Assembly: GCA_020050685.1 (NCBI GenBank)
Contig: JAGVKG010000040.1
Location: 1-64,000, forward strand
Length of the DNA stretch: 64,000 nt
Direction of reading: 5' to 3'
From: Candidatus Obscuribacterales bacterium
GTDB taxonomy: Bacteria > Cyanobacteriota > Vampirovibrionia > Obscuribacterales > Obscuribacteraceae
The notes below the pieces were generated by a model, which was given only the letters and a program-made list of their open reading frames with translations, did no database searches and was not told where the DNA came from. The position numbers and the translations under genes are program-made. Of this stretch, positions 1 to 64,000 are shown piece by piece. How positions within the stretch are numbered: position 1 is the first letter of the stretch; every line of letters starts with the position of its first letter.

Positions 1-311
1 AAATTAGTGCCTACACCGGTCGGCACAAAAAATACCGCAAACCCCTCTCACCCCGTGCTTGTCTCACTCAAGAATAGTTGTCAGAAAGGAAGTTCCGTTC
101 TAGGCCAGTAAATTGTCAAGGTTAAGATTGTCTTACACCGTGTCTCATTGGCGTCATTTGTATTGACTGAGAGGGTGAATGTTGAGAGAATTACCCCTTG
201 CCAATATTTCGGACCTAAGACAGTCTGGTGCTTGCTCTCAAGCTCGCTTAATTTCCGGCTCGAGGTCACAAAAATCGACAATGTCGAAGGGGACTTAGCT
301 CCTCGTTTGTG
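1..311. other. non-coding region upstream of rplJ
   Basis: No convincing gene is seen. A short frame is open from base 1 to a TAA near 109-111, but its translation has no recognisable character, so it could be the tail of an upstream gene or chance. A weak promoter candidate for rplJ is TTGACT at 163-168, 17 bases, then GAGAAT at 186-191. The region probably forms the 5' leader of the ribosomal protein operon, since L10 operons commonly carry long autoregulated leaders. I cannot match the known L10-leader consensus by eye. Confidence 0.35.
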
Positions 312-350
312 ATCCCGGCTCGTGAAGAGACCCCGGGATTTTTGGTTTTT
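312..350 (+). terminator. attenuator-like hairpin in the rplJ leader
   Basis: ATCCCGG at 312-318 pairs perfectly with CCGGGAT at 333-339 around a 14-base loop. The 3' arm runs into TTTTTGGTTTTT (339-350), the shape of an intrinsic terminator. It lies 30 bases before the rplJ start and inside its likely transcript, so it could act as an attenuator or as part of an L10-binding leader. It could also simply terminate an upstream gene. Confidence 0.5.
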
Positions 351-380
351 AAAAGGCTACAAACACTTGAGGAGCTATAA

Positions 381-905
381 ATGGCAACCAAAGTTCGCAA
401 ACAGGAAATCGTTTCCGATTTGCAAGGCCTTTTTGATAATGGCAAGGTAGCAATTGTTACCGACCTTTCCGGTTTTACAGTGGCAGAAATTTCGCAATTT
501 CGCCGCAAGCTGGACAAGGATTCGGCCAAATGCCAAATTGCCAAAAATACACTCATCAAGATTGCTGCTGGAGATGGCGAATTCAAAGCCATCGCGGAAT
601 TAGCAAAGGGACCGACTGCCGTCGTGATTGGATATGACGAGCCGGCGGGACCAGCTAAAACCACAGTTGAATTTTTGAAGTCAATCAAAAAGGGTGCAAT
701 TCGTGGAGCAGTACTCGAAGGAAAGCTAATTTCAACCAGCGATGTAAAATCGCTTGCTGAATTGCCATCCAAAGACCAATTGCTTTCGTCCATCATGGGC
801 GGCCTAGATTCTGGTGCCAGAGGCATTGCTGGCATTCTTGAAGCAACAATTCGCGATATAGCATTGCTAGTCGAAGAAGTTGCGAAGAAAAATAATGCAG
901 CCTGA
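381..905 (+). CDS. rplJ: 50S ribosomal protein L10
   Basis: L10 forms the base of the ribosomal stalk: it binds 23S rRNA through its N-terminal domain and L7/L12 dimers through its C-terminal helix. The 174-residue product has the usual family length, starts MATKVRKQEIV, and contains the conserved early segment DLSGFTVAEISQFRRKL plus an alanine-rich C-terminal helix. The start is set by GAGGAG at 369-374, six bases before ATG. rplL follows 38 bases later, the classic stalk operon. Expression is probably autoregulated through the upstream leader, by analogy with other bacteria. Confidence 0.97.
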   Translation: MATKVRKQEIVSDLQGLFDNGKVAIVTDLSGFTVAEISQFRRKLDKDSAKCQIAKNTLIKIAAGDGEFKAIAELAKGPTAVVIGYDEPAGPAKTTVEFLKSIKKGAIRGAVLEGKLISTSDVKSLAELPSKDQLLSSIMGGLDSGARGIAGILEATIRDIALLVEEVAKKNNAA

Positions 906-943
906 TACCTACCAATTGTTGATATTTCAAGGAGTAAATGATA

Positions 944-1330
944 ATGGTAACTAAAATTTCAGTAGATGATCTTCTCGATCAAATCGGATCATTGACACTG
1001 CTCGAAGCAGCTGATCTGAAGAAGAAAATGGAAGACAAATTCGGTGTTACCGCAGCTGCCCCAATGGCATTTGCTGCTGCACCAGCTGGTGGTGGCGGTG
1101 GTGCCGCAACCGAAGAGAAGACTGAATTCGATGCAATCTTGACCTCAGTCGGCGATAAGAAGATTGAAGTTCTGAAGATCGTTCGTGAAGTCACTGGTCT
1201 CGGTTTGAAAGAAGCCAAAGACCTCGTTGATGCAGCTCCAAAGCCGCTCAAAGAAAAGTGCAAGAAGGAAGAAGCCGAGCAAATCAAGCAAAAAGTTGAA
1301 GCTGCCGGCGCCAAGGTGGAAATTAAGTAA
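944..1330 (+). CDS. rplL: 50S ribosomal protein L7/L12
   Basis: L7/L12 is the mobile stalk protein that recruits and stimulates translation GTPases. The 128-residue product shows the N-terminal dimerisation helix ([20 protein letters not shown]), an Ala/Gly hinge near residues 45-58, and the C-terminal domain with [29 protein letters not shown] and the final GAKVEIK. Two ATGs lie six bases apart, at 938 and 944. AAGGAG at 929-934 is nine bases from 944 but only three from 938, so 944 is preferred. A strong terminator follows. Confidence 0.97.
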
Positions 1331-1354
1331 TTTCGCCAAAATGGTAATCTGGAA

Positions 1355-1378
1355 GGGCGGGGTTATCCCCGCCCTTTC
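1355..1378 (+). terminator. intrinsic terminator after rplL
   Basis: GGGCGGGG at 1355-1362 and CCCCGCCC at 1367-1374 form a perfect 8-bp GC stem with a TTAT loop, followed by TTT. It separates the rplJ-rplL operon from the next gene. Confidence 0.85.
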
Positions 1379-1406
1379 TATACTCCCCTCATCAATAGTG
1401 AGAAAT

Positions 1407-3038
1407 ATGCGCTGTCCTTCTTGCGGATTGCATCACCCATCGCAATACGAAACTTGTGTTTCGTGTGGGACTTCCTTCAATCAGATGCAGGCAAGCGTGC
1501 CACCAGTGTCACAGGTGCCACAAGACAATTCTTCGCCCCCGCACACCTATTCGCAGGAACCAGATAATATTTCCGGGCACAGTCAAGGCGGTGCCAATGG
1601 TTATGCTCAAGGACATGTGCGCCGCCGCCACACCAAAGAGCGGGTACATCATAGTGGACTGCCCATTGCTCTTGGTGTAACTGTGGCAGTGGTAATTCTT
1701 TTGCTCTCGGCTGGCGTGACGATTTATTTTTTAACCAGACCGACAGATGATCAAAGGCTCTATAACGAAGGACGGCAACAACTTGAATCCGGGCAATATG
1801 CTTTTGCCCTCAAGACTCTTTTGAAAGCTCAAGCGGCCACACCAAACAATCCGCAAGTTCTCTTGGCTTTAGCGCGCTGCTATGTTGGTGTTGATCAAAT
1901 CGATAAGGCTTGGGACTGTATCAACCAAGCTCAGCAGCTTGGTTCTGCTGTTGTATCAGAACCCAAACTGGCATCGGATATGGCTAACTATTATCGCCAG
2001 CATCAGCAGTACGATAGAGCGCTTGAGCTTTTGCGCCCCTTGGCACAAGCTAATATTCCCGGCAAGAAAGCAGAACTTGCGGACCTCGATGCGCTTTGGG
2101 GCGATGAGGCATTATCAAATAACGATTTACCGCTGGCGCTCAAATGTTGGGAAGAAGTGCGTGAGCTGAAAGACGGATCACGCTATTCAGAAGTTGATGC
2201 GCGCCTGACTACCATCTATCAAAAAATGGCTACCCAAGCTATCGCCGCTCGTGATGAAGAAACGGCACTGACATATCTAAATCGTTTAAATGCCATGGCG
2301 CCCAATGCTCTTTGCTACAAACAAGCATCGGAAATTTATGAGCACAAAGGGCAGCTTGATTATGCAATTGATCAATTGAAACACGCGATGGATTTGGGTG
2401 CTAACGGGGATACTATCCAGAGTAAGTATGCAACGCTTTTAGATAGACGAGGAAAAGAACTAATTGATCTGGGCGACACTTCGGCTGGCTATGGTTATTT
2501 GCAACAAGCAGAATCGCTGGATAAGAGTTTGACAAAAGCAAAAGTTGTTTTGCGCAACGGCAAAGTTGTCTTGGATCCACAAAATGGTTTGGCAAGTCTG
2601 TCCGGTGAAGTATGGAACCCAGGCGGCAATACCATTTCCTATTTGACTATGCGCACCGAACTTTGGGACCCGCTTGCCTCACGCATACTTTGGCAGCATG
2701 AACAAAAGATTGTCGATGAGTTTATGCCACCACTGGCAGAAAATGAGTCGAGGACTATCAATCTTTCTTGTGGTATTCCGCTGAAAAAGGATACTGTTGC
2801 TCAAATGCGCGTTTATTTTGACGGTGAACTTTATAAGTCATATCAAGTTAATCCTGTTTTGCAAGGTTCATTGCCAGGCGGCTTTAAGGCAAGAACTGGT
2901 GCTACGAGACTGGTATCGCCTCAAGTGTCGGGCACTGCTGCGCCACAGTCTGTGGTGCCAGGGGCCAGCAAAGCTGCCGAGCCTGTTGCAAAGACAGCCG
3001 GACCAGAAGATAAGACCCTGAAAGAATTGGACTTTTAA
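1407..3038 (+). CDS. membrane-anchored TPR protein with N-terminal zinc ribbon
   Basis: The function is unknown. The 543-residue protein begins with a zinc ribbon (MRCPSCG with Cys 3, 6, 17 and 20), then a Pro/Gln/Ser-rich linker, one transmembrane helix near residues 84-109, and a block of TPR-like helices from about 115 to 390 (for example RLYNEGRQQLESGQYAFALK). A beta-rich C-terminal domain near 400-500 (GLASLSGEVWNPGGNTISYL) resembles FxLYD-type domains. This predicts a cytoplasmic zinc ribbon and an exported TPR/beta region acting as a scaffold. The frame is open further upstream into rplL, but the zinc ribbon start and the intervening terminator support 1407. No strong ribosome binding site is seen. 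Confidence 0.75.
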   Translation: MRCPSCGLHHPSQYETCVSCGTSFNQMQASVPPVSQVPQDNSSPPHTYSQEPDNISGHSQGGANGYAQGHVRRRHTKERVHHSGLPIALGVTVAVVILLLSAGVTIYFLTRPTDDQRLYNEGRQQLESGQYAFALKTLLKAQAATPNNPQVLLALARCYVGVDQIDKAWDCINQAQQLGSAVVSEPKLASDMANYYRQHQQYDRALELLRPLAQANIPGKKAELADLDALWGDEALSNNDLPLALKCWEEVRELKDGSRYSEVDARLTTIYQKMATQAIAARDEETALTYLNRLNAMAPNALCYKQASEIYEHKGQLDYAIDQLKHAMDLGANGDTIQSKYATLLDRRGKELIDLGDTSAGYGYLQQAESLDKSLTKAKVVLRNGKVVLDPQNGLASLSGEVWNPGGNTISYLTMRTELWDPLASRILWQHEQKIVDEFMPPLAENESRTINLSCGIPLKKDTVAQMRVYFDGELYKSYQVNPVLQGSLPGGFKARTGATRLVSPQVSGTAAPQSVVPGASKAAEPVAKTAGPEDKTLKELDF

Positions 3039-3143
3039 TCATAATAAAGTTCGTTTTGTCGCCATTTGATCAAAGTCAAGTAGGTTAGTCTGCGCTATTA
3101 TTTTGAAGCGCGATACTACGCTTGAGTTCATAGGGGGAGATGC

Positions 3144-4130
3144 ATGTTTGGATTGAGAGAATTTGCCATCGCTGGTTTAACACTTGGTGCAATTGCCACT
3201 CTCGGCAGCCAGTTTGGTGTTGCTTGCCTGGCGCAATCACCAAACCCAAATCAAACCTCCATGATGCTTTATCGTGTTGTCACTCTCGGCAACGGGCAAC
3301 AATTTGTGGTGACACAATCCGGTTTGCAAATCCCACTGCCTCCACCAGGGGTGGATCCTCGTTCTCAGGAACTTTCCGTCTATCGTGATCCGCAAGGCAA
3401 TTTCTGGTATTACGACCGTAATGGTGCGCCGGTGAAAGTTACAGCTGGACAAATCCAGTGGAAGATTTCCCAGTTGTTTGGCAATGCTCAGCAACCCGTG
3501 CAACAAACAACCAATGTATATCAACAATCACCATCCAGTGGTAGCTCGGCTCTGACAACTGGGGTTGCGGCTGCAACCGGTGCCGCTGTCGGCGGATTGG
3601 TTGCCGGTGCTTGCAATGACAATTATTATTATGGTGTACCGTATGGTGTACCAATATATAGAGCTGGCACGCGGGCATACTACTATAACAATCTCGGCAA
3701 ACCGGTCTATGTTAACAACAGTACGCACACTAATACGATGATCAATACTTGGAACAAACAAACCAACTGGAACAATCAGCTGCAAGGCTGGCAGCAAAAG
3801 AAAAATTATCGAGATGGCGGATTGGTGCGTACGTTTGACGGTACGGGAGCGCGCCCATATAGTCCAGCTGTGAGTCCAAATGACCGCCACTTCGACAGAA
3901 ATAAATTTGGTCGAGATGATAACAATCGATTCGGCAAAGACGACGGTCGTCGATATGATGGAAAGCATGACAGACGATTTGATGGCAAACATGATGGGCG
4001 ACGGGCAAATGATGATCGTTCTAGTGGCGGCTTTGACCGTGGCGAGCACGGCAGGTTCAATGCTCAAGCACATGGTGGCAATGCCGGTGGACGTCGCGGT
4101 GGCGGCCACGGCGGCGGACGTCGCAGATAA
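3144..4130 (+). CDS. secreted basic protein with Arg/Gly/Asp-rich tail
   Basis: No family is recognised. The 328-residue product has a signal peptide (about residues 1-31, ending VACLAQ), a domain with VVTLGNGQQFVVTQSG and WYYDRNGAPVKV, and a Gln-rich linker. A small-residue hydrophobic segment, TGAAVGGLVAGA, follows, then a Tyr-rich portion. The last ~90 residues are a charged low-complexity tail built from units such as RFGKDDGRR, RFDGKHDGRR and a final Gly/Arg run. AGGGGGAG at 3132-3139 places the ATG at 3144. The middle resembles outer-membrane Gly-zipper segments. The tail could bind polyanions such as nucleic acid, LPS or polyphosphate, but this is inference. Confidence 0.7.
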   Translation: MFGLREFAIAGLTLGAIATLGSQFGVACLAQSPNPNQTSMMLYRVVTLGNGQQFVVTQSGLQIPLPPPGVDPRSQELSVYRDPQGNFWYYDRNGAPVKVTAGQIQWKISQLFGNAQQPVQQTTNVYQQSPSSGSSALTTGVAAATGAAVGGLVAGACNDNYYYGVPYGVPIYRAGTRAYYYNNLGKPVYVNNSTHTNTMINTWNKQTNWNNQLQGWQQKKNYRDGGLVRTFDGTGARPYSPAVSPNDRHFDRNKFGRDDNNRFGKDDGRRYDGKHDRRFDGKHDGRRANDDRSSGGFDRGEHGRFNAQAHGGNAGGRRGGGHGGGRRR

Positions 4131-4409
4131 ATTGATCGAGTGTCCGCAAATTAGGATCTTTTGCTTGTGTGCTGACAATTTCTACAATGTTGATTTTCTT
4201 CATCAAGAATTCTCTAAAGGATCCTGGGTTGACAACCTGGTTAAGTCCATCTCAGCTCGTTGACTTTCGTAGACGACTGGTCTAATATGGACGAGTTGAA
4301 ATTTACAAATTGAATAAATGCGCTTTGGCGCGTGGCCCCATTTTTGCTTGGCAGCAATGAAGGCTAGATTTGATTTGGAAGAAATATTTTGAAATTAGGA
4401 GAGTGGGAA

Positions 4410-5204
4410 ATGGATTTGAATTTAAAAGGTAAGCGCGCATTAGTAAGTGGCTCCACTGCGGGAATTGGTCTGTCTATTGCTAAAGCTTTAGCTAAAGAAG
4501 GAGCAAGTGTTTTTATCACGGGCAGGAACAAAGAAAAATCGGAGAATGCTCGGCAAGATATTTTGCTGTCGGTGCCAGGAGCCGATGTCACGACTATTGT
4601 TGCTGATCTCGGTACAAAGGCTGGAGCAGAGACGGTAATAAATAAAGTACCTAGTGTAGATATCTTGGTGAATAATTTAGGCATTTATGAAGCCAAATCA
4701 TTTTTCGATATTGAAGATCGTGACTGGGAATATCTCTTTGAAGTAAACGTGATGAGTGGTATCAGACTTTCGCGTCATTACATGCAGGACATGCTTGCGC
4801 GTAATTGGGGCAGGGTGCTATTTATCTCAAGCGAAGCCTCAATCATGATTCCACCAGAGATGATCCACTATGGACTAACGAAATCGGCACAACTTTCGGT
4901 GATGAGAGGGCTAGCTGAGTTGACTAAAGGAACCAAGGTAACTGTCAATGCAGTCTTGCCTGGACCAACCATGTCGGAAGGCATCATGGACTTCATCAAA
5001 AGTGTTTCGTCCGACGTCAATGCGTCGCATGAAGATATTGAAAGGGAATTTTTTGCCAAACATCGTTCTTCATCACTTTTGCAGCGCATGATCGACCCTG
5101 CCGAAATCGGCAATTTGGTGGCATTTGTAGCCAGCCCCCTAGCAGCTGCCACAAATGGTGCATCACTACGCGCCGAAGGCGGCCTCTTAAGGTCAATATA
5201 TTAG
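4410..5204 (+). CDS. short-chain dehydrogenase/reductase
   Basis: A classical NAD(P)-dependent SDR of 264 residues. It has the cofactor motif SGSTAGIG (13-20), NNLG (89-91; usual form NNAG), Ser141, and the YxxxK pair Tyr154/Lys158 in IHYGLTKSA. Substrate is unknown; the sequence resembles 3-oxoacyl-ACP-reductase-like SDRs. AGGAG at 4398-4402 is seven bases before the ATG at 4410, better than the in-frame TTG at 4389. A bidirectional terminator follows and the gene stands alone. The 4131-4409 gap before it holds no supported feature. Confidence 0.88.
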   Translation: MDLNLKGKRALVSGSTAGIGLSIAKALAKEGASVFITGRNKEKSENARQDILLSVPGADVTTIVADLGTKAGAETVINKVPSVDILVNNLGIYEAKSFFDIEDRDWEYLFEVNVMSGIRLSRHYMQDMLARNWGRVLFISSEASIMIPPEMIHYGLTKSAQLSVMRGLAELTKGTKVTVNAVLPGPTMSEGIMDFIKSVSSDVNASHEDIEREFFAKHRSSSLLQRMIDPAEIGNLVAFVASPLAAATNGASLRAEGGLLRSIY

Positions 5205-5211
5205 CCCACCA

Positions 5212-5257
5212 AAAACCATGCTCGGTTGTGTTGGGGAATATGGGCGAGCATGGTTTT
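5212..5257. terminator. bidirectional terminator between convergent genes
   Basis: AAAACCATGCTCG at 5212-5224 and its exact complement CGAGCATGGTTTT at 5245-5257 form a perfect 13-bp stem around a 20-base loop, with T-rich tails on both strands. It serves the plus-strand SDR and the minus-strand response regulator. Confidence 0.85.
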
Positions 5258-5291
5258 CTTTGTGATCGGGTTTGGAGTAAACAAAAACAAA

Positions 5292-6005
5292 CTATGAATA
5301 ATCGTCGATCAGATACATTGGTTGAGAGAGAGAACGTATCAGTCCTTCCTTCATCGCCTTGACTGCTGCCTGAGTGCGGTCGGAGACGAGTAGTTTGGCC
5401 ATGATACGCTTCATGTGGGATTTAATTGTCTCGGAAGTAACAACTAAACGAAAAGCAATTTGTTGATTAGTTAGGCCTTCGGCCAGAAGTTCAAGTACTT
5501 CCATTTCTCTTTGAGACAATTGATAGTCTGTGTGTTTTCTGGTTGCGATTTCGGTCAGGCTTCGCACATTGGCAGCGGCCCGCAAGACGCGTCGAGCAAT
5601 GGTTGCATCGAGCCAGGCAGCCCCTTCCATCACGGACTCGATTGCTGCTGCAAGTTGTGTGGAGCGTGTCGATTTCATGCAGTAGCCATCGGCACCAGCA
5701 CCAAGTGCGGCAAAGACATACCGGTCGCTGTCGTGTGCAGTCAGGACTATTACTCTTGTGTCGGGCCAAGCTTGCTTTATTTCTCTGGTTGCATCAATGC
5801 CATCCTTAATTGGCATTGCTAAATCCATGAGGACGAGGTCAGGAGAAAGGGAAGCAACCAGCTCTATTGCTTCCTGCCCGTTTGATGCCTCACCAATAAC
5901 TGCGATTCCCGGAAGCCTATGCAAAGTAGTGCGAATGCCCATTCTGCTAAGCTCTTGGTCTTCGACGATAATAATGGTCGTATGAGTTGCGCCCGATGTG
6001 CTCAT
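5292..6005 (-). CDS. NarL/FixJ-family response regulator (orphan)
   Basis: A 237-residue DNA-binding response regulator. The receiver domain (residues 8-125) has acidic pocket E15/D16, phospho-acceptor D61 in LVLMDLAMP, T89 and K111. A LuxR-type helix-turn-helix follows at about 165-225 (LSQREMEVLELLAEGLTNQQIA, given in part). No histidine kinase is encoded in the window, so the partner is unknown. It is a paralogue of the regulator at 42953-43624, with shared segments such as FAALGAGADGYC and AAWLD. An inverted repeat lies directly upstream of the start and could be an autoregulatory operator. Confidence 0.92.
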   Translation of the reverse strand: MSTSGATHTTIIIVEDQELSRMGIRTTLHRLPGIAVIGEASNGQEAIELVASLSPDLVLMDLAMPIKDGIDATREIKQAWPDTRVIVLTAHDSDRYVFAALGAGADGYCMKSTRSTQLAAAIESVMEGAAWLDATIARRVLRAAANVRSLTEIATRKHTDYQLSQREMEVLELLAEGLTNQQIAFRLVVTSETIKSHMKRIMAKLLVSDRTQAAVKAMKEGLIRSLSQPMYLIDDYS

Positions 6006-6027
6006 AAAACAATCCCTTGCTTAACAT

Positions 6028-6057
6028 AGTTTGGTGTTTACCTAAAACGACCAAACT
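6028..6057. promoter_or_regulatory. inverted repeat upstream of response regulator
   Basis: AGTTTGGT at 6028-6035 and ACCAAACT at 6050-6057 are perfect 8-bp arms 14 bases apart, starting 22 bases before the regulator's start codon. Position and symmetry fit an operator, but no experimental parallel is known to me. The rest of the gap (6058-6333) is AT-rich with no gene or clear promoter seen. Confidence 0.4.
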
Positions 6058-6333
6058 TCAATGTGCATGCAAGGGGTAGTGCATACGTAACCACTGCTTA
6101 TTCAGCAATGTCAAATTGCTTGTTACTCAAATCTAAAACCAAGACCTACAAAATCCGATAATCTGCTCCTAGCACAGATCGTTATACTCTAGTGTAAAAA
6201 TAGGCTATCACTATCGTTATACCGCATATAGCCCAAGGAAAAAATATAATTCGATGCGCTTAACCATGTACATGTTTATCTGGAAAGCCCTATATCCTAT
6301 AAAGATTTCTAAACCCAGATGACAATCCCGGCC

Positions 6334-6663
6334 CTAAGGAGACATGAATATTTCAAATTGCACTGAAATGGAAAATGTACCGCTACTTGCACCATTAATT
6401 GGTTCCCAAGCAAAGCCCGTTGGTAGAGAAAATGTGATGGTGCTTTCAACAAAATTATCGGGGCTGGCCAGGTCGCCGGCGGTAGATGGTGCTTGTGTAA
6501 ATGAGACAAACTTATCGCTTGCATCCACTACTGGTCCAATCTGTCCGGAGTTGAGCGAGGCTAGTGTGTCTGCTCCGGATACGAATTTGGTGCCGTAAGA
6601 GTGTCCTCTCGAATGCTCATGATTAATCAATTGGAGGCAAATAAATGCCTTTCTGGGCAACAA
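6334..6663 (-). CDS. possible small protein or gene remnant
   Basis: A 109-codon frame starting at TTG without a ribosome binding site. The first ~25 residues look random. From HSYGTKFVSG onward the composition resembles a beta-rich extracellular domain (DNFVESTITFSLPTGFAWEP, ending FSISVQFEIFMSP). This suggests the 3' end of a decayed secreted-protein gene, or a real small gene whose start is misjudged. It lies just downstream of the DUF4139 gene on the same strand. The opposite strand is also open here, so coding status is uncertain. Confidence 0.3.
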   Translation of the reverse strand: MLPRKAFICLQLINHEHSRGHSYGTKFVSGADTLASLNSGQIGPVVDASDKFVSFTQAPSTAGDLASPDNFVESTITFSLPTGFAWEPINGASSGTFSISVQFEIFMSP

Positions 6664-6685
6664 TTTCAGGTATGTCTTGATTGGA

Positions 6686-8167
6686 CTAGACCCTTATTTC
6701 AATCGTATAAGTTACCTTCACCTGTCCATTGGCCGGTACTTTGGCAGCAAATTCAAATGTCTTTGAGTCTTTCTTTGTAAATGGCATGGAAGAATTGAGA
6801 ATCTTCCACTGCCCCTGGGCATGCTCGACAGCAGTGATGTTTGCTTCTGCGCTCTTATGATTGCGCAGGCTGATTTCGTAGGAGATACGTTGAACCCTAT
6901 CAGAGACTTGGACAAAGTTGGTTTGTGTATGTTCGCCGACCAGATCAAAGGCATCTCCGATATAAAGGCGAATCTTCTCATCTTTAGGCGTGTGGTCTAT
7001 GGTGTCTTCACCGATGAACTGCAAGGCACCATCTTGATCTTTCTTATAGACGCGAACTTTGCCTTTTGGCAACGGCATACCGAGATGATTGGCTTCCGAA
7101 TTTTGCATTTCCAGTTTGACGCGTACCTTTTGCGTATCACCATCACCCGCGTAAACGTTGTAGACAATCGGTTGAGGCTCGTAAATAAACAATTTCTTGG
7201 TCGGAACGTCATTGGCACTAAACAAGCTCAATTGCTTGGTTTCATTATCATTTACGTCAGTCTTGCCTTGTAGCGTATAAAGGTGATATTCGGCGAAGGC
7301 TTGCTCAACAAATTGTGGCTGGCTTTCTGCTGCTTTGGCCATCATCGTATACATGCGCGGTGCATTGTCCTGCACGCGGTGCACATCTCCGGCTAATAGT
7401 TTAAGAGAAGCATTTTTATAAGTGCCACCAGATTTATTGTCCAGTGTTACCCAGCTGGTTAAATCAGAAGACGTGTCATCAGCATTAGCTATGGCTACAT
7501 AATCACAATGCCAATTCAACCCGGTAGTTTGATAAGCAATTTCTGTTTTGTGTTGGCCGGCTTTGGTGGCATCAAGTTTCCAGAGCAAAGACGGCTTAGA
7601 AACCAGCCCCTCAGGTAACTCGGCTAATTCCACTTCGCCTTGTGGGTTGAGGATAATACCATTTGTAGTTTTTACAACTAGACCCTGATAGCGCGGAATG
7701 GTATTGCCAGCAGTGTCGGCAATTGTCACTTGTGGTGAATTGAGCAGGATGCCGCTCAATTCATGAATTTGGCCGCCAGGCAAATGTTGGCGAAACTTTA
7801 CTTCTTTGCCGACAGACTTGGAAAGAATTGTGTTCGGGTCCATTATGTCATACTGATAGTTTTGCTCTTTCACTTGCACCGAGTTTGGTGCGGTCAGCGA
7901 TTGAAAGCTTACAGATGTCGGATCGATCTTGGCGGCGACATCTTCAAAGCGCAAGTAATTGATACCATCTTTTAGTTCCACTGCGCGGATATCTTTGACT
8001 AATCCAAAATTCTGATTGTAAATGGTCAAGCTAACCGATTCGGAAGCAGATATGCCAGACTTTTCTTCGGCTTGTGCCAGAGGCAGTGTTACTAAAGTAC
8101 AAGAGGTCAGGGCAAGCAAAACTCGGACTGCAAGACCTTGGCGTAAGGGCTTGTAAAACATTTTCAT
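6686..8167 (-). CDS. DUF4139-type exported protein
   Basis: A 493-residue protein with a signal peptide (residues 1-33, ending LPLAQAEE) and a DUF4139-like body: VSLTIYNQNFGLVKD near the start, then beta-rich repeats, GLNWHCDYVAIAN in the centre and a C-terminal KVTYTIEIRV strand. The family is widespread in outer-membrane or periplasmic proteins of unknown function. It starts 21 bases after the lpxC stop and is the last gene of the bamA-skp-lpxD-lpxC series, which suggests an envelope role. GAGG lies five bases before the ATG. Confidence 0.8.
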   Translation of the reverse strand: MKMFYKPLRQGLAVRVLLALTSCTLVTLPLAQAEEKSGISASESVSLTIYNQNFGLVKDIRAVELKDGINYLRFEDVAAKIDPTSVSFQSLTAPNSVQVKEQNYQYDIMDPNTILSKSVGKEVKFRQHLPGGQIHELSGILLNSPQVTIADTAGNTIPRYQGLVVKTTNGIILNPQGEVELAELPEGLVSKPSLLWKLDATKAGQHKTEIAYQTTGLNWHCDYVAIANADDTSSDLTSWVTLDNKSGGTYKNASLKLLAGDVHRVQDNAPRMYTMMAKAAESQPQFVEQAFAEYHLYTLQGKTDVNDNETKQLSLFSANDVPTKKLFIYEPQPIVYNVYAGDGDTQKVRVKLEMQNSEANHLGMPLPKGKVRVYKKDQDGALQFIGEDTIDHTPKDEKIRLYIGDAFDLVGEHTQTNFVQVSDRVQRISYEISLRNHKSAEANITAVEHAQGQWKILNSSMPFTKKDSKTFEFAAKVPANGQVKVTYTIEIRV

Positions 8168-8188
8168 ATCTACCTCTCATCACAAAAA

Positions 8189-9004
8189 TTACTTCAAAAG
8201 AGTAATTAGTTTCTTTGCCATTTCTACGTCTAATTCATGACCTGCTTTAATGCTAATAAATCTGGCCTTGAAGTTTATAGGGTTAACCCCGGAAAGCGCT
8301 AAATCACCCAACAAATCCAAAAGTTTGTGACGTGCAGGCTCATCTTCAAAACGCAGAGGCATAGAAAAACCTGTTTCTGTCAGGCTGACAATTTGATCGG
8401 CAAGACCAAGCATTTGATGTTCTTTTAGTGGACCGAATGTACGAGCGTCAGAAATATCGCGAGGGTCTTGGGTGTGCGTCCAGCTGCCCCAACGTTTACC
8501 GATAGCCGGATGATTCCAATCAATCATGTAATTAAGTGAGAAAGTTTGATCGGGAATGGCCATCAAAATACGGTCACCCTTTTGGCAAATAATTGGCTCT
8601 TTCAATTCGATATGTGGTTCTGGAATTTGGCGCGGCCAATTTGCCTCGGCAAACAAATCCAACCAGAATCCGGCAGAGCCGTCCGCTAAGGGCATCTCTG
8701 GTCCATCGACAACCACACGCAGATCATTCAGTCCCCAAAGGCTTGTGGCACCAAGGAAATGTTCGACTATACACAAGCGCGCCGTTTGACCATCTTGCGA
8801 CTTGCCGCCAAGCACCACATTGCGCAAAGTGTTAACCACATAATCAGATGTGGCCGGAATGGTGACATAACCATCTTTGCACTTTAATTCAAAGACAATG
8901 CCATGCCCGGGCTCTGCCAAATGTGCTTCAACTGATACCACTTGCGAGGAAGTTAGCCCACGACCAGCATAACGAACTGAAGATTGTTTAGTTTGTGCTT
9001 GCAT
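8189..9004 (-). CDS. lpxC: UDP-3-O-acyl-N-acetylglucosamine deacetylase
   Basis: LpxC performs the committed zinc-dependent deacetylation of lipid A synthesis. The 271-residue protein carries the family motifs: VEHFLGA with zinc ligand H82, MPLADGSAG at 104-112, ARTFG at 187-191, the RHKLLDLLGDL segment with ligands H226 and D230, and GH at 255-256 (catalytic His). It is slightly shorter than the ~305-residue E. coli enzyme. It sits three bases after lpxD, so the two are translationally linked. Together they show the organism makes lipid A-type LPS. Confidence 0.95.
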   Translation of the reverse strand: MQAQTKQSSVRYAGRGLTSSQVVSVEAHLAEPGHGIVFELKCKDGYVTIPATSDYVVNTLRNVVLGGKSQDGQTARLCIVEHFLGATSLWGLNDLRVVVDGPEMPLADGSAGFWLDLFAEANWPRQIPEPHIELKEPIICQKGDRILMAIPDQTFSLNYMIDWNHPAIGKRWGSWTHTQDPRDISDARTFGPLKEHQMLGLADQIVSLTETGFSMPLRFEDEPARHKLLDLLGDLALSGVNPINFKARFISIKAGHELDVEMAKKLITLLK

Positions 9005-9007
9005 GAC

Positions 9008-10135
9008 CTATTTCGCTAATTGCTTTTCTGCCATTAATGATGCGAGCTTGGCTTCCAGTTCCTCAACTTTTTTATTCAGGGCTTTGATTTCACTGTTCAT
9101 TTTCGGCAGCTTGCGCTTGTAAGCCAGACCGGTAAAGAATTCACGCATTGGTTCTGCTGGTGTGCCGGTAACAATTTCTCGTTCGCCGATATCACGCATT
9201 ACACCAGTCTTGGCCTCGACAATTGCATCTTTGCCAACGGTCAGGTGATCTTTTAAACCAGCTTGTCCAGCCAGAATTGCGCGATCGCCAATCACGCAAG
9301 AACCACCGATGCCTGTTTGAGCAATAATCAAAGCCTCGCGGCCAATCTGATTGTTGTGAGCAATCATCACCAGATTGTCAATTTTGGTACCGGCACCAAT
9401 TTTAGTCGTACCAACGGTGGCGCGGTCAATCGTTGCATTTGATCCGACTTCCACATCATCTTCAATCACGACATAACCGATATTGGGAATCTTTAAATGT
9501 GGATTGGATTCGTCCACCAACTCTCTGATACCAGCTAGGCGGCGTTCCATGTTGGACATTTTTTGCGTCACATAGCTGTAGCCGTCTGATCCGATTGATG
9601 CGCCTTGTTGCAGGATTACGCGATTACCGATTTGCGAGTAGTCAGCAATCAAGCAACCTGGGTGGAGAAGACAGTCATTGCCAATTTTTACTTTGCCACC
9701 AAGGATGGTGCCAGCCATGATTTTGGTTTTGTCACCAATTTCACAATTAGGACCGATGACCACAAGCGGGCCAATTGCCACGTCTTTGCCCAATTTTACA
9801 CTAGGGTCGACAATGGCAGTCGGATGAACGCCGGCAGCCGGATAAAAACGCTTTGGCCCGAGGACGCCAAGCATTTTTTGCATGACCACAAGCGGACGCT
9901 CAACATAAATGGCTGGCAAATCCGTTTCGGTGCCTTCTGGCAGAATTACTGCTGATGCTTTTACCTGCGGTAATTGCTTGAGCATTTTCGCTTCAAAAAA
10001 AACCGCCAAGTCACCTTCCTTGGCAGCAAGCGGTGATGGTGAAAAGCTCGACACTTTAGTGTCGGCCGGGCCGACAACTCTGCCACCAATTAAGTTGGCA
10101 ATATCACCGATAGTCATCTCCATAGGGAGCTTCAT
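9008..10135 (-). CDS. lpxD: UDP-3-O-acylglucosamine N-acyltransferase
   Basis: LpxD adds the N-linked acyl chain in lipid A synthesis, directly after LpxC. The 375-residue protein has the N-terminal uridine-binding domain (about 1-100, TIGDIANLIGGRVVG), a left-handed beta-helix of hexapeptide repeats (about 105-320), and QQGASIGSDGYSYV matching the signature around the active site. Its C-terminal coiled coil, about residues 345-375, is longer than usual. The catalytic His lies in the NLVMIAHNNQIG segment. It is expressed with skp upstream (98-base gap) and lpxC downstream. Confidence 0.94.
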   Translation of the reverse strand: MKLPMEMTIGDIANLIGGRVVGPADTKVSSFSPSPLAAKEGDLAVFFEAKMLKQLPQVKASAVILPEGTETDLPAIYVERPLVVMQKMLGVLGPKRFYPAAGVHPTAIVDPSVKLGKDVAIGPLVVIGPNCEIGDKTKIMAGTILGGKVKIGNDCLLHPGCLIADYSQIGNRVILQQGASIGSDGYSYVTQKMSNMERRLAGIRELVDESNPHLKIPNIGYVVIEDDVEVGSNATIDRATVGTTKIGAGTKIDNLVMIAHNNQIGREALIIAQTGIGGSCVIGDRAILAGQAGLKDHLTVGKDAIVEAKTGVMRDIGEREIVTGTPAEPMREFFTGLAYKRKLPKMNSEIKALNKKVEELEAKLASLMAEKQLAK

Positions 10136-10233
10136 AATTAACTGTCCTCAAAAATAAAACTAATAGATCAAGTCAAACTAACTTCCGGATTTATGACCAG
10201 AAGATCTGACATGTGCCACCACTACCAAGTGAT

Positions 10234-10758
10234 TTACTTGGTTTGCGGCTTTGTGCTGCCGGCAGTAGCAATGTTGAGATGCTTAACCACACCCTCTGTG
10301 AGGTCAACACCACCCATGAGTACTGCTTGCTTCATCATCACAACATCAACGTGGTGGGTAGCTGCTTCTGCTTTGATTGCCGCATCGATATCTGTTTCCA
10401 ATTGGCTTTCCAAGCTTTGAGCACGAGCTTGCACTCTTTTTACTTCATCATCGATGGAAGCTTGCAAGCGCTTTTGCAGACCTTCTAATTCTGCTGGTGG
10501 CTTATGAGCATTCTTAGCTTCTTCATACTGCTTGTTGGAATCTTCAATCAGCTTGTGAACTTTTTCTTCTGATTTTCTCAGCTCTTCAGCAGCTGACTGA
10601 GCTTTGGGATAGCTGGTCACAACCTTGTCGCGATCGACAATGCCAAATGCTTGTGATTTGGCGGCCGGAGCTTGAGCCTGTGAAAAGGCTGGCAGAGCAA
10701 AAGCACTTGCCAAAGCAATAGTTGAGACGTAAGCAAAAATGTTTTGAGAGTAACGCAT
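10234..10758 (-). CDS. skp: Skp/OmpH-family periplasmic chaperone
   Basis: A 174-residue Skp-like protein: signal peptide (about 1-28, ending ALPAFSQAQA), a short core beginning FGIVDRDKVVTSYPKAQ, long charged helices that form the grasping arms, and a C-terminal strand with VDVVMMKQAVLMGGVDLT. Skp holds unfolded outer-membrane proteins on their way to BamA. GGAG six bases before the ATG at 10758 decides the start over an upstream in-frame TTG. Its place between bamA and lpxD matches the standard arrangement. Confidence 0.9.
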   Translation of the reverse strand: MRYSQNIFAYVSTIALASAFALPAFSQAQAPAAKSQAFGIVDRDKVVTSYPKAQSAAEELRKSEEKVHKLIEDSNKQYEEAKNAHKPPAELEGLQKRLQASIDDEVKRVQARAQSLESQLETDIDAAIKAEAATHHVDVVMMKQAVLMGGVDLTEGVVKHLNIATAGSTKPQTK

Positions 10759-10825
10759 TCTCTTCTCCAAAAATTGACGTTAGACCTCGCAAGTGCACAG
10801 TTTACAACATTCAGGGCACGTCTAT

Positions 10826-12880
10826 TTAAAATTTATCTCCAAAGCCGATTGTAAATCTTGGCGTCATCCTGCCCAAAACCGAACTAATCAAGGGGAAGCC
10901 GTAATCTAAGCGCACAATCCCGACCATTGGCACCTTAAGTCGAACGCCCATGCCTACTGAGGCTCCGAGCATCGAGCGTTGATACAAATCGTTGGTCAAG
11001 GTGTTGCCATTCACTTGTCCGGCATCAGCAAAGAACTCACCTTTGACATGACTATGAACCATTTTTACCATTTGTCCGTAAGTGGATTTTGGATCACCCT
11101 TAGGAATTGGCAATTTGAAGCGGTATTCAGCAGAAGCCATGAGCATGGATGTGCCGGTGCCTAAATCAGAAAACGAACGATAGCCCCTGAGCCCGTTCCA
11201 GCCGCCCAAGCGATATTGGGCAAACTGCGGCATTCCACCTAAAGCCGTTCCACCTTGCATGTTGAAGGCAAAGCCGGATGACTCGTTGACTTTCACATAT
11301 TTGGTGACTGATGCACCGAGTCGGGCGAAACTAGCATTGCCCAGTCCAAGTGAAGGGCTGCCGGTCAAACGCGCGGATGTGCCGGATGTCGGATCGGCAG
11401 CAGTGTCACGCGTGTCGTAAGTAAGCGATGGATTGACGGTCATATATGTACCGCCTTGCAACTGCTGGTTACGAACGGCACCAGCAATTTGTTGGGCTTG
11501 CAAAGGGTTTGAGGTTAAGCCCATTTTCATGGCTTGCTCCGCCAGATATTCAGTTTGATTGATTTGATTGAACATACTTGCTGCATCAATCAAGTTTGTA
11601 TTTTCCCCGGTAAAACCAAGGTTGCCGCGGACATTGTGACCAAGCGGATGTGAGAAGGTAACCGATGCACCGAGTGTTCTTTGCTGAGCGTAATCAACCA
11701 GCATGGAGTTGAAGTCGCGTGCAAAGCCAGACACAGCCATGGAAGTTTTGGTGCCTTTGAGATTTGGCTCAATCCAATTAGCTTCAACTTGGTAAGTACG
11801 GCGATTGGAAAGAAATCCCGTGCCGGCATTGTTGACGGAGTTGGTCAGATTGTTCAACATGCCGGTGCCAACTTGGCTGGAGAATTGCACGACTTGTCCG
11901 CGGCCCATGAAGTTGCTATCGGAAAATGTCATCGAACCAAATGGTCCGGCGATAGTATCAACGCCGCCACCCAAGCCAATCGAGCCTGTGCGTTTTTCTT
12001 CTACTTCCACTTTCAGCGTGTATTTGTCTGGACTGGTGGTGGAAGGAACTAAGGAACGGCGAATATCTTGGAAGTAGCCATTGCCGTAAAGTTTGCGCAA
12101 GTCATTTGTTAGATCGCGCTCGTTGTAGACGGACCCTGGTTTGACCTTGATGGCATTTTTGATGATGAAGTCTTTGGTTTTGCGATTGCCGACAATTTGC
12201 ACACTTTCAATTTCGCCTTCGTTTATTGTCATACCGATCGAACCATCCGGATCGTCTTTCACATCAACGACGCGTGCCAAAAGATAACCCTTCTCATGAT
12301 AGGCCTGCTCAACTTTATCAATCGCTTGCGAAAGTTGGCTGAGATTCTGTGGCTTACCTAGCTGATCAGAAAAGGCTTTGGAAATTTCATCAGTGGACAA
12401 GACTTTGTTGCCTTGGAAAGCAAACTGTGTCACTGGTTCATTTTCTTGTACACGAATTTTTAAAAGTACACCGGAGCCGGTTAGCTCTGGTACGACTTGC
12501 ATATTGCGATCGTCAAAGTAACCGAGGTTGTTTATTGCTTTCAGATCCTCAACCACTTTGTCGCGGCTGAACTTATCGCCCGGCTTGGTCTTGACTACGC
12601 CGAGAATATCTTCGGTGGGCACCAAACGATTGCCTTCGACTTTTATATCGTCGATCGTTAAATTATCTGGCGCTTCGCTTGCTGATCCGCTGGCTGGCTT
12701 AGATTCTTCTGAAGTTGGATCCGAGTCTAAATTGTCAAGCACTGATTTTGGCTCAGACAGATCTGTCGCTTGCGCATGAACTGCCGAGACTTGAATCAGA
12801 ACTTGCATTGCACAAAGGAGGAGAGCGGCTACCGCCTTGGTTCCTGCCTGAGAGCAAGGATTTTGTTTTTTCAATTGCAT
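10826..12880 (-). CDS. bamA: BamA/Omp85 outer-membrane protein assembly factor
   Basis: A 684-residue Omp85 protein. It has a signal peptide (cleavage near VSAVHAQA), about three POTRA domains between residues 65 and 300 (IDDIKVEGNRLVPTEDILG; VTQFAFQGNKVLSTDEI; IESVQIVGNRKTKDFII) and a C-terminal 16-strand barrel. The barrel includes GGWNGLRGYRSFSD, the conserved VRGF-like loop-6 motif in the form LRGY, and ends FTIGFGDKF with a terminal Phe. The low number of POTRA domains is more like cyanobacterial than proteobacterial BamA. The ATG at 12880 is preferred over an upstream GTG because it begins the signal peptide. It is the first gene of the envelope cluster. Confidence 0.94.
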   Translation of the reverse strand: MQLKKQNPCSQAGTKAVAALLLCAMQVLIQVSAVHAQATDLSEPKSVLDNLDSDPTSEESKPASGSASEAPDNLTIDDIKVEGNRLVPTEDILGVVKTKPGDKFSRDKVVEDLKAINNLGYFDDRNMQVVPELTGSGVLLKIRVQENEPVTQFAFQGNKVLSTDEISKAFSDQLGKPQNLSQLSQAIDKVEQAYHEKGYLLARVVDVKDDPDGSIGMTINEGEIESVQIVGNRKTKDFIIKNAIKVKPGSVYNERDLTNDLRKLYGNGYFQDIRRSLVPSTTSPDKYTLKVEVEEKRTGSIGLGGGVDTIAGPFGSMTFSDSNFMGRGQVVQFSSQVGTGMLNNLTNSVNNAGTGFLSNRRTYQVEANWIEPNLKGTKTSMAVSGFARDFNSMLVDYAQQRTLGASVTFSHPLGHNVRGNLGFTGENTNLIDAASMFNQINQTEYLAEQAMKMGLTSNPLQAQQIAGAVRNQQLQGGTYMTVNPSLTYDTRDTAADPTSGTSARLTGSPSLGLGNASFARLGASVTKYVKVNESSGFAFNMQGGTALGGMPQFAQYRLGGWNGLRGYRSFSDLGTGTSMLMASAEYRFKLPIPKGDPKSTYGQMVKMVHSHVKGEFFADAGQVNGNTLTNDLYQRSMLGASVGMGVRLKVPMVGIVRLDYGFPLISSVLGRMTPRFTIGFGDKF

Positions 12881-13000
12881 GACTCGTGGTCGCACAAACT
12901 AGAAACGATTCTAGAAGGAATTACAACTTGAGCGCCATTCTAACATGGAATGAAGGCATGCCAAGTGAAATTAAGACAAGCGTTAAGCAGTGTGTGAAAG

Positions 13001-14500
13001 TTAAGCGAACCAGGACACTGGCTGTGGATCAAGGTTAATGTTGATTTGTTTTACTTCCGTATAACCCTCCAAACCAAATGTGCCAAGCTCACGTCCCCAG
13101 CCGCTTTGTTTGTAGCCGCCCCATGGACATTCGTTGTAGGTGCTGTGATAACCGTTCACCCAAGTGATACCAGATTTGATCGCACGTACGACACGATGTG
13201 CACGAGTCAGATCGTTGGAAAATACGGCACCGGCCAAACCAAAGTTTGTGCCGTTGGCTAAGGCAATTGCTTCTTCTTCCGTGCGGAATTTTTGAATCAC
13301 AACTACTGGTCCAAATATCTCTTCTTGCACAATGCGCATATCCGGCTTGACGTTAGAAAAGATTGTTGGATTGATGTAATAGCCGTTTTCGTACTTGGCT
13401 CCTTGTGGAACATCGCCGCCAACCTCTAATTTGGCACCTTCTTTTTTGCCAATTTCGATATACTCGAGAACGCGCTTCTTCTGTGCCTCTGAGACCAATG
13501 GACCCATTTCGGTTTCTTGATCGAAGCCTGGACCAACGACTATCTTCTTTGAGCGCTCAATCATCTTGGCGATGAATTTGTCGTAGATGTTTTCTTCCAC
13601 GACCATGCGTGAACCGGCTGAACAAACTTGTCCGGCATTGCAGTAGATAGCAAACAAAGCATAGTCAACTGCTGTGTCAATATCAAAGTCAGAAAATACG
13701 ACCATTGGTGATTTGCCACCAAGTTCGAGCGTGACTTTCTTCAAATTACCGAGTGCCATTTGAGCGATGGCTTTGCCGGTTTTCACTGACCCGGTAAAGG
13801 CAATTTTGTCCACTAAATTAGACTCGGCAATTGGTGCGCCGACAGCTGGTCCGGCACCAAGCACAACGTTTACCACACCTTCCGGCAGTTCCAATTCTTT
13901 CAATATTTCAGCTAAGCGAATGGCAGTCAGTGGTGTGTATTCACTCGGTTTCAAAACGCAAGTGTTTCCAGCAGCAAGTGCTGGAGCCAGTTTCCAGGCT
14001 GCCATCAAAAGCGGATAGTTCCAAGGAATAATTTGACCGCAAACACCAATTGGTTCTCTCACAACTGTAGTTACAGATGGTGCGGGCACATCAATTGCTT
14101 GCCCGGATGGCTTGGTGATGAGGCCGGCATAATAACGGAAGCAATTGGCAGCATCTGCCATATCATATTTTGATTCACGCAATGGTTTGCCACCATTGAG
14201 AGTTTCCAGCTCTGCCAATTCGTCTTGATGAGCATCAATGGCATCAGCTATCTTGAACAAAAATTGCGATCTTTCAAAAGCAGACATCTTCGGCCAGGGA
14301 CCTTGATCGAATGCTTTGCGGGCAGCGATAATTGCCTTTTCGGCGCTTGCCTTCGTGCCTTCTTGCACTTTGCAGAGAACCTTGCCTGTGGCGGGGTTGA
14401 ATAACTCACGCTCGGAGCCACCATCTTCAAACTTGCCACCAATAAATTGTTGCCACTTGCGATCGACTTTAACTTTAGGTGAGGTAAGTGTTTGCGTCAT
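13001..14500 (-). CDS. NAD(P)-dependent aldehyde dehydrogenase (betaine-aldehyde-like)
   Basis: A full-length 499-residue ALDH that oxidises an aldehyde to its acid. The oxyanion region PWNYPLLMAAWKLAPALAAG, the Rossmann segment FTGSVKTGK, the catalytic Glu in VTLELGGKSP and nucleophile Cys in NAGQVCSAGSR are all present. The C-terminus (ININLDPQPVSWF) and overall sequence resemble betaine-aldehyde/DhaS-type enzymes. No choline dehydrogenase, oxidase or transporter is nearby, so the substrate is unproven. It stands alone, 120 bases from bamA and divergent from tmk. Confidence 0.9.
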   Translation of the reverse strand: MTQTLTSPKVKVDRKWQQFIGGKFEDGGSERELFNPATGKVLCKVQEGTKASAEKAIIAARKAFDQGPWPKMSAFERSQFLFKIADAIDAHQDELAELETLNGGKPLRESKYDMADAANCFRYYAGLITKPSGQAIDVPAPSVTTVVREPIGVCGQIIPWNYPLLMAAWKLAPALAAGNTCVLKPSEYTPLTAIRLAEILKELELPEGVVNVVLGAGPAVGAPIAESNLVDKIAFTGSVKTGKAIAQMALGNLKKVTLELGGKSPMVVFSDFDIDTAVDYALFAIYCNAGQVCSAGSRMVVEENIYDKFIAKMIERSKKIVVGPGFDQETEMGPLVSEAQKKRVLEYIEIGKKEGAKLEVGGDVPQGAKYENGYYINPTIFSNVKPDMRIVQEEIFGPVVVIQKFRTEEEAIALANGTNFGLAGAVFSNDLTRAHRVVRAIKSGITWVNGYHSTYNECPWGGYKQSGWGRELGTFGLEGYTEVKQININLDPQPVSWFA

Positions 14501-14701
14501 GAATAAATCTTCCTTAGTGTGTTATTTGTTGCCACGAGTCATCATCCAAAATCATCAGCACTAGTCGATAGCATTGCCGGCGGTCTGTTAGGCAGATACC
14601 GGTGAAAAAAAATGACTTGCTGAATAATTGGATAGATTATCACAGGCGCCAGCTTGACATGACTGTCTAATATAAATTCCTTCCTGCTAAAATTATGACA
14701 A

Positions 14702-15361
14702 ATGCCGGCTAATCTTCCTGGAATCTTTGTCACGCTTGAAGGCCCTGATGGTGCCGGAAAATCCACGCAGCTCAAATTGCTTTGCAAGTATTTGGAAGGG
14801 CAGGGTGTGAACCCGGTTGTTTCCAGAGATCCTGGCGGCACGGCTCTTGGCAGACAAATTCGCCGCCTGCTTCTCAATCCTGAACTATTTGTAAGCCCGG
14901 TGTGCGAGCTTTTGCTTTATCAAGCGGACAGGGCTCAGCATGTGAGCGAAGTGATAATGCCGGCTCTCAAAGAAGGCAAGCTGGTAATTTGCGATCGCTT
15001 TACCGATTCGACCTGTGCTTACCAAGGATTTGGTCGCGGCATCGATATGGCTTTGATCAATCAATTGAATCAAATTGCCACAAGCGGATTGAAACCGGAT
15101 CTAACTATTCTTTTTGATATCGAATCGGAGGTCGGACTTTCCCGCTTGCATCCAGGCGGTCAAGATCGCCTCGAGCGCGAAGCCTTGGCGTTCCACCAAA
15201 AAGTGCGTCAAGGTTATCTCAAGCTTGCCGAAGCAGAACCAGATCGATTTGTGATCATCGATGCCACCAGACCATTTTCACTGGTGCAAGAAGATCTGCA
15301 AAAAATCTTCGCCACCAAAGTCGATATCAGTAAAATTTCTTCGGCGAAAGTCAGCAATTGA
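14702..15361 (+). CDS. tmk: thymidylate kinase
   Basis: Phosphorylates dTMP to dTDP. The 219-residue protein has the P-loop GPDGAGKSTQ near residues 14-23, RDPGGT (the DR(E/D)P motif), the DRFTDSTCAYQGFGRG segment and a LID region at GGQDRLE. After the normal family end (near FATK) it carries a short tail, VDISKISSAKVSN. The DNA for this tail is duplicated in diverged form at 24925-24968, beyond the restriction-modification operon. Therefore the tmk 3' end looks like an insertion point for that island, and the current tail may have come with it. Confidence 0.95.
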   Translation: MPANLPGIFVTLEGPDGAGKSTQLKLLCKYLEGQGVNPVVSRDPGGTALGRQIRRLLLNPELFVSPVCELLLYQADRAQHVSEVIMPALKEGKLVICDRFTDSTCAYQGFGRGIDMALINQLNQIATSGLKPDLTILFDIESEVGLSRLHPGGQDRLEREALAFHQKVRQGYLKLAEAEPDRFVIIDATRPFSLVQEDLQKIFATKVDISKISSAKVSN

Positions 15362-15364
15362 AAC
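15321..15364 (+). repeat. direct repeat L at tmk 3' end (att-like)
   Basis: These 44 bases span the last codons and stop of tmk. They align without gaps to 24925-24968 with 36 identities. The shared core ATCAGTAAAATT is exact. Most differences keep the peptide DISKI(S/A)SAK(V/L)S, so the second copy looks like a related tmk 3' end rather than chance. Confidence 0.7.
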
Positions 15365-15383
15365 GGTATTCGTTTGACGGATA

Positions 15384-16091
15384 CTATAAATCCATAGCTG
15401 CGCCTCTAATTCGCAGCCATTCTTTTCGTTCGCGATAATCAGGCAGAATCTTATCTACCTCATTCCAGAAGGCGTCCGAGTGATCGCGGTAACGCAAGTG
15501 GCACAACTCATGGACGACAATATAGTCAATGATAGTTGGGGGTGCCATCACGCACTTCCAGTGAAAGTACAAGTCTGCACTTTTCGTGCACGTCGCCCAC
15601 CTGTAACCGAGATCCTTAACCTGAACGGTATTAATAGTGACGCCAACTTTGCCGGCAAAATGATTTACACGCTGCTTGATGCGAGGAAGTCCGCGATTTG
15701 TATAAAACGTTTGAAAAGCCAGATGTGCTCCGTCTTTACCATCACTATCGACAACAGAGCGTAGCAAACGAAACACACCTTCGCTGAACTTTAGTGGCTC
15801 GTCTTGTTTATGTACAAGTTGTAAACGATGATTTCTGCCGAGATAGAGAAATGACTCTCCGTTGACGAATTCCCTAACAACGCGAGTCGCATTCAGGTCG
15901 CGCCACTCAGCCAGATTTCGATAAATCCACATGCGTTTGCTGAGCACAGTCTCGTCCACTTGCTCCGGTGTCATCCAGCAAGGAGGGTGGACAGTTATCG
16001 TTCCATTACGTTCGATGACGATGTCGGTAGTCTGGCGATCAGAACCAGGCAAGAGTTGATATTCAATGTCTCGTATCTGACGTCGTTGCAT
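15384..16091 (-). CDS. YgjP-like (M48-type) metallopeptidase of the RM operon
   Basis: A 235-residue YgjP/DUF45 protein. The zinc site is in YIVVHELCHLRYRDHSDAFW (HELCH plus a third His), preceded by the typical YRWATCTKSADLYFHWK core. The family is often encoded immediately after hsdR in type I restriction loci, where its role is not settled; control of subunit stability is a reasonable guess. The ATG abuts the hsdR stop with no gap, so it is the last gene of the operon. The stop lies 22 bases from the tmk stop, in convergent orientation. Confidence 0.85.
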   Translation of the reverse strand: MQRRQIRDIEYQLLPGSDRQTTDIVIERNGTITVHPPCWMTPEQVDETVLSKRMWIYRNLAEWRDLNATRVVREFVNGESFLYLGRNHRLQLVHKQDEPLKFSEGVFRLLRSVVDSDGKDGAHLAFQTFYTNRGLPRIKQRVNHFAGKVGVTINTVQVKDLGYRWATCTKSADLYFHWKCVMAPPTIIDYIVVHELCHLRYRDHSDAFWNEVDKILPDYRERKEWLRIRGAAMDL

Positions 16092-19000
16092 TTATTTCTC
16101 CCCCCTTTGAGAATTACGCTTTAACTCTTCGTGGCGGTTTTTAGCCAGTTTCATAATTTCTACAGCTACATATTCACGATTATGCTTGAGTTCTTCGATT
16201 CCGGACTTAGCGATTTCAGTTTTGATCAATCCTCTGATACGCTTTTGCTTGTCTGGATTCTGCCAGAAGTCAATGCTTGGAGCGGCATCTTGAATCAGCT
16301 GTACTGCGGTTTCCATCAATGTCTTGAATTTCCCTTTGTCCACAGTATCAACTGAACCATCGGTGACACCAACTTGCAGAATATGTTCATAGAAAATTGT
16401 GACTTCTTTGCTCATGCCCTCCTCTCCGCTTTGACGCCCGGCAATTGCTTCGGCGCGTAATTTGGAAAGTTTTTCTGCGAGGATATCCCATTCATCATGA
16501 TGTTTTTCAATCAGGGCGTCAACTTTTTCCGAAAGGCTCTTGAAAAATGCAGGATCCTCGTCGTGGTGCACGGTGCAATGCTTACGCAGTGCGTGCTCCA
16601 TTTCGCTTGCTTTAGCCTCGTAATTGTTTCCTGAGTGTGCAGCTAGCTTATCCAGGAAATCATCAGCTAAAAGTTCGACCGGTGCAATTTTGGGATTAAT
16701 GCCAAGACTGATCAGGTGTTCGTTGATTAGTGCTTTTACTTTCTCACCTGCATTGCTCAGATTCAGACTTGTGTCTTTGTAGCGCTCTTTGGTTACTTGC
16801 AGGATGTATCCAAAGCGCTTGGCCGGCACTCGATATGGTTGTGCAGAATTGTGAGGCAGAATAATATCCATGCTCATCAGAAACTTTTTCAGATACACTT
16901 CAAAATCTGCTCGTTGCTTCTCATCCTTCAATGCCTTTACAGACGCATGCACAACGGCTGCTTCAGCGTTTAAATCAGGTAAAGCGCCAGTCACAAAAGT
17001 TTTTATGTCCCTTACCCCCAGGGAGACAAACTGCTGCAGTAGGCGCTGATAACGTTCTTCTAGGATGGGGAGTTCGGACATGATGCTTTGCATGCCATCG
17101 TGCAACTCTTGCAATTCATCAGTGGATGAATAGATACTCAGTGCATCCGTTAGGTGGTTTGACAATCCGATATAGTCAACAATATAACCACGCTGCTTGC
17201 CTTTCTTAACCCGGTTGGTGCGCGCAATTGCCTGTAACAAAGTATGCTCGCGCAATCTCTTGTCTATATACATTACTTGCTCAACTGGTGCATCAAATCC
17301 CGTGAGGAGCATGTCGCATACAATTAAGAAAGCAATTCCGGTATATTCCTTATCCGGATTTTTCATATCAAATCCACGGCAAAAATTCTCGACAGCCTTC
17401 ATTCGTGCCGCCTGCTTGCGTACCTGGGTTATGTAGGCGGGTTCGTTTGTGCCATCAGATGAAACTACCACTGCTGTCTTTAGGAAGCGCAATCGTTTGA
17501 GCAGCTCAATGTTGGGTGTGGTCTTGCCCATCTCCACTTCGATACGCTCAGCTAATGCAACTTCGATTGCCTTTTGATAGCGCACGCATGCAAGCTTGGA
17601 GTGGCATACCACTTGTGCCTTAAACCCATTGGGTAAGATGTTGTCCACGTAGTGCCCGACGATGTCTTTGCCAATGGCGTTAATGCGATTCTCGGCTTCC
17701 AAGATATCGCCAGTGGCACCATATTTTTTCTTGATCGCCAGTAACTCCTGTTCGCTTCGATCGCCAAAAAGATCTTCGAACGCTTCATCGAACGCATGCT
17801 TCTCGTTTAGTGCGGTATCTGCCGTTTTACCTTCATACAAGATTTGTAATGTGGCCCCATCGGTCACCGCATCCATCAGGCGGTAAGTGTCAATGTACTC
17901 CCCAAAACGTTTGTGGGTTTTCTTCTCGCCATGTCGTTCCGTTATTAGCGGAGTTCCCGTAAAAGCAACTCGGGTTGCGTTTGGAAATGCTTCAAACAAA
18001 TTATCCCCAAGATCAGAGCTCTGCGTGCGATGAGCTTCGTCAATCATCAAAATAATTCGCTCCGAATTATTTACCACTCCGAAAGTATTGCCTGCCGGCA
18101 TTGCACTATATGTACCAAGCGCCTCTGCCACCATATTGCTCAAGGACTGCTTACGCTCTTGAAATTTGTGCACCATCACCATATTGAGGTCCGAGCTATC
18201 AGTGGCAAGTTGGAGTTGCAGATCTTTGCCGCTTGCAATAACGTTTACTCGTCCGCCAATAAGCCTAGCTGTTTTGCTTAGCTGGTCTTCCAGGTCCTCT
18301 CTGTCATTAACGAGTATTATTTTGTAGTCGCTCAAGTCTTGACTGGCGCGCATCATGCGAGCTAAAAAAACCATAGTCAGAGACTTGCCTGAGCCCTGCG
18401 TGTGCCACACAACTCCGCTGCGTTCCATTACAGTAGATCCGTTACGCAAGCGCTGCATAATTTTGTTTGCCGCGCGATACTGCTGATACCGACAAACAAC
18501 CTTGACTCGCGGCCCTCCTTCTGTATCCTTAAAGACTGAGCAAGTGCGCAGGATTTGCAAAAGATTGGAGCGGCAAAGCATCCCAGCAATTAATTTCTGC
18601 TGGGCATTCATCGATTCACAAGCGGCGTCATCCTGAGGATAGAGGGTTTTCCATGCATAAAAATGTTCTTCCCCCGAGGTAATGGTTCCAAAATCAGCCT
18701 CAAGACCTGTGCTGCGTATCAGCAAGAGATTGCTGTGAAAGAGGCGCGGCTCACCTTCGGTTAGTCCAGCAGCTTCAGTCTCCTTGCGCCGCCGCATGTA
18801 GCGTTGTAGTTGCACAAATGCTTCTTGCATCGGGTTGGCACAAGTCTCCGATTGCTTTTTGCACTCAATCACGGCAAGCGGAATGCCATTAACAAAGAGC
18901 ACTATGTCGGGAATTATGTAGGGTTTCACACAACCAGGCGTGTCGATACGGAATTGGTTAATGGCATGAAACTGGTTGTTCTCCGGCTTATGAAAGTCGA

Positions 19001-19364
19001 TAAGCCTAACGACAGGGTCGGCTTCACCTGTAATCTCATTAGCATCTACCTGGGCTTTAAACAGTAAAGACTGGATAGCTTCGTTGGCTTCCAATAAGGT
19101 TCGATTGGGCTGACGCACGAGTTGACTTTGTAGATCTTCCAGTTGCCGATTTGTAAGCCACGTAGAACCATCTTCTGTTTGATTTATTTCGCGTATCGCC
19201 TCATTGAACACATGCGGCAGTAACCACTGGCGGAAGTTGCTGCGCAGGCTGGCGCTAGGATTGTGCGGCAGTCCGGAGCCTTGATCAATGATTGTCCACC
19301 CCAAAGACTCCAGCTGGTGGAGGAATGGTTGTTCGACCTCGGTGTATTCCGAGTACTGGCTCAC
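16092..19364 (-). CDS. hsdR: type I restriction enzyme subunit R
   Basis: HsdR translocates DNA and cleaves it in the HsdR2M2S complex. The 1090-residue protein has the PD-(D/E)xK nuclease motif near the N-terminus (IIPDIVLFVNGIPLAVIECK), Walker A HTQGSGKSLTMVF, DEAH-type LMIDEAHRTQ, motif III FTGTPL, and helicase motif VI QAIARTNRVKKG, followed by a helical C-terminus. All catalytic motifs look intact. The start is GTG at 19364, overlapping the previous stop as GTGA and preceded by AAGGAGG at six bases; an upstream ATG lies deep in the preceding gene. Confidence 0.95.
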   Translation of the reverse strand: MSQYSEYTEVEQPFLHQLESLGWTIIDQGSGLPHNPSASLRSNFRQWLLPHVFNEAIREINQTEDGSTWLTNRQLEDLQSQLVRQPNRTLLEANEAIQSLLFKAQVDANEITGEADPVVRLIDFHKPENNQFHAINQFRIDTPGCVKPYIIPDIVLFVNGIPLAVIECKKQSETCANPMQEAFVQLQRYMRRRKETEAAGLTEGEPRLFHSNLLLIRSTGLEADFGTITSGEEHFYAWKTLYPQDDAACESMNAQQKLIAGMLCRSNLLQILRTCSVFKDTEGGPRVKVVCRYQQYRAANKIMQRLRNGSTVMERSGVVWHTQGSGKSLTMVFLARMMRASQDLSDYKIILVNDREDLEDQLSKTARLIGGRVNVIASGKDLQLQLATDSSDLNMVMVHKFQERKQSLSNMVAEALGTYSAMPAGNTFGVVNNSERIILMIDEAHRTQSSDLGDNLFEAFPNATRVAFTGTPLITERHGEKKTHKRFGEYIDTYRLMDAVTDGATLQILYEGKTADTALNEKHAFDEAFEDLFGDRSEQELLAIKKKYGATGDILEAENRINAIGKDIVGHYVDNILPNGFKAQVVCHSKLACVRYQKAIEVALAERIEVEMGKTTPNIELLKRLRFLKTAVVVSSDGTNEPAYITQVRKQAARMKAVENFCRGFDMKNPDKEYTGIAFLIVCDMLLTGFDAPVEQVMYIDKRLREHTLLQAIARTNRVKKGKQRGYIVDYIGLSNHLTDALSIYSSTDELQELHDGMQSIMSELPILEERYQRLLQQFVSLGVRDIKTFVTGALPDLNAEAAVVHASVKALKDEKQRADFEVYLKKFLMSMDIILPHNSAQPYRVPAKRFGYILQVTKERYKDTSLNLSNAGEKVKALINEHLISLGINPKIAPVELLADDFLDKLAAHSGNNYEAKASEMEHALRKHCTVHHDEDPAFFKSLSEKVDALIEKHHDEWDILAEKLSKLRAEAIAGRQSGEEGMSKEVTIFYEHILQVGVTDGSVDTVDKGKFKTLMETAVQLIQDAAPSIDFWQNPDKQKRIRGLIKTEIAKSGIEELKHNREYVAVEIMKLAKNRHEELKRNSQRGEK

Positions 19365-20926
19365 TCTGTGCCTCCTTCGCTGCCGTGGTCCTGTAACCAT
19401 TGTTTACCCTTTTGGGTCAGTCGATAGCGTTGCAGGCGGCTATTGGGTTGCTCAGGCAAGGTCATTTCTAAACAACCTGCGGCTATGGACGGTAATATGT
19501 AGGCCCGGCGAAAGTGGTCGGCGTTCTTTAGTTTCATGGCGGTCTGCATTGCCTGCCTACTCATTTCACCGTGCATGATTTTTAGTAGCGCTGCAACTTC
19601 CATGGTGACTTCCATGGTGACTTCCATGGTGACTTGGTCGGTGACTTGGTCGGTAACTTCCCCGGCAACAGCCTGAGGGTGGCGCAGCAACCGGATAACG
19701 AATGAAGTCCGCTCATCATCGGTCTCAAACAACGGCGGCGGAGACCCATTTGCTGCCATCACCTTAAGTATTTTGGGAATACCGGTAGCCCGCCCCTCGG
19801 TTAGCTCCAGCTCTTTTAGAAATTCCCCGATGCGCCGATTGCGATAGCGGCGACTGACTGCGCGACCGGACTGCAAATCTTCCATTCGAATTGAGCGATC
19901 TGGACCAGGGAAACTCAACACTACTAATTCATCGTGGCTGATGCGCACCTCAATTGGTTCGCGCTCCTCGTATGATCTATGATACACGGCATTAACCACC
20001 GCTTCTTCGATAGCCGCAAAAGGAAAGTTCCAAAAGCGCTCTGCTTCTGCCCGATGCGGATGTTTCATCACGGTTTCATGCAGATAATTGCGCTGAATAT
20101 AGTCCAATGCTTCGCGCGTCATACGCGAAAGGGGACCCTTGAAAGTTTTCTCAACAAAACGATCGCCACCAGCTCCCTCAGGAAACCACAGAACATCGAT
20201 TTGTGTGCCGGGAAAGAAACGATCGGGTGTTTCATTGAAAAACAAAAGGCCCACGTTTTTCGGCCATGGCGACTCAGCCGGACCGCCGACCACATTCATC
20301 TGACGTCCCAGTGACTCCAGTGGCAAAGTGGTGGCATCTTCAGCCAGCGCACTGTTCACTTCAATCAAAAGCTCCTGCATCAAATGACGTGATAGGTCAT
20401 CTACGCGAGCTGCTTGTGAGAAACGATCATCAAAAGGCACCTTTGCGGCAAGACTCAGCAGCTCTTGTAGGATCTCACCTGTTGCCTCTACCGTGCTGTT
20501 GTAACGGCGAATGTAATAGTGCAAGTTCTTATTCTTACTTATTGCGGAATCCGGTGCCTTGTACGGCCGATTCTGCCCGCCCGGCGTCCACAAGACAATG
20601 AGATTGCGACCTTCTACTATTTCCATGCTCAATATTGGAAAATACTGTGGCTGGATCATCTGGCAGTAAGACAGTAGTTCCCGTTGGATTTTATCGAGTT
20701 GATTGTCTGCTAATCCAACGGGTGGAAATATCGGTTGTCCATTGGTATCACAATCCTGGCCGATCACAATGTAGCCGCCGCCCAGATTCTCAAAGTCATT
20801 GGCGAAAGCACATATTGTGCGTATGATTGCGTCCGGATTCCAACCCGCCTTATATTCGATGCGCTCGCCCTCCACGGTGCGCTGGTGCAACAAGTCCTGC
20901 AAGTTGATCGCCAGTTTGTCAGGCAT
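19361..20926 (-). CDS. AlbA_2 / HATPase_c_4 transcriptional-regulator-like protein
   Basis: A 521-residue COG2865-type protein. It has an N-terminal AlbA_2 (Schlafen-like) domain with GERIEYKAGWN and GGGYIVIGQD, and a GHKL-type ATPase module around FPFAAIEEAVVNAVYHRSY. After LTEGRATGIPKI comes a repeated linker (VTDQ twice, VTME three times) and a C-terminal winged-helix-like region. Its ATG overlaps the hsdS stop by eight bases (GGAG seven bases upstream), and its stop overlaps the hsdR start. Embedding inside the operon suggests a regulatory or accessory defence role; the exact function is unknown. Confidence 0.82.
   Translation of the reverse strand: MPDKLAINLQDLLHQRTVEGERIEYKAGWNPDAIIRTICAFANDFENLGGGYIVIGQDCDTNGQPIFPPVGLADNQLDKIQRELLSYCQMIQPQYFPILSMEIVEGRNLIVLWTPGGQNRPYKAPDSAISKNKNLHYYIRRYNSTVEATGEILQELLSLAAKVPFDDRFSQAARVDDLSRHLMQELLIEVNSALAEDATTLPLESLGRQMNVVGGPAESPWPKNVGLLFFNETPDRFFPGTQIDVLWFPEGAGGDRFVEKTFKGPLSRMTREALDYIQRNYLHETVMKHPHRAEAERFWNFPFAAIEEAVVNAVYHRSYEEREPIEVRISHDELVVLSFPGPDRSIRMEDLQSGRAVSRRYRNRRIGEFLKELELTEGRATGIPKILKVMAANGSPPPLFETDDERTSFVIRLLRHPQAVAGEVTDQVTDQVTMEVTMEVTMEVAALLKIMHGEMSRQAMQTAMKLKNADHFRRAYILPSIAAGCLEMTLPEQPNSRLQRYRLTQKGKQWLQDHGSEGGTE
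19595..19656 (-). repeat. 12-bp in-frame tandem repeat
   Basis: About five 12-base units encode VTDQ-VTDQ-VTME-VTME-VTME in the linker of the AlbA_2-type protein. Because 12 is a multiple of three, copy-number change would alter linker length and keep the frame. Similar VTxQ repeats are, as I recall, common in this protein family. Confidence 0.8.
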
Positions 20927-22232
20927 CCACAGTCTCCAGCACTGGCTCACCTACTTTGACCTGGACTTTGCCGGTGAGGAGGTCTTGCATCAGTCCGAGT
21001 TTTTGTTGTTGCAGTTTTGTAAGAGCATCGATGTGCTTGAAGAGATGTCCATCAATGCTGAGTAATCTTAACGCTATAGATTTCTGCTCTTCAATATTAA
21101 CTGGACAGGCAATCTTAAGTCTTTTGAAATATGGTAAGCCTATGGTCAAGATCGTACTGCCCATCGCAATATTTTCGAAGGTGCGCCTGTTGTGTTGCAG
21201 CCAATAGTAAAGAAAATGGTTATCCATTTTCTTGTCACACTTCCAGCACATAAAGTGTTGGCTCACCGCCATTGGCTCCGTCGTAATGGAGCTCTTACCT
21301 ACGCCTGCATCCCTTGATAGTACAACGATGCCGGCTGGGTGCAAAATTGCCGAGGAGTTTTGAATGCCTTGCTGGCTAATTTGCAACTCTGTATCCGAGA
21401 TGTACAGTTTGTCAAGCCTGTGCGAGTCGGCGAGGGACACCCACTTGATTCCACCATTCCAATAGTCAGGCATTTCCTTATTGGGTGTGTGCCCACTTCC
21501 ACGAACTGCTAGTTGATCAAGTAATTCGTACTGCCACTCCTTCGGAATCCAGCCAATTGGTGTTTCCTGATATAGCTCTGGCGCTTGTTCGCGAGATGGG
21601 CGCAATTGTCCGTTTGGAAGTACGCCACGTGTGAAAAGGTCGTGCATCAACCCAGCTTTGATCTGTTGATATTTGCTTATCAGTTCTTCAGTCTTTTCAA
21701 TGGCTGTGTCAAGGCTATTCAGAATTGCTGCGATTTTTTCTTGAGTTTGAATATTGAGAGGTAATCTCAATATTATTGCTGTAACCTTTTTTGTGTCCAA
21801 GTGCAGTACGGTTGATCCTGCCGAGTACGCTACCATTTGCCGACGTATCTCCGGCAGCATCAGTAAATGATAGAGAAAATCCTTACTGCATTGTCCTAAC
21901 TTAGGATCAATGCGCATGCAATCCATAGAGGCTAATGCCGGTTTGGAACAACCAAATTCGGGAACTCGTAAAGGACTTCCAACAATATCACCCGCTCTGG
22001 TCAGATCTGTGACGGAAAAGAGAATGTCACCTGCCGAAAGGAAATCTGCACCTGTTGAGAATCCGTCATAAAATTTGATTCCGGTAGGTTCATATCCGCC
22101 CCCCTTCACAAAGCACTTTATTGTCAGGAATGGATGCCCGGAATATCCATCGCTGTAGTCATCCGACTTATAACTGATGCCTTTTCTTTGGGTCGAGATG
22201 CGACCAAGTGTCACCGTTTGCCACTCACTCAT
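20919..22232 (-). CDS. hsdS: type I restriction enzyme specificity subunit
   Basis: HsdS supplies the two target-recognition domains that define the methylated and restricted site. The 437-residue protein has TRD1 (about 1-150) and TRD2 (about 230-375). These are separated by the central conserved helix ([20 protein letters not shown], then [17 protein letters not shown]) and ended by a matching distal helix ([20 protein letters not shown]). Both repeats look intact. It overlaps hsdM by eight bases and the next gene by eight bases. The recognition sequence cannot be read from the protein. Confidence 0.95.
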
Positions 22233-24765
22233 ATCCTAACTCCACGAGGAAGGATTGTAATTTCTTTGTCGCCTCTTCGCGCTCGGCCTCTATCTGTTTA
22301 GCAGTGACTGCATATTTATTCCACAAGTTCTCTATGGCAGCGATGCAAGCGCGTTGATCGGCACGCAGATATTGTTGGTAGCTTTCCATCAAAACAATAC
22401 GCAAGCGCTCGATAATGACTTGCCGTGCTTCGTCCGTGCTTATCTTCATGCGGGCCTGCTCTACCAATTGATCGCGGCTTTGTTCTGTAGACTTGATTAA
22501 CGCCTTTAGATTTCTGGCTTCATCCTCTAATTGTTTGTGGCGAGCCAGTTGTGCCTCAATACGTTCGGCTTCGCGGAGGTGGCTTTCCCAGTCACCAAAA
22601 CTGGTATCACGTTTGGAGAGCTTCATCATGCCTTTGGCTTCTTTTAAGTTTGCCTTGAGCGCTTTTACCTCTTCTGCAGGTAAGACGCCGGTGTCCTCCG
22701 TGTCTTCAAAATCCTCTTCGCCGGCAGCTGCAAAAAGAGACTGCAGCTCGGACAGGCGGTTGTGATGTTGCTCTAGTTCTTCGAGCACCTCAGGAAACTG
22801 ACTTTGTAAGATGTCTTCATCCGGTATCAGTTCCGCACCCCAACCACTCGCGGCGATAGATTTGAAGTCGGAGGCGAGCTGGTTATAGTAATTGGCAAAT
22901 GCTCCGCGTATCTGATAGCGGTTGAGCAGATGTTGTTCGGCGAATGTGCGTTCTATGCTATCCAGCAAAGCAGCTCGAAGTCCATACGCATTGCGACCCT
23001 TCACATCTTGATTGTCTGCTTCAGGTGCTAATGCTTCTATCTGAGACAAGTGCTCTTGCCACCACTTTTCCAAATCCGCGAGAAAATTGTTCTGCCTCTC
23101 AATGACGCTCGGATGTTTATTGACGTAATCAGCGATGGCACGTTTGTCTTGCAATACTGAGCTAAAATCAGCGTATCGGATACCATGTTCGGCATTGGCG
23201 CGGGACACAAAACAACTCTCGCGCAAGCTGGAATAGTTTTGCCAAAAATGTTGCAGAGTATCAATTTCACTGACTGGCACACCACCATGAAGATGGGCGC
23301 GAACATCGTGTGGCTCGGGTGGTGGTGCATTGTCCGCATAGCGTCGAATATTGCAGTTGTAATCTTCTGCTTTGATCTCGCTCACCGGTACGCGGCGCGC
23401 ATAGGCGAAGATATCCTGTCCGGCTCGATAGGCATGTACGATTTTATCAATATCTTCCGGGCGCAGATGATTTTGGGCCTTGCCTTCACGATATTCGCGG
23501 TCTGCATTGATGAACAAAACCGAGTTGCGTTCTGCACTGCCTGCTTTATTCAGCACGAGGATGCAGGCAGGAATGCCTGTGCCATAAAACAGATTACTCG
23601 GAAGACCGATTACGGCTTCAAGATATCCCTTGTCGATGAAATATTGGCGCGCCTCGCGCTCTTCGCCACCACGGAACAGCACACCATGCGGCATTACTGT
23701 GGCAAGACGTCCATTGGGTTTTAGCACTGCCAGCATGTGCTGCACAAACATCAGGTCGGCTTTCTTTCCTTTTTCCGGCATCCATACCGGAAAGCGTCCT
23801 GGGAATTTGATATCTTTTTTGATGTAATTTTGGCTAAAGGGAGGATTGGCTAATACTCGATCAAAGCGCTTCAGTTGTCCGTCATCATCTTGGTGCTGCG
23901 GCTCACGCAATGTGTCTTGCTGTCTTATAACTGCGTGTGAGATACCATGCAGGAGCATGTTCATTTTGCAGATGGACCAAGTGGTGCCCATCTTCTCTTG
24001 CCCGTATAATGCAAGCTCTGTTGCGTCCTTTCCACACTCTCTCAAATAGTCACGGGACTGTATTAGCATGCCGCCCGAACCAACAGTGGGATCGTATATG
24101 CTCATGTTTTCTTGAGGGTCGCAAATCTCCACACAGATCCGCACAACTTCTGCCGGAGTATAGAACTCTCCGGCCTTCTTGCCTGCGGAATCGGCGAAGT
24201 GTTTAATCAGCCATTCATATGCTGCACCGAGCAAATCCGGAAATTCAAAGTCGTCATCCTTGAGTGGGATTTTTTCGAAGTTCTGGATGAAGTTGACGAG
24301 AGTATCATCATCAAGCGTGGTTTGTCCGATTTTTTTGTTGAAGTTTATGTGTTTGAGCACATCCTGCAAGGCTTCCGGATTAGATTCCTCCAGTGCTTCC
24401 AATGCCTTGTTGAGCATTGTGCCTACGTTTTCTTTGATGTGTTTAAGAGCAGGTTGCTCTTTGCCTGTTTCGTCGATCCATTTTTCATTCCACCGCGCAC
24501 GTGGCGGCACAAAAAAATATTTGCCGGAATATTGATCCGGGTCTTCCAGATTAAGCGCAATATCATTTGCACTCAACCCATCAGACTTCCCTTGCCGCCT
24601 GAGTTCTTCTCGGCGCTGGTCAAACAGATCGCTGGCACGTTTTAGAAACAACATACCGAAAATATATTCTTTGTACTCGCTGGCATCCATATTGCCGCGC
24701 AAATCGTCGCAAGCAGTGAGCAGGAGACTTTCAAGTCGAGCTAGTGTGAGCTTGGCAATGGGCAT
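22225..24765 (-). CDS. hsdM: type I restriction enzyme methyltransferase subunit
   Basis: HsdM makes N6-methyladenine and is needed for both modification and restriction. The 846-residue protein has the N-terminal helical domain ([20 protein letters not shown]), AdoMet motif [11 protein letters not shown] and catalytic motif IV NPPF in [13 protein letters not shown]. It has a long C-terminal coiled-coil extension (about 640-846), making it larger than the ~500-residue classical form. It is the first gene of the island operon, with a promoter candidate at 24815-24842 and AGGA ten bases before the ATG. Confidence 0.95.
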
Positions 24766-24814
24766 TTATATGTGTTTCCTAAATATCTCTCATGCCAGGA
24801 AAGACCAGCCTTTT

Positions 24815-24842
24815 ATTATAACAACGTGACAATATTAAACAA
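24815..24842 (-). promoter_or_regulatory. promoter candidate for the hsd operon
   Basis: On the minus strand TTGTTT (24837-24842), a 16-base spacer and a perfect TATAAT (24815-24820) precede hsdM by about 50 bases. The -10 is exact and the -35 matches in its first three positions. Confidence 0.55.
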
Positions 24843-24924
24843 AAGCATATCAATTCCCGATGGTTCGGCTGCCGGTTGTCAGCAAACAAGATGTTGTGAT
24901 TAAGTATGTGTTATGCAAATTCAA

Positions 24925-24968
24925 TCGACATCAGTAAAATTGCTTCAGCTAAACTCAGCCATCAAAAC
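24925..24968 (+). repeat. direct repeat R, diverged copy of tmk 3' end
   Basis: This matches 15321-15364 at 36 of 44 positions and still encodes DISKIASAKLS in the corresponding frame, but without the tmk stop. No further tmk sequence precedes it, so only the tail is duplicated. It sits between the hsdM promoter and the next resident gene and marks the likely right end of the island. Confidence 0.7.
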
Positions 24969-24990
24969 AAAGCGTTAGTGTTGCTTGGAT

Positions 24991-25740
24991 TTAGCTGTGC
25001 ACGCGGTGAGCAACTTCGCGCGATAAGGTTTCGATGTCGCGGCGAATTTCTGCGTCTTGGTCTTCGTCCAGAGCGCCACCGGTATTATTTTTCATCCGAT
25101 CGGTCTTGTTCATTATGTCGGACAGACGTCTTTTGAGATGCTCGTATTCTGGTTGGGCGACTTTGCCTTTTTCTTTGGATTCGTCCAAGTATTTGTTCAT
25201 ATCAGTGAAGATGGTATCCAGCGGAGGCTTTTGCGGTGCATAAGTTCCTTGGCTGTAATAAAGCGGTTGCACATAGTTGAAATAAGGAACAAAAGTTGTT
25301 TGCTGATTGCACCAAGGATAGTAATAACCGGATGGTGCTTTCCAAAGAATAAATTGATTGCCACCGGCAGAAGTAGAAAAATAGCCCATGCCGATTGGAT
25401 TAGGCTGAGCGAAAGCCGGCCCTTGATAGTAACGCACTCCCGGTCCGGCTGGTACAAATGTGCCCGGGGCACCATAAGGACTGGCGTAGGGACGAGCGTA
25501 CGGATTTGCGTAGGGATTATAGTATCTGGTCGTGCCAGGATAGCCATATTGTGTTTGTTGACCAGGATATGGTGTTGGATAAGGCCAACGACGAACATTG
25601 GCACTTGGTTTTCCAGTTAGCTGATCATATAAAGCCGGATCCGCATAATCGGCATAAGCAGCACAAATGCTTGCTTGGGCAATTAAGGTCAGCAAAGAAA
25701 TTTTTGCCGCCAAGTATTTTGGCACTAGTCTGGCTAACAT
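24991..25740 (-). CDS. secreted Tyr/Pro-rich protein
   Basis: No family is recognised. The 249-residue protein has a signal peptide (MLARLVPKYLAAKISLLTLI and onward, cleavage near AAYA), a long Tyr/Pro/Gly-rich middle with NPYANPYARPYASPYG-type units, and a charged helical C-terminus (about 165-249, PEYEHLKRRLSDIMNKTDRM). ATGs 30 and 36 bases further upstream are possible, but they would put acidic residues in front of the signal peptide. It may be a surface or matrix component; that is inference from composition. Confidence 0.6.
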   Translation of the reverse strand: MLARLVPKYLAAKISLLTLIAQASICAAYADYADPALYDQLTGKPSANVRRWPYPTPYPGQQTQYGYPGTTRYYNPYANPYARPYASPYGAPGTFVPAGPGVRYYQGPAFAQPNPIGMGYFSTSAGGNQFILWKAPSGYYYPWCNQQTTFVPYFNYVQPLYYSQGTYAPQKPPLDTIFTDMNKYLDESKEKGKVAQPEYEHLKRRLSDIMNKTDRMKNNTGGALDEDQDAEIRRDIETLSREVAHRVHS

Positions 25741-25811
25741 AAATAATTCGAGGACCTCAAGGTTTCTCATTCCCATTGTAATCTTTTGCGGCCTATCTTG
25801 GCTTGCGCGTA

Positions 25812-27437
25812 CTATTCTTGGGCTGGCGTGAATGTCACCTTAACAGAATCCATGACTGGTGTTTGCTTGGTGCCATGGAAGTTTGCTTGCATCTGCCAGT
25901 CTTGTGAGCGAAAGACCTTATCAACTTTGCCGTTCATTTGGAATCTGAGTTCGCCATCTGCCCGATCGACAATGCCGAACAACTGATACGAGAGCATCAA
26001 GGGATTAAGACTGGTTACCCGTCCTTCAATTGCATCTTGACCGAAGCTGGTGATGATAAAGCCGGAAATATGGCTGCCGTTTTGATCGAGAATCAAGTCT
26101 GCTTTCTTGAAGGCCAAGTGTTTAGCCAAGCGTGGATTGAGCTCGGAATTTCCGGCAAAAAGATCATGGCTGAAAGTAATGTGGTACTTGCCAGAAAGTG
26201 TTACCGGCGCTGTGGCAAAACCATAAAGTTCCCAGAGCAAAACTGTGATAAAGATCATGAATATGGCATTGCGATTGAGCAGCGGTTGCAAAAGAGCGAA
26301 AAAGTCAAAAGACTTCTTGATCTGGTAAGGCAACCATTTGCCTTGATTGTCTTGACCGCACTTAAGACAAAAGCGAACACTGGTGGCCGAGTTGACCGTT
26401 TGGCAATTGGGACAAATCTTGCGCATCGGATCGATGGTGCCAGGCGGTGGTGGAGGCACTGATTGGGCTGGTGCCTTGGAAGTGGAAACCTTTTGGGCTT
26501 GGATTTGCGCTGCTTGTTGTTTTGTGCGATCAACGGCTTTGAGCAGGGAATTGCGGAATTCTTGCACAGAGACTGGGCGCTCCCAGGCATTTTTATTCAG
26601 AGCGCGCAAAACCACTTGCGACAACTCCTCCGGAATGTTCATGTCCACGCGCTGCGAAGTTGGTGATTCCGGTATGACATTCAAATGCCCGACCACAATT
26701 TCAGCCGTGTTCTTCGAGACAAACGGCGGTCTGCCACAGAGCATTTCGTACATGATGATACCAAGCGAGTAAACATCCGAACGAGCATCGGCTTTCTTTC
26801 CGCGCAACTGTTCCGGTGACATGTATTGCGGTGTACCTAATATTGCACCAGTTCTGGTTAGTGATGCTTGTGCCGATGCATCTGCTTCCGGTGATTCCAG
26901 TTTGGCAATACCAAAGTCAAAAACTTTCACCCAATCTTCCATGCCGTTTTCGGAAGTGAGCATGATATTTTCCGGTTTCAAATCGCGGTGAATAATGCCT
27001 TTAGCGTGAGCTTCAATCATCGCACCACAAATTTGTTCCATGATGTCGACAGCTTTGGGATAAGTCAAACCATTGGAACGCTCAATGCGTTTAGCCAGCG
27101 TTTCGCCTTGGAGAAATTCCATGATGATGAACGGGCGTTCGAGTTTGTCTATGCCCCATTCGTAAATGCTGACGATGTGTGGATTTTGTAGCTTGATTGT
27201 GTTCTGTGCCTCACGCACGAAACGACGCACGAGTTCTTCGTCGCGTAATTTTTGGGCGTGCAAAATCTTAATTGCCACTTGCTCTTTGGTGTCAATATTT
27301 TCTGCTTTGTAAACACTTGAAACGCCGCCGCGTCCGATAATACCGACCACCCGGTAATTATTCCAAAAAATCTCCCCTGCCTTCAGACCCACTGGGTCTG
27401 ATGTCAGCTGAGATTTCGGCAGTTGCTTGTCGTCCAT
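25812..27437 (-). CDS. membrane Ser/Thr protein kinase with zinc ribbon
   Basis: A 541-residue Hanks-type kinase. The kinase domain (about 20-290) has GRGGVSSVYKAE, catalytic Lys in VAIKIL, IIHRDLKPENIML, DFG in VFDFGIAKL, and YMSPEQL. A proline-rich linker and zinc ribbon (CPNCQ and CLKCG) follow. One transmembrane helix (AIFMIFITVLLWELYGFA) leads to an exported C-terminal domain of about 120 residues (ISGKYHITF-type beta-rich segment, here LSGKYHITFSHDLFAG) that may be the sensor. All catalytic residues appear present. ATG at 27437 is preferred over an in-frame TTG upstream. No partner phosphatase is seen nearby. Confidence 0.9.
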   Translation of the reverse strand: MDDKQLPKSQLTSDPVGLKAGEIFWNNYRVVGIIGRGGVSSVYKAENIDTKEQVAIKILHAQKLRDEELVRRFVREAQNTIKLQNPHIVSIYEWGIDKLERPFIIMEFLQGETLAKRIERSNGLTYPKAVDIMEQICGAMIEAHAKGIIHRDLKPENIMLTSENGMEDWVKVFDFGIAKLESPEADASAQASLTRTGAILGTPQYMSPEQLRGKKADARSDVYSLGIIMYEMLCGRPPFVSKNTAEIVVGHLNVIPESPTSQRVDMNIPEELSQVVLRALNKNAWERPVSVQEFRNSLLKAVDRTKQQAAQIQAQKVSTSKAPAQSVPPPPPGTIDPMRKICPNCQTVNSATSVRFCLKCGQDNQGKWLPYQIKKSFDFFALLQPLLNRNAIFMIFITVLLWELYGFATAPVTLSGKYHITFSHDLFAGNSELNPRLAKHLAFKKADLILDQNGSHISGFIITSFGQDAIEGRVTSLNPLMLSYQLFGIVDRADGELRFQMNGKVDKVFRSQDWQMQANFHGTKQTPVMDSVKVTFTPAQE

Positions 27438-27543
27438 TAAGTCATTTCCAGTCAAAGCTTGCCGCGCAAGTGTGCCATTTTGAGCAAGCGAATCTTCAAG
27501 TGAGCTTACGGCTGTAAGTATTACCTACCCTGGACGATAGCTT

Positions 27544-27924
27544 CTAAAACCATTGAAAATTCATTTCTTCGGCTGATAAATGGAGCGAAATCAAGCTCCA
27601 AAAGGCAATAAAACCCAGGGATGAGACCTGAAGATTGCCGGTTTGCGGCAATGAGCCTTGAGCAATCAGAGCAATGGCGCCTGGAATACAAATTACTAAG
27701 CAAAATAATGTCAGCTTTCTGGCCACAGCTTGCAGCGGGCGGGCGGCTTTGGCTTGTTTTTTGGAAAGCAAAAGCCCAAGCATGAAAATGCAAAAGGCAA
27801 AGGCTAATCCATGTAGGCCGGCCGAAAAAAAGATATGGCAAACGAGCCCAATAATCGCCTGGTTAATGCTGGCCATAAAGGCACTTAAGTCAAAATTCTC
27901 AGTTCCGTAAGGAGCCAAAGGCAT
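27544..27924 (-). CDS. small integral membrane protein
   Basis: An unrecognised 126-residue protein with about four hydrophobic helices: one or two in INQAIIGLVCHIFFSAGLHG, then AFAFCIFMLGLLL, LTLFCLVICIPGAIALIA and LGFIAFWSLISLHL. GGAGG lies ten bases before the ATG, which supports this frame over an overlapping one. It lies between the kinase and the TPR gene, all on the minus strand. Confidence 0.65.
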   Translation of the reverse strand: MPLAPYGTENFDLSAFMASINQAIIGLVCHIFFSAGLHGLAFAFCIFMLGLLLSKKQAKAARPLQAVARKLTLFCLVICIPGAIALIAQGSLPQTGNLQVSSLGFIAFWSLISLHLSAEEMNFQWF

Positions 27925-28009
27925 AGCGATTCCGCCTCCAGAAATTCATCGGCAACGATAATAGCAAAATCTTGTCCGGAATTTCGGAAGCATTATTTAG
28001 GAAGTGTGA

Positions 28010-29335
28010 CTAAAGACGAGGCTGATTGCCTGTGCACTTTTCTAAATTGGCTTTGGCATCAACAAGTTTGGAATTTGTGGCCAGCGCCTTTTGCCAGGCA
28101 TCAATGGCCTTTTCTTTGTTGCCAAGTTTAAGCTCGGCAAGCCCCAAATTGTTATAAGCCTCTGCATAATTTGGCGCTATTTTTAAACACTCTTGAAAGG
28201 CCTCGGCGGCCTGCTTAATAAGGCCCGATTCATAAAGGGCTGTGCCCAGGTTGTAGTGAACTAGGGCAAAATCCGGCTTGAGAACAATGGCTTGGCGCCA
28301 AACCGAAACTGCCTGAGGATATTTTTTTAAGTCATAAAGCACAATTGCCAAATTGTTGCGGGCCTGGACGAATTTAGGATCAATGGCCAAAGTTTTTTCC
28401 AAGGTTGATTCTGCTTCAAGCCGGGCCCCAAGCTTCCATTGGACGATACCAAGTTCATTTAAGGCTTGGCTGTCTTGGGGATTTTTGCTTAACAAATCTT
28501 CCAGTGTTGCCTTGGCCTCAGCCAAGCGATCAAGACTCGCGAGTGTCATGGCCTTGCGCAAAAGGGCAGCAGACGAAGTGTCACCCAAATTGACAGCTGC
28601 AACGTATTCGGCCAGTGCCTGACCAAGAAATTTTTTGCCAGCTGCTTGGTTGTCCGCCAATTTGCTTGTCTCTGTCTGCCCATTAGCAATGGCGGACAGT
28701 GCATCACCTAAATCACGATGATAATTAGCCTGATTGGGCGAGGCTTTGATTGCTTGTTGATAGGCCTCAATTGCCGCGGCATAATTTTTTTTCAGAGCCA
28801 AAAGATGGGCCAAATTGTAATAGGCTGCAGCAAAATCTTGCTTGTACTGAATTGCCTGATAAAAATTCACCATGGCTAAATCTAAATTACCCTGCGCCAA
28901 ATAAGCTGAGCCAAGATTGTTATAAAGTGCAGCCTTTTGTGGCTCGTGGGCAATTGCGGCTTTGTATTCTTCAATGGCAGCAGTTAGCTTGCCGGACTTC
29001 TTTAAGCAAACGGCCAAGTTGTTGCGGGCAGTAGCATTGCCTGGTTGTCTGGATAAAACCGCGCGGAAAAGTTCAATTGCCTGATCCAAATTGCCTCGGT
29101 TGGCCAGCTCAAGACCTTGGGTGACCATCTCTTGTGTACTGGCAATTGCTTGGGCGTTAATAGTGGAACCTTGGGCTTGAATTGGTTGGGTGAGTCTGTA
29201 ATCAGAATCATCGCTTGCCCATGTTGCTTGCGCCACGACCATTGCCAGACCAGGCGCAAAGGCAATCCAGGTAAAACCCTTTGCTAGTCTGATAAATGGT
29301 TTTTGGCTTGCTTGAAACACGATAAATACCCGCAT
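28010..29335 (-). CDS. exported TPR-repeat protein
   Basis: A 441-residue protein with an N-terminal hydrophobic export segment (about 1-40) and roughly ten tetratricopeptide repeats from residue 65 to the end. Examples are AIEEYKAAIAHEPQKAALYN, LDLAMVNFYQAIQYKQDFAA and AAEAFQECLKIAPNYAEAYN. TPRs form protein-interaction solenoids; the partner is unknown. The ATG at 29335 begins the signal-like segment; an upstream TTG is possible and no clear ribosome binding site is seen for either. The closing residues (ANLEKCTGNQPRL) form a capping helix. Confidence 0.8.
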   Translation of the reverse strand: MRVFIVFQASQKPFIRLAKGFTWIAFAPGLAMVVAQATWASDDSDYRLTQPIQAQGSTINAQAIASTQEMVTQGLELANRGNLDQAIELFRAVLSRQPGNATARNNLAVCLKKSGKLTAAIEEYKAAIAHEPQKAALYNNLGSAYLAQGNLDLAMVNFYQAIQYKQDFAAAYYNLAHLLALKKNYAAAIEAYQQAIKASPNQANYHRDLGDALSAIANGQTETSKLADNQAAGKKFLGQALAEYVAAVNLGDTSSAALLRKAMTLASLDRLAEAKATLEDLLSKNPQDSQALNELGIVQWKLGARLEAESTLEKTLAIDPKFVQARNNLAIVLYDLKKYPQAVSVWRQAIVLKPDFALVHYNLGTALYESGLIKQAAEAFQECLKIAPNYAEAYNNLGLAELKLGNKEKAIDAWQKALATNSKLVDAKANLEKCTGNQPRL

Positions 29336-29444
29336 GAAGAACCAAAGAGGGCTCGTAAAAAGCAAAATATACTAGAATCTTGCCAGAGATTCTACAATGT
29401 AGCTTTCAAAGCGAAGGCTGTTATGCAGATAGTAAGGGAAAAGT

Positions 29445-29888
29445 ATGAAATTAGCGAGACTTCTCTGGGTCAATTTGTTAGTGGTTTTGTTGGTTGCCAC
29501 CTGGATGTTTGGTGCTTGCCCAGGTGCTTTGACTAAAAAGACGCAATGGGGATCCCCTGAACCGGCCAAATTTGATCGGGCACAAATCATGATCATCAAT
29601 CTCAATCATGGGCAGTCTTCATGCGGTTTTTATTTGGCTGATTCGCTAGCGACTATCAAACTAACCAATAAGAATTTGGAAAAGGCTCTCAAACAACTGG
29701 AACAAGTGGATCGCGCTTATGCAAAATCCAGACACCGCCCTGACGATTCTTTTTTGGCACCAGCTCACGAACAAATCAAAAAGGCCAAAGAAACTTGTGA
29801 ACGTTTAGAAACCGAATTGCGTCAAAGCCTTGACGAACTCAAGTCTTCCATTCAGCAAACATTAGTTGTAGAAGGAAACAAAAGCTAA
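29445..29888 (+). CDS. exported coiled-coil protein
   Basis: An unrecognised 147-residue protein with a signal or lipoprotein-like N-terminus (MKLARLLWVNLLVVLLVATW, then MFGACPG), a short domain with HGQSSCGFYLADSLA, and a charged helical C-terminal half (KNLEKALKQLEQVDRAYAKS and LETELRQSLDELKSS). AAGGGA lies five bases before the ATG. Its stop overlaps that of the convergent gene at 29885 by four bases. The FGAC context is a weak lipobox candidate. Confidence 0.62.
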   Translation: MKLARLLWVNLLVVLLVATWMFGACPGALTKKTQWGSPEPAKFDRAQIMIINLNHGQSSCGFYLADSLATIKLTNKNLEKALKQLEQVDRAYAKSRHRPDDSFLAPAHEQIKKAKETCERLETELRQSLDELKSSIQQTLVVEGNKS

Positions 29889-30571
29889 TTTTGTCGTTGG
29901 CCGTAGAGCTGATAAGTGACAGTCGCTCTTGGTGGTCCACCTTGTTTGACGATGGAAATGCGCTCCAGCCCTCGGAATTGCATGCCACCAGGCAGCAACG
30001 TCATGACGATTTCTTCTTGGGCAGTGGTATTACCGATTGGATGTTGGTAGCGCATGTAGGCTGTATTGTTTTCCACTTTGTCGACAATCAACTGAGTTTG
30101 AATGCCTGTGTTTGAGGCCATGGAATATCCGCTTTGAGCAGTGCCATTAATTTGCCATGTATTGTTTGTTGCGCCAGCAAAAGCTTGATCGGCTGCGGCT
30201 TGGAATTCCGGCTTGGCATTTATTTGTGAACGTTGCCCTTGTACAGCCCAAGCACCAAGAAATGGTGGTGGCAATGCGACTCTGGCTGTGCCGGCATGAA
30301 AGCTGGGCACGTGCTGTCTGGGCATCATGTCTTGCTGGCGATTGAGTGGCATACCGCCTGACACTTGTCCTTGCATCGGACCGGTCATTTGCGGGGCAGG
30401 ATAAGTTGCCGAACCGGTCATCGGGTTTTGCAAATAGCCTTGTTCTTGTATGCCGCCTTGCAGAGGATCGGCCGCGGCTTTATTCAGAGTCAAACCGGCA
30501 ACCAGTGCCAGCCCAACCAAGGAAACTGTTATCCGTGTGTATTTTGCTTTCCTGGCGTGTTTTAATTGCAT
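29885..30571 (-). CDS. exported protein of unknown function
   Basis: A 228-residue protein with a signal peptide (MQLKHARKAKYTRITVSLVG and onward, ending NKAAADP), a Gln/Met/Pro-rich linker (about 30-100), and a beta-rich C-terminal domain (PPPFLGAWAVQGQRSQINAK to TVTYQLYGQRQN). The domain start LGAWAVQGQRS looks like a small beta-barrel or lipocalin-like fold, but no family is recognised. GAGGAGGG six bases before the ATG at 30571 decides the start over an upstream codon. Confidence 0.65.
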   Translation of the reverse strand: MQLKHARKAKYTRITVSLVGLALVAGLTLNKAAADPLQGGIQEQGYLQNPMTGSATYPAPQMTGPMQGQVSGGMPLNRQQDMMPRQHVPSFHAGTARVALPPPFLGAWAVQGQRSQINAKPEFQAAADQAFAGATNNTWQINGTAQSGYSMASNTGIQTQLIVDKVENNTAYMRYQHPIGNTTAQEEIVMTLLPGGMQFRGLERISIVKQGGPPRATVTYQLYGQRQN

Positions 30572-30626
30572 AGCGCCCTCCTCAACTTCTACCATTCTAG
30601 CTTGCAACTAAAAAACAGGCCTGGAA

Positions 30627-31616
30627 TTATCTGCCTTTGCGGAATTGAAATTGGCCTTGATTCTGAATCGGTGTTTGGGCCGGGGCAAGCCGCCTGACTT
30701 TGGTTGCCACCACTTTTGATGGCGCTTTTGGTGGCATGACGACTTGATTTGGACTGAGAGAATTTAAGTTGGCTGGGCTTTCGCTTGCCTTTGCCAGTGG
30801 ATCTTGCACAGGTGCTTCCAGAGGTATTTGTGCTGTTGGTGGTTCTAGTTTGCTTTGTGGCACAACATTGGTTGCCTCTTGCGAGAAACCAATCTCTTTC
30901 AGTAACTTGTAAGCTGATTGTCCGGTTGTCGTTTGCGGCTCAGCAACAACAACATCTACCAAAGGTCCAAGCGCTTCTGGTACGCGATTTTGCTTGATCA
31001 AAATTTGGGCTTTCAAAAGTTGAGCTTGATGCTTGAGTAAGCGAAAGTTTTGAAAGGTGATTTTTTCCGCTTCCGCTGCTCGTCTTGTGCTTGGGAATTT
31101 GGCAAATGATGTGTACATTCTATAGTGCGCATCAGTTAAGTCGCTCAGCCAATCTCCCAATTCCATAACATTTTGTTGTATGTCTTTCAGCAGATTAGCA
31201 GGCACAACGTTGTAGGTGATTTGACTGGCAAGCTCTTGCAGTCGGACTTGTGCATCGTTGGCACTAATCGGTAATTGTTGATAGCGGCTTTTGTTTGCTT
31301 GCTGATTGGGAATTGCATTTGTGGAAGTTGTCACTTGCCCTTGGTAGATCTGGTTGAGACTTTGTCCCGGCACAGGGGCAGACACATAAGACGGTGCATT
31401 TATGCTTGCTTGTGGTGGGTTAAGAGGCGGATTGGCAAGATTAGCAGTATTTGGCGAGAGATTGGTCTGATTGTTTATTTGATCGTTTGCCGTAAAGCCA
31501 GGATTGGTTGCCGTGTCGGCTCCAGGTATCGGGCTGCCGAATTGCGCTTGAGCCTGTGTAAGGGTTTGTGAAGCGAGGACAAAGGCAACTAAGGCTTGTG
31601 GAAAAAATTTCTTCAT
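30627..31616 (-). CDS. secreted Gln/Asn/Pro-rich protein
   Basis: An unrecognised 329-residue protein. The signal peptide is MKKFFPQALVAFVLASQTLT with cleavage near AQAQF. A disordered Asn/Pro/Gln segment follows to about residue 110. A helical domain (about 115-235) contains LQELASQITYNVVPANLLKD and LKAQILIKQNRVPEALGPL, which looks TPR-like. The tail is disordered and Pro-rich. ATG 31616 is set by the signal peptide, although the frame is open to 31814. Confidence 0.62.
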   Translation of the reverse strand: MKKFFPQALVAFVLASQTLTQAQAQFGSPIPGADTATNPGFTANDQINNQTNLSPNTANLANPPLNPPQASINAPSYVSAPVPGQSLNQIYQGQVTTSTNAIPNQQANKSRYQQLPISANDAQVRLQELASQITYNVVPANLLKDIQQNVMELGDWLSDLTDAHYRMYTSFAKFPSTRRAAEAEKITFQNFRLLKHQAQLLKAQILIKQNRVPEALGPLVDVVVAEPQTTTGQSAYKLLKEIGFSQEATNVVPQSKLEPPTAQIPLEAPVQDPLAKASESPANLNSLSPNQVVMPPKAPSKVVATKVRRLAPAQTPIQNQGQFQFRKGR

Positions 31617-31790
31617 ATTTACAAGTAAACCTGACTGAATGGGTAGTAACGCTGCGGCACATTGGTTCCTAGACGGAAATTCTAGCAAATATAAGTTCTT
31701 TATATTGAAGCTTCTTATTTTAACTGTGCTACCATCCACTCTTTTAAGTTGCAAGTTGAATACGGGAAAAATATTTTGCTCAAGGCACGA

Positions 31791-33329
31791 TTGTTTCGAA
31801 CCAAACCCGCCCAAACTCTGATTGACGAGGCGTATTTGGGCTCACAAGTGATGAAGAAGGCATTGTCGGCTTTTGATCTGGTGGCTTTTGGAGTTGGCGC
31901 AACAATCGGCTCAGGAATTTTTGCTTTAACCGGCACGGCTTGCGCTGGACAAATGGCCTCGGAACAAAGTTGGTGGTCGACACCAATTATCAACTTCATG
32001 CTTGGCTCGCAACTGGGACGTGAACCAGCTGGTCCGGCATTGATTATTTCATTCATCATTGCTGCCTTTGCCTGTGGCTTAGCGGCACTCTGTTATGCCG
32101 AACTTGCAGCCATGATTCCAGTTTCGGGCTCGGCTTACACTTTTGCATATGCATCTTTGGGTGAGTTGATTGCCTGGATTATTGGTTGGGACTTGATTCT
32201 CGAATATGCTGTGGGAAATATTGCTGTTGCTGTTTCTTGGTCCGATTATCTATGGCATTTTCTTCATGGTATTGCCGGCATCAAAGTACCTTTGTGGCTA
32301 ACTTGCGATACATCGACAGCTTTCACACGTATCGAACAAATTGCCAAAGGCAGTCCCCAGGCTGAGCTTTATAGTAGTTTGGCATTGCCCAATTTATTTG
32401 GCCATGATTTTGCCATAAATATTCCAGCCTTTATGATCGTGGCTTTCATTACCTGGCTTTTGGTAATTGGTATTAAGGAAAGCGCCAAGGTAAATCTAAT
32501 CGTTGTGCTTGTGAAGTGTTTGATTGTCTTTTTCTTCATCATCTATGGTATGGGCTTCGTCAATACCGCCAACTGGGTGCCATTTGCGCCAGGTGGATTC
32601 GTTGGTATCATGGGTGGTGCGGCAATTGTGTTTTTCAGTTTTATTGGTTTTGACGCTGTAAGTTCGACCGCCGAAGAAGCAAAGAACCCGCAGAAAGACA
32701 TGCCAATCGGCATGATTGGCAGTCTGCTTATCTGCACATTTTTGTATTGTGCTGTTTCACTGGTTTTGACTGGTATCTTACCGTATACAACGTATGCCAA
32801 TGATGCAGCCCCTGTGGCGACAGCACTTTCACATGCTGGTGGCAATTGGGCCCAAGCTTTGGTGTCACTGGGAGCACTGGCTGGTATGACGTCTGTGCTC
32901 TTGGTTTTTCAACTTGGCCAGCCACGCATCTTTATGGCGATGGCTCGCGATGGGCTTTTGCCTAAGTTTTTTGCCAAGTTGCATCCTAAATATCAAACAC
33001 CATATATTCCGACAATTCTCACCGGCTTGGCTGTTGGTATAACAGCGATGTTTCTTGATATTGGTCAGGCCGCAGAGCTGACCAATATCGGTACGCTTGC
33101 CGCATTTATTTTAGTCTGTGGCGGCGTAATAGTTCTGCGTAAAAACGATCCTCTGCGCGATCGCCCTTTCCGCTGCCCCGCTGTACCTTACATGCCGATT
33201 GCCGGAATTATTTCTTGCTTCATCCTGATGGTATCACTGCCAGTGATAACCTGGGTTCGCTTTATTGTCTGGATGGCAGCCGGCATGCTGATCTACTTTT
33301 GCTACGGCTACCAAAAACACAAGCCATAG
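31791..33329 (+). CDS. APC-family amino-acid permease
   Basis: A 512-residue inner-membrane transporter with about 12 helices. TM1 is in SAFDLVAFGVGATIGSGIFA with the unwound GxGxGIF-type motif. PVSGSAYTFAYASLGELIAW marks TM3 and FFSFIGFDAVSSTAEEAKNP the conserved TM6 region. It resembles the YfnA/CAT (cationic amino acid) subgroup; the substrate is unproven. TTG at 31791 is preferred: AAGG is five bases upstream, and MFRTKPAQTLIDE is the usual N-terminus of this subgroup. Upstream codons add 14 atypical residues. The hairpin repeat at 33334 follows the stop. Confidence 0.9.
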   Translation: MFRTKPAQTLIDEAYLGSQVMKKALSAFDLVAFGVGATIGSGIFALTGTACAGQMASEQSWWSTPIINFMLGSQLGREPAGPALIISFIIAAFACGLAALCYAELAAMIPVSGSAYTFAYASLGELIAWIIGWDLILEYAVGNIAVAVSWSDYLWHFLHGIAGIKVPLWLTCDTSTAFTRIEQIAKGSPQAELYSSLALPNLFGHDFAINIPAFMIVAFITWLLVIGIKESAKVNLIVVLVKCLIVFFFIIYGMGFVNTANWVPFAPGGFVGIMGGAAIVFFSFIGFDAVSSTAEEAKNPQKDMPIGMIGSLLICTFLYCAVSLVLTGILPYTTYANDAAPVATALSHAGGNWAQALVSLGALAGMTSVLLVFQLGQPRIFMAMARDGLLPKFFAKLHPKYQTPYIPTILTGLAVGITAMFLDIGQAAELTNIGTLAAFILVCGGVIVLRKNDPLRDRPFRCPAVPYMPIAGIISCFILMVSLPVITWVRFIVWMAAGMLIYFCYGYQKHKP

Positions 33330-33333
33330 AGCA

Positions 33334-33490
33334 CCAGCGGAACGCAGGATTGCGAGGAGCAATCCGGAGTGAAGCGTCATTACGCGCGGAGAAGCTGATG
33401 CGTAGCATCAGCGCCGGAGCGCTAAAATCAAATTAGCTGATGTTCAGATCAGCGCCGGAGCGCTTAGATCAAATTATCAGCGCCGGAGCG
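33334..33490. repeat. modular hairpin repeat, copy A
   Basis: Core hairpin GGATTGC (33347-33353), loop GAGGA, GCAATCC (33359-33365), flanked by AGCGGAACG (33336-33344) and AGTGAAGCG (33368-33376). ACGCGCGGAGAAG (33382-33394) follows, then a second hairpin CTGATGC-GTA-GCATCAG (33395-33411). TCAGCGCCGGAGCG occurs at 33408, 33449 and 33477. The same modules occur at 42856-42938 with compensating base changes. It lies between convergent genes and may act as a bidirectional terminator or REP-like element. Confidence 0.8.
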
Positions 33491-33884
33491 TATATAAGGG
33501 TCCTAGTTTAGCTAATTTGGCTTTGAGTGTTTGGCCTTCTTCAATCATGAAGATACAGTCGCGTTCTGTTTGTGAATAGCGTTTGTCGCTCACGAAAGCC
33601 TTTTGGGGCAGGACAAAATCTTCATCGTCCGTCTTCACTCTCAGCATTGCCTCTGGTCCCTGGCCAATCAGCTCTATGAGCGTGCCGTGAGCTTGGCTAA
33701 TGCTTTCAATTTCTTCTTGGCTGGCGAGCTTTTCTGGCATGACACAAATCACTTCCTGGTCTTGCAGGTTATCTAGATTGCCGGTGCTTTCCGATATTGC
33801 CCAACTCTTAATAGGGGATGCTGTAAAAGCAAGACAAAAAACCATCGAGGTTTTCAAGAGGAATGAATTATTGAAATTGTTCAT
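33477..33884 (-). CDS. small exported protein
   Basis: An unrecognised 135-residue protein: signal peptide (about 1-29, MNNFNNSFLLKTSMVFCLAF, ending IKSWA), then a compact acidic domain with QDQEVICVMPEKLASQEEIE and DFVLPQKAFVSDKRYSQTE. The last codons (TLRR and stop) lie inside the hairpin repeat at 33477-33490, so the repeat has apparently supplied the present C-terminus. AAGGCGG nine bases before the ATG at 33884 sets the start. Confidence 0.62.
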   Translation of the reverse strand: MNNFNNSFLLKTSMVFCLAFTASPIKSWAISESTGNLDNLQDQEVICVMPEKLASQEEIESISQAHGTLIELIGQGPEAMLRVKTDDEDFVLPQKAFVSDKRYSQTERDCIFMIEEGQTLKAKLAKLGPLYTLRR

Positions 33885-34009
33885 TGATCGAATCCGCCTT
33901 GTTTGCCTCGAATAATTAGTGCCAGCCTTTTGGGCTCCTGACATCCAATCTAGCAGGATTTCAAGCGCTGTCAATTAAATCCCACCTCTTGACTTCTGTT
34001 AATCAAAGA

Positions 34010-34042
34010 GAAAAGAGAGAAGCGTATATACTTCTCTCTTTC
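34010..34042 (-). terminator. terminator of the hsp20 gene
   Basis: AGAGAGAAG (34014-34022) and CTTCTCTCT (34031-34039) form a perfect 9-bp stem with an 8-base loop. On the minus strand the 3' arm runs into a pyrimidine/T-rich tail. It lies 60 bases beyond the hsp20 stop. Confidence 0.65.
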
Positions 34043-34098
34043 TCATTTGGGCCAGCTCAGACATCTAGGAATTTAGTGGCTGATATTTGATGTTCAGT

Positions 34099-34671
34099 TT
34101 ACTTTACAGAAACTTCTTTGCGAACATCGTTTTTGTGTGGCACATTGGTCTTCAATCCAGGAATGTGCATATCAATTGATCCGGCGGAAACTGGAATGCG
34201 GCGAGCCACTTCCAACTTAGGCACGGAAACAAAAAGAATGCCGCGATCCATACGAGCTTCAATTTGTTCAATTAGAACAGGAGCCTCGAAGGAGAACTGA
34301 CGCACCAAATAACCTTGCGGCAATTCCTTGCGGACGATGTGTGCTCTTTCTTCAAACATTGCTGGTGTGCGCTTTGCCACCACTGTCAAACAATTTTCTT
34401 CTGCTTTCAATTCAACATCATCAAGCACTACACCAGGAAGAGCGATTTGCAAAATGTATTGCTCATCCAAATCGAGAATGTCGACTTGTGGTGTGCTTTG
34501 GCAGCCATAGTTGAGCATATTCCAGCCGAAGTTTGCGCGCTGATTCTCAAATCCAAAGCCTTGGCTCAACCCTTGATTGAATCCTTGGCCTGTCCATTGG
34601 TTGGAAAGTGGATGTCTGCTTGAAAGTGGATAGTTTCTTGTGTATTCGGTGATGGTTTTAATCTGTGTCAT
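34099..34671 (-). CDS. small heat-shock protein (Hsp20/alpha-crystallin)
   Basis: A 190-residue ATP-independent holdase chaperone. After a Gln/Asn/Gly-rich N-terminal arm (1-58) comes the alpha-crystallin domain (about 60-160) with VDILDLDEQYILQIALPGV and a C-terminal GILFVSVPKLE, the counterpart of the usual (A/G)xLxxxxPK motif. RRIPVSAG follows, with an I-x-V element used for oligomerisation. GGAGG lies 11 bases before the ATG. A perfect inverted repeat about 55-80 bases upstream is a candidate heat-shock operator. It is a single-gene unit with its own terminator. Confidence 0.92.
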   Translation of the reverse strand: MTQIKTITEYTRNYPLSSRHPLSNQWTGQGFNQGLSQGFGFENQRANFGWNMLNYGCQSTPQVDILDLDEQYILQIALPGVVLDDVELKAEENCLTVVAKRTPAMFEERAHIVRKELPQGYLVRQFSFEAPVLIEQIEARMDRGILFVSVPKLEVARRIPVSAGSIDMHIPGLKTNVPHKNDVRKEVSVK

Positions 34672-34726
34672 GTGCCAATTTACCTCCAGGTATGTAAATT
34701 AGAAGCGCAAAACGACGCAATGTCCC

Positions 34727-34750
34727 CGCATGAAACTAAGTGTTCATGCG
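34727..34750. promoter_or_regulatory. inverted repeat upstream of hsp20
   Basis: CGCATGAA (34727-34734) and TTCATGCG (34743-34750) are perfect 8-bp arms 8 bases apart, 56 bases before the hsp20 start. It differs from the CIRCE element (TTAGCACTC-N9-GAGTGCTAA), so HrcA is unlikely to bind it. It may be a different repressor site or an RNA thermometer stem in the leader. Confidence 0.45.
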
Positions 34751-34928
34751 CATTTCAAACATTGTGCGGCTTCCTTGTTTCTATACTATCAAGCGCTGAG
34801 CAAAATGAGCAGTTGTTCAGAATCTATTTCCATTTAGTCTTGTGAACTTGAGAAAGTACTCATATTGGCAAAATCCGAAATGTCATTGGCTTGCGAAGCT
34901 TATATCAGCCTCATTGAAATTGCTGATT

Positions 34929-35567
34929 TTATTTTTTGATCTCATTTTTGTTTTTGCCGGACACACTTAATTTATTTGATTTAGAAGTTTCGCCGAGAGA
35001 CTTTGATTTTGATTCTTTTGATTTGACAAATTTGCTTAGCTCTTTGGTGGCAAGATCAAAATCAGTTTGAATACTTTCTTTCTGAGCCTGCACTATTTTG
35101 AAGTCCGCTTGTGATTCTTCCGCATCTTTTTGTGCGCCTTCCAACTCATGCCGGCTGACCACCCCTTCTTTATATAGCTCGTCGAATAATTTGGCGCGTT
35201 CTTGTTTTTCGTTGTTGCCTTGCAGTTTTTTGTCTAGCGCTTGTATGGCGGAAGTTAATTGTGTTTGCAAGTCGGCAAGCGTCTTTTTTAATTCCGCTTC
35301 TGATTGAAAAGCAATTGGTGCGCCAACTACATAAGGCATTTGTCCGCCGAAAGGTACAAGCGGTGGAGGTGGGGGCACCAGTGCCGGCTGTGCAAGCTTC
35401 TTGCTTTGCGTTTTAGCTTCCGCTTTTGCTTCGGGCAAGTTTTGCGAGCGGCGGCTGAGGCGGGCAATTGGTGGCTTTTGTGCCAGGGCAACAGTTTGGC
35501 TGACAAGATTAATCGTGCCAATTGCCAAAATGGCATATAACTTTGCTTTGCTCCGCAAACTAAACAC
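34929..35567 (-). CDS. exported coiled-coil protein with Lys/Ser-rich tail
   Basis: An unrecognised 212-residue protein: signal peptide (SKAKLYAILAIGTINLVSQT, ending VALAQ), a Pro-rich linker with PPPPPL, a long coiled coil (about 90-185) containing LFDELYKEGVVSRHELEGAQ, and a Lys/Ser-rich disordered end. The coiled coil recalls membrane-fusion-protein hairpins but no beta-barrel domain is present. The frame is open to 35906, but that overlaps the divergent gene. GTG at 35567 (or TTG at 35558) is taken because it begins the signal peptide. Confidence 0.6.
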   Translation of the reverse strand: MFSLRSKAKLYAILAIGTINLVSQTVALAQKPPIARLSRRSQNLPEAKAEAKTQSKKLAQPALVPPPPPLVPFGGQMPYVVGAPIAFQSEAELKKTLADLQTQLTSAIQALDKKLQGNNEKQERAKLFDELYKEGVVSRHELEGAQKDAEESQADFKIVQAQKESIQTDFDLATKELSKFVKSKESKSKSLGETSKSNKLSVSGKNKNEIKK

Positions 35568-35583
35568 TAAAATCGTCTCTCGC

Positions 35584-35612
35584 TTGTGATTTGTATAGTT
35601 CCTAATTGTAAT
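35584..35612 (+). promoter_or_regulatory. promoter candidate for the YmdB-type gene
   Basis: TTGTGA (35584-35589), a 17-base spacer and TGTAAT (35607-35612). Transcription would begin near 35619, after the ATG at 35611 and about seven bases before the ATG at 35626. This favours 35626 as the start with a nearly leaderless mRNA. Confidence 0.45.
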
Positions 35613-35625
35613 GTATCCTCTTTTT

Positions 35626-36414
35626 ATGAGCCCTGCACAAAAAATAACTATCTTATTTCTTGGCGACATAATTGGTGAGCCCGGGCGGCGGATTGTGCGC
35701 CAATATTTATCTACCCAATCTCTGCGCCCCGATCTGATTGTCGCCAATGTGGAGAATATCGCGCATGGTTTTGGTGTGCAGCCCAAACATATCAATGAGC
35801 TGAAAGAATGCGGTATAAAAATATTTACCGGTGGCAACCATACATTTGATAAGAGAGAAGTCTTCGATTTTATTGATAGTGAAGAGACCTTGCTCAGACC
35901 AGCCAATTACCCGCCCAATACTCCCGGGCGAGGTTATTGCATTTATCAGGCCAATGGTGTTTCTCTTGCGGTTGTAAATTTGATGGGGCGGGTTTTCATG
36001 GAACCGCTTCAGTCACCGTATTTGGTGGCAGACGAAATTTTGGAAAAAATTCGCGGCGAAGCAAAAATCATTCTGGTTGATTTCCACGCCGAGGCTACTG
36101 CAGAGAAAGTGGCGATGGGCTGGTATCTGGATGGTCGTGTATCGACGGTTGTCGGCACGCACACTCATGTGCAAACGGCCGATGAAAGAATCTTGCCTGG
36201 TGGTACTGCTTATTTGACCGATGCTGGTTCGTGCGGGCCGAGAGATGGTGTAATCGGAATGGACAAGAAGTCCGTTTTTCGCCGCTTGATTGAACAGTTG
36301 CCATCACGTTTTGAAATTGCCGAAGGTAGTGCGCAATTAAATGGTGCACTTCTAGAAATTGATGCAGAGTCCGGCAAGGCAATTTCAATTACGCGCGTGC
36401 AGCATTTTGAATAG
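35626..36414 (+). CDS. YmdB/TIGR00282-family metallophosphoesterase
   Basis: A 262-residue dinuclear-metal phosphoesterase; characterised relatives act on 2',3'-cyclic nucleotides. Motifs are FLGDIIGEPGRRIV, NVENIAHGFG, FTGGNHTFDKRE, LVDFHAEATAEK and VVGTHTHVQTADERIL, carrying the expected Asp, Asn and His metal ligands. Length is typical. In many bacteria the gene sits beside the RNase Y gene rny, but that neighbour is not seen here. The nearest ribonuclease is RNase E/G, 4 kb away. No ribosome binding site precedes either ATG. Confidence 0.92.
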   Translation: MSPAQKITILFLGDIIGEPGRRIVRQYLSTQSLRPDLIVANVENIAHGFGVQPKHINELKECGIKIFTGGNHTFDKREVFDFIDSEETLLRPANYPPNTPGRGYCIYQANGVSLAVVNLMGRVFMEPLQSPYLVADEILEKIRGEAKIILVDFHAEATAEKVAMGWYLDGRVSTVVGTHTHVQTADERILPGGTAYLTDAGSCGPRDGVIGMDKKSVFRRLIEQLPSRFEIAEGSAQLNGALLEIDAESGKAISITRVQHFE

Positions 36415-36422
36415 TTGCCAAA

Positions 36423-36941
36423 TTACTTGCTGAGCATTTTTTCAATCCGTTCGGCAATGATGGTCGATTCGATTTCGCCGACTTGACTCCAAGTTGCGCG
36501 ACCGTTTCTATCAAGTAAAACTTCGGAAGGGATGTAACCTTTATAGTGCTCACTTGCTAAAGCCTTGGCTTTGGGATTGTTCAAGTGATCAACATCGACA
36601 ATGAGAAACTTTACTTGTGTGTGATATTTATTGTAGAGATCGACAAAACGTTTGGCCTGACGGTTGGTGTTCAGATCGCCTGCTGCACCAAAGAAAATCA
36701 TGGTGGGTTTGCCTGTGATTAAGGCATAGTCTTCCAAATTGTCCGCTTCGATAGGAAAGCCACTGTCTAAATCTTGGGTGAATGAAACACCTTCACGCAA
36801 ATGCAATTGCTCGGCTGACTCGGCTTTCTGACAAGTGAATAGACCTGCGACCATGGCGAGAAAAAAGGCGACGAGTGCAAACCCACGGGCTTGCGTCACA
36901 AAGATGGTTTCCTGGGACGGTTCGGTGATTCGATTGCTCAA
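36423..36941 (-). CDS. membrane-anchored thioredoxin-fold protein lacking CxxC
   Basis: A 172-residue protein with an N-terminal anchor or signal (RGFALVAFFLAMVAGLFTC) and a thioredoxin-like fold: KPTMIFFGAAGDLNTNRQAK, VKFLIVDVDH, and the cis-Pro element GYIPSEVLLDRNG. The redox CxxC site is replaced by AAGD, so it cannot act as a normal disulfide reductase; it may bind or chaperone a partner. TTG at 36941 has AAGGA nine bases upstream. It is convergent with the YmdB-type gene. Confidence 0.7.
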   Translation of the reverse strand: MSNRITEPSQETIFVTQARGFALVAFFLAMVAGLFTCQKAESAEQLHLREGVSFTQDLDSGFPIEADNLEDYALITGKPTMIFFGAAGDLNTNRQAKRFVDLYNKYHTQVKFLIVDVDHLNNPKAKALASEHYKGYIPSEVLLDRNGRATWSQVGEIESTIIAERIEKMLSK

Positions 36942-37081
36942 TTGGCTCAATCCTTATTAAAAACTCAAGCTTGATCTGAATCGGCAGCTTGAAACTTCAG
37001 GCATGCATAAGACTCATGACGTACATATTTAGCAAATGTGTCCTGTTAAATAAAATCTTGGCAACCGGCAATTGAGCTTGC

Positions 37082-37435
37082 CTACATTTTAAAATCGCTA
37101 GCCTTGAGATTATGGACAAAGCGGGTGAATTTTTGTTGGTCCCAGCTTAGGGCATAGTGGTAAAGTGAATTAAGCAACTTTTGCCCGCTAATTGACCGTG
37201 CTTCAAATACAAAAGTCGGGCATTCGCTCTCCGCACTTTTGACAGGCTGATATTTGAGGCTGTTCTTACAGGTATGGGGGGCTTTCTGCAGGGAAATTTC
37301 GTGGTGCAAAACCCGATCAACGGTGCCTTCCGGCTTTGCCGATAAGCGTTCCCAGAGCCAGCGTGCAAGTATGGAAGTAGCCGGGACTTGTGGCTCGGAT
37401 AACTTTAGGTAATTTGCAAACGCCTCCAGAATCAT
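37082..37435 (-). CDS. small protein of unknown function
   Basis: A 117-residue soluble protein not recognised as any family. Helical N-terminus (MILEAFANYLKLSEPQVPAT), conserved-looking WLWERLSAKPEG, two separated Cys residues and a C-terminal WDQQKFTRFVHNLKAS. GGGAG lies seven bases before the ATG, which supports expression. The gene stands alone between divergent and same-strand genes. Confidence 0.55.
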   Translation of the reverse strand: MILEAFANYLKLSEPQVPATSILARWLWERLSAKPEGTVDRVLHHEISLQKAPHTCKNSLKYQPVKSAESECPTFVFEARSISGQKLLNSLYHYALSWDQQKFTRFVHNLKASDFKM

Positions 37436-37638
37436 ATAGATGCTCCCTCTCTTACACCAAGTTGTTTACTCCACTTACTTCTTGGATCTATTTGGTATCG
37501 CCTAGTTGAGATTGAGCCGTGGTTGCTCGCCCCTTCACAACCATTGTAATCGCTGAAGCCCTCAAGCCGGGCGGATATTTTATCTTGGCTCAGATATTAA
37601 AGTTTTTGCAAAGGGCGGTTTGTTGGGCTTACGTGCGA

Positions 37639-38000
37639 TATAATGAAGCGGCTTGAGGGTATTATGCTCAAGAGAGTTACGAAATAGTTTTTGGAATTTA
37701 AGCCGATAGGCACTATCTGAAATTGCACGCCGGGGTGTTTGTGAAATGCCCGTCAAGGCTGGGCAATTGTCGGTAGCAATAACAAATTTTGGCGACTCAA
37801 CCAGAGCTCTGGTCGCAAGACACCCTTTTCAAAGGCATCCTTGAGCACTTGAATCATGTGTTCAAGCAAAAACGTAGATTTTGGTGCCAACCCACCAGGT
37901 AAAAGGCACGAGCAAATTTTTAGCCAGGACAGACATTTGGTTATGCAAATCAGTCATTTGGAGAACGATCATCAGTAATAGTGTTGCCGACCAAGGTGAA
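37639..38000 (+). promoter_or_regulatory. structured leader upstream of the radical SAM-rng operon
   Basis: A perfect TATAAT at 37639-37644 (no good -35) is followed by some 350 non-coding bases. Within them are a CTTGAG/CTCAAG hairpin (37652-37672), a 14-bp perfect palindrome ACCAGAGCTCTGGT (37800-37813), and a 9-bp stem, one G-T pair, at 37840-37848/37858-37866. Long leaders that permit RNase E autoregulation are known for rne genes. Whether this one does so is inference. The 37436-37638 stretch before it shows no gene. Confidence 0.4.
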
Positions 38001-40790
38001 GTGGTCAAAGCGCAAGCTTTGTCAGTTAGTGCATTGAGCAAGAATACAGCAGGTTCAGATAGCGGTTCTGTGGTTTCACCGGTTAGCCTTGAACTGATAA
38101 AAAATTATCTGGCGGCAGGCGTGCTTGCCAATGAATTGTTGGAGACCTTGCTTGAGAAGGTGATGCGTCCTGGTCAATATCTCGGTAATGAATGGGGGGC
38201 TCACCATAAGTCATTTGCGGCAGCATCTGTACGTTTGGCTTTAGTCTTTCCGGACAGCTACGAATTGGGCATGTCCAATTTCGGCCAGCGCATCTTGTAC
38301 AACATTGTGAACAGGCAAGATGGTTTGATGGCCGATCGTGCTTATGCTCCTGGTGAAGACTTGGAAGCTTTGATGCGTGAACATGAGTTGCCGCTTTGGG
38401 CTTGGGAATCACGCAGACGGCTGAATGATTTTGAATTGATTGGTTTTTCGCTGCAGTATGAGCTTACTTATACCAATGTCCTGAATATGCTTGAGCTGTC
38501 AGCTATTCCAATTAAACAAACCGAGCGCAAAGAAATATTCCCGCTGATTTTTGCTGGCGGTCCGTCAACGGTTAATCCTGAGCCGATGGCCGACTTCATG
38601 GACTTTTTTATAATTGGAGACGGCGAACAAGCCGTGCCGCAAATTATGAATTTGGTAGCTGAGTTCAAGCGCCAGCAAGAGCAATCGACAGAAAATGCCG
38701 ATGCTAAAAAGACAAGAGAAAAATTATTGCTTTTGCTTGCTGCTGTTCCAGGTGTGTATGTGCCAAGTTTGTATAAGCAAACGCAAGAAGGCAAGCCGCC
38801 GGAAAAAATTGACGAGCAAGCCGGTTCAATTCCGAACCGAATTGACAGGCAGATTATGCCGCTCAATTCCGACAATCAGCCGGTGGAAGGACCAATTTCC
38901 TATTTGTCTTTAATTCACGACAGGCAAACCTTGGAAGTGCGACGCGGTTGTGATCGTGGTTGCCGCTTCTGTCAGCCAGGCTATACATTTTTGCCGGTGC
39001 GTGAGCGCTCAACTGCCGATGTGCTGAAAGCATCGAAGGAAGCGCTAAAGGCAACCGGTCATGATGAGTATTCAATGCTTTCCTTGTGTGTCAGCGATTA
39101 CACGGCATTGCATGAAACAGTCAGGGCCTTAAATCGCGAGCATAGTCAAACGCGTTCATCGCTTTCTTTCCCCAGCCAGCGTGCTGACCGAATGAATTTG
39201 GATATTGCCGCTGAGCTAAAAGTGGTGCGCAAAAGTGGTATCACTCTTGCACCAGAGGCTGGCACTGAGCGCTTGCGCGCTGTGATTAACAAAGGTCTTT
39301 CGCACCAGCAAATTATTTCCGCAGTTGAGTCTGCTTATAAATCCGGTTGGTCTTCGATCAAGCTTTATTTCATGCTTGGTTTACCAACCGAACGTGATGA
39401 AGATTTAGAAGGCATTGTTGATATTTTGGTCGAAGCAACCAAGCTTTGCCGGGAAATTCGCAACACGGACAAGCTTGCTTATAAGCGTAATATTGAATTT
39501 ACTTGTACCGTATCAAATTTTGTACCAAAGCCGCACACTCCTTTCCAATGGTTTGGCCAAATCACGCCGGAAGAAACGCTCAGGCGCCAAAACCACATGC
39601 GTCAATATTTAAAACAACGCGGATTGCGCAATGTCAGATTGAACTTCACCAATCCGCAAACTAGCTTGATGGAAGTGGTGATTTCGCGCGGTTCTCGCTC
39701 TTGCGGTGAGTTGATTTATCAGGCATTTAAGCTCGGTGCCAAATTCGACGCTTGGGACGACAAGTTTGTTTTCGAGCGCTGGCAAAAAGCGGCCGAAGAT
39801 TTAGGCATGTCGCTAATTGATATGGCTTGTACAGATAGAACGGTTGGCTCGGCTCAACCTTGGGACGTCGTCAATGTTGGTCTGAACAATTGGTGGCTTG
39901 TGCGCGAGTGGGAAAAGGCAATGGCTGCATCGGAAACTGCACCGTGCACGGAGAATACTTGCCATGCTTGCGGTGTTTGCACGGAGCTGGATACCACTCA
40001 CCAACTTGCTTTTGTTAAGCCGGAACTCTTGAAGAAGAATCCTTTCGTTAAAGAGTTGGCAGCTAATAAAGAAGATGAAGACGGCCATCCATCACTTTTC
40101 TTTATGGAACCAAGTAAGGAAAAGACGAATAAAGTTGTAAGCAAAATGCGCTTCCAGTTCAGCAAGCTTGGACAAATGAGATTTATCTCTCATCTTGATC
40201 TACAACACTTGTTTGAAAGAGCAGGGCGTCGGGCGGAAATTCAATTGGCCTATACGGAAGGTTTCAATCCTAGTCCGAAGATTGCCCTTGCTTCCGCCTT
40301 GGCACTGTTTATGCAAAGCGAGGCAGAAATTGGCGAAATGGAATTGGCGGAAACTCTTGATGCCGATGAATTTGTTCGCCGCATGAACGAAATGCTGCCC
40401 AAAGAAATTCAAATCGCCTCAGCTAAGACAACAGGTTCACAAACATCTTTGGCTAGTCAAATAGGACGGGCCAAGTATCGAGCAATAGCACAGGCAAATG
40501 GAGCTGGGCAAGCCGCTATTCTCAAACAACGCATTTCTGAAGTTCTCGCAAGCACATCGCTTGAGATTGCTCACGAGAACAAAAATAGTTTTGATATTAG
40601 ACCAGGGATCTTTGAGCTTAACCTTGTAAGTGAAGCGCCTCCAGCAATTGAATTGCAAATTGCTTGTGGCTCGCGCTTGCACGTGAAAGTCCAAGACCTG
40701 CTTGGTCTGATAAATCCAAATTTGAATTGGCAAATAAGTCGAACTGGCTTATTCAACTCTGAAGGAATTCCACTCTTTGAACTTAATTAG
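38001..40790 (+). CDS. TIGR03960-type radical SAM protein with C-terminal DUF2344
   Basis: A 929-residue two-part protein of unknown chemistry. An N-terminal cobalamin-binding-like domain (VRLALVFPDSYELGMSNFGQ) leads to the radical SAM core with Cys 317, 321 and 324 in RRGCDRGCRFC, and APEAGTERLRAVINKG further on. A Cys cluster, CTENTCHACGVC, lies near residue 652. The C-terminal DUF2344/TIGR03936 domain begins near 716 (QFSKLGQMRFISHLDLQHLF). The pairing with rng, 36 bases downstream, is typical of cyanobacteria and some Gram-positives and suggests a link to RNA modification or ribonuclease function. GTG 38001 with AAGG is assumed; the frame is open to 37881. Confidence 0.88.
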   Translation: MVKAQALSVSALSKNTAGSDSGSVVSPVSLELIKNYLAAGVLANELLETLLEKVMRPGQYLGNEWGAHHKSFAAASVRLALVFPDSYELGMSNFGQRILYNIVNRQDGLMADRAYAPGEDLEALMREHELPLWAWESRRRLNDFELIGFSLQYELTYTNVLNMLELSAIPIKQTERKEIFPLIFAGGPSTVNPEPMADFMDFFIIGDGEQAVPQIMNLVAEFKRQQEQSTENADAKKTREKLLLLLAAVPGVYVPSLYKQTQEGKPPEKIDEQAGSIPNRIDRQIMPLNSDNQPVEGPISYLSLIHDRQTLEVRRGCDRGCRFCQPGYTFLPVRERSTADVLKASKEALKATGHDEYSMLSLCVSDYTALHETVRALNREHSQTRSSLSFPSQRADRMNLDIAAELKVVRKSGITLAPEAGTERLRAVINKGLSHQQIISAVESAYKSGWSSIKLYFMLGLPTERDEDLEGIVDILVEATKLCREIRNTDKLAYKRNIEFTCTVSNFVPKPHTPFQWFGQITPEETLRRQNHMRQYLKQRGLRNVRLNFTNPQTSLMEVVISRGSRSCGELIYQAFKLGAKFDAWDDKFVFERWQKAAEDLGMSLIDMACTDRTVGSAQPWDVVNVGLNNWWLVREWEKAMAASETAPCTENTCHACGVCTELDTTHQLAFVKPELLKKNPFVKELAANKEDEDGHPSLFFMEPSKEKTNKVVSKMRFQFSKLGQMRFISHLDLQHLFERAGRRAEIQLAYTEGFNPSPKIALASALALFMQSEAEIGEMELAETLDADEFVRRMNEMLPKEIQIASAKTTGSQTSLASQIGRAKYRAIAQANGAGQAAILKQRISEVLASTSLEIAHENKNSFDIRPGIFELNLVSEAPPAIELQIACGSRLHVKVQDLLGLINPNLNWQISRTGLFNSEGIPLFELN

Positions 40791-40826
40791 AAGTTCTCAC
40801 ATACATAAATAGGACAAAGGAGTCTT

Positions 40827-42845
40827 ATGAGAAAGTCACTAGTTATATCGGAACAAGATAATATTGCGGCATTGTTAGAAAACGATCGCATTGTTGAGTT
40901 TTTTGTTAACCGCGGCGAACTTTTACTGGGCGATATTTATACTGCCTCTGTAGAAAATATTTTGCCAGGTATTGATGCCGCATTTGTCAATTTAGGCAAA
41001 GACAAAATGGGCTTCTTGCATGCCAATGATGTGCCTGGTCAAGGACCGTTGAAAGAACGCCTTGTGCCCAAGCAAAAGCTCATGGTGCAAATCACCAAAG
41101 AACCAACCGGTCACAAAGGACCACGTGTTTCAACTGCCATTTCACTGCCTGGACGTTTTCTGGTTTTAGTACCGGAAGAGCGTGGCGTTTCAATTTCTCG
41201 CCGGATTTCCGATTCACGTGAAAGAGCGCGCTTGAAATCTGTTGTCAGTTTGCTCAAGCCTCCGGGTGTTGGTCTAATTATTCGTACAGAAGCCAAGGGT
41301 CAAAACGAATCAGAATTGTTTGAGGACTTTGAACAACTTTGGGATCGTTGGCAAACCTGCGTCTCAGAAGGCGAGGCCTCGATTGGACCAACTCTGATTT
41401 ATCGTGATCAAGATTTGCTTTATCGTGTAATTCGTGATGCTTATTCATCCGATGTCGGTGAGATTATCGTTGATACGGCAGATGGACAGAGACGTGGACA
41501 ACAATTCTTGTCCGGTTGGTCCTCGCGCCACACGCAAGTGGTCTTGCACACAGCAGAAGAACCACTTTTGTTTGCCAAGAACATAGACAAAGAAATCGAA
41601 CAAGCACTTTCTGATCGTGTCGAGTTGCCGTCGGGCGGACATTTGGTGATTCAACCAACTGAAGCGCTTACGGTCATTGACGTTAACTCCGGACGTTTCA
41701 CATCGTCAAGAACGCAAGCTGAAACTGTGCGCCGCACCAATTTGGAGGCATCAGCAGAAATTCCTCGTCAGCTGAGATTGCGCAATATTGGCGGAATGGT
41801 GATTGTCGATTTCATCGACATGGAATCACGCAAGGACCAACAACAAGTTTTGGAAGTGTTCCAACGTCATTTAGAAGAAGATCGCGCCAAACCGCAAGTC
41901 GGACAACTTTCCGATTTGGGTCTAGTTGAACTGACGCGCCGCCGCCAAGGTCAAAGCTTGCGTGAACTATTCACCACGCATTGCCCGACTTGTTCCGGTC
42001 TTGGTTGTATCCCACAACTGGAAATTGGTACAGGCGAATTCAAACGATCAATTTCGGTCAGAACCAAAGAAGAAGAGGCCGCAAGCAGAGGACGCTCACA
42101 AATGCGTCGTTCCGGCAAGCAACAATCAGGTGGCTTGCGATCGGCAACGGCTTATGGTAATCGCATCCAGCATCAACCGTTGCAACAGGCAAGCAGTCAA
42201 GCTGTCGGTAAAGTAAGCATGGAAAGCGAAGCCGCAAGCATTGTTGATGATTTGGCCAATGTGCCGGAAGAAATTCTCGAGCAAATGCCGGAAGAACTTT
42301 TGGCCGGTGGTACAGAAAGAGCCTTCAAGCATGCCGGACTAGCCGAGCCAGCAGAGGAACAAGACGAAGAGTACACCCAAGGGTACGCCAAGGGTCGGTC
42401 TGAAGGCAAGTCGCGCTTTGATCGCTCAGAGCGCTCCGGTGGCGAGAAACGCGGTTCGCGAGAATCTGATCATGATGATTCCGATTCTGAAGAGTTTGTC
42501 GCTCGCAGTGCCCATGATGTAGAACAAGAGTTCGTTGAATCTCTAGATTCGGGTGATGAGCCGGTGCGTGAAGGATTGGAAGAAGACATTTCATACGCCC
42601 ATGGTGACGATCGAGCCACTCAAGATTTCTGGCCCGATGATGACAAACCAGTTTATGTAGAAAGCGAAAGCCCATTTCAAGTTGAACCAGAACCAATTAC
42701 CGGTGTCTTTCGCTTGAAAGCTAAATCGCCATCGGACAAAGAACTCGTATCGGCCGGCGGTGGTGATTCGGAATATTCCGACTCCGCACAACTGGAACTG
42801 CCGATAGCTGATAAAAAAGCAGACTCCGACGAAGACAATATCTAG
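40827..42845 (+). CDS. rng: ribonuclease E/G
   Basis: Endonuclease of mRNA decay and rRNA/tRNA processing. The 672-residue protein has the N-terminal S1 domain (LLLGDIYTASVENILPGIDA), the RNase H-like and 5'-sensor regions, DNase I-like motif LTVIDVNSGRFTSS with catalytic Asp, VIVDFIDM with the second Asp, and zinc-link HCPTCSGLG near residue 387. A disordered, mostly acidic tail of about 270 residues follows, longer than in RNase G, and may scaffold partners as in RNase E. AAAGGAG five bases before the ATG is strong. The gene is closed by the hairpin repeat. Confidence 0.93.
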   Translation: MRKSLVISEQDNIAALLENDRIVEFFVNRGELLLGDIYTASVENILPGIDAAFVNLGKDKMGFLHANDVPGQGPLKERLVPKQKLMVQITKEPTGHKGPRVSTAISLPGRFLVLVPEERGVSISRRISDSRERARLKSVVSLLKPPGVGLIIRTEAKGQNESELFEDFEQLWDRWQTCVSEGEASIGPTLIYRDQDLLYRVIRDAYSSDVGEIIVDTADGQRRGQQFLSGWSSRHTQVVLHTAEEPLLFAKNIDKEIEQALSDRVELPSGGHLVIQPTEALTVIDVNSGRFTSSRTQAETVRRTNLEASAEIPRQLRLRNIGGMVIVDFIDMESRKDQQQVLEVFQRHLEEDRAKPQVGQLSDLGLVELTRRRQGQSLRELFTTHCPTCSGLGCIPQLEIGTGEFKRSISVRTKEEEAASRGRSQMRRSGKQQSGGLRSATAYGNRIQHQPLQQASSQAVGKVSMESEAASIVDDLANVPEEILEQMPEELLAGGTERAFKHAGLAEPAEEQDEEYTQGYAKGRSEGKSRFDRSERSGGEKRGSRESDHDDSDSEEFVARSAHDVEQEFVESLDSGDEPVREGLEEDISYAHGDDRATQDFWPDDDKPVYVESESPFQVEPEPITGVFRLKAKSPSDKELVSAGGGDSEYSDSAQLELPIADKKADSDEDNI

Positions 42846-42855
42846 CCAACGAAAT

Positions 42856-42938
42856 CCAGTGAAGCGAAGGAATGCGAGGAGCATTCCGCAGCGGAACGTC
42901 TAGACGCGCGGAGAAGGCGTTAGCCGCCGGAGCGCTTA
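42856..42938. repeat. modular hairpin repeat, copy B
   Basis: Core hairpin GGAATGC (42869-42875), loop GAGGA, GCATTCC (42881-42887), flanked by AGTGAAGCG (42858-42866) and AGCGGAACG (42890-42898). ACGCGCGGAGAAG (42904-42916) and CGCCGGAGCGCTTA (42925-42938) follow. Compared with copy A, the stem has a paired A-T swap and the two flanking 9-mers are in the opposite order. It again lies between convergent genes (rng and a response regulator). Confidence 0.8.
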
Positions 42939-42952
42939 CATAGAATCTCCGT

Positions 42953-43624
42953 TTATATCAATCCTTCGCGTAAGGCCTTCACCGCTGCTTGCGTGCGGTC
43001 GTCTACTGCCAGTTTTTCCATAATGTGGCGCATATGAGTCTTGATGGTCTCAACGCTTAAGCTTAAGCGCCCAGCAATCTCTTGATTGGACATTCCATCT
43101 ACAACCAGACGTAATACATCTATTTCTCTTTGCGAAAGCGATGAATCATAGGTTTTGCCGATGGTCTCCGTACTGCGCAGCGAGGTTGTCACTTGTGCGC
43201 AAGCTTTCATGACTCGATTGGCAATTATCGGATCTAACCAAGCAGCACCATCGGATACAGCGCGTATTGCCATAGCTAAGCGTGTGGAGGAAACTTCTTT
43301 TAGACAATAGCCGTCGGCACCGGCACCGAGGGCGGCAAAAATATCGCGATCACCTTCATGTGATGTAAGCATGATTACGCGAGTTTCCGGACAACTATCT
43401 TTTATTTGTTTCGCGGCATTAATGCCATCAAGAAGTGGCAGACCGATATCCATGAGGACTACATCCGGTTTGGCTTTGAGAACTAGATCAAGTGCTGATT
43501 GGCCATCGGCTGCTTCACCAACTACCTCAAAATCGTCAATCTGATCTAACGTGAGCTTCAGGCCGACTCGCGTGATCTCATGGTCTTCCACAAGAAAAAT
43601 CTTGATTTTGTTCAGTTCAGACAT
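42953..43624 (-). CDS. NarL/FixJ-family response regulator (second orphan)
   Basis: A 223-residue regulator: receiver domain with E13/D14, phospho-acceptor D59 in VVLMDIGLP, T87 and K109, then a LuxR-type HTH (SLSQREIDVLRLVVDGMSNQ). It is a paralogue of the gene at 5292-6005. Again no histidine kinase is close. The start is taken at ATG 43624, where the receiver fold begins; the frame is open upstream into the neighbouring hydrolase's 3' end. The ribosome binding site is weak. Confidence 0.92.
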   Translation of the reverse strand: MSELNKIKIFLVEDHEITRVGLKLTLDQIDDFEVVGEAADGQSALDLVLKAKPDVVLMDIGLPLLDGINAAKQIKDSCPETRVIMLTSHEGDRDIFAALGAGADGYCLKEVSSTRLAMAIRAVSDGAAWLDPIIANRVMKACAQVTTSLRSTETIGKTYDSSLSQREIDVLRLVVDGMSNQEIAGRLSLSVETIKTHMRHIMEKLAVDDRTQAAVKALREGLI

Positions 43625-43700
43625 ACGATAGTAACTACTTCTGCCTTGATTGCAGTGTGTATAAACTAAGCTAACTGCTTGGCTGTGGAACGTCAATACC

Positions 43701-44636
43701 TTAACTAGGGGATTTTTGCAGATGGGCCCTGATCCAGCTATGTACAACTTTTAGTACTGATTCGGAAAATTGGTTTTCCTCAAATATCAGATGTTCGGCC
43801 TTCGGAACAAGCACCAGTTGGCGATCCTGAGTAGCAAGCTCATTGTAAAGCTTTATTGTTGCCTCTGGTCTAATCAACCGATCACGGCAGCCTTGAACAA
43901 AAAGAACTGGTCGGTTTTTTATCTGTTTGGCCATCTGATGGTTCTCTTCCATGAAGTGTTCGAAGTGAACAAGTTCACGGGGTGAAATTTGAACCCGTGA
44001 CATTGGATCGTCAGCAATTGCTTGGCGGAGCTTTTGGTCACGCGTTACTTGCTTGATAATATTTCCAGCCATATCGATGGGCTTATCGGGATTGGCCATC
44101 AAATGCAAAGCCACACGGAACGTAGTGCGCTTTTGTTGAAAGCGATCAGCAGCCGGTACGGCAGAAATCAGGCCGTCAACAAGTTCCGGATAGAGTGCAC
44201 AGGCATGCAAGGCAATCGCACCACCCATTGATTCGCCAAGGATGAAGACAGGTAAATTTGGGTGCTTTGCGCGTATGTCATTCAGATTGGTTTTTATGTC
44301 TGCCAGACAAGCAGCGAAATCGACTTTCTTGTGACTGGCAGCTTGGTTCCATGATCCAAAGCCCCGTACATCCATGGCATAAGTTATCACGCCAAGGCTG
44401 GCCATGCGTTTGCCAAAGTCAGCAAAACTTTGATTGTAAAGACCGAGTCCGTGAATACACAAAAGTACGGCCTGAGGTTTTACTTGATTGTCTTGCCACA
44501 AGTGAGTGGCTGGGCAAGATTGGGTTTGCGTTGCTAAAGCCCGTAAGGGAACGTCTGAAATCATGATGAGTAAAATTGCCATCGTCAAAACGATGGTATT
44601 TTGCCAAAGTCCAATACCTCTAGGTTCGAATTTCAT
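43701..44636 (-). CDS. exported alpha/beta hydrolase (monoacylglycerol-lipase-like)
   Basis: A 311-residue serine hydrolase. A hydrophobic signal or anchor spans about 10-36. The fold shows LLCIHGLGLYNQSF (oxyanion region), AMDVRGFGSW, nucleophile Ser136 in GESMGG, Asp252 in GCRDRLI and His282 in AEHLIF, so the triad is complete. It resembles monoacylglycerol lipase/lysophospholipase relatives; the natural ester is unknown. It precedes the response regulator gene by 76 bases on the same strand. Confidence 0.87.
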   Translation of the reverse strand: MKFEPRGIGLWQNTIVLTMAILLIMISDVPLRALATQTQSCPATHLWQDNQVKPQAVLLCIHGLGLYNQSFADFGKRMASLGVITYAMDVRGFGSWNQAASHKKVDFAACLADIKTNLNDIRAKHPNLPVFILGESMGGAIALHACALYPELVDGLISAVPAADRFQQKRTTFRVALHLMANPDKPIDMAGNIIKQVTRDQKLRQAIADDPMSRVQISPRELVHFEHFMEENHQMAKQIKNRPVLFVQGCRDRLIRPEATIKLYNELATQDRQLVLVPKAEHLIFEENQFSESVLKVVHSWIRAHLQKSPS

Positions 44637-44670
44637 ACTGGCATTGTGCCACTGGCAAAAAATAGGCTAA

Positions 44671-45759
44671 CTAGCTGCCGCCAAGTTTAATCTCAGGCAA
44701 CTCTGTCATCTCAGGGCTATCCGCGGTACTGGTGCCTGAATTTGACCGCTTGACTTTTGTGGAATTATTCAGCTTGCCAAGACCTTGCATGGTGGCTAAA
44801 TAATACCAAGCCGTGCGAGCGATAGTTTGTTCAAAGGGTGTTTGCACCAAAGCCAATTCATCAATCGCCTTTTGCGAACTGAAGAAAATATTTTGCTGAG
44901 CCAGCCAAGCGACTTGTCTTGTCAAAGGTGGTCGCTTGCCGACTAGCGGCATAAAAAATTCGCAAAGTGTGCCTGCAAGTTCAAGCACAAATCCCGGTAT
45001 TCTAAATTTGGGACAAGGACTGCCAAGTACTTTAGATAAGACGAGTGCCCCTTCACGATAACTCAAGGTCGCAGAGCCAACCACGTAACGTTCGCCGGGT
45101 CTGCCCATGGTTAAGGCATTGATGTGGGTTGCGACTACATCTTCTATATCAGAAAACGTCACGCCGCCTTCCGGCCAGCCTAATAAGCGTCCCTTGAGCA
45201 AGGCGGCATAGATTGCATGATGATGCGGATGAGTGTCGCCCTCGCCAAAAATGATACCGGGGCAAAGCATGATCACTGGCAGGCCTTTTTTGAAACAAGC
45301 AAGTGCTTCCAGTTCGGCTTTGTGTTTGGTATCACAATAATTCAAGCCTAGACCGTCCAAGTTGTAGACAATGGTTTCGTCGCCAATCGTGCCGGGTTTG
45401 GGAATGCCAAGCGCTGCCACTGAACTTGTGTGTATTACACGACGGCAACCGGCTTGCAGAGCCGCTTCCATCACATAACGTGTACCAAGAACGTTGATCT
45501 TGTATTGCTTTTTCTCGTCAGATTTCCGATAGGAAACTAATCCCGCCATGTGGAAAACAATGTCCATACCTTCGACGGCTTTCTTGACGGCTTCGCTATC
45601 GGCAATGTCACCGGATATGTGTTCAATTGGTAATTTGGCAAAAGCCTCAGGCTTTTCTTTCGTGCGTCCAAAGGTGCGAACAGAAAAACCTTGTTCGACG
45701 AGACGGGGCACAAGCTTTTGTCCGATAAAACCGGATGCACCAGTAACTAGTACTTTCAA
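44671..45759 (-). CDS. NAD-dependent epimerase/dehydratase (extended SDR)
   Basis: A 362-residue extended SDR. It starts MKVLVTGASGFIG (TGxxGxxG cofactor motif), has SGDIAD, HMAGLVSYRK, HTSSVAALG and the YCDTKHKAE form of YxxxK. It resembles dihydroflavonol-4-reductase/HpnA-like proteins. The start is TTG at 45759: GGGGAG is six bases upstream and the product begins exactly at the Rossmann strand, while ATGs further upstream add stray residues. A disordered Ser/Thr-rich tail of about 35 residues ends the protein. It is one of three extended SDRs in this minus-strand cluster. Confidence 0.87.
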   Translation of the reverse strand: MKVLVTGASGFIGQKLVPRLVEQGFSVRTFGRTKEKPEAFAKLPIEHISGDIADSEAVKKAVEGMDIVFHMAGLVSYRKSDEKKQYKINVLGTRYVMEAALQAGCRRVIHTSSVAALGIPKPGTIGDETIVYNLDGLGLNYCDTKHKAELEALACFKKGLPVIMLCPGIIFGEGDTHPHHHAIYAALLKGRLLGWPEGGVTFSDIEDVVATHINALTMGRPGERYVVGSATLSYREGALVLSKVLGSPCPKFRIPGFVLELAGTLCEFFMPLVGKRPPLTRQVAWLAQQNIFFSSQKAIDELALVQTPFEQTIARTAWYYLATMQGLGKLNNSTKVKRSNSGTSTADSPEMTELPEIKLGGS

Positions 45760-45858
45760 GCAATTCTCCCCAGGCATTTGCCTTTGCAATTTTGCTTCCT
45801 ACAATTTATACGAATTTCCTCTCTTGTACATTTTGTAAGAATTAATTGGTCATAAGCA

Positions 45859-46818
45859 TTACCGAGAAATAATTGCTTGTGATGATTTTTCCAGTGATTT
45901 GTAAGTTGTCAGGGCATGGTGCAGTGAGGTCGGTTTGATTTTGAGCAAGCTGGTCAAAGCATTGTCATGGCAAATGTTGTCCAACTGTGCAAGCGTAACC
46001 TGATCGCGGCTGACTAAAGGCACGCCCGCTTTTGATTCACAGAAAAGGGCAATTGGATAAGCAAGCACGCTTGGTAAATTAAAAATCGGTTTTTTTACAT
46101 CGAGCACTTGCATAAGTTCTTCGACAAGTTGGCGCATGGTGACAATATCCTCGCCGCCAAGTTCGCAAGTTTTGCCAATCAATTGATCATGCTCAATTGC
46201 CATGTAAATTGCTTCTGCTAAGTCAGCAATAAAAATTGGTTGAATTTGATTTCTGCCGCCAGCAATTAGCGGCACAAGTTTCTTTTGCAAAATCATATCC
46301 TGCAAGCGGCGAATCAACTTACTGTCGCGTTTGCCTACTTGTCTGCCGATGATTAATGAAGGTCTCAAAATTACAAAATCGATGCCGCTTTGAGCGATGA
46401 CGGCTTCCGCTTGAGACTTGGTCTTATGATATGTACTGGCTGCGTGTGGACTAGTGCCAAGTGCGGTGACAGCGACAATTTTTTTTATGCCGGCGGCCAG
46501 CGCGTGCTCAGCAAAATTTTTGGTTTGCTCTTGGTGCAAGTCGTCAAGCTTGGTTCCGCGTGGTGGCGCGATGCTGCCAATCAGGTGCACTGCCACATCC
46601 ATGCCGGCAAATGCACTTTCGGCATTTGCGTCATCCAAGTCATATTGAAAAATTTTCGCCCCACGAGTTTGAAGAAAGTCGATGTCGTCTTTTTTGGCTT
46701 TTTTGTGCACGAGACAATTTACTTGAAAGCCGCGCTCTAAGAGCAAGGCTACCAGGTGATTGCCAACGTAGCCGGTGGCGCCATCGACAACGACTTTGGG
46801 GTAATTTAAATTAGACAT
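45859..46818 (-). CDS. NAD(P)-binding SDR, NDUFA9/NmrA-like
   Basis: A 319-residue atypical SDR: VVVDGATGYVGNHLVALLLE (cofactor loop GATGYVG), YDLDDANAES, HLIGSIAPPRG and STYHKTKSQAE (YxxxK form). ILRPSLIIG and a substrate region with TCELGGEDIVTMRQLV follow. These features match the complex-I NDUFA9-like/ubiquinone-associated SDR group, but the role is unproven. It follows the DUF962-like gene by 14 bases and probably shares a transcript with it. Confidence 0.86.
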   Translation of the reverse strand: MSNLNYPKVVVDGATGYVGNHLVALLLERGFQVNCLVHKKAKKDDIDFLQTRGAKIFQYDLDDANAESAFAGMDVAVHLIGSIAPPRGTKLDDLHQEQTKNFAEHALAAGIKKIVAVTALGTSPHAASTYHKTKSQAEAVIAQSGIDFVILRPSLIIGRQVGKRDSKLIRRLQDMILQKKLVPLIAGGRNQIQPIFIADLAEAIYMAIEHDQLIGKTCELGGEDIVTMRQLVEELMQVLDVKKPIFNLPSVLAYPIALFCESKAGVPLVSRDQVTLAQLDNICHDNALTSLLKIKPTSLHHALTTYKSLEKSSQAIISR

Positions 46819-46832
46819 GTCTATTTTCTCTT

Positions 46833-47114
46833 TCAGCCTGTTTTTGTCAGGCGTTTAGCAATGTGTTTGATCAAAGTCACTTCTCCCACTTCATTACCTT
46901 GAGCGCGATGACCAAGATATTGGAAAAAGTATCCTAAAACTACGAGGGCCAAACCGGTGCCGGCACAACAAGTAAACATTTGGAACAGACCAAAAAACAC
47001 CAGGGGCACGCCAATTATATGCAGCACGGCATTAACTGGATGCTTATGGCGCTCTATGTAATCGATAACGAAATCTCTAATTTTGTTGATATTAGTTTCG
47101 CCGGAAGCTTTTAT
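46833..47114 (-). CDS. Mpo1/DUF962-like small membrane protein, apparent ATA start
   Basis: A 93-codon frame encoding the DUF962 pattern DYIERHKHPVNAVLHIIGVP followed by two hydrophobic helices (LVFFGLFQMFTCCAGTGLAL and onward) and HRAQGNEVGEVTLIKH. Eukaryotic Mpo1 is an Fe(II) fatty-acid alpha-dioxygenase; whether bacterial members share this is unknown. The only conventional start (GTG 47027) would delete the conserved HxHPxN segment. The homologous frame continues up to ATA at 47112-47114, which overlaps the preceding TAA and has GGAGG nine bases upstream, the position where an ATG would be expected. Confidence 0.7.
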   Translation of the reverse strand: MKASGETNINKIRDFVIDYIERHKHPVNAVLHIIGVPLVFFGLFQMFTCCAGTGLALVVLGYFFQYLGHRAQGNEVGEVTLIKHIAKRLTKTG

Positions 47115-48127
47115 CGACCGGCGCCTCCATTGAAAGATTTAAGTGTGGTCTTCATACCTTCGGCAAAGGAAATGCGACTTGTGTAATCCAAGTCGCGTTC
47201 GGCTTTGGCGCAGGAGAATCCTTGATTGACACCGGCCAATCTATAGGCCGCTCTGGAATAGCGTGTCAGATGTTTTTGCAAGGACTCCGGCATGATTGGT
47301 GCTAGGGCTGAAACCGTTTCACAAAAGGGGCGGGCAATGGCAGAGGGAAGCACCTTTTCCACTTTTGGCAAATTCAATTCCGTGGCAATTGCATCAAACA
47401 ATTCTTTTTTTGTCACCTTCTGGCCATCAGTCAGATTGTAAACCTGACCGTAGGCCTTCTCGTTCATGATGGCGCTAGCGGTGGCTTGGCAGAGATTCTC
47501 CACGTAAATCACATTGGTCTCTTTTGTGCCACCATCAATTAAGGCGGCCTTGCGCTTGGCGATGGAATTGATCAGGCGCGGCATCCAACTGCGCTCTTGT
47601 GGCCCGTAAATAAACCCGGGACGCAATGCCACCACATTGATTTTGTTGGCGGCCTGCATGACCAGTCTTTCTGCTTCTACTTTGGAATCGGCATAAGGTT
47701 CGCCGCACATTTTAAGTGGTGCATCTTCTGCCACATTGTATTGATCTTCTTGTCCGGTGATCACAGACAAACTGGAAATGTAGATGAATTGTTTGACTGA
47801 GGCCTTAATTGCTGATTCTAAAACTGATTGCGTTCCTTCAACATTGACTTTGCGGATGTAATCTCTATTGCCTAAAGGATCCACGCATCCTGCCGCATGA
47901 ATCACTACGTCTATTCCTTGCATTTGTGAAACGAGTTCGCTTTGTTGGAAAAGCTCAACTTGGACAACTTTGCAATCACCAAATTTGCTTAGTGAGGCTA
48001 GGTCATCGATGACACTGGTTTTGCGCACCAGAGCAATAACTGCGTGCCCTTGCTTAACTAAATACTTGCACAAGTGATAACCGACCATGCCGGAGGCGCC
48101 TGTGACGAGGATTTTCCATTTGTTCAT
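47111..48127 (-). CDS. NAD-dependent epimerase/dehydratase, 3-beta-HSD-like
   Basis: A 338-residue extended SDR: ILVTGASGMVGYHLCKYLVK, VIHAAGCVDPLGN, YISSLSVITG and GEPYADSKVEAE (YxxxK), then LRPGFIYGP. The sequence resembles 3-beta-hydroxysteroid dehydrogenase/isomerase-like and sugar-epimerase-like SDRs. AGGA six bases before the ATG. It overlaps the DUF962-like frame by four bases, so the two are translationally coupled. With the other two SDRs it suggests a lipid, isoprenoid or sugar modification pathway, which the sequence alone cannot decide. Confidence 0.87.
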   Translation of the reverse strand: MNKWKILVTGASGMVGYHLCKYLVKQGHAVIALVRKTSVIDDLASLSKFGDCKVVQVELFQQSELVSQMQGIDVVIHAAGCVDPLGNRDYIRKVNVEGTQSVLESAIKASVKQFIYISSLSVITGQEDQYNVAEDAPLKMCGEPYADSKVEAERLVMQAANKINVVALRPGFIYGPQERSWMPRLINSIAKRKAALIDGGTKETNVIYVENLCQATASAIMNEKAYGQVYNLTDGQKVTKKELFDAIATELNLPKVEKVLPSAIARPFCETVSALAPIMPESLQKHLTRYSRAAYRLAGVNQGFSCAKAERDLDYTSRISFAEGMKTTLKSFNGGAGR

Positions 48128-48177
48128 AATTATTCCTGCTTATTTTCAATGCTGCTTATTTTCAAACCTGTTTTATT

Positions 48178-49368
48178 TCAATTCTGCTGACAAAATTTCT
48201 GCAATCGATCTTCTAATACTGTCACACCTAAACCAGAACCAGTTAAGAGATTCCCTTTGCCGCCAAGTCCAACTGTGAGATTCTCCTTGGTGATGTCTTG
48301 CTTAAGTAAAAACAAATTGTCCGAACCTTCGTAATTGGACATGGCCGGCTCAAGACAAGCATAAGTGCGGCCGGCAGCACTTAAGATACCGCATTCACCA
48401 ACTTGGGCGCCAAGGTGACAAGCAAGCCCAGCATCTCTGGCTAATTTGGCAATCGTCCGGGCAGCAAAAATTCCGCCTACTTTGGAAATGCGAATGTTGA
48501 AACCACGGCAGGCCTTGGCGGCAATTAGGCGCAAGGCATCATCAATTGTGCAAAGCGATTCATCAACAACAATTTCCATGTCGGTCTCGCGAGAGATTTT
48601 TGCCAATCCATCCAGATCGCTGGCAGAAACCGGTTGCTCGATTGATACCACATTCAATTTCTTCAGCGGTTTAACGGACTTCAATGTTTCTTCTACATCC
48701 CAAGCGGCATTGGCATCAACCCGCAATGTCACGTTAGGACCAAGTATCTTGCGGGCAATAGCCATGCGGCGCAAATCCTCGTCCAGATTTTTTCCCACTT
48801 TGATTTTGACAGTTTGAAATCCCCAAACTTTGTAAAACCATAAAAGTGCCGTTAAGGCGCGCTCTTTGCAAAATGGTACGACTGCTCCATAGCGAATTGC
48901 CGATGGTGCTCTCCCATTTGTTTGCGGTGCGTTTGGTTCTGATGCAGTTGCCTTGCCGTGTAATTTTTGGTTATGAGCCAACAAGTCATACACGGATTTT
49001 TGGTTGAGCTTGCCACAAGCGTCAAGAACAGCAAGCTCAAGGGCACACCAGGAAGAACCTTGCCTGACTCGATCTAAGCGATAATCGAGAAACAAGTCAG
49101 AAAGAGTGTCAATCACAAATCTGGAATCAGCAAGATCCAGACCAACAAATTCCGGAGCATAATTGCTCATTACCGCCAATTGGGCGCCATCAATATCTTC
49201 ACCTGTGACGTAACTGCGGGGAATTGATTCACCATAACCGCAGACACCATTTTCCAAACGCACTTTCACAATCAAGTTAGTTGATTCTTTGCGTGCTGCC
49301 AGGCTGTGCTCAAAGGCAAAGCGAAATGGTAAGGTTGGACAATAGGTTTCAATTTGCACAATCTTCAT
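48178..49368 (-). CDS. enolase-superfamily enzyme, muconate-cycloisomerase type
   Basis: A 396-residue MLE-subgroup enzyme. Catalytic Lys188/Lys190 in VKIKVG, metal ligands Asp218 (RVDANAAW), Glu244 (SIEQPV) and Asp269 (VVDES), and Lys296 (RISKVGG) are all present. Known activities of this subgroup include muconate cycloisomerisation, o-succinylbenzoate synthesis and dipeptide epimerisation; the sequence does not settle which. The start shares one base with the upstream hydrolase stop (TAATG), so the two are co-translated. A 15-residue disordered insert lies near 140-155. Confidence 0.88.
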   Translation of the reverse strand: MKIVQIETYCPTLPFRFAFEHSLAARKESTNLIVKVRLENGVCGYGESIPRSYVTGEDIDGAQLAVMSNYAPEFVGLDLADSRFVIDTLSDLFLDYRLDRVRQGSSWCALELAVLDACGKLNQKSVYDLLAHNQKLHGKATASEPNAPQTNGRAPSAIRYGAVVPFCKERALTALLWFYKVWGFQTVKIKVGKNLDEDLRRMAIARKILGPNVTLRVDANAAWDVEETLKSVKPLKKLNVVSIEQPVSASDLDGLAKISRETDMEIVVDESLCTIDDALRLIAAKACRGFNIRISKVGGIFAARTIAKLARDAGLACHLGAQVGECGILSAAGRTYACLEPAMSNYEGSDNLFLLKQDITKENLTVGLGGKGNLLTGSGLGVTVLEDRLQKFCQQN

Positions 49369-50246
49369 TAGTGCCTACCTATCCAATCAAGAAGAATCTT
49401 TCTGTATTTGGATGTGTCTTCTTCAAAATCGAGACTATGAGCCGCACCGTCAAAGTAAATCAGTTCTTTGTCTTGGCTGGCACAAGAATGAAACAATGCA
49501 TCTACCGATTGGCGGTCGACAATGTCATCGTTTCCAGCTTGCAAAATCAAGAGAGGCAAAGTTAGGGAACGCATGGTGCGTCTGGCAAAATGCGATAAGA
49601 AAAAGCTGGCGACAAAAAACGATCCTGTAGCCGATTTTAGACGTAATTCGTCTTGATCGATAAAGGCAAGCCAACGCTTATTTTCAGTAAACATTTTTGC
49701 TTGAATGGGAATCTCAAAGACATTTCTGGTTTGCATAGTCCAAGAGAAAAAGACTTTTACTTTATCGAAAAATTTCAAATCGACTTTGGTATCAATCGCC
49801 GGTGACGTGAGGATCAATCCCGCTAGACGATTGGCTATGCGTGAATGCATTTTGCCCGCCAATAAAACTGCGGCCTTTGCACCCCAGCAATTGCCGACTA
49901 GAAAAATTGGCGCATTAGGATTTTCTTGGGCGACAAAATTGAAAGCCATTTCGCAATCGGATATGAGAAGTTCAAGCGATGGCGTGTGGCCTCGATCGTT
50001 TTGATTGAGCCCGGCACCGCGCCGATCGAAAGTGTAAATTGAAAGTCCTTGTTGATTTAAAAACTCGGCAGTTTCGGCAAACCAAAGGCTGTGCCCTTCT
50101 ATGCCATGAAAGTAAATCAGCACAGGCTTTCCTTGGATGCCCTTCCAGGCTCGGAAAAAGAGCCGTGCTCCATCTGCCATCACCAAGGTTTCTGGACTGG
50201 GTAGCCCGGCAAACGCGCTTGGATTTTCTAGGGTGAATTCGGTCAT
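49368..50246 (-). CDS. alpha/beta hydrolase with Cys nucleophile position
   Basis: A 292-residue alpha/beta hydrolase: IYFHGIEGHSLWF (oxyanion loop), YTFDRRGAGLNQ, and a nucleophile elbow GNCWGA with Cys120 where Ser is usual, followed by Asp240/241 (QAGNDD) and His270 (DGAAHSLDF). Length and middle lid resemble lysophospholipase/monoacylglycerol lipases, but the Cys-His-Asp triad recalls dienelactone hydrolase. It is immediately upstream of, and overlaps by one base, a muconate-cycloisomerase-like gene. The activity is unproven, and Cys could also signal loss of esterase function. Confidence 0.85.
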   Translation of the reverse strand: MTEFTLENPSAFAGLPSPETLVMADGARLFFRAWKGIQGKPVLIYFHGIEGHSLWFAETAEFLNQQGLSIYTFDRRGAGLNQNDRGHTPSLELLISDCEMAFNFVAQENPNAPIFLVGNCWGAKAAVLLAGKMHSRIANRLAGLILTSPAIDTKVDLKFFDKVKVFFSWTMQTRNVFEIPIQAKMFTENKRWLAFIDQDELRLKSATGSFFVASFFLSHFARRTMRSLTLPLLILQAGNDDIVDRQSVDALFHSCASQDKELIYFDGAAHSLDFEEDTSKYRKILLDWIGRH

Positions 50247-50418
50247 GTGTCGTTTTTGTTACTTGGCAAATCGGCGAATTTAAACAGTAAGTACTATATT
50301 AGTGGACTCTTAGGGTATTCTTTTTAATTGCAAGTAAAACGTAAACACTTAGTGTTGTCAGGCGATTGTCGGAGACCAAGAGATTCTCCAGCCTGTTAAC
50401 AGTCCGGAGGAGCTTAGA

Positions 50419-51207
50419 TTGTTTCCCTTAAGCAAACCAACTGTCCTTTTGCTTGGCTTGTCTCTAGTTTTGACCTTGCCAAGTGCCGCTCAGAGTTTTA
50501 CTCATGAAATGAGCCCGCAAACCGACGCTTCCGTAAATCAGCCCACGGAAGTAAAGCCTGAGGCAATCAAACCAAATGAAGCCAAAGCCGGCGCTGAGTT
50601 TTTGGATAAGATGTATCAAGCGGCCGATGCGCTGAATGACTATTCCTTCACATATTCCATGACGGTTTACAAAGATAAGACCGTGCTTGAGAAAGGCAAG
50701 GTCTATTTTAAGAAGCCCCATCTTTTGCGCACGGAAATCCTCGGCCCAAATCGCAAAGGCTCAGTTGCTTGCGTTGGGCCTAGTGGCAAAATTCGGGCTC
50801 ATCTGGGCGGTACGCTGAGCTTTTATGTTGTGACATTGCAGCCAGATTCGTCATGGCTTCAATGTGCCAATGGCTATCCCATGGTGGAATCGGATTTTGC
50901 TTCTATGGCTCTTTACGTAAAAAACATGCTCAAGCAGGGCGATGTTTGCCGCTTGGCTGGCGGCGCGCGCAAGGATACCGACTTGGGGCGTACTGTTTAC
51001 ACGCTGGAAGTTTTCGAACCACAAAATAGCTCAGGGCAAAACGGGCCAGGTCTTTTGCTTAAAAGAGCTTTGGTCGATGCGGAGACCTATTTACCTGTAA
51101 AATGGTTCGACTACCAAGACGGTAAGCTTTGGGCAGTGACTCTTTGGCAGGATTTGAAGACAAATCAAAATTTTGCTGATTCGACTTTCGATATAAAGGC
51201 TAAATAA
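50419..51207 (+). CDS. exported LolA/DUF1571-like protein
   Basis: A 262-residue protein with a signal peptide (about 1-24, ending LPSAAQS), a linker rich in Glu/Pro/Lys, and a half-barrel domain typical of DUF1571/LolA-like carriers: YSFTYSMTVYKDKTVLEKG, GKVYFKKPHLLRTEIL and LPVKWFDYQDGKLWAVTLW. Such folds bind acyl chains, so a role in lipid or lipoprotein handling is plausible. The start is TTG with GGAGG eight bases upstream. The next gene follows after 15 bases. Confidence 0.72.
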   Translation: MFPLSKPTVLLLGLSLVLTLPSAAQSFTHEMSPQTDASVNQPTEVKPEAIKPNEAKAGAEFLDKMYQAADALNDYSFTYSMTVYKDKTVLEKGKVYFKKPHLLRTEILGPNRKGSVACVGPSGKIRAHLGGTLSFYVVTLQPDSSWLQCANGYPMVESDFASMALYVKNMLKQGDVCRLAGGARKDTDLGRTVYTLEVFEPQNSSGQNGPGLLLKRALVDAETYLPVKWFDYQDGKLWAVTLWQDLKTNQNFADSTFDIKAK

Positions 51208-51222
51208 CAAAAGGGCAAGAAG

Positions 51223-51870
51223 ATGTTTTTGAACCCGCAGACATTAGCAAGCGCCGCGCTTGGTCTCATTGGTCTGGTATTCGCTGTGCCAGTTCTAGCT
51301 AAGGGCTTTGGCCGCCGAGGCAAAGGTGTTGTTTACGAACACAACTTTGTCATTCAGCGCGCGCCGCAATTGGCATCATTAGCCAATATATTCTTTATGG
51401 TCTGGGGCATTCTTGTCTCCAATTCAATCTTGGAATTTGAACCAAGATGGTTGCTTTCGCTTTCCGGCAATATGGAGCCGACGATTTTTGTTGTGCTTTC
51501 CTGGGTGGGTGTAGGAATTCTGGCTTCCGGTCTGGTTTTCATGATTGGCGGTTGGTATTCACTGGGTGAATCTTTCACGACCGACGCGGAAGTGCTTGAG
51601 GGACACCGGATTCGCAAGACTGGGCTTTTGAAATTTGTCATGCACCCGGCTTATTCTGGAATTATTCAATCACTTTTAGGTTCGTCTTTGGCGGCTGCTT
51701 CACCCTTAGCAACACTTTTTTGTCTTTGCGTTGTCGCGCCGCTCTGGTTGAATCGCGCTAAGTACGAAGAAAAATTGATGCTTGAAACCTTTGGGCAAGA
51801 ATACAAAGATTATGGCGATGAACTGAAGTGGCGCCGGCTTGTACCTAAGTTCATTCCAATTGGCGTTTAA
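51223..51870 (+). CDS. isoprenylcysteine carboxyl methyltransferase-family membrane protein
   Basis: A 215-residue integral membrane protein with about five helices. The C-terminal half has the ICMT/phospholipid-methyltransferase signature: HRIRKTGLLKFVMHPAYSG (usual form GPYRYVRHPxY), then NRAKYEEKLMLETFGQEYKD with the conserved E-E and FG-Y elements that bind AdoMet. The bacterial substrate is usually unknown, and no prenyl-protein system is expected. It probably forms an operon with the upstream exported protein. The ribosome binding site is weak. Confidence 0.82.
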   Translation: MFLNPQTLASAALGLIGLVFAVPVLAKGFGRRGKGVVYEHNFVIQRAPQLASLANIFFMVWGILVSNSILEFEPRWLLSLSGNMEPTIFVVLSWVGVGILASGLVFMIGGWYSLGESFTTDAEVLEGHRIRKTGLLKFVMHPAYSGIIQSLLGSSLAAASPLATLFCLCVVAPLWLNRAKYEEKLMLETFGQEYKDYGDELKWRRLVPKFIPIGV

Positions 51871-51964
51871 GCTTGTCAACAAGAGTTGATTGGCTGACTC
51901 TCGCCTTAAATATCTCTTGGTAAGTCAAATCTCGCGATCTTGTAATGACATCCATGTTATAAAG

Positions 51965-52639
51965 ATGAATATATATCTTCGCGGGGGCAAGGATTCTGTG
52001 TTCGATTTTGGCAAATCTGTGAGCAAAATTACGCAAACAGCTCTATATAGTGGCGTGGCACTCAATCTGGTTTTCTCACTAATCTGCCCTCAAGCTAGTC
52101 TTGCCGGCACGGAAGCTAAGCCCCAACACGATCAGAGCAATCTGGCCAGCCTGCCCACCTCAGTTGGCACTAACCATAAGCGCTTGCGCGCGCTTGTGCA
52201 TATTGCTGCTCCACCGGATGTAGTTTGGTATGCAATTCACGAAGAGCGCAATCATGATCCGGACATTGCTTATAGCAAAATCTTAGCTCGTCAAAATGAA
52301 CGTGAATGTGAGCTCGAACAAAAATTCCAGATTGTGCCAATTTTTGGTACAGCAGTTTGCCGGATGAAAAATATCGAAGTGCCGAATGAGCGTATCGACT
52401 ACTGGCTCTTAGGTTCTGATCACTTCAAGGCTTTGGAAGGCAGTTGGATTCTCACACCAACAGACTCAGGTCGTGCAACAACGCTTGAGCTCAATTCGTT
52501 TATTGATTTTGGTATGCCATTGCCGCGCGTGATTTTTGATCGCGTTGGTACTGCTAAGTTAGAAAAGCGCTTGGCCAATGTTAAGCGCGCAGCCGAAAAG
52601 GCTCATCAAGCGGCCATAGGGCGTATCAGCAGTCTCTAA
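51965..52639 (+). CDS. exported SRPBCC (START-like) protein
   Basis: A 224-residue protein with a hydrophobic export segment (GVALNLVFSLICPQASLAG) and a SRPBCC/polyketide-cyclase-like domain (about 80-215): LRALVHIAAPPDVVWYAIHE, FQIVPIFGTAVCRM, SWILTPTDSGRATTLELNSF. These helix-grip folds bind hydrophobic ligands. GTG at 51998, with AAGGA four bases upstream, is an alternative start that begins closer to the signal peptide. A promoter candidate TTGGTA (51917-51922), 18 bases, TGTAAT (51941-51946) fits either start. Confidence 0.7.
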   Translation: MNIYLRGGKDSVFDFGKSVSKITQTALYSGVALNLVFSLICPQASLAGTEAKPQHDQSNLASLPTSVGTNHKRLRALVHIAAPPDVVWYAIHEERNHDPDIAYSKILARQNERECELEQKFQIVPIFGTAVCRMKNIEVPNERIDYWLLGSDHFKALEGSWILTPTDSGRATTLELNSFIDFGMPLPRVIFDRVGTAKLEKRLANVKRAAEKAHQAAIGRISSL

Positions 52640-52665
52640 GATTCTGATTTAGGCGCAATTGAAAG

Positions 52666-54300
52666 CTAGCAACTTGGAGAAAGTTTGACGCCAAACTGTT
52701 CTTCAAACATATATTTCTTTTCGTTCACAGCCCAGAGTTCCGCTTCCAGTGCTGATTTTTTCTTACTGGAAAGAAAAAGTGAAATCTGGCGTGATTTGCT
52801 TTTACCTTCACGGGGAAATTCAAGCTCTATCTTGTCGATCAATTGACGATGACTGCGGTCCAGGGCTTCTGCCAAGCGCAAAATTGAAGCCAGATCTTCG
52901 ACGAGCTTGCGCTTTTCTGCCGGTAGAAGGTGAAATTCCGGATGACTTTCTTTTGGCACGATACCGCGATGGTAACGAGCAATCTGGGCAATGATTTCGA
53001 TTTCTTGTTCGGAGTGGCCAAACAGTCCGGCATTCTTGATCAGGTAATAAGAATGTTTGTGATGTCCTTTGCGCCCAATAAAAGTGCCAACATCATGCAA
53101 CATGGCCGCTGACCAAAGCAAGTGTTCTTCAGGCTTTGAGTAATTGTGCAAGTAGCCCTGAGTTTGCTCAAAAATTTCTTGGGACAGGAGTGCCACATGT
53201 GTGGCATGATCGACCGAGGCTTGATATTTGTGCAGAAGGTAGTGAACAGAATCTTGGCGGCGGGTAATATGGTGATCGAGATCGCAGGTCAACCAACCTG
53301 TTTGCAATAGACGATCGATAACAGCACCTTCCCGCAATGCCGCGGTGCAGACAGTGATTTCATCGAAGGAGAGGGCTTTCATGGTTTCCAGCAAAACAAT
53401 TGCACCAGCCAAGATTGTATGCGAGCGATCGGAGCTTATGCCGGAAAGTTTCTTTCCTGCCAAAGACTCTTCTTCCATTTGCGATACGTATTCAGCAAGA
53501 CGTTTACGGGAAAGTTTCCAGTCTTGCAAATCTTTTTTGTCTTTACCGGAGCCGGATTTCCCCAGCATCTCTTGATCGAGGCGAGCCAGGGCTTGGATGG
53601 TTCCGGACGTACCGATTAAGGGAGAGAATTGTCCTGAGCTAAAAATATGGGCAGCAGCCGGTTGAATAACACCGTGTACAAGATTATGTAAGCGAGCAAT
53701 CGATTGTTTGGAGTAACTATTTTTGGGAAAAAATTGTTCCGTTAATCGGGCAGCACCAAGTTTGTACGATTCGGCAAAGCTCATGGCTACACGATCGCCG
53801 GCAATAATTTCTGTTGAGCCGCCGCCAATGTCGATTATGCCAAAGCTTTTGCTTAGTTCCGGCATATTCCAGAGAACACCAAGGTAAATCAAGCGTGCTT
53901 CTTCGCGCCCGGAAATCATTTTGGCATCAATACCCAAAGCGGAATTGACGTGGTTCAAGAACTCTTGACCATTGCGAGATTCACGCACAGCTGATGTTGC
54001 CACAGCCATGATACTAGTTGCACCATTTTGGCGAGCCTTTTTGCACATGTCTTGCAAAATGCGCATGGCTGATTGTTGAGCATGCTCGTCAATATAGTGA
54101 GCTGTCAAACAACGGCGGAAAAAAGGCACAGTGTGTTTGACGCGGCTGATAACTTCAAAATGGTCATGCTCTGGTACGGCATGACAGACAATCATGTGGA
54201 AGGAATTGGTGCCCATGTCGATATAAGCAAATATCGGACTGCCTTGTTTTTCGACAGTACGTTTTGATTTTTGCTTTTCGGAAACTTCCGGGATAACCAT
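52666..54300 (-). CDS. Ppx/GppA phosphatase with HD domain
   Basis: A 544-residue exopolyphosphatase/guanosine pentaphosphatase-family protein. The ASKHA ATP-fold domains run from about 22 to 320: AYIDMGTNSFHMIVCH, ATSAVRESRNGQEF, the catalytic-region Glu in GREEARLIYLGV, and IIDIGGGSTEIIAG. A C-terminal HD-type domain has LWSAAMLHDVGTFIGRKGHH. All hallmark residues look intact. It degrades inorganic polyphosphate and/or pppGpp. No ppk or relA is nearby. Convergent with the SRPBCC gene, 26 bases apart. Confidence 0.92.
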   Translation of the reverse strand: MVIPEVSEKQKSKRTVEKQGSPIFAYIDMGTNSFHMIVCHAVPEHDHFEVISRVKHTVPFFRRCLTAHYIDEHAQQSAMRILQDMCKKARQNGATSIMAVATSAVRESRNGQEFLNHVNSALGIDAKMISGREEARLIYLGVLWNMPELSKSFGIIDIGGGSTEIIAGDRVAMSFAESYKLGAARLTEQFFPKNSYSKQSIARLHNLVHGVIQPAAAHIFSSGQFSPLIGTSGTIQALARLDQEMLGKSGSGKDKKDLQDWKLSRKRLAEYVSQMEEESLAGKKLSGISSDRSHTILAGAIVLLETMKALSFDEITVCTAALREGAVIDRLLQTGWLTCDLDHHITRRQDSVHYLLHKYQASVDHATHVALLSQEIFEQTQGYLHNYSKPEEHLLWSAAMLHDVGTFIGRKGHHKHSYYLIKNAGLFGHSEQEIEIIAQIARYHRGIVPKESHPEFHLLPAEKRKLVEDLASILRLAEALDRSHRQLIDKIELEFPREGKSKSRQISLFLSSKKKSALEAELWAVNEKKYMFEEQFGVKLSPSC

Positions 54301-54424
54301 GAATACCTGTCTGAGCTATCCAGACGACACCATTGCTATGATACAGCTAAGGTTAAGCGAGAGGCGAATTCGTGAAGCGCCTGTAAATATTGGCATCTAT
54401 ATATATGGATTGCCAAAGGATTAG

Positions 54425-56389
54425 TTAAGGGCCAAGAATGGCTCGGCGCTTGGCCAGATATTCCATAACACAAGTGACAAAACTGGCGTGGCTCCAGGTA
54501 AGCGGTGATACAGAGATGGGCTCGTTAGTATAAGGATTGACTTGCTCGGCTAATACTCCCGATGGCAAGGCTCGCTCAGTTACCCATTTCATTATTTCAA
54601 TTGCCTCGTCGAGATCGGCAAGGGTATTGGCTTGGGCGACTTTCCAAATTGCAAACCAAGTGGTACAGATGAACCAAGGATTGCCTGGCACATTGGCCAG
54701 ATCTTGCGAGACTTGGTGGTAGTAATCGTTTTCATAACAAGCAATGCCACCGACGGAAGTCTTGACCCAGAGGCGATCTCGTATGGCATGCATCATTGCC
54801 ACTACTTTTGGATCATCAGGCGGTAAGGCACCACAAGCAAAAATGGCAAAATTAGCGGAATCTACAGTCATATCCATCTTGTAGCCATCGGCAGTGCATT
54901 CAAGCATGCGGCAAAAGCGATTTTCGTCGGCGTTCCACATATAAGCAATCATCGCCTTTTCCATCTCTTGGGCGACTGCGAGATAGTGATTTCTTTGTTC
55001 TTGCTCGCCAAAGGCATCAGCAAAAAAACTAGCTGCTTTCAATCCACCAATCACAGCGGCAACCGTGAACAAATGTACGCCATATCTTTCTTCCCAGAGG
55101 TCATAAGAAGGTAATGGTAAAAGTGTTTCGGGATTGCGGAATTTAACCAAGAAATCTGCGGCGTTTGTGATTAAACGGCGATACATTGGTTTGATGATTT
55201 GTACATCTTTGAATTCTTGAAAGTGCTCCCAAAGCGACCAGATGACCAAAGCCGTTTCATCTTCTTGAATCGGCAGTTCAGTCTCACCATTGCGCAACCA
55301 GGGAAGCCAGCTTGAGGCAACGGTTTTATCCGGATTGTATTTGTGCATTAAATAGCCATCTTCTTTGATTACATCAAGACAGAAATCAAAAAACCTCTGT
55401 CCCATTTCTCTGTATCCGGCTTTGGTTAAGGCATAAGTGGTAAGCGCGCCATCACGTGGCCACATATAAGAATAAGTATCACGGGAAAATGTAGCTGTGT
55501 CTTCATCGTTAGCAGCAATAATTGCCCCATCTTCATCAATTTGAGTGGCAATAATCAGTAAGCTGCGCTTGTACAAATCAACAATTGAGCTTGGCAGATT
55601 TTGAAAGTCAGTATTGTTTTTGTTTACCCAAAGCCGCCAGTAATTTTCCGTACGCCTGAGTAAGTCTTCCGGTCTTTTCTCCAGAACAATTGAATTTAGC
55701 TTGGTGACCTTTTCATAGGCAGTGCCAAAACAAATCCAGACATGTGCCGTTTCTGAGCCGAAAGCGCCGAGCGAAAGTGATACACGGACGCAAGAATCAA
55801 CGGAGCCTTGCGCAATGGGATTGCCGGATAAACTGCCGTCTTCGGCATCCTTCCAAGTGCCTTCCAGGTTTTGCACTTCGGCTTTACCGCAAGCAAATTG
55901 CTCCACGCCATCGCGGCCAACGCGGCAAGTGTTGATCAAAAACCAACGATCACGCTTGTAGTGAATAACCGATGATGTGTGCGGGTCGTAAAAACAAGTA
56001 TCGCCGATTTCGTTTTCGGAAATGTGAAAGTCATGATGGAAAAAGAGTCGTACTTCGCGCTCATGTCCACTAAGATCGCGTACGGTTACTTGGCGCAAAA
56101 ATACCCAGAGGTGAAACTCGACTGCATCATGAATTGTCAGCTCAAGTTGTAGGCGGTCATTTCTTGCCACCACATCGGTAACTAAAGTTTCGGGCTTGTA
56201 TTTACGATTGATTGACCAGCCTTCGCCAACCCAGGAAAACTGCTCATCAACAAAAACGCCAAAACGGCAGAGTTGCCCAATCGTATGATTCTCTTGCCCG
56301 ACATGGGGAAAGTAAATATCACGCAGCCCGTAATTCAAATCGAAATTTACTAGGACTGTGCCATTGCCAACTGGCAGATCTCGGGGCAT
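54425..56389 (-). CDS. GH15 glucoamylase-like glycoside hydrolase
   Basis: A 654-residue GH15 protein that releases glucose units from alpha-glucans (or acts on trehalose or dextran in some relatives). The N-terminal beta-domain (about 1-265) precedes the (alpha/alpha)6 barrel. The barrel has YSYMWPRDGALTTYALTKAG, SSWLPWLRNGETELPIQEDE, SYDLWEERYGVHLFT with the catalytic acid Glu, and the base region PSGVLAEQVNPYTNEP then PLTWSHA. No signal peptide is seen, so it probably acts on stored glycogen in the cytoplasm. It stands alone; its upstream region shows no clear promoter. Confidence 0.9.
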   Translation of the reverse strand: MPRDLPVGNGTVLVNFDLNYGLRDIYFPHVGQENHTIGQLCRFGVFVDEQFSWVGEGWSINRKYKPETLVTDVVARNDRLQLELTIHDAVEFHLWVFLRQVTVRDLSGHEREVRLFFHHDFHISENEIGDTCFYDPHTSSVIHYKRDRWFLINTCRVGRDGVEQFACGKAEVQNLEGTWKDAEDGSLSGNPIAQGSVDSCVRVSLSLGAFGSETAHVWICFGTAYEKVTKLNSIVLEKRPEDLLRRTENYWRLWVNKNNTDFQNLPSSIVDLYKRSLLIIATQIDEDGAIIAANDEDTATFSRDTYSYMWPRDGALTTYALTKAGYREMGQRFFDFCLDVIKEDGYLMHKYNPDKTVASSWLPWLRNGETELPIQEDETALVIWSLWEHFQEFKDVQIIKPMYRRLITNAADFLVKFRNPETLLPLPSYDLWEERYGVHLFTVAAVIGGLKAASFFADAFGEQEQRNHYLAVAQEMEKAMIAYMWNADENRFCRMLECTADGYKMDMTVDSANFAIFACGALPPDDPKVVAMMHAIRDRLWVKTSVGGIACYENDYYHQVSQDLANVPGNPWFICTTWFAIWKVAQANTLADLDEAIEIMKWVTERALPSGVLAEQVNPYTNEPISVSPLTWSHASFVTCVMEYLAKRRAILGP

Positions 56390-56503
56390 GCTTTTCTCTT
56401 TTCTATGTTATCGGGCTCAAGCCGGCAAATTTTTTATCGCCGTTTTCGATTGGTGCTTGCATGAACAATTTCCACCATTAAGTGGGTGTTTGGCAAGTCT
56501 TGA

Positions 56504-57979
56504 CTACGATTTTGGGTCGATATTCAATTGGCTCAAGATTTGCTCGGCGGCAATTTCGCCTGAATGAATACAATCCGGAATGCCGACGCCGTGGAAGGCA
56601 TTGCCCGCTAAAGCAAAATTAGGTAAGTCTTTGCTTGCTTCTCCAATTTCCTTTACCAGAGCTAGATGACCTAAGTGGTATTGGGGCATGGATAGTGGAT
56701 AGCGAGAAATTTTGTGACTGACTGGTTCGGCCGTTATGCCCAGCAAATCGCGCAAGTCTGTTTTCACGGCTTTGAGCATTTGATCATCACTAAGAGCATA
56801 GCTTTCTGGTTGCATGGCGCCACCCAGAAATATTCGCAAGGCAACATACCCTTCTGGTGCTCGGTTGGCAAACTTGTTACTGGAAATTGTGCAGGCAAGA
56901 ATTGCTCGTTTTTCACAAGCGGGAACGACAAAACCAAATCCATCAATTATTCCGGCTGTAGCTTTTTTCTCATAGAGAAGATTGACGACAGCAGACGAGG
57001 CGTACGGGATTGCATTTAGTTTGGTGGACAAATTCGGATCAACTGATTCCAGTAATTTTGCGCTCTGGTGTGCAGGTGTTGAGACAATCAGAGCAGTGGC
57101 GTCACAAGTACTGCCATCTTGAAGTTTGATTTGCCAAACAGATTTCTTCGGATTTTGGCCCTCTATGGTTTTGCATGGTGTTCTGACAATTTCTGCGACT
57201 TTGGTATTGAGTCTAAGAAAACCTTCCGGCAAATTTTTGATAATTGTTTTGATCAGTAAGCTAAGCCCTTGATCTAAGCTGACAAAGAGACTGTAACGAG
57301 CACCGGCAGTACCGCTTGAATTTTGATTTCGTTTCAACAAAGCTTTGATGATGCTGCCATGTTCTTCTTCCATTTTGGGCAAGCGTGGCATGGCGGCAGT
57401 CACACTTAACTTCGTTGGATCAGCGGTATAAATTCCTGAGATCATCGGTTGAGCGATGCGATCGAGAGCCTCTTTGCCCAAGCGGCGCGTGACAAAATCA
57501 GCTAGGCTTTCATCGGCATTTTGTCCTTCGGCTATTTTGCGTTTTGGTATGAGTATATCGAGCGCCATGCGCAATTTGCCACGAAGGCTAATTATTGGTG
57601 AGGTGGCAAATGGTAAAAGTTTTGTCGGTGCCAGCATGACAAAACCATCCGGTAAGGGATGAAGCTTATTGCCGCTGGCAATGAAGGTTCGTCTTTTTGC
57701 TTCTTGCGTAGGAATAATTTGATTGGTCAGTCCCAAGCGTTGGCAAAGATCAAGTGCCCAAGGCTTTTCGGTAATAAATGAATCCGGACCAAGTTCCATG
57801 ATCGCGTTGTTTAAATTTAGGCTGGAGATAACACCGCCTGCAACGCTAGCTGCCTCAAACAAAATAATTTCAGGCGGATTGGGCAAATGTTTTGTCAATT
57901 CAAAAACGCGATGGGCGCAGGCTAACCCGGTGATGCCACCACCGATAATTGCTATGCGCTCTCTTCTCGTCTCCGTCAT
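56504..57979 (-). CDS. hemY: protoporphyrinogen oxidase, FAD-dependent
   Basis: Oxidises protoporphyrinogen IX (or coproporphyrinogen III in some lineages) in late heme synthesis, using oxygen. The 491-residue protein has the dinucleotide motif IAIIGGGITGLACAHRVFEL, MELGPDSFITEKPW, the PMISGIYTADPTKLSV element typical of HemY and a C-terminal LAGNAFHGVGIPDCIHSGEI that closes the FAD site. Its ATG overlaps the hemH stop as ATGA. Because HemY depends on O2, this points to aerobic metabolism. Confidence 0.93.
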   Translation of the reverse strand: MTETRRERIAIIGGGITGLACAHRVFELTKHLPNPPEIILFEAASVAGGVISSLNLNNAIMELGPDSFITEKPWALDLCQRLGLTNQIIPTQEAKRRTFIASGNKLHPLPDGFVMLAPTKLLPFATSPIISLRGKLRMALDILIPKRKIAEGQNADESLADFVTRRLGKEALDRIAQPMISGIYTADPTKLSVTAAMPRLPKMEEEHGSIIKALLKRNQNSSGTAGARYSLFVSLDQGLSLLIKTIIKNLPEGFLRLNTKVAEIVRTPCKTIEGQNPKKSVWQIKLQDGSTCDATALIVSTPAHQSAKLLESVDPNLSTKLNAIPYASSAVVNLLYEKKATAGIIDGFGFVVPACEKRAILACTISSNKFANRAPEGYVALRIFLGGAMQPESYALSDDQMLKAVKTDLRDLLGITAEPVSHKISRYPLSMPQYHLGHLALVKEIGEASKDLPNFALAGNAFHGVGIPDCIHSGEIAAEQILSQLNIDPKS

Positions 57980-58953
57980 CCTTGTTTGCCTGAGACAATG
58001 CCTGCGGCTTTGACCAATTCCTTTTGCACCAATTGGGCAAGCAAGGAAATAAAACTAGGATGATCTTGTACGGTTTTCGCTCTGAGAAAGTTTATGCTAT
58101 TTTGCTCGGCATGTGATTTGGCTTGCACATCCAAATCATAAAGCACTTCCACGTGATCACAAACAAAGCCAATTGGCATGACGATAAGGCTTTCAATGCC
58201 GCTTTGTTTAGCGTCGGAGATAGTCCTCAAAATATCCGGACCAAGCCAGCTGTCTTTCGGGCTGCCTGAGCGACTTTGATATGCTACTTGCCAGCGCTTA
58301 TGGTTGAGGCTTTCGGCAACTAGCTTAGCTGTCTCATTGATTTGCTTGTCGTATCCAGACTGGTCCGACATGGTTTGCGGAACGGAATGGGCTGTGAAGA
58401 CTAAAAGTGTCTCGCCCTTTTGGCAAGGTGGAAGCTTGTCTAATGCATTTCTGATTCTGTCGGCCGCCGCTTCGACAAACAAGGGCTCGTTATGCCAGTC
58501 GGGCAGAAAGGATATTTGCAAATTGTGCGCATTTAATTGTGCAAACCCCTGATTGGCTGCTTTCACATATCGATCAAAGCTGGCTTCAGTTCTGTGCGGT
58601 GCCATAATGCAAGCAATGACATTCTCATGGCCGCTATTTGCCAGCTCAGCAATCGTATCCTTTATATAAGGATGGCTATGGAGGAAACCCATGTACACTC
58701 GAACATCCAAGCCGGCAGTCTTTAATTCTTGGCTCAAGGCATCGGCTTGCCTGCGTGTCAATTGGTTGAAAGGAGACTTGCCGCCAATTAGTTTGTACTG
58801 GTCGATAACCTGGTTGATGCGCTCAGCTGATATTGGTCTGCCCTGTGCTACATGTTCAACAAAGGGACGGACTGCCTCTTCTGATTCCGGGCCGCCAAAG
58901 CCAAGAAGAAGGACGGCAAATTTTTCTTTCGTCTTAACGCTGTCCAAGTTCAT
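57976..58953 (-). CDS. hemH: ferrochelatase
   Basis: Inserts Fe2+ into the porphyrin at the end of heme synthesis. The 325-residue protein has AVLLLGFGGPESEEAVRPF, GGKSPFNQLTRRQADAL, a conserved His in LLVFTAHSVPQTMSDQSGYD, YQSRSGSPKDSWLGPDI and VMPIGFVCDHVEVLYDLDVQ with the catalytic Glu. ATG 58953 overlaps the hemE stop by 20 bases; a TTG 12 bases earlier is also possible. Whether it acts on protoporphyrin or coproporphyrin cannot be told by eye. Confidence 0.94.
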   Translation of the reverse strand: MNLDSVKTKEKFAVLLLGFGGPESEEAVRPFVEHVAQGRPISAERINQVIDQYKLIGGKSPFNQLTRRQADALSQELKTAGLDVRVYMGFLHSHPYIKDTIAELANSGHENVIACIMAPHRTEASFDRYVKAANQGFAQLNAHNLQISFLPDWHNEPLFVEAAADRIRNALDKLPPCQKGETLLVFTAHSVPQTMSDQSGYDKQINETAKLVAESLNHKRWQVAYQSRSGSPKDSWLGPDILRTISDAKQSGIESLIVMPIGFVCDHVEVLYDLDVQAKSHAEQNSINFLRAKTVQDHPSFISLLAQLVQKELVKAAGIVSGKQG

Positions 58954-60064
58954 GTACGCATTCAACTAAGTACTTAACGTTGTCTACGGGTGTGCCAGGC
59001 AAAATGCCGTGTCCGAGATTGAAGATGAATCCTTCACGTCCGGCTGCTTGTTTCAAAATATCTTGCACGCGGGTGCGAATTTCTTTTCCCGTGGCAAAAA
59101 GTACGCAAGGATCTAAATTGCCTTGCACGGCAATGTCGTAACCAATGTCACTCCAAGCTTTATCTAAATCAATTCGCCAATCGACTCCAATGACAGTGCC
59201 ACCAGCTTGGCGCATTAATTTCAGCAATGCCGCCGTGCCAGTACCAAAATGTATGGCTGGCACGCCAGGCTTGATGCCGGCAAAAACGGCTTTCATATGT
59301 GGCAGGACATATTCTTTGTAATCACTTTGTCCGAGAGCGCCAACCCAGCTATCAAACAATTGCACTACTTGTGCACCAGCTTCAATTTGGCAATTGAGAT
59401 AAGCGTGCGTCACATTTGCCAAATGGTTCATCAACTTATGCCAGGCTTGCGGCTGAGTGTACATGAAGGCTTTGGTTTTTTCAAAATTGCGTGAGCTGCC
59501 ACCTTCAATCATGTACGAAGCCAGCGTAAATGGCGCACCAGCAAATCCAATCAGGGGAATATTTGCTTTCAATGCGCCGCGCGTCATAGTAATGGCTTCG
59601 AGGACAAAGGAAAGTGATTCTTTGGCATCAACATTTTTGAGCGCGTCAACATCGGAGGCTTGGCGTATTGGATTGTGAATTTGCGGACCATCCCCTTTGG
59701 TAAATTCCAAAGCCATGCCCATCGGCTCGAGTGGCAATAAGATGTCGGCAAAAATAATTGCTGCATCGACACCAAGCATTTCTTGGGCCATGACCGTGAC
59801 TTCGGTAGCAAGAGCCGGAGTCTTGCAAAGTTCGAGAAATCCAACTTTGGCGCGAATCTCGCGGTACTCGGGCATAAAGCGACCAGCTTGGCGCATCAGC
59901 CAGACGGGTGTGACGCTTGTTTGCTCACGACGGCAGGCTTTAATAAATGAGCTTTCGCTCAGATTTGTGACGCTCGAACGAGCTGCCTCAGACAGTTTCA
60001 TCTGGGTTTCCATAGCCTGAAATCCTAGCATGGAAAGGCAAGAAGTACTTTCGGCCCACTTCAT
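58934..60064 (-). CDS. hemE: uroporphyrinogen decarboxylase
   Basis: Decarboxylates uroporphyrinogen III to coproporphyrinogen III. Motifs: TPVWLMRQAGRFMPEYRE (substrate-binding Arg), AAIIFADILLPLEPMG with the catalytic Asp, GFAGAPFTLASYMIEGG, VQLFDSWVGALG and FNLGHGILPGTPVDNVKYLV. ATG 60064 overlaps the preceding SDR stop as ATGA. A second start, ATG 60013 with AGGA nine bases upstream, would remove 17 atypical residues and may be the true one. It is the second gene of the SDR-hemE-hemH-hemY operon. Confidence 0.95.
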   Translation of the reverse strand: MKWAESTSCLSMLGFQAMETQMKLSEAARSSVTNLSESSFIKACRREQTSVTPVWLMRQAGRFMPEYREIRAKVGFLELCKTPALATEVTVMAQEMLGVDAAIIFADILLPLEPMGMALEFTKGDGPQIHNPIRQASDVDALKNVDAKESLSFVLEAITMTRGALKANIPLIGFAGAPFTLASYMIEGGSSRNFEKTKAFMYTQPQAWHKLMNHLANVTHAYLNCQIEAGAQVVQLFDSWVGALGQSDYKEYVLPHMKAVFAGIKPGVPAIHFGTGTAALLKLMRQAGGTVIGVDWRIDLDKAWSDIGYDIAVQGNLDPCVLFATGKEIRTRVQDILKQAAGREGFIFNLGHGILPGTPVDNVKYLVECVHELGQR

Positions 60065-60789
60065 TTCACGTGGCGGCCGCCGTCAATGTAGAGACATTCA
60101 CCTGTGACGTATTCATTTGCCAAAAGATAATTGACGCCTTGGACTATGTATTTTGGATCGCCTTTACGCTTGAGCAAGGATTTTTCTCTCGCCATTTCCA
60201 ATTGTCCTGGTTCTTGTTTGGGAGAAATAATTGGTCCGGGACAAATGGCATTAACCCGAATTGCCGGGGCTAGTTCGGCGGCTGCCATTTGGGTGAAGGC
60301 AAGCAAAGCTTTCTTACTTAATAAATACGCAAAACAGGGCTTACCGGCAACATCAGTTGAAGTGTCGGTGATTGCCGAATCAATGATATTGATTATTTGA
60401 CCTTGTAATCCCAGCTGGGCAAATTCTTGGCTGGCGAAGAAGGGGGATTTTAAATGAATATTGAAATTGCGGTCGTAAAAATCAGACGAGGTACTAGCCA
60501 AGGTGGCTGGCTCAAAAATTGAGGCGTTATTAACGAGCAAAGACAAATGGGGAAATGCCTCTTTCGCTTGCCTGACAAGGGGTGCAGCTTGATTGGGGTC
60601 CGCCAGATCAGCTTTCAGAAGCAGGCATTTTTGCCCTGTCTTTTCCACTAAGGCTTGAGTTGCCTCGGCTTCCGCTTTAGAAGTGTTGAAATGCAAGGCG
60701 ATGTCAAAGCCAGACTCTGCCAAGGCCAAGGCAATTGCCTGCCCAATCCTTTTTGCCCCGCCGGTAATCAATGCCGCCCCTGTTGCCAT
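60061..60789 (-). CDS. pteridine-reductase-like SDR
   Basis: A 242-residue classical SDR: ALITGGAKRIGQAIALALAE carries TGxxxRxG, the pteridine reductase/FolM variant of the cofactor motif. It also has LVNNASIFEPATLAS, an Asp in NIIDSAITDTS in place of the usual catalytic Ser (as in pteridine reductases), and YLLSKKAL (YxxxK). It may reduce dihydromonapterin or dihydrofolate. It is the first gene of the heme operon and overlaps hemE by four bases. ATG 60789 with AGGA ten bases upstream is preferred over an in-frame GTG. Confidence 0.85.
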   Translation of the reverse strand: MATGAALITGGAKRIGQAIALALAESGFDIALHFNTSKAEAEATQALVEKTGQKCLLLKADLADPNQAAPLVRQAKEAFPHLSLLVNNASIFEPATLASTSSDFYDRNFNIHLKSPFFASQEFAQLGLQGQIINIIDSAITDTSTDVAGKPCFAYLLSKKALLAFTQMAAAELAPAIRVNAICPGPIISPKQEPGQLEMAREKSLLKRKGDPKYIVQGVNYLLANEYVTGECLYIDGGRHVK

Positions 60790-61153
60790 GATCTTCACAT
60801 CCTAACTATGCTCTGAATTTGATTAAACTTTGCCATGATCATAGTACTTTTGCTGAGACTTTTTTCCGGAACGCCCCACGAAATTGCCAGCCGTTGCTAT
60901 GATGGTAAGGTTGTCATTAGATATTTGCCGCAAACTTTGAAGACTGGGCACAAAAGTTTGTGATTCGGTACTTCATTGTATGAGCATTCGTTTATTCTTT
61001 GATATATGATAGATCGGTTATTTGTACCTAATAGGTACAGGATCGATCAGTTTGGGCATGTTGCCAATAGGCGGGCTCTAACATTCTACTTACTAGCAAA
61101 TTCGCTACTAGAAACTTGATCGGGAATTAGTGGTGTTAAGGGGCAAGAACCAT
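60790..61153. other. intergenic region between divergent operons
   Basis: No gene is seen in 364 bases. A 7-bp perfect stem TGTACCT-AAT-AGGTACA (61023-61039), enclosed by GATCG (61012-61016) and CGATC (61044-61048), forms an extended hairpin in the likely leader or promoter of the large adhesin gene. It could be an operator or RNA structure. Promoter elements for either side could not be fixed with confidence. Confidence 0.4.
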
Positions 61154-64000
61154 ATGTATAAAGTCGCCAAGAGACTGGCTAGTCTCTCCTTTTTGCTTTG
61201 TTTTCTTTCGACGCAGTTTGCACCTGCGCTCGCGCTCGAAGGAGGTGGCTGGCAAGCGAAAAAAGAGGCATCGAGTGTCCCGAGCCCACAAAGTTTGCCA
61301 CAAGGACAAGCTCAGCCGCTGCCTGGCAATGTGCCGTTAGATTTGTCGTCGACTCAGGCGCTGTTTGCCGCCAATAACACTATGCCGGTAGAAATGCGAG
61401 TTGGTGGTTTTGCTGGAGGAACAGGAATTGTGCGCGGTGGTTCTCGCACAACAATCGACCCGAACGAAATGCTGACTGCTTCGCAATATCTTGCTCTGCA
61501 ACAGTTGATGACATCGGGCAGCCAGAATTTGATCTTGAATGAAAATGGTGCGGCTGTCGGTGGATTTGTCACGCTTACTTCTAGTCACGTGAGCGACTTG
61601 ACCAGCTTGAATCTGCCAACTGGTGTGACCCTGCATTCAATTGATTTCAATGCGGCAACACCCTTGAATGTATCCGGGGCGGCGGCAGTGAACGGTTCAA
61701 TGTACGCGCTGCAATCGACGCAAGGGCAGACTGCAGTAATGAATTTTGGTTCGCTGACAATTGGTGAAGGCGGTGTACTATCTACTGAACTACCGGCTTC
61801 TGCTACTTATTTGTCAAATGTCTATGCATCTGCCGGACTGACTGCCAATGTTGCCGGTGATTTGCATAATTCCGGCACAATTGCTTCTGCCAGTAATTTG
61901 AATTTGAATGTCGGTGGGGCAATTTACAACCAATCGACATCAGGATCGCAAGCCCTGATGACAGGCTCGCAAGTGAATTTATATTCCGGTGCAGGAACTT
62001 TTGTGAACTCCGGAACAATTGCCGCTACCACGGGCAATCTCAATTTGGCTTCGAAGACAGCTACAGACATCGCCATCAATAATGCCGGCGGTGTGTTAGA
62101 AGCCATGCAGGGAAGTATTAACGTACGCGATGCAAGTTTTAGCGATAAAAATAATTTGGCAATTGTTGGTGGAGCCTTGCTTGCTCAAGAAATTAATTTG
62201 TATTCCGGAGCGGGTGATATTGATGTCTACACAGATGCAATTGCCGGTCCCGTGAATACTTATGCTTGCAATGCACACGTGGGTGTAAGCCGTGGTGATC
62301 TGACGATTGGTACTATGGAACTGGCAGGTGATCCTGTTTTCTACAATATTGATGGTAGTATCATTATTAATTCGTCCCTGGCAGTTGTTGGCGATTTGCT
62401 AATTGCTTCTGGTAGGGACATTACTTCTGGTTCGGGAATTGGCACAATTAGTACTGATGGTGCTAATGCCGGAAAGATCTTTATTGTTGCAGGGGCAAGA
62501 ATTGTATCGGATGGCCCACAAAGTGGATTGCAAGAACCGCCAGCAACCGATACCATGACTGTATCTATCATTGGTCCTTCTGATACTGGTGGCAAAATCG
62601 ATTTTGTTACAAATGGTGCGATACCATCGATTACAGCCAACAGTACGGCCGTAGATGGAGACGGCGGCGATGTACAAATTTTTGCATTTGCCGGCTCGGA
62701 TGCAGGTTCCGGTACGATTAATTTGCCGGCATCATCAACGGTTAGTGCCAATGGCGCGGGACTTGGAGCAAACGCCCGGGTACTCATAGCTTCAAATGCT
62801 GTGGTTGCTAACGGCAATTCGATCACTGCAGGCACTTTAACTTCTACTGGTGGCACAGGTGGTGCCGGAGAAGTTCAAGTAGCTACGGCAACGCTTACTG
62901 TTGAACCGACAACGCCGCTGATCTTCCAAAATGGTTTGTATCTTTCCGGTGGTATCGGAGTTGATACTTCGGCTGGAAAAGTTATTGGAGCAGGAATTTC
63001 CGTTGGTGCAATCACGGCACCGGGCGGCGACATTAACTTAACTGCCGGAGCGAACCTGGCCCTGAATGGTGCGATATCAGCCAGCTCGGCAATTGGTGGC
63101 GGAGGGAATGTCAAAACCGTCTCACAAACGATGAGTTTGCCTTCCGGAAATATTGCCATATCTGCCAATGCAACCGGTGGTGCCGGCGCGGGCGGTACAG
63201 TTGAAATTACAACCCTCAGTCCAACCAGTGACTTGACGATTGGTGCTCTTGCTAATCAATTTAGTGTTTCTGCTACCAGTGCTGCCGGTAATGGTGGCAA
63301 GGTGACGATTACAGCAGGACGGAACCTGACTATTGCTTCTGCCAGTTTAACTGCCGGACCATTAGCATCAGGCAATGGTGCAGAGTATCATTTGACAGCG
63401 CGCACAGGAAATATGTCAATTACCGGGGCATTAAGCGCAGATGGCGCTGGTGCTGCCGGAGACGGCGGCAAGATTTCGTTAACGACGCAAGGATTAGTTG
63501 TGTCCGGTGCCCTGAGTGCAGACGGCTCAGGTACAGGTAACGGTGGCGAGATTGTCATTGCTTCGGGTGGAACCAGTCCGCTAGACATTGGTACGTTGGG
63601 TATTGCCGGCACGATCACTGCAGATGGTGGTGGCGTGAGCGGTAATGGTGGTACTATAAAAATTACAACAGGTGGTGCCCTTACCTTTGGTGCTGGCAGT
63701 ATGTCGGCCTCTGCTACTTCCGGGCAAGGCGGGAACATTGAACTAAATGCTGGTGGCGTATTGACCTTGAGCGGTGCTGCCGGTTTGAATGTCGATGCAG
63801 CCGGTGGTGATTTTGATGGTGGCACAATCTTCTTAACTGGCACCGGTATAACGGTTACTGGTGGAAGCGGCAATTTTGCAGCCAGTGCCAATGGTAGTGG
63901 TAATGCTGCTGGTGGCATTGTCACGATTACAAGCACTGCAGCTACGGATATTACAATTGGTTTGCTTGATGCACAGATATCGATTTCGGCAGAAGGCGGT
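61154..64000 (+). CDS. very large exported repetitive adhesin-like protein (5' part only)
   Basis: The frame from ATG 61154 stays open through all 949 codons to the window edge, so the gene is truncated here. The signal peptide is about residues 1-31 (MYKVAKRLASLSFLLCFLST, ending PALALE). Then comes a filamentous-haemagglutinin-like start (NNTMPVEMRVGGFAGGTGIV, LTASQYLALQQLMTSGSQNL) and long beta-helix-like repeats rich in Gly, Ala, Ser and Thr (SASGTGNGGxIxIxxxG style, ~30 residues each). AAGGGG lies ten bases upstream. It is probably secreted by a two-partner or similar route; no TpsB partner is visible in the window. Confidence 0.85.
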   Translation, partial: MYKVAKRLASLSFLLCFLSTQFAPALALEGGGWQAKKEASSVPSPQSLPQGQAQPLPGNVPLDLSSTQALFAANNTMPVEMRVGGFAGGTGIVRGGSRTTIDPNEMLTASQYLALQQLMTSGSQNLILNENGAAVGGFVTLTSSHVSDLTSLNLPTGVTLHSIDFNAATPLNVSGAAAVNGSMYALQSTQGQTAVMNFGSLTIGEGGVLSTELPASATYLSNVYASAGLTANVAGDLHNSGTIASASNLNLNVGGAIYNQSTSGSQALMTGSQVNLYSGAGTFVNSGTIAATTGNLNLASKTATDIAINNAGGVLEAMQGSINVRDASFSDKNNLAIVGGALLAQEINLYSGAGDIDVYTDAIAGPVNTYACNAHVGVSRGDLTIGTMELAGDPVFYNIDGSIIINSSLAVVGDLLIASGRDITSGSGIGTISTDGANAGKIFIVAGARIVSDGPQSGLQEPPATDTMTVSIIGPSDTGGKIDFVTNGAIPSITANSTAVDGDGGDVQIFAFAGSDAGSGTINLPASSTVSANGAGLGANARVLIASNAVVANGNSITAGTLTSTGGTGGAGEVQVATATLTVEPTTPLIFQNGLYLSGGIGVDTSAGKVIGAGISVGAITAPGGDINLTAGANLALNGAISASSAIGGGGNVKTVSQTMSLPSGNIAISANATGGAGAGGTVEITTLSPTSDLTIGALANQFSVSATSAAGNGGKVTITAGRNLTIASASLTAGPLASGNGAEYHLTARTGNMSITGALSADGAGAAGDGGKISLTTQGLVVSGALSADGSGTGNGGEIVIASGGTSPLDIGTLGIAGTITADGGGVSGNGGTIKITTGGALTFGAGSMSASATSGQGGNIELNAGGVLTLSGAAGLNVDAAGGDFDGGTIFLTGTGITVTGGSGNFAASANGSGNAAGGIVTITSTAATDITIGLLDAQISISAEGG

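Follow-up and report, generated by a model that had tools for sequence, protein, structure and literature searches.

A complete type I restriction-modification (RM) operon was found inserted between tmk, the thymidylate kinase gene, and its convergent neighbour in the genome of a Candidatus Obscuribacterales bacterium, where it is bracketed by two diverged copies of the 3' end of tmk. The window that was analysed is a stretch of 64,000 nucleotides (contig JAGVKG010000040.1, positions 1 to 64,000). The features of the region on which the analysis rests are the following.

14702-15361, plus strand: tmk (thymidylate kinase, 219 aa), intact (PF02223, E=1.3e-53).
15321-15364, plus strand: left repeat copy, consisting of the last 12 tmk codons with their stop and 3 bases beyond it; the functional tail (36/44 to 24925-24968).
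15365-24924, no strand: inserted DNA, 9,560 bp (the same site is found without insert in relatives).
15384-16091, minus strand: gene for a YgjP-like/M48-type zinc metallopeptidase, the last of the operon (PF01863, E=4.3e-55; it adjoins hsdR in relatives too).
16092-19400, minus strand: hsdR, type I restriction subunit, 1102 aa (HSDR_N, SWI2_SNF2 and TIGR00348 above cut-off).
19361-20950, minus strand: gene with Schlafen/AlbA_2, HATPase_c_4 and Fic-like C-terminal domains, in the slot between hsdS and hsdR (PF04326, PF13749, PF21247).
20919-22232, minus strand: hsdS, specificity subunit (PF01420, two stretches).
22225-24765, minus strand: hsdM, type I methyltransferase, the first gene of the operon (PF02384, PF12161; PADLOC MTase_I, E=5e-252).
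24766-24924, minus strand: 159 bp (36% GC) preceding hsdM, the presumed site of the operon promoter.
24925-24968, plus strand: right repeat copy, a relic of the tmk tail that has lost its stop (25 bp separate it from the stop of the following gene).
24991-25776, minus strand: convergent neighbour of tmk, conserved in the order, of no Pfam family (gene-order comparison).

Between the repeat copies lie five tightly packed minus-strand genes that overlap or abut, in the order hsdM-hsdS-Schlafen/AlbA ATPase-hsdR-ygjP. The insert extends beyond them by 19 bp past the ygjP stop and by the 159 bp upstream of hsdM, and by no more. An earlier note on this DNA had described a five-gene type I RM operon without an integrase. 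Domain searches bore out the operon, and the five operon genes are all that the copies enclose; no integrase, transposase or tRNA was found between them. The reading frames of HsdM, HsdS and HsdR are all open and each protein has the family domains of a type I RM system. The operon would be expected to give the cell protection through methylation and cleavage at a sequence that HsdS determines. A promoter scan of 24766-24924 reported no minus-strand promoter. Inside the Schlafen/AlbA ATPase gene an in-frame 12-bp tandem repeat, which gives a repeated VTME, was seen at 19596-19643.

The copies at 15321-15364 and 24925-24968 are identical at 36 of 44 bases without gaps, and the longest exact run that they share is the 12 bases ATCAGTAAAATT. 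In the tmk frame both encode DISKIxSAKxS; for the right copy the peptide is DISKIASAKLS, and its stop is gone, TGA having become CAA. The eight differences comprise three synonymous and three nonsynonymous changes and two in the stop. The repeat and the shared peptide were already described in the earlier note, whose coordinates and counts proved exact. That note also considered that the 44-bp similarity might be a motif scattered through the genome. Elsewhere in the 64 kb window, on both strands, neither copy had a match better than 25/44, and the best match in 60 Markov-simulated windows of 64 kb was 27/44. A merged 29-base pattern of the repeat, searched with up to three mismatches, had no match in 52 genomes of the order; because of this, and with the window and simulation background in agreement, a scattered motif was ruled out. 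Terminal inverted repeats, tRNAs and transposases were not found at the island ends.

The region downstream of tmk was compared across relatives. In 30 order-level relatives tmk lies directly next to the homolog of 24991-25776, with the two stops -23 to +88 bp apart. This neighbour had been noted before with its end at 25740; the gene is present and is best read as 24991-25776. The nearest Tmk among the relatives, 71% identical, is that of a groundwater Melainabacteria MAG, the contig of which carries tmk, 13 bp, the convergent homolog of 24991-25776 and then a kinase gene. Judged by such relatives, the window falls among Candidatus Melainabacteria of the Obscuribacterales type. None of about 40 tmk/neighbour sites examined in relatives contained an RM system, so an RM operon kept next to tmk by all relatives, the observation by which the earlier note would have abandoned its proposal, was not what we found. 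In 10 other relatives tested, 0.2-3.4 kb separate tmk from the neighbour; the inserts are a gene for a 1,089-aa TPR-like protein in one clade, a TonB-C gene in another, and single cases. No recognised defence gene was present in these inserts in the relatives examined, and none of the ten sites showed a repeat of the tmk tail. From the empty sites and the lack of RM or defence genes there in relatives it follows that the RM island is a lineage-specific insertion. It likewise follows that the site is no defence hotspot in the genomes examined. The suggestion that tmk serves as an insertion hotspot for defence genes was rejected for these genomes, as the other inserts hold neither such genes nor the tail repeat.

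The 1,089-aa TPR-like gene, which encodes a predicted lipoprotein, occupies the gap between tmk and the neighbour in L049 (3677-6946), L066, L114, L115, L122 and L124. In L072 (1714-2742) the gene in the gap encodes a TPR protein that matches the ATLF metallopeptidase-like domain family. A scan of viral contigs found neither tmk nor the 24991 gene.

Within the order the tail of tmk beyond VQEDL is hypervariable and can hardly be aligned between species; even the tail of the nearest relative's Tmk (71%) could not be aligned with that of the window. The shared DISKIxSAKxS therefore means a recent common origin of the two copies. Each copy adjoins its native flank. The right copy and the stop of the following gene are 25 bp apart, which is within the range of -23 to +88 bp observed for intact tmk ends; at this native spacing the right copy is either the old tmk tail still in place or an equal copy of it. 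This supports its identification as a displaced or duplicated tmk tail at the ancestral place.

The origin of the operon was examined at the protein level. The window's HsdR is at most 35% identical to any HsdR in the 52 genomes of the order, and matches to HsdM do not exceed 60% in 146 genomes of the phylum. A Mu-like prophage (L133), in which an rve transposase and Mu Gp27 are present, carries a copy with identities of 71% for HsdM, 78% for HsdR and 68% for YgjP; on a contig with a tyrosine integrase (L134, PF00589) the values for HsdM, HsdR and YgjP are 66, 71 and 64%. Chromosomal copies, with HsdR 69-72% identical, are sporadic: of 398 genomes in the phylum of G212 (by inference Pseudomonadota) 3 have one, and of 297 in that of G215 (by inference Desulfobacterota) 4. 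In a tree of HsdR the window joins the Mu-like prophage copy with 100/99 support and stands among copies of Pseudomonadota, Desulfobacterota and mobile elements, far from the HsdRs found in its order. For HsdS the likeness reaches only about 34%, as expected for changing specificity, and DNA similarity between operon copies ends at the operon ends. These comparisons mark the operon as foreign and, as it appears, acquired across phyla.

Comparison of base composition and codon use inside and outside the repeats, a check that had been proposed with the insertion, gave no sign of this. GC did not differ (0.478 inside, 0.466 outside) and codon use of the island lay within the host range, with a higher GC3 in the ATPase gene (z 3.3) and, to a small extent, in hsdM (z 1.9), and in no other gene. 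As both are host-like, composition would not have revealed the transfer. Flanking repeats were absent from all seven other operon copies with usable flanks. This indicates that the duplication is no property of the operon, and flanking repeats as a trait of the cassette were rejected.

The slot between hsdS and hsdR varied among these copies. It is occupied by a DarT and macro-domain (DarG-like) pair in L133 (14059-15839, by Pfam) and, by sequence likeness, in L160 (47-1773) and L162 (8044-9847). In L161 (5603-9805) it contains a Schlafen/AlbA ATPase gene, a 71% homolog of that in the window, together with extra genes. Another gene is present in L165 (4821-5642), and the slot is empty in L134 and L163. 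An integrase-like ORF lies at 2386-3594 in L163, near the operon relative, and was recognized by likeness only. In L133 two adjacent GmrSD-type genes (952-9535) are situated just upstream of the RM cassette, so that this transposable phage carries a defence cargo of some size. The same prophage has, upstream of its hsdM (about 9880-9950), a tandem array of TGATCATTAA units that could be operators; no such array was seen upstream of the window's hsdM.

The footprint at tmk fits three routes: duplication of a target, action of a recombinase at the tmk 3' end that was later lost, and replacement of the tmk end. On balance the first is probable, as a one-off non-homologous insertion of the RM operon in which a short target was duplicated and the copies diverged later. 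The complete type I RM operon, coming from other phyla, would have entered between the convergent genes tmk and 24991-25776, after which the final ~41 bp of tmk and a further ~3 bp were present twice. Of these copies, the left one would have been kept as the end of tmk, and the right copy, severed from its gene, would have lost the stop and drifted. We infer that this was a single event, in which the recipient's own sequence was duplicated, and that the divergence came afterwards. Because the left copy still ends tmk, the essential gene survived. Insertion of RM genes with a variable target duplication is documented (PMC3031569, PMC1643837). Against this route, the copies differ at 8 of 44 positions, which excludes a clean duplication of recent date and obliges the account to assume an old one. 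The absence of flanking repeats from the seven other operon copies also speaks against it. So does the fact that the repeat ends at the tmk stop, as an integrase attachment site would.

This last point belongs to the second route, which we regard as unlikely. A small element with a tyrosine recombinase would have used the tmk 3' end as its attachment site, restored the gene with a tmk tail of its own and later have lost its integrase, the two copies being attL and attR. The repeat consists of exactly the tmk 3' end plus 3 bases, the gene is restored, and the crossover could sit in the 12-bp exact run. The length of the repeat is typical of attachment cores. Two of the operon relatives lie near phage-type tyrosine integrases (L134 by PF00589, L163 by likeness). 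However, no integrase or other element gene is left between the copies, and the ten sites with other inserts next to tmk in relatives are without a tail repeat. The literature was searched for the use of tmk as an attachment site, with no relevant result. More doubtful still is the further proposition that the tmk 3' end is a real attachment site in the lineage for a small integrase-dependent RM element, of which the present island has lost the integrase and shows a differing tail since the element circulated between species.

Improbable as well, and next in rank, is the donor-strain origin of the left tail that the earlier note had put forward. Recombination in tmk would have brought in the end of a related strain's tmk together with the operon, the far end being joined illegitimately so that the old tail was left behind. 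The divergence at 8 of 44 positions, with both copies nevertheless readable as DISKIxSAKxS, would agree with this, as would the three synonymous changes among the six differences before the stop, a proportion that is not significant; the differences were too few for the synonymous/nonsynonymous pattern to arbitrate between a donor tail and decay, and this approach was dropped. Against the donor route, one illegitimate junction is needed: a donor strain in which the operon occupied this position would have the downstream gene in common as well, and an ordinary double crossover would then leave no relic. A single target duplication with later divergence would account for the copies equally well. 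Given a hypervariable tmk tail and RM relatives known from other phyla, the tail cannot derive from those sources. Of the insertion account in the earlier note, the acquired operon, its insertion and the nature of the far copy as a tmk tail stood, whereas the donor-strain tail found no support of its own.

We consider it very improbable that the contig is an assembly chimera, in which a strain with tmk and the RM operon was joined to a second strain at the tmk tail. Were the source a metagenome, a tail of 82% identity contributed by another strain would give the same picture, but GC is equal on both sides (0.465 and 0.466), the gene order on both sides matches that of relatives, and the join at 24924/24925 shows no overlap apt to mislead an assembler. 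Chance similarity of the two copies is refuted by the 36 identities of 44, against a simulated maximum of 27, at the exact place where a tmk tail is expected.

The island is a well-bounded case of a whole RM operon that crossed phyla and settled beside an essential gene without harm. A literature search for RM studies in Melainabacteria or Obscuribacterales found none. The architecture of the operon and the pattern of insertion are both already known, and the host group and the clean footprint add modest interest; our understanding of RM mobility is unchanged by this case.

Some integrative elements target and restore the 3' ends of genes, such as tRNA genes and guaA. The island has in common with these a direct repeat of a gene 3' end around foreign DNA and an intact gene. 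It differs from them in that an integrase is lacking, the copies have diverged and tmk carries no second element in relatives. As for the hsdM-S-[slot]-R-ygjP cassette, it is carried by a Mu-like prophage and also travels beside integrases, its flanks being exchanged in each case. This agrees with the view that complete RM systems are mobile largely by themselves or by way of small elements (PMC4176335). A pattern of RM gene insertion was named 'insertion with long target duplication' by Kobayashi's group (Nobusato et al., 2000; Furuta et al., 2010; as cited in PMC3031569 and PMC1643837). A complete chromosomal RM operon, flanking direct target repeats and the lack of a recombinase gene are common to that pattern and the window. 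In the window, by contrast, the copies are 82% identical, a short duplication affects the 3' end of an essential gene, and the empty sites are those of order-level relatives and not of a sister strain. In the RRDM island of enteropathogenic E. coli, which comprises RptR, a type I RM system, DarTG2 and M48, DarTG2 lies between hsdS and hsdR and the M48 peptidase gene after hsdR, and other pairs occur in the slot too (PMC12255303). Both islands thus have the order hsdM-hsdS-[accessory gene(s)]-hsdR-metallopeptidase and both were horizontally acquired. The window differs in that a Schlafen/AlbA ATPase takes the place of DarTG2, that flanking insertion sequences are absent, and that there is no RptR upstream of hsdM, 24766-24990 being free of an RptR-sized ORF on the operon strand. 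The variable contents of the slot across the cassette copies agree with the slot hotspot described for RRDM (PMC12255303).
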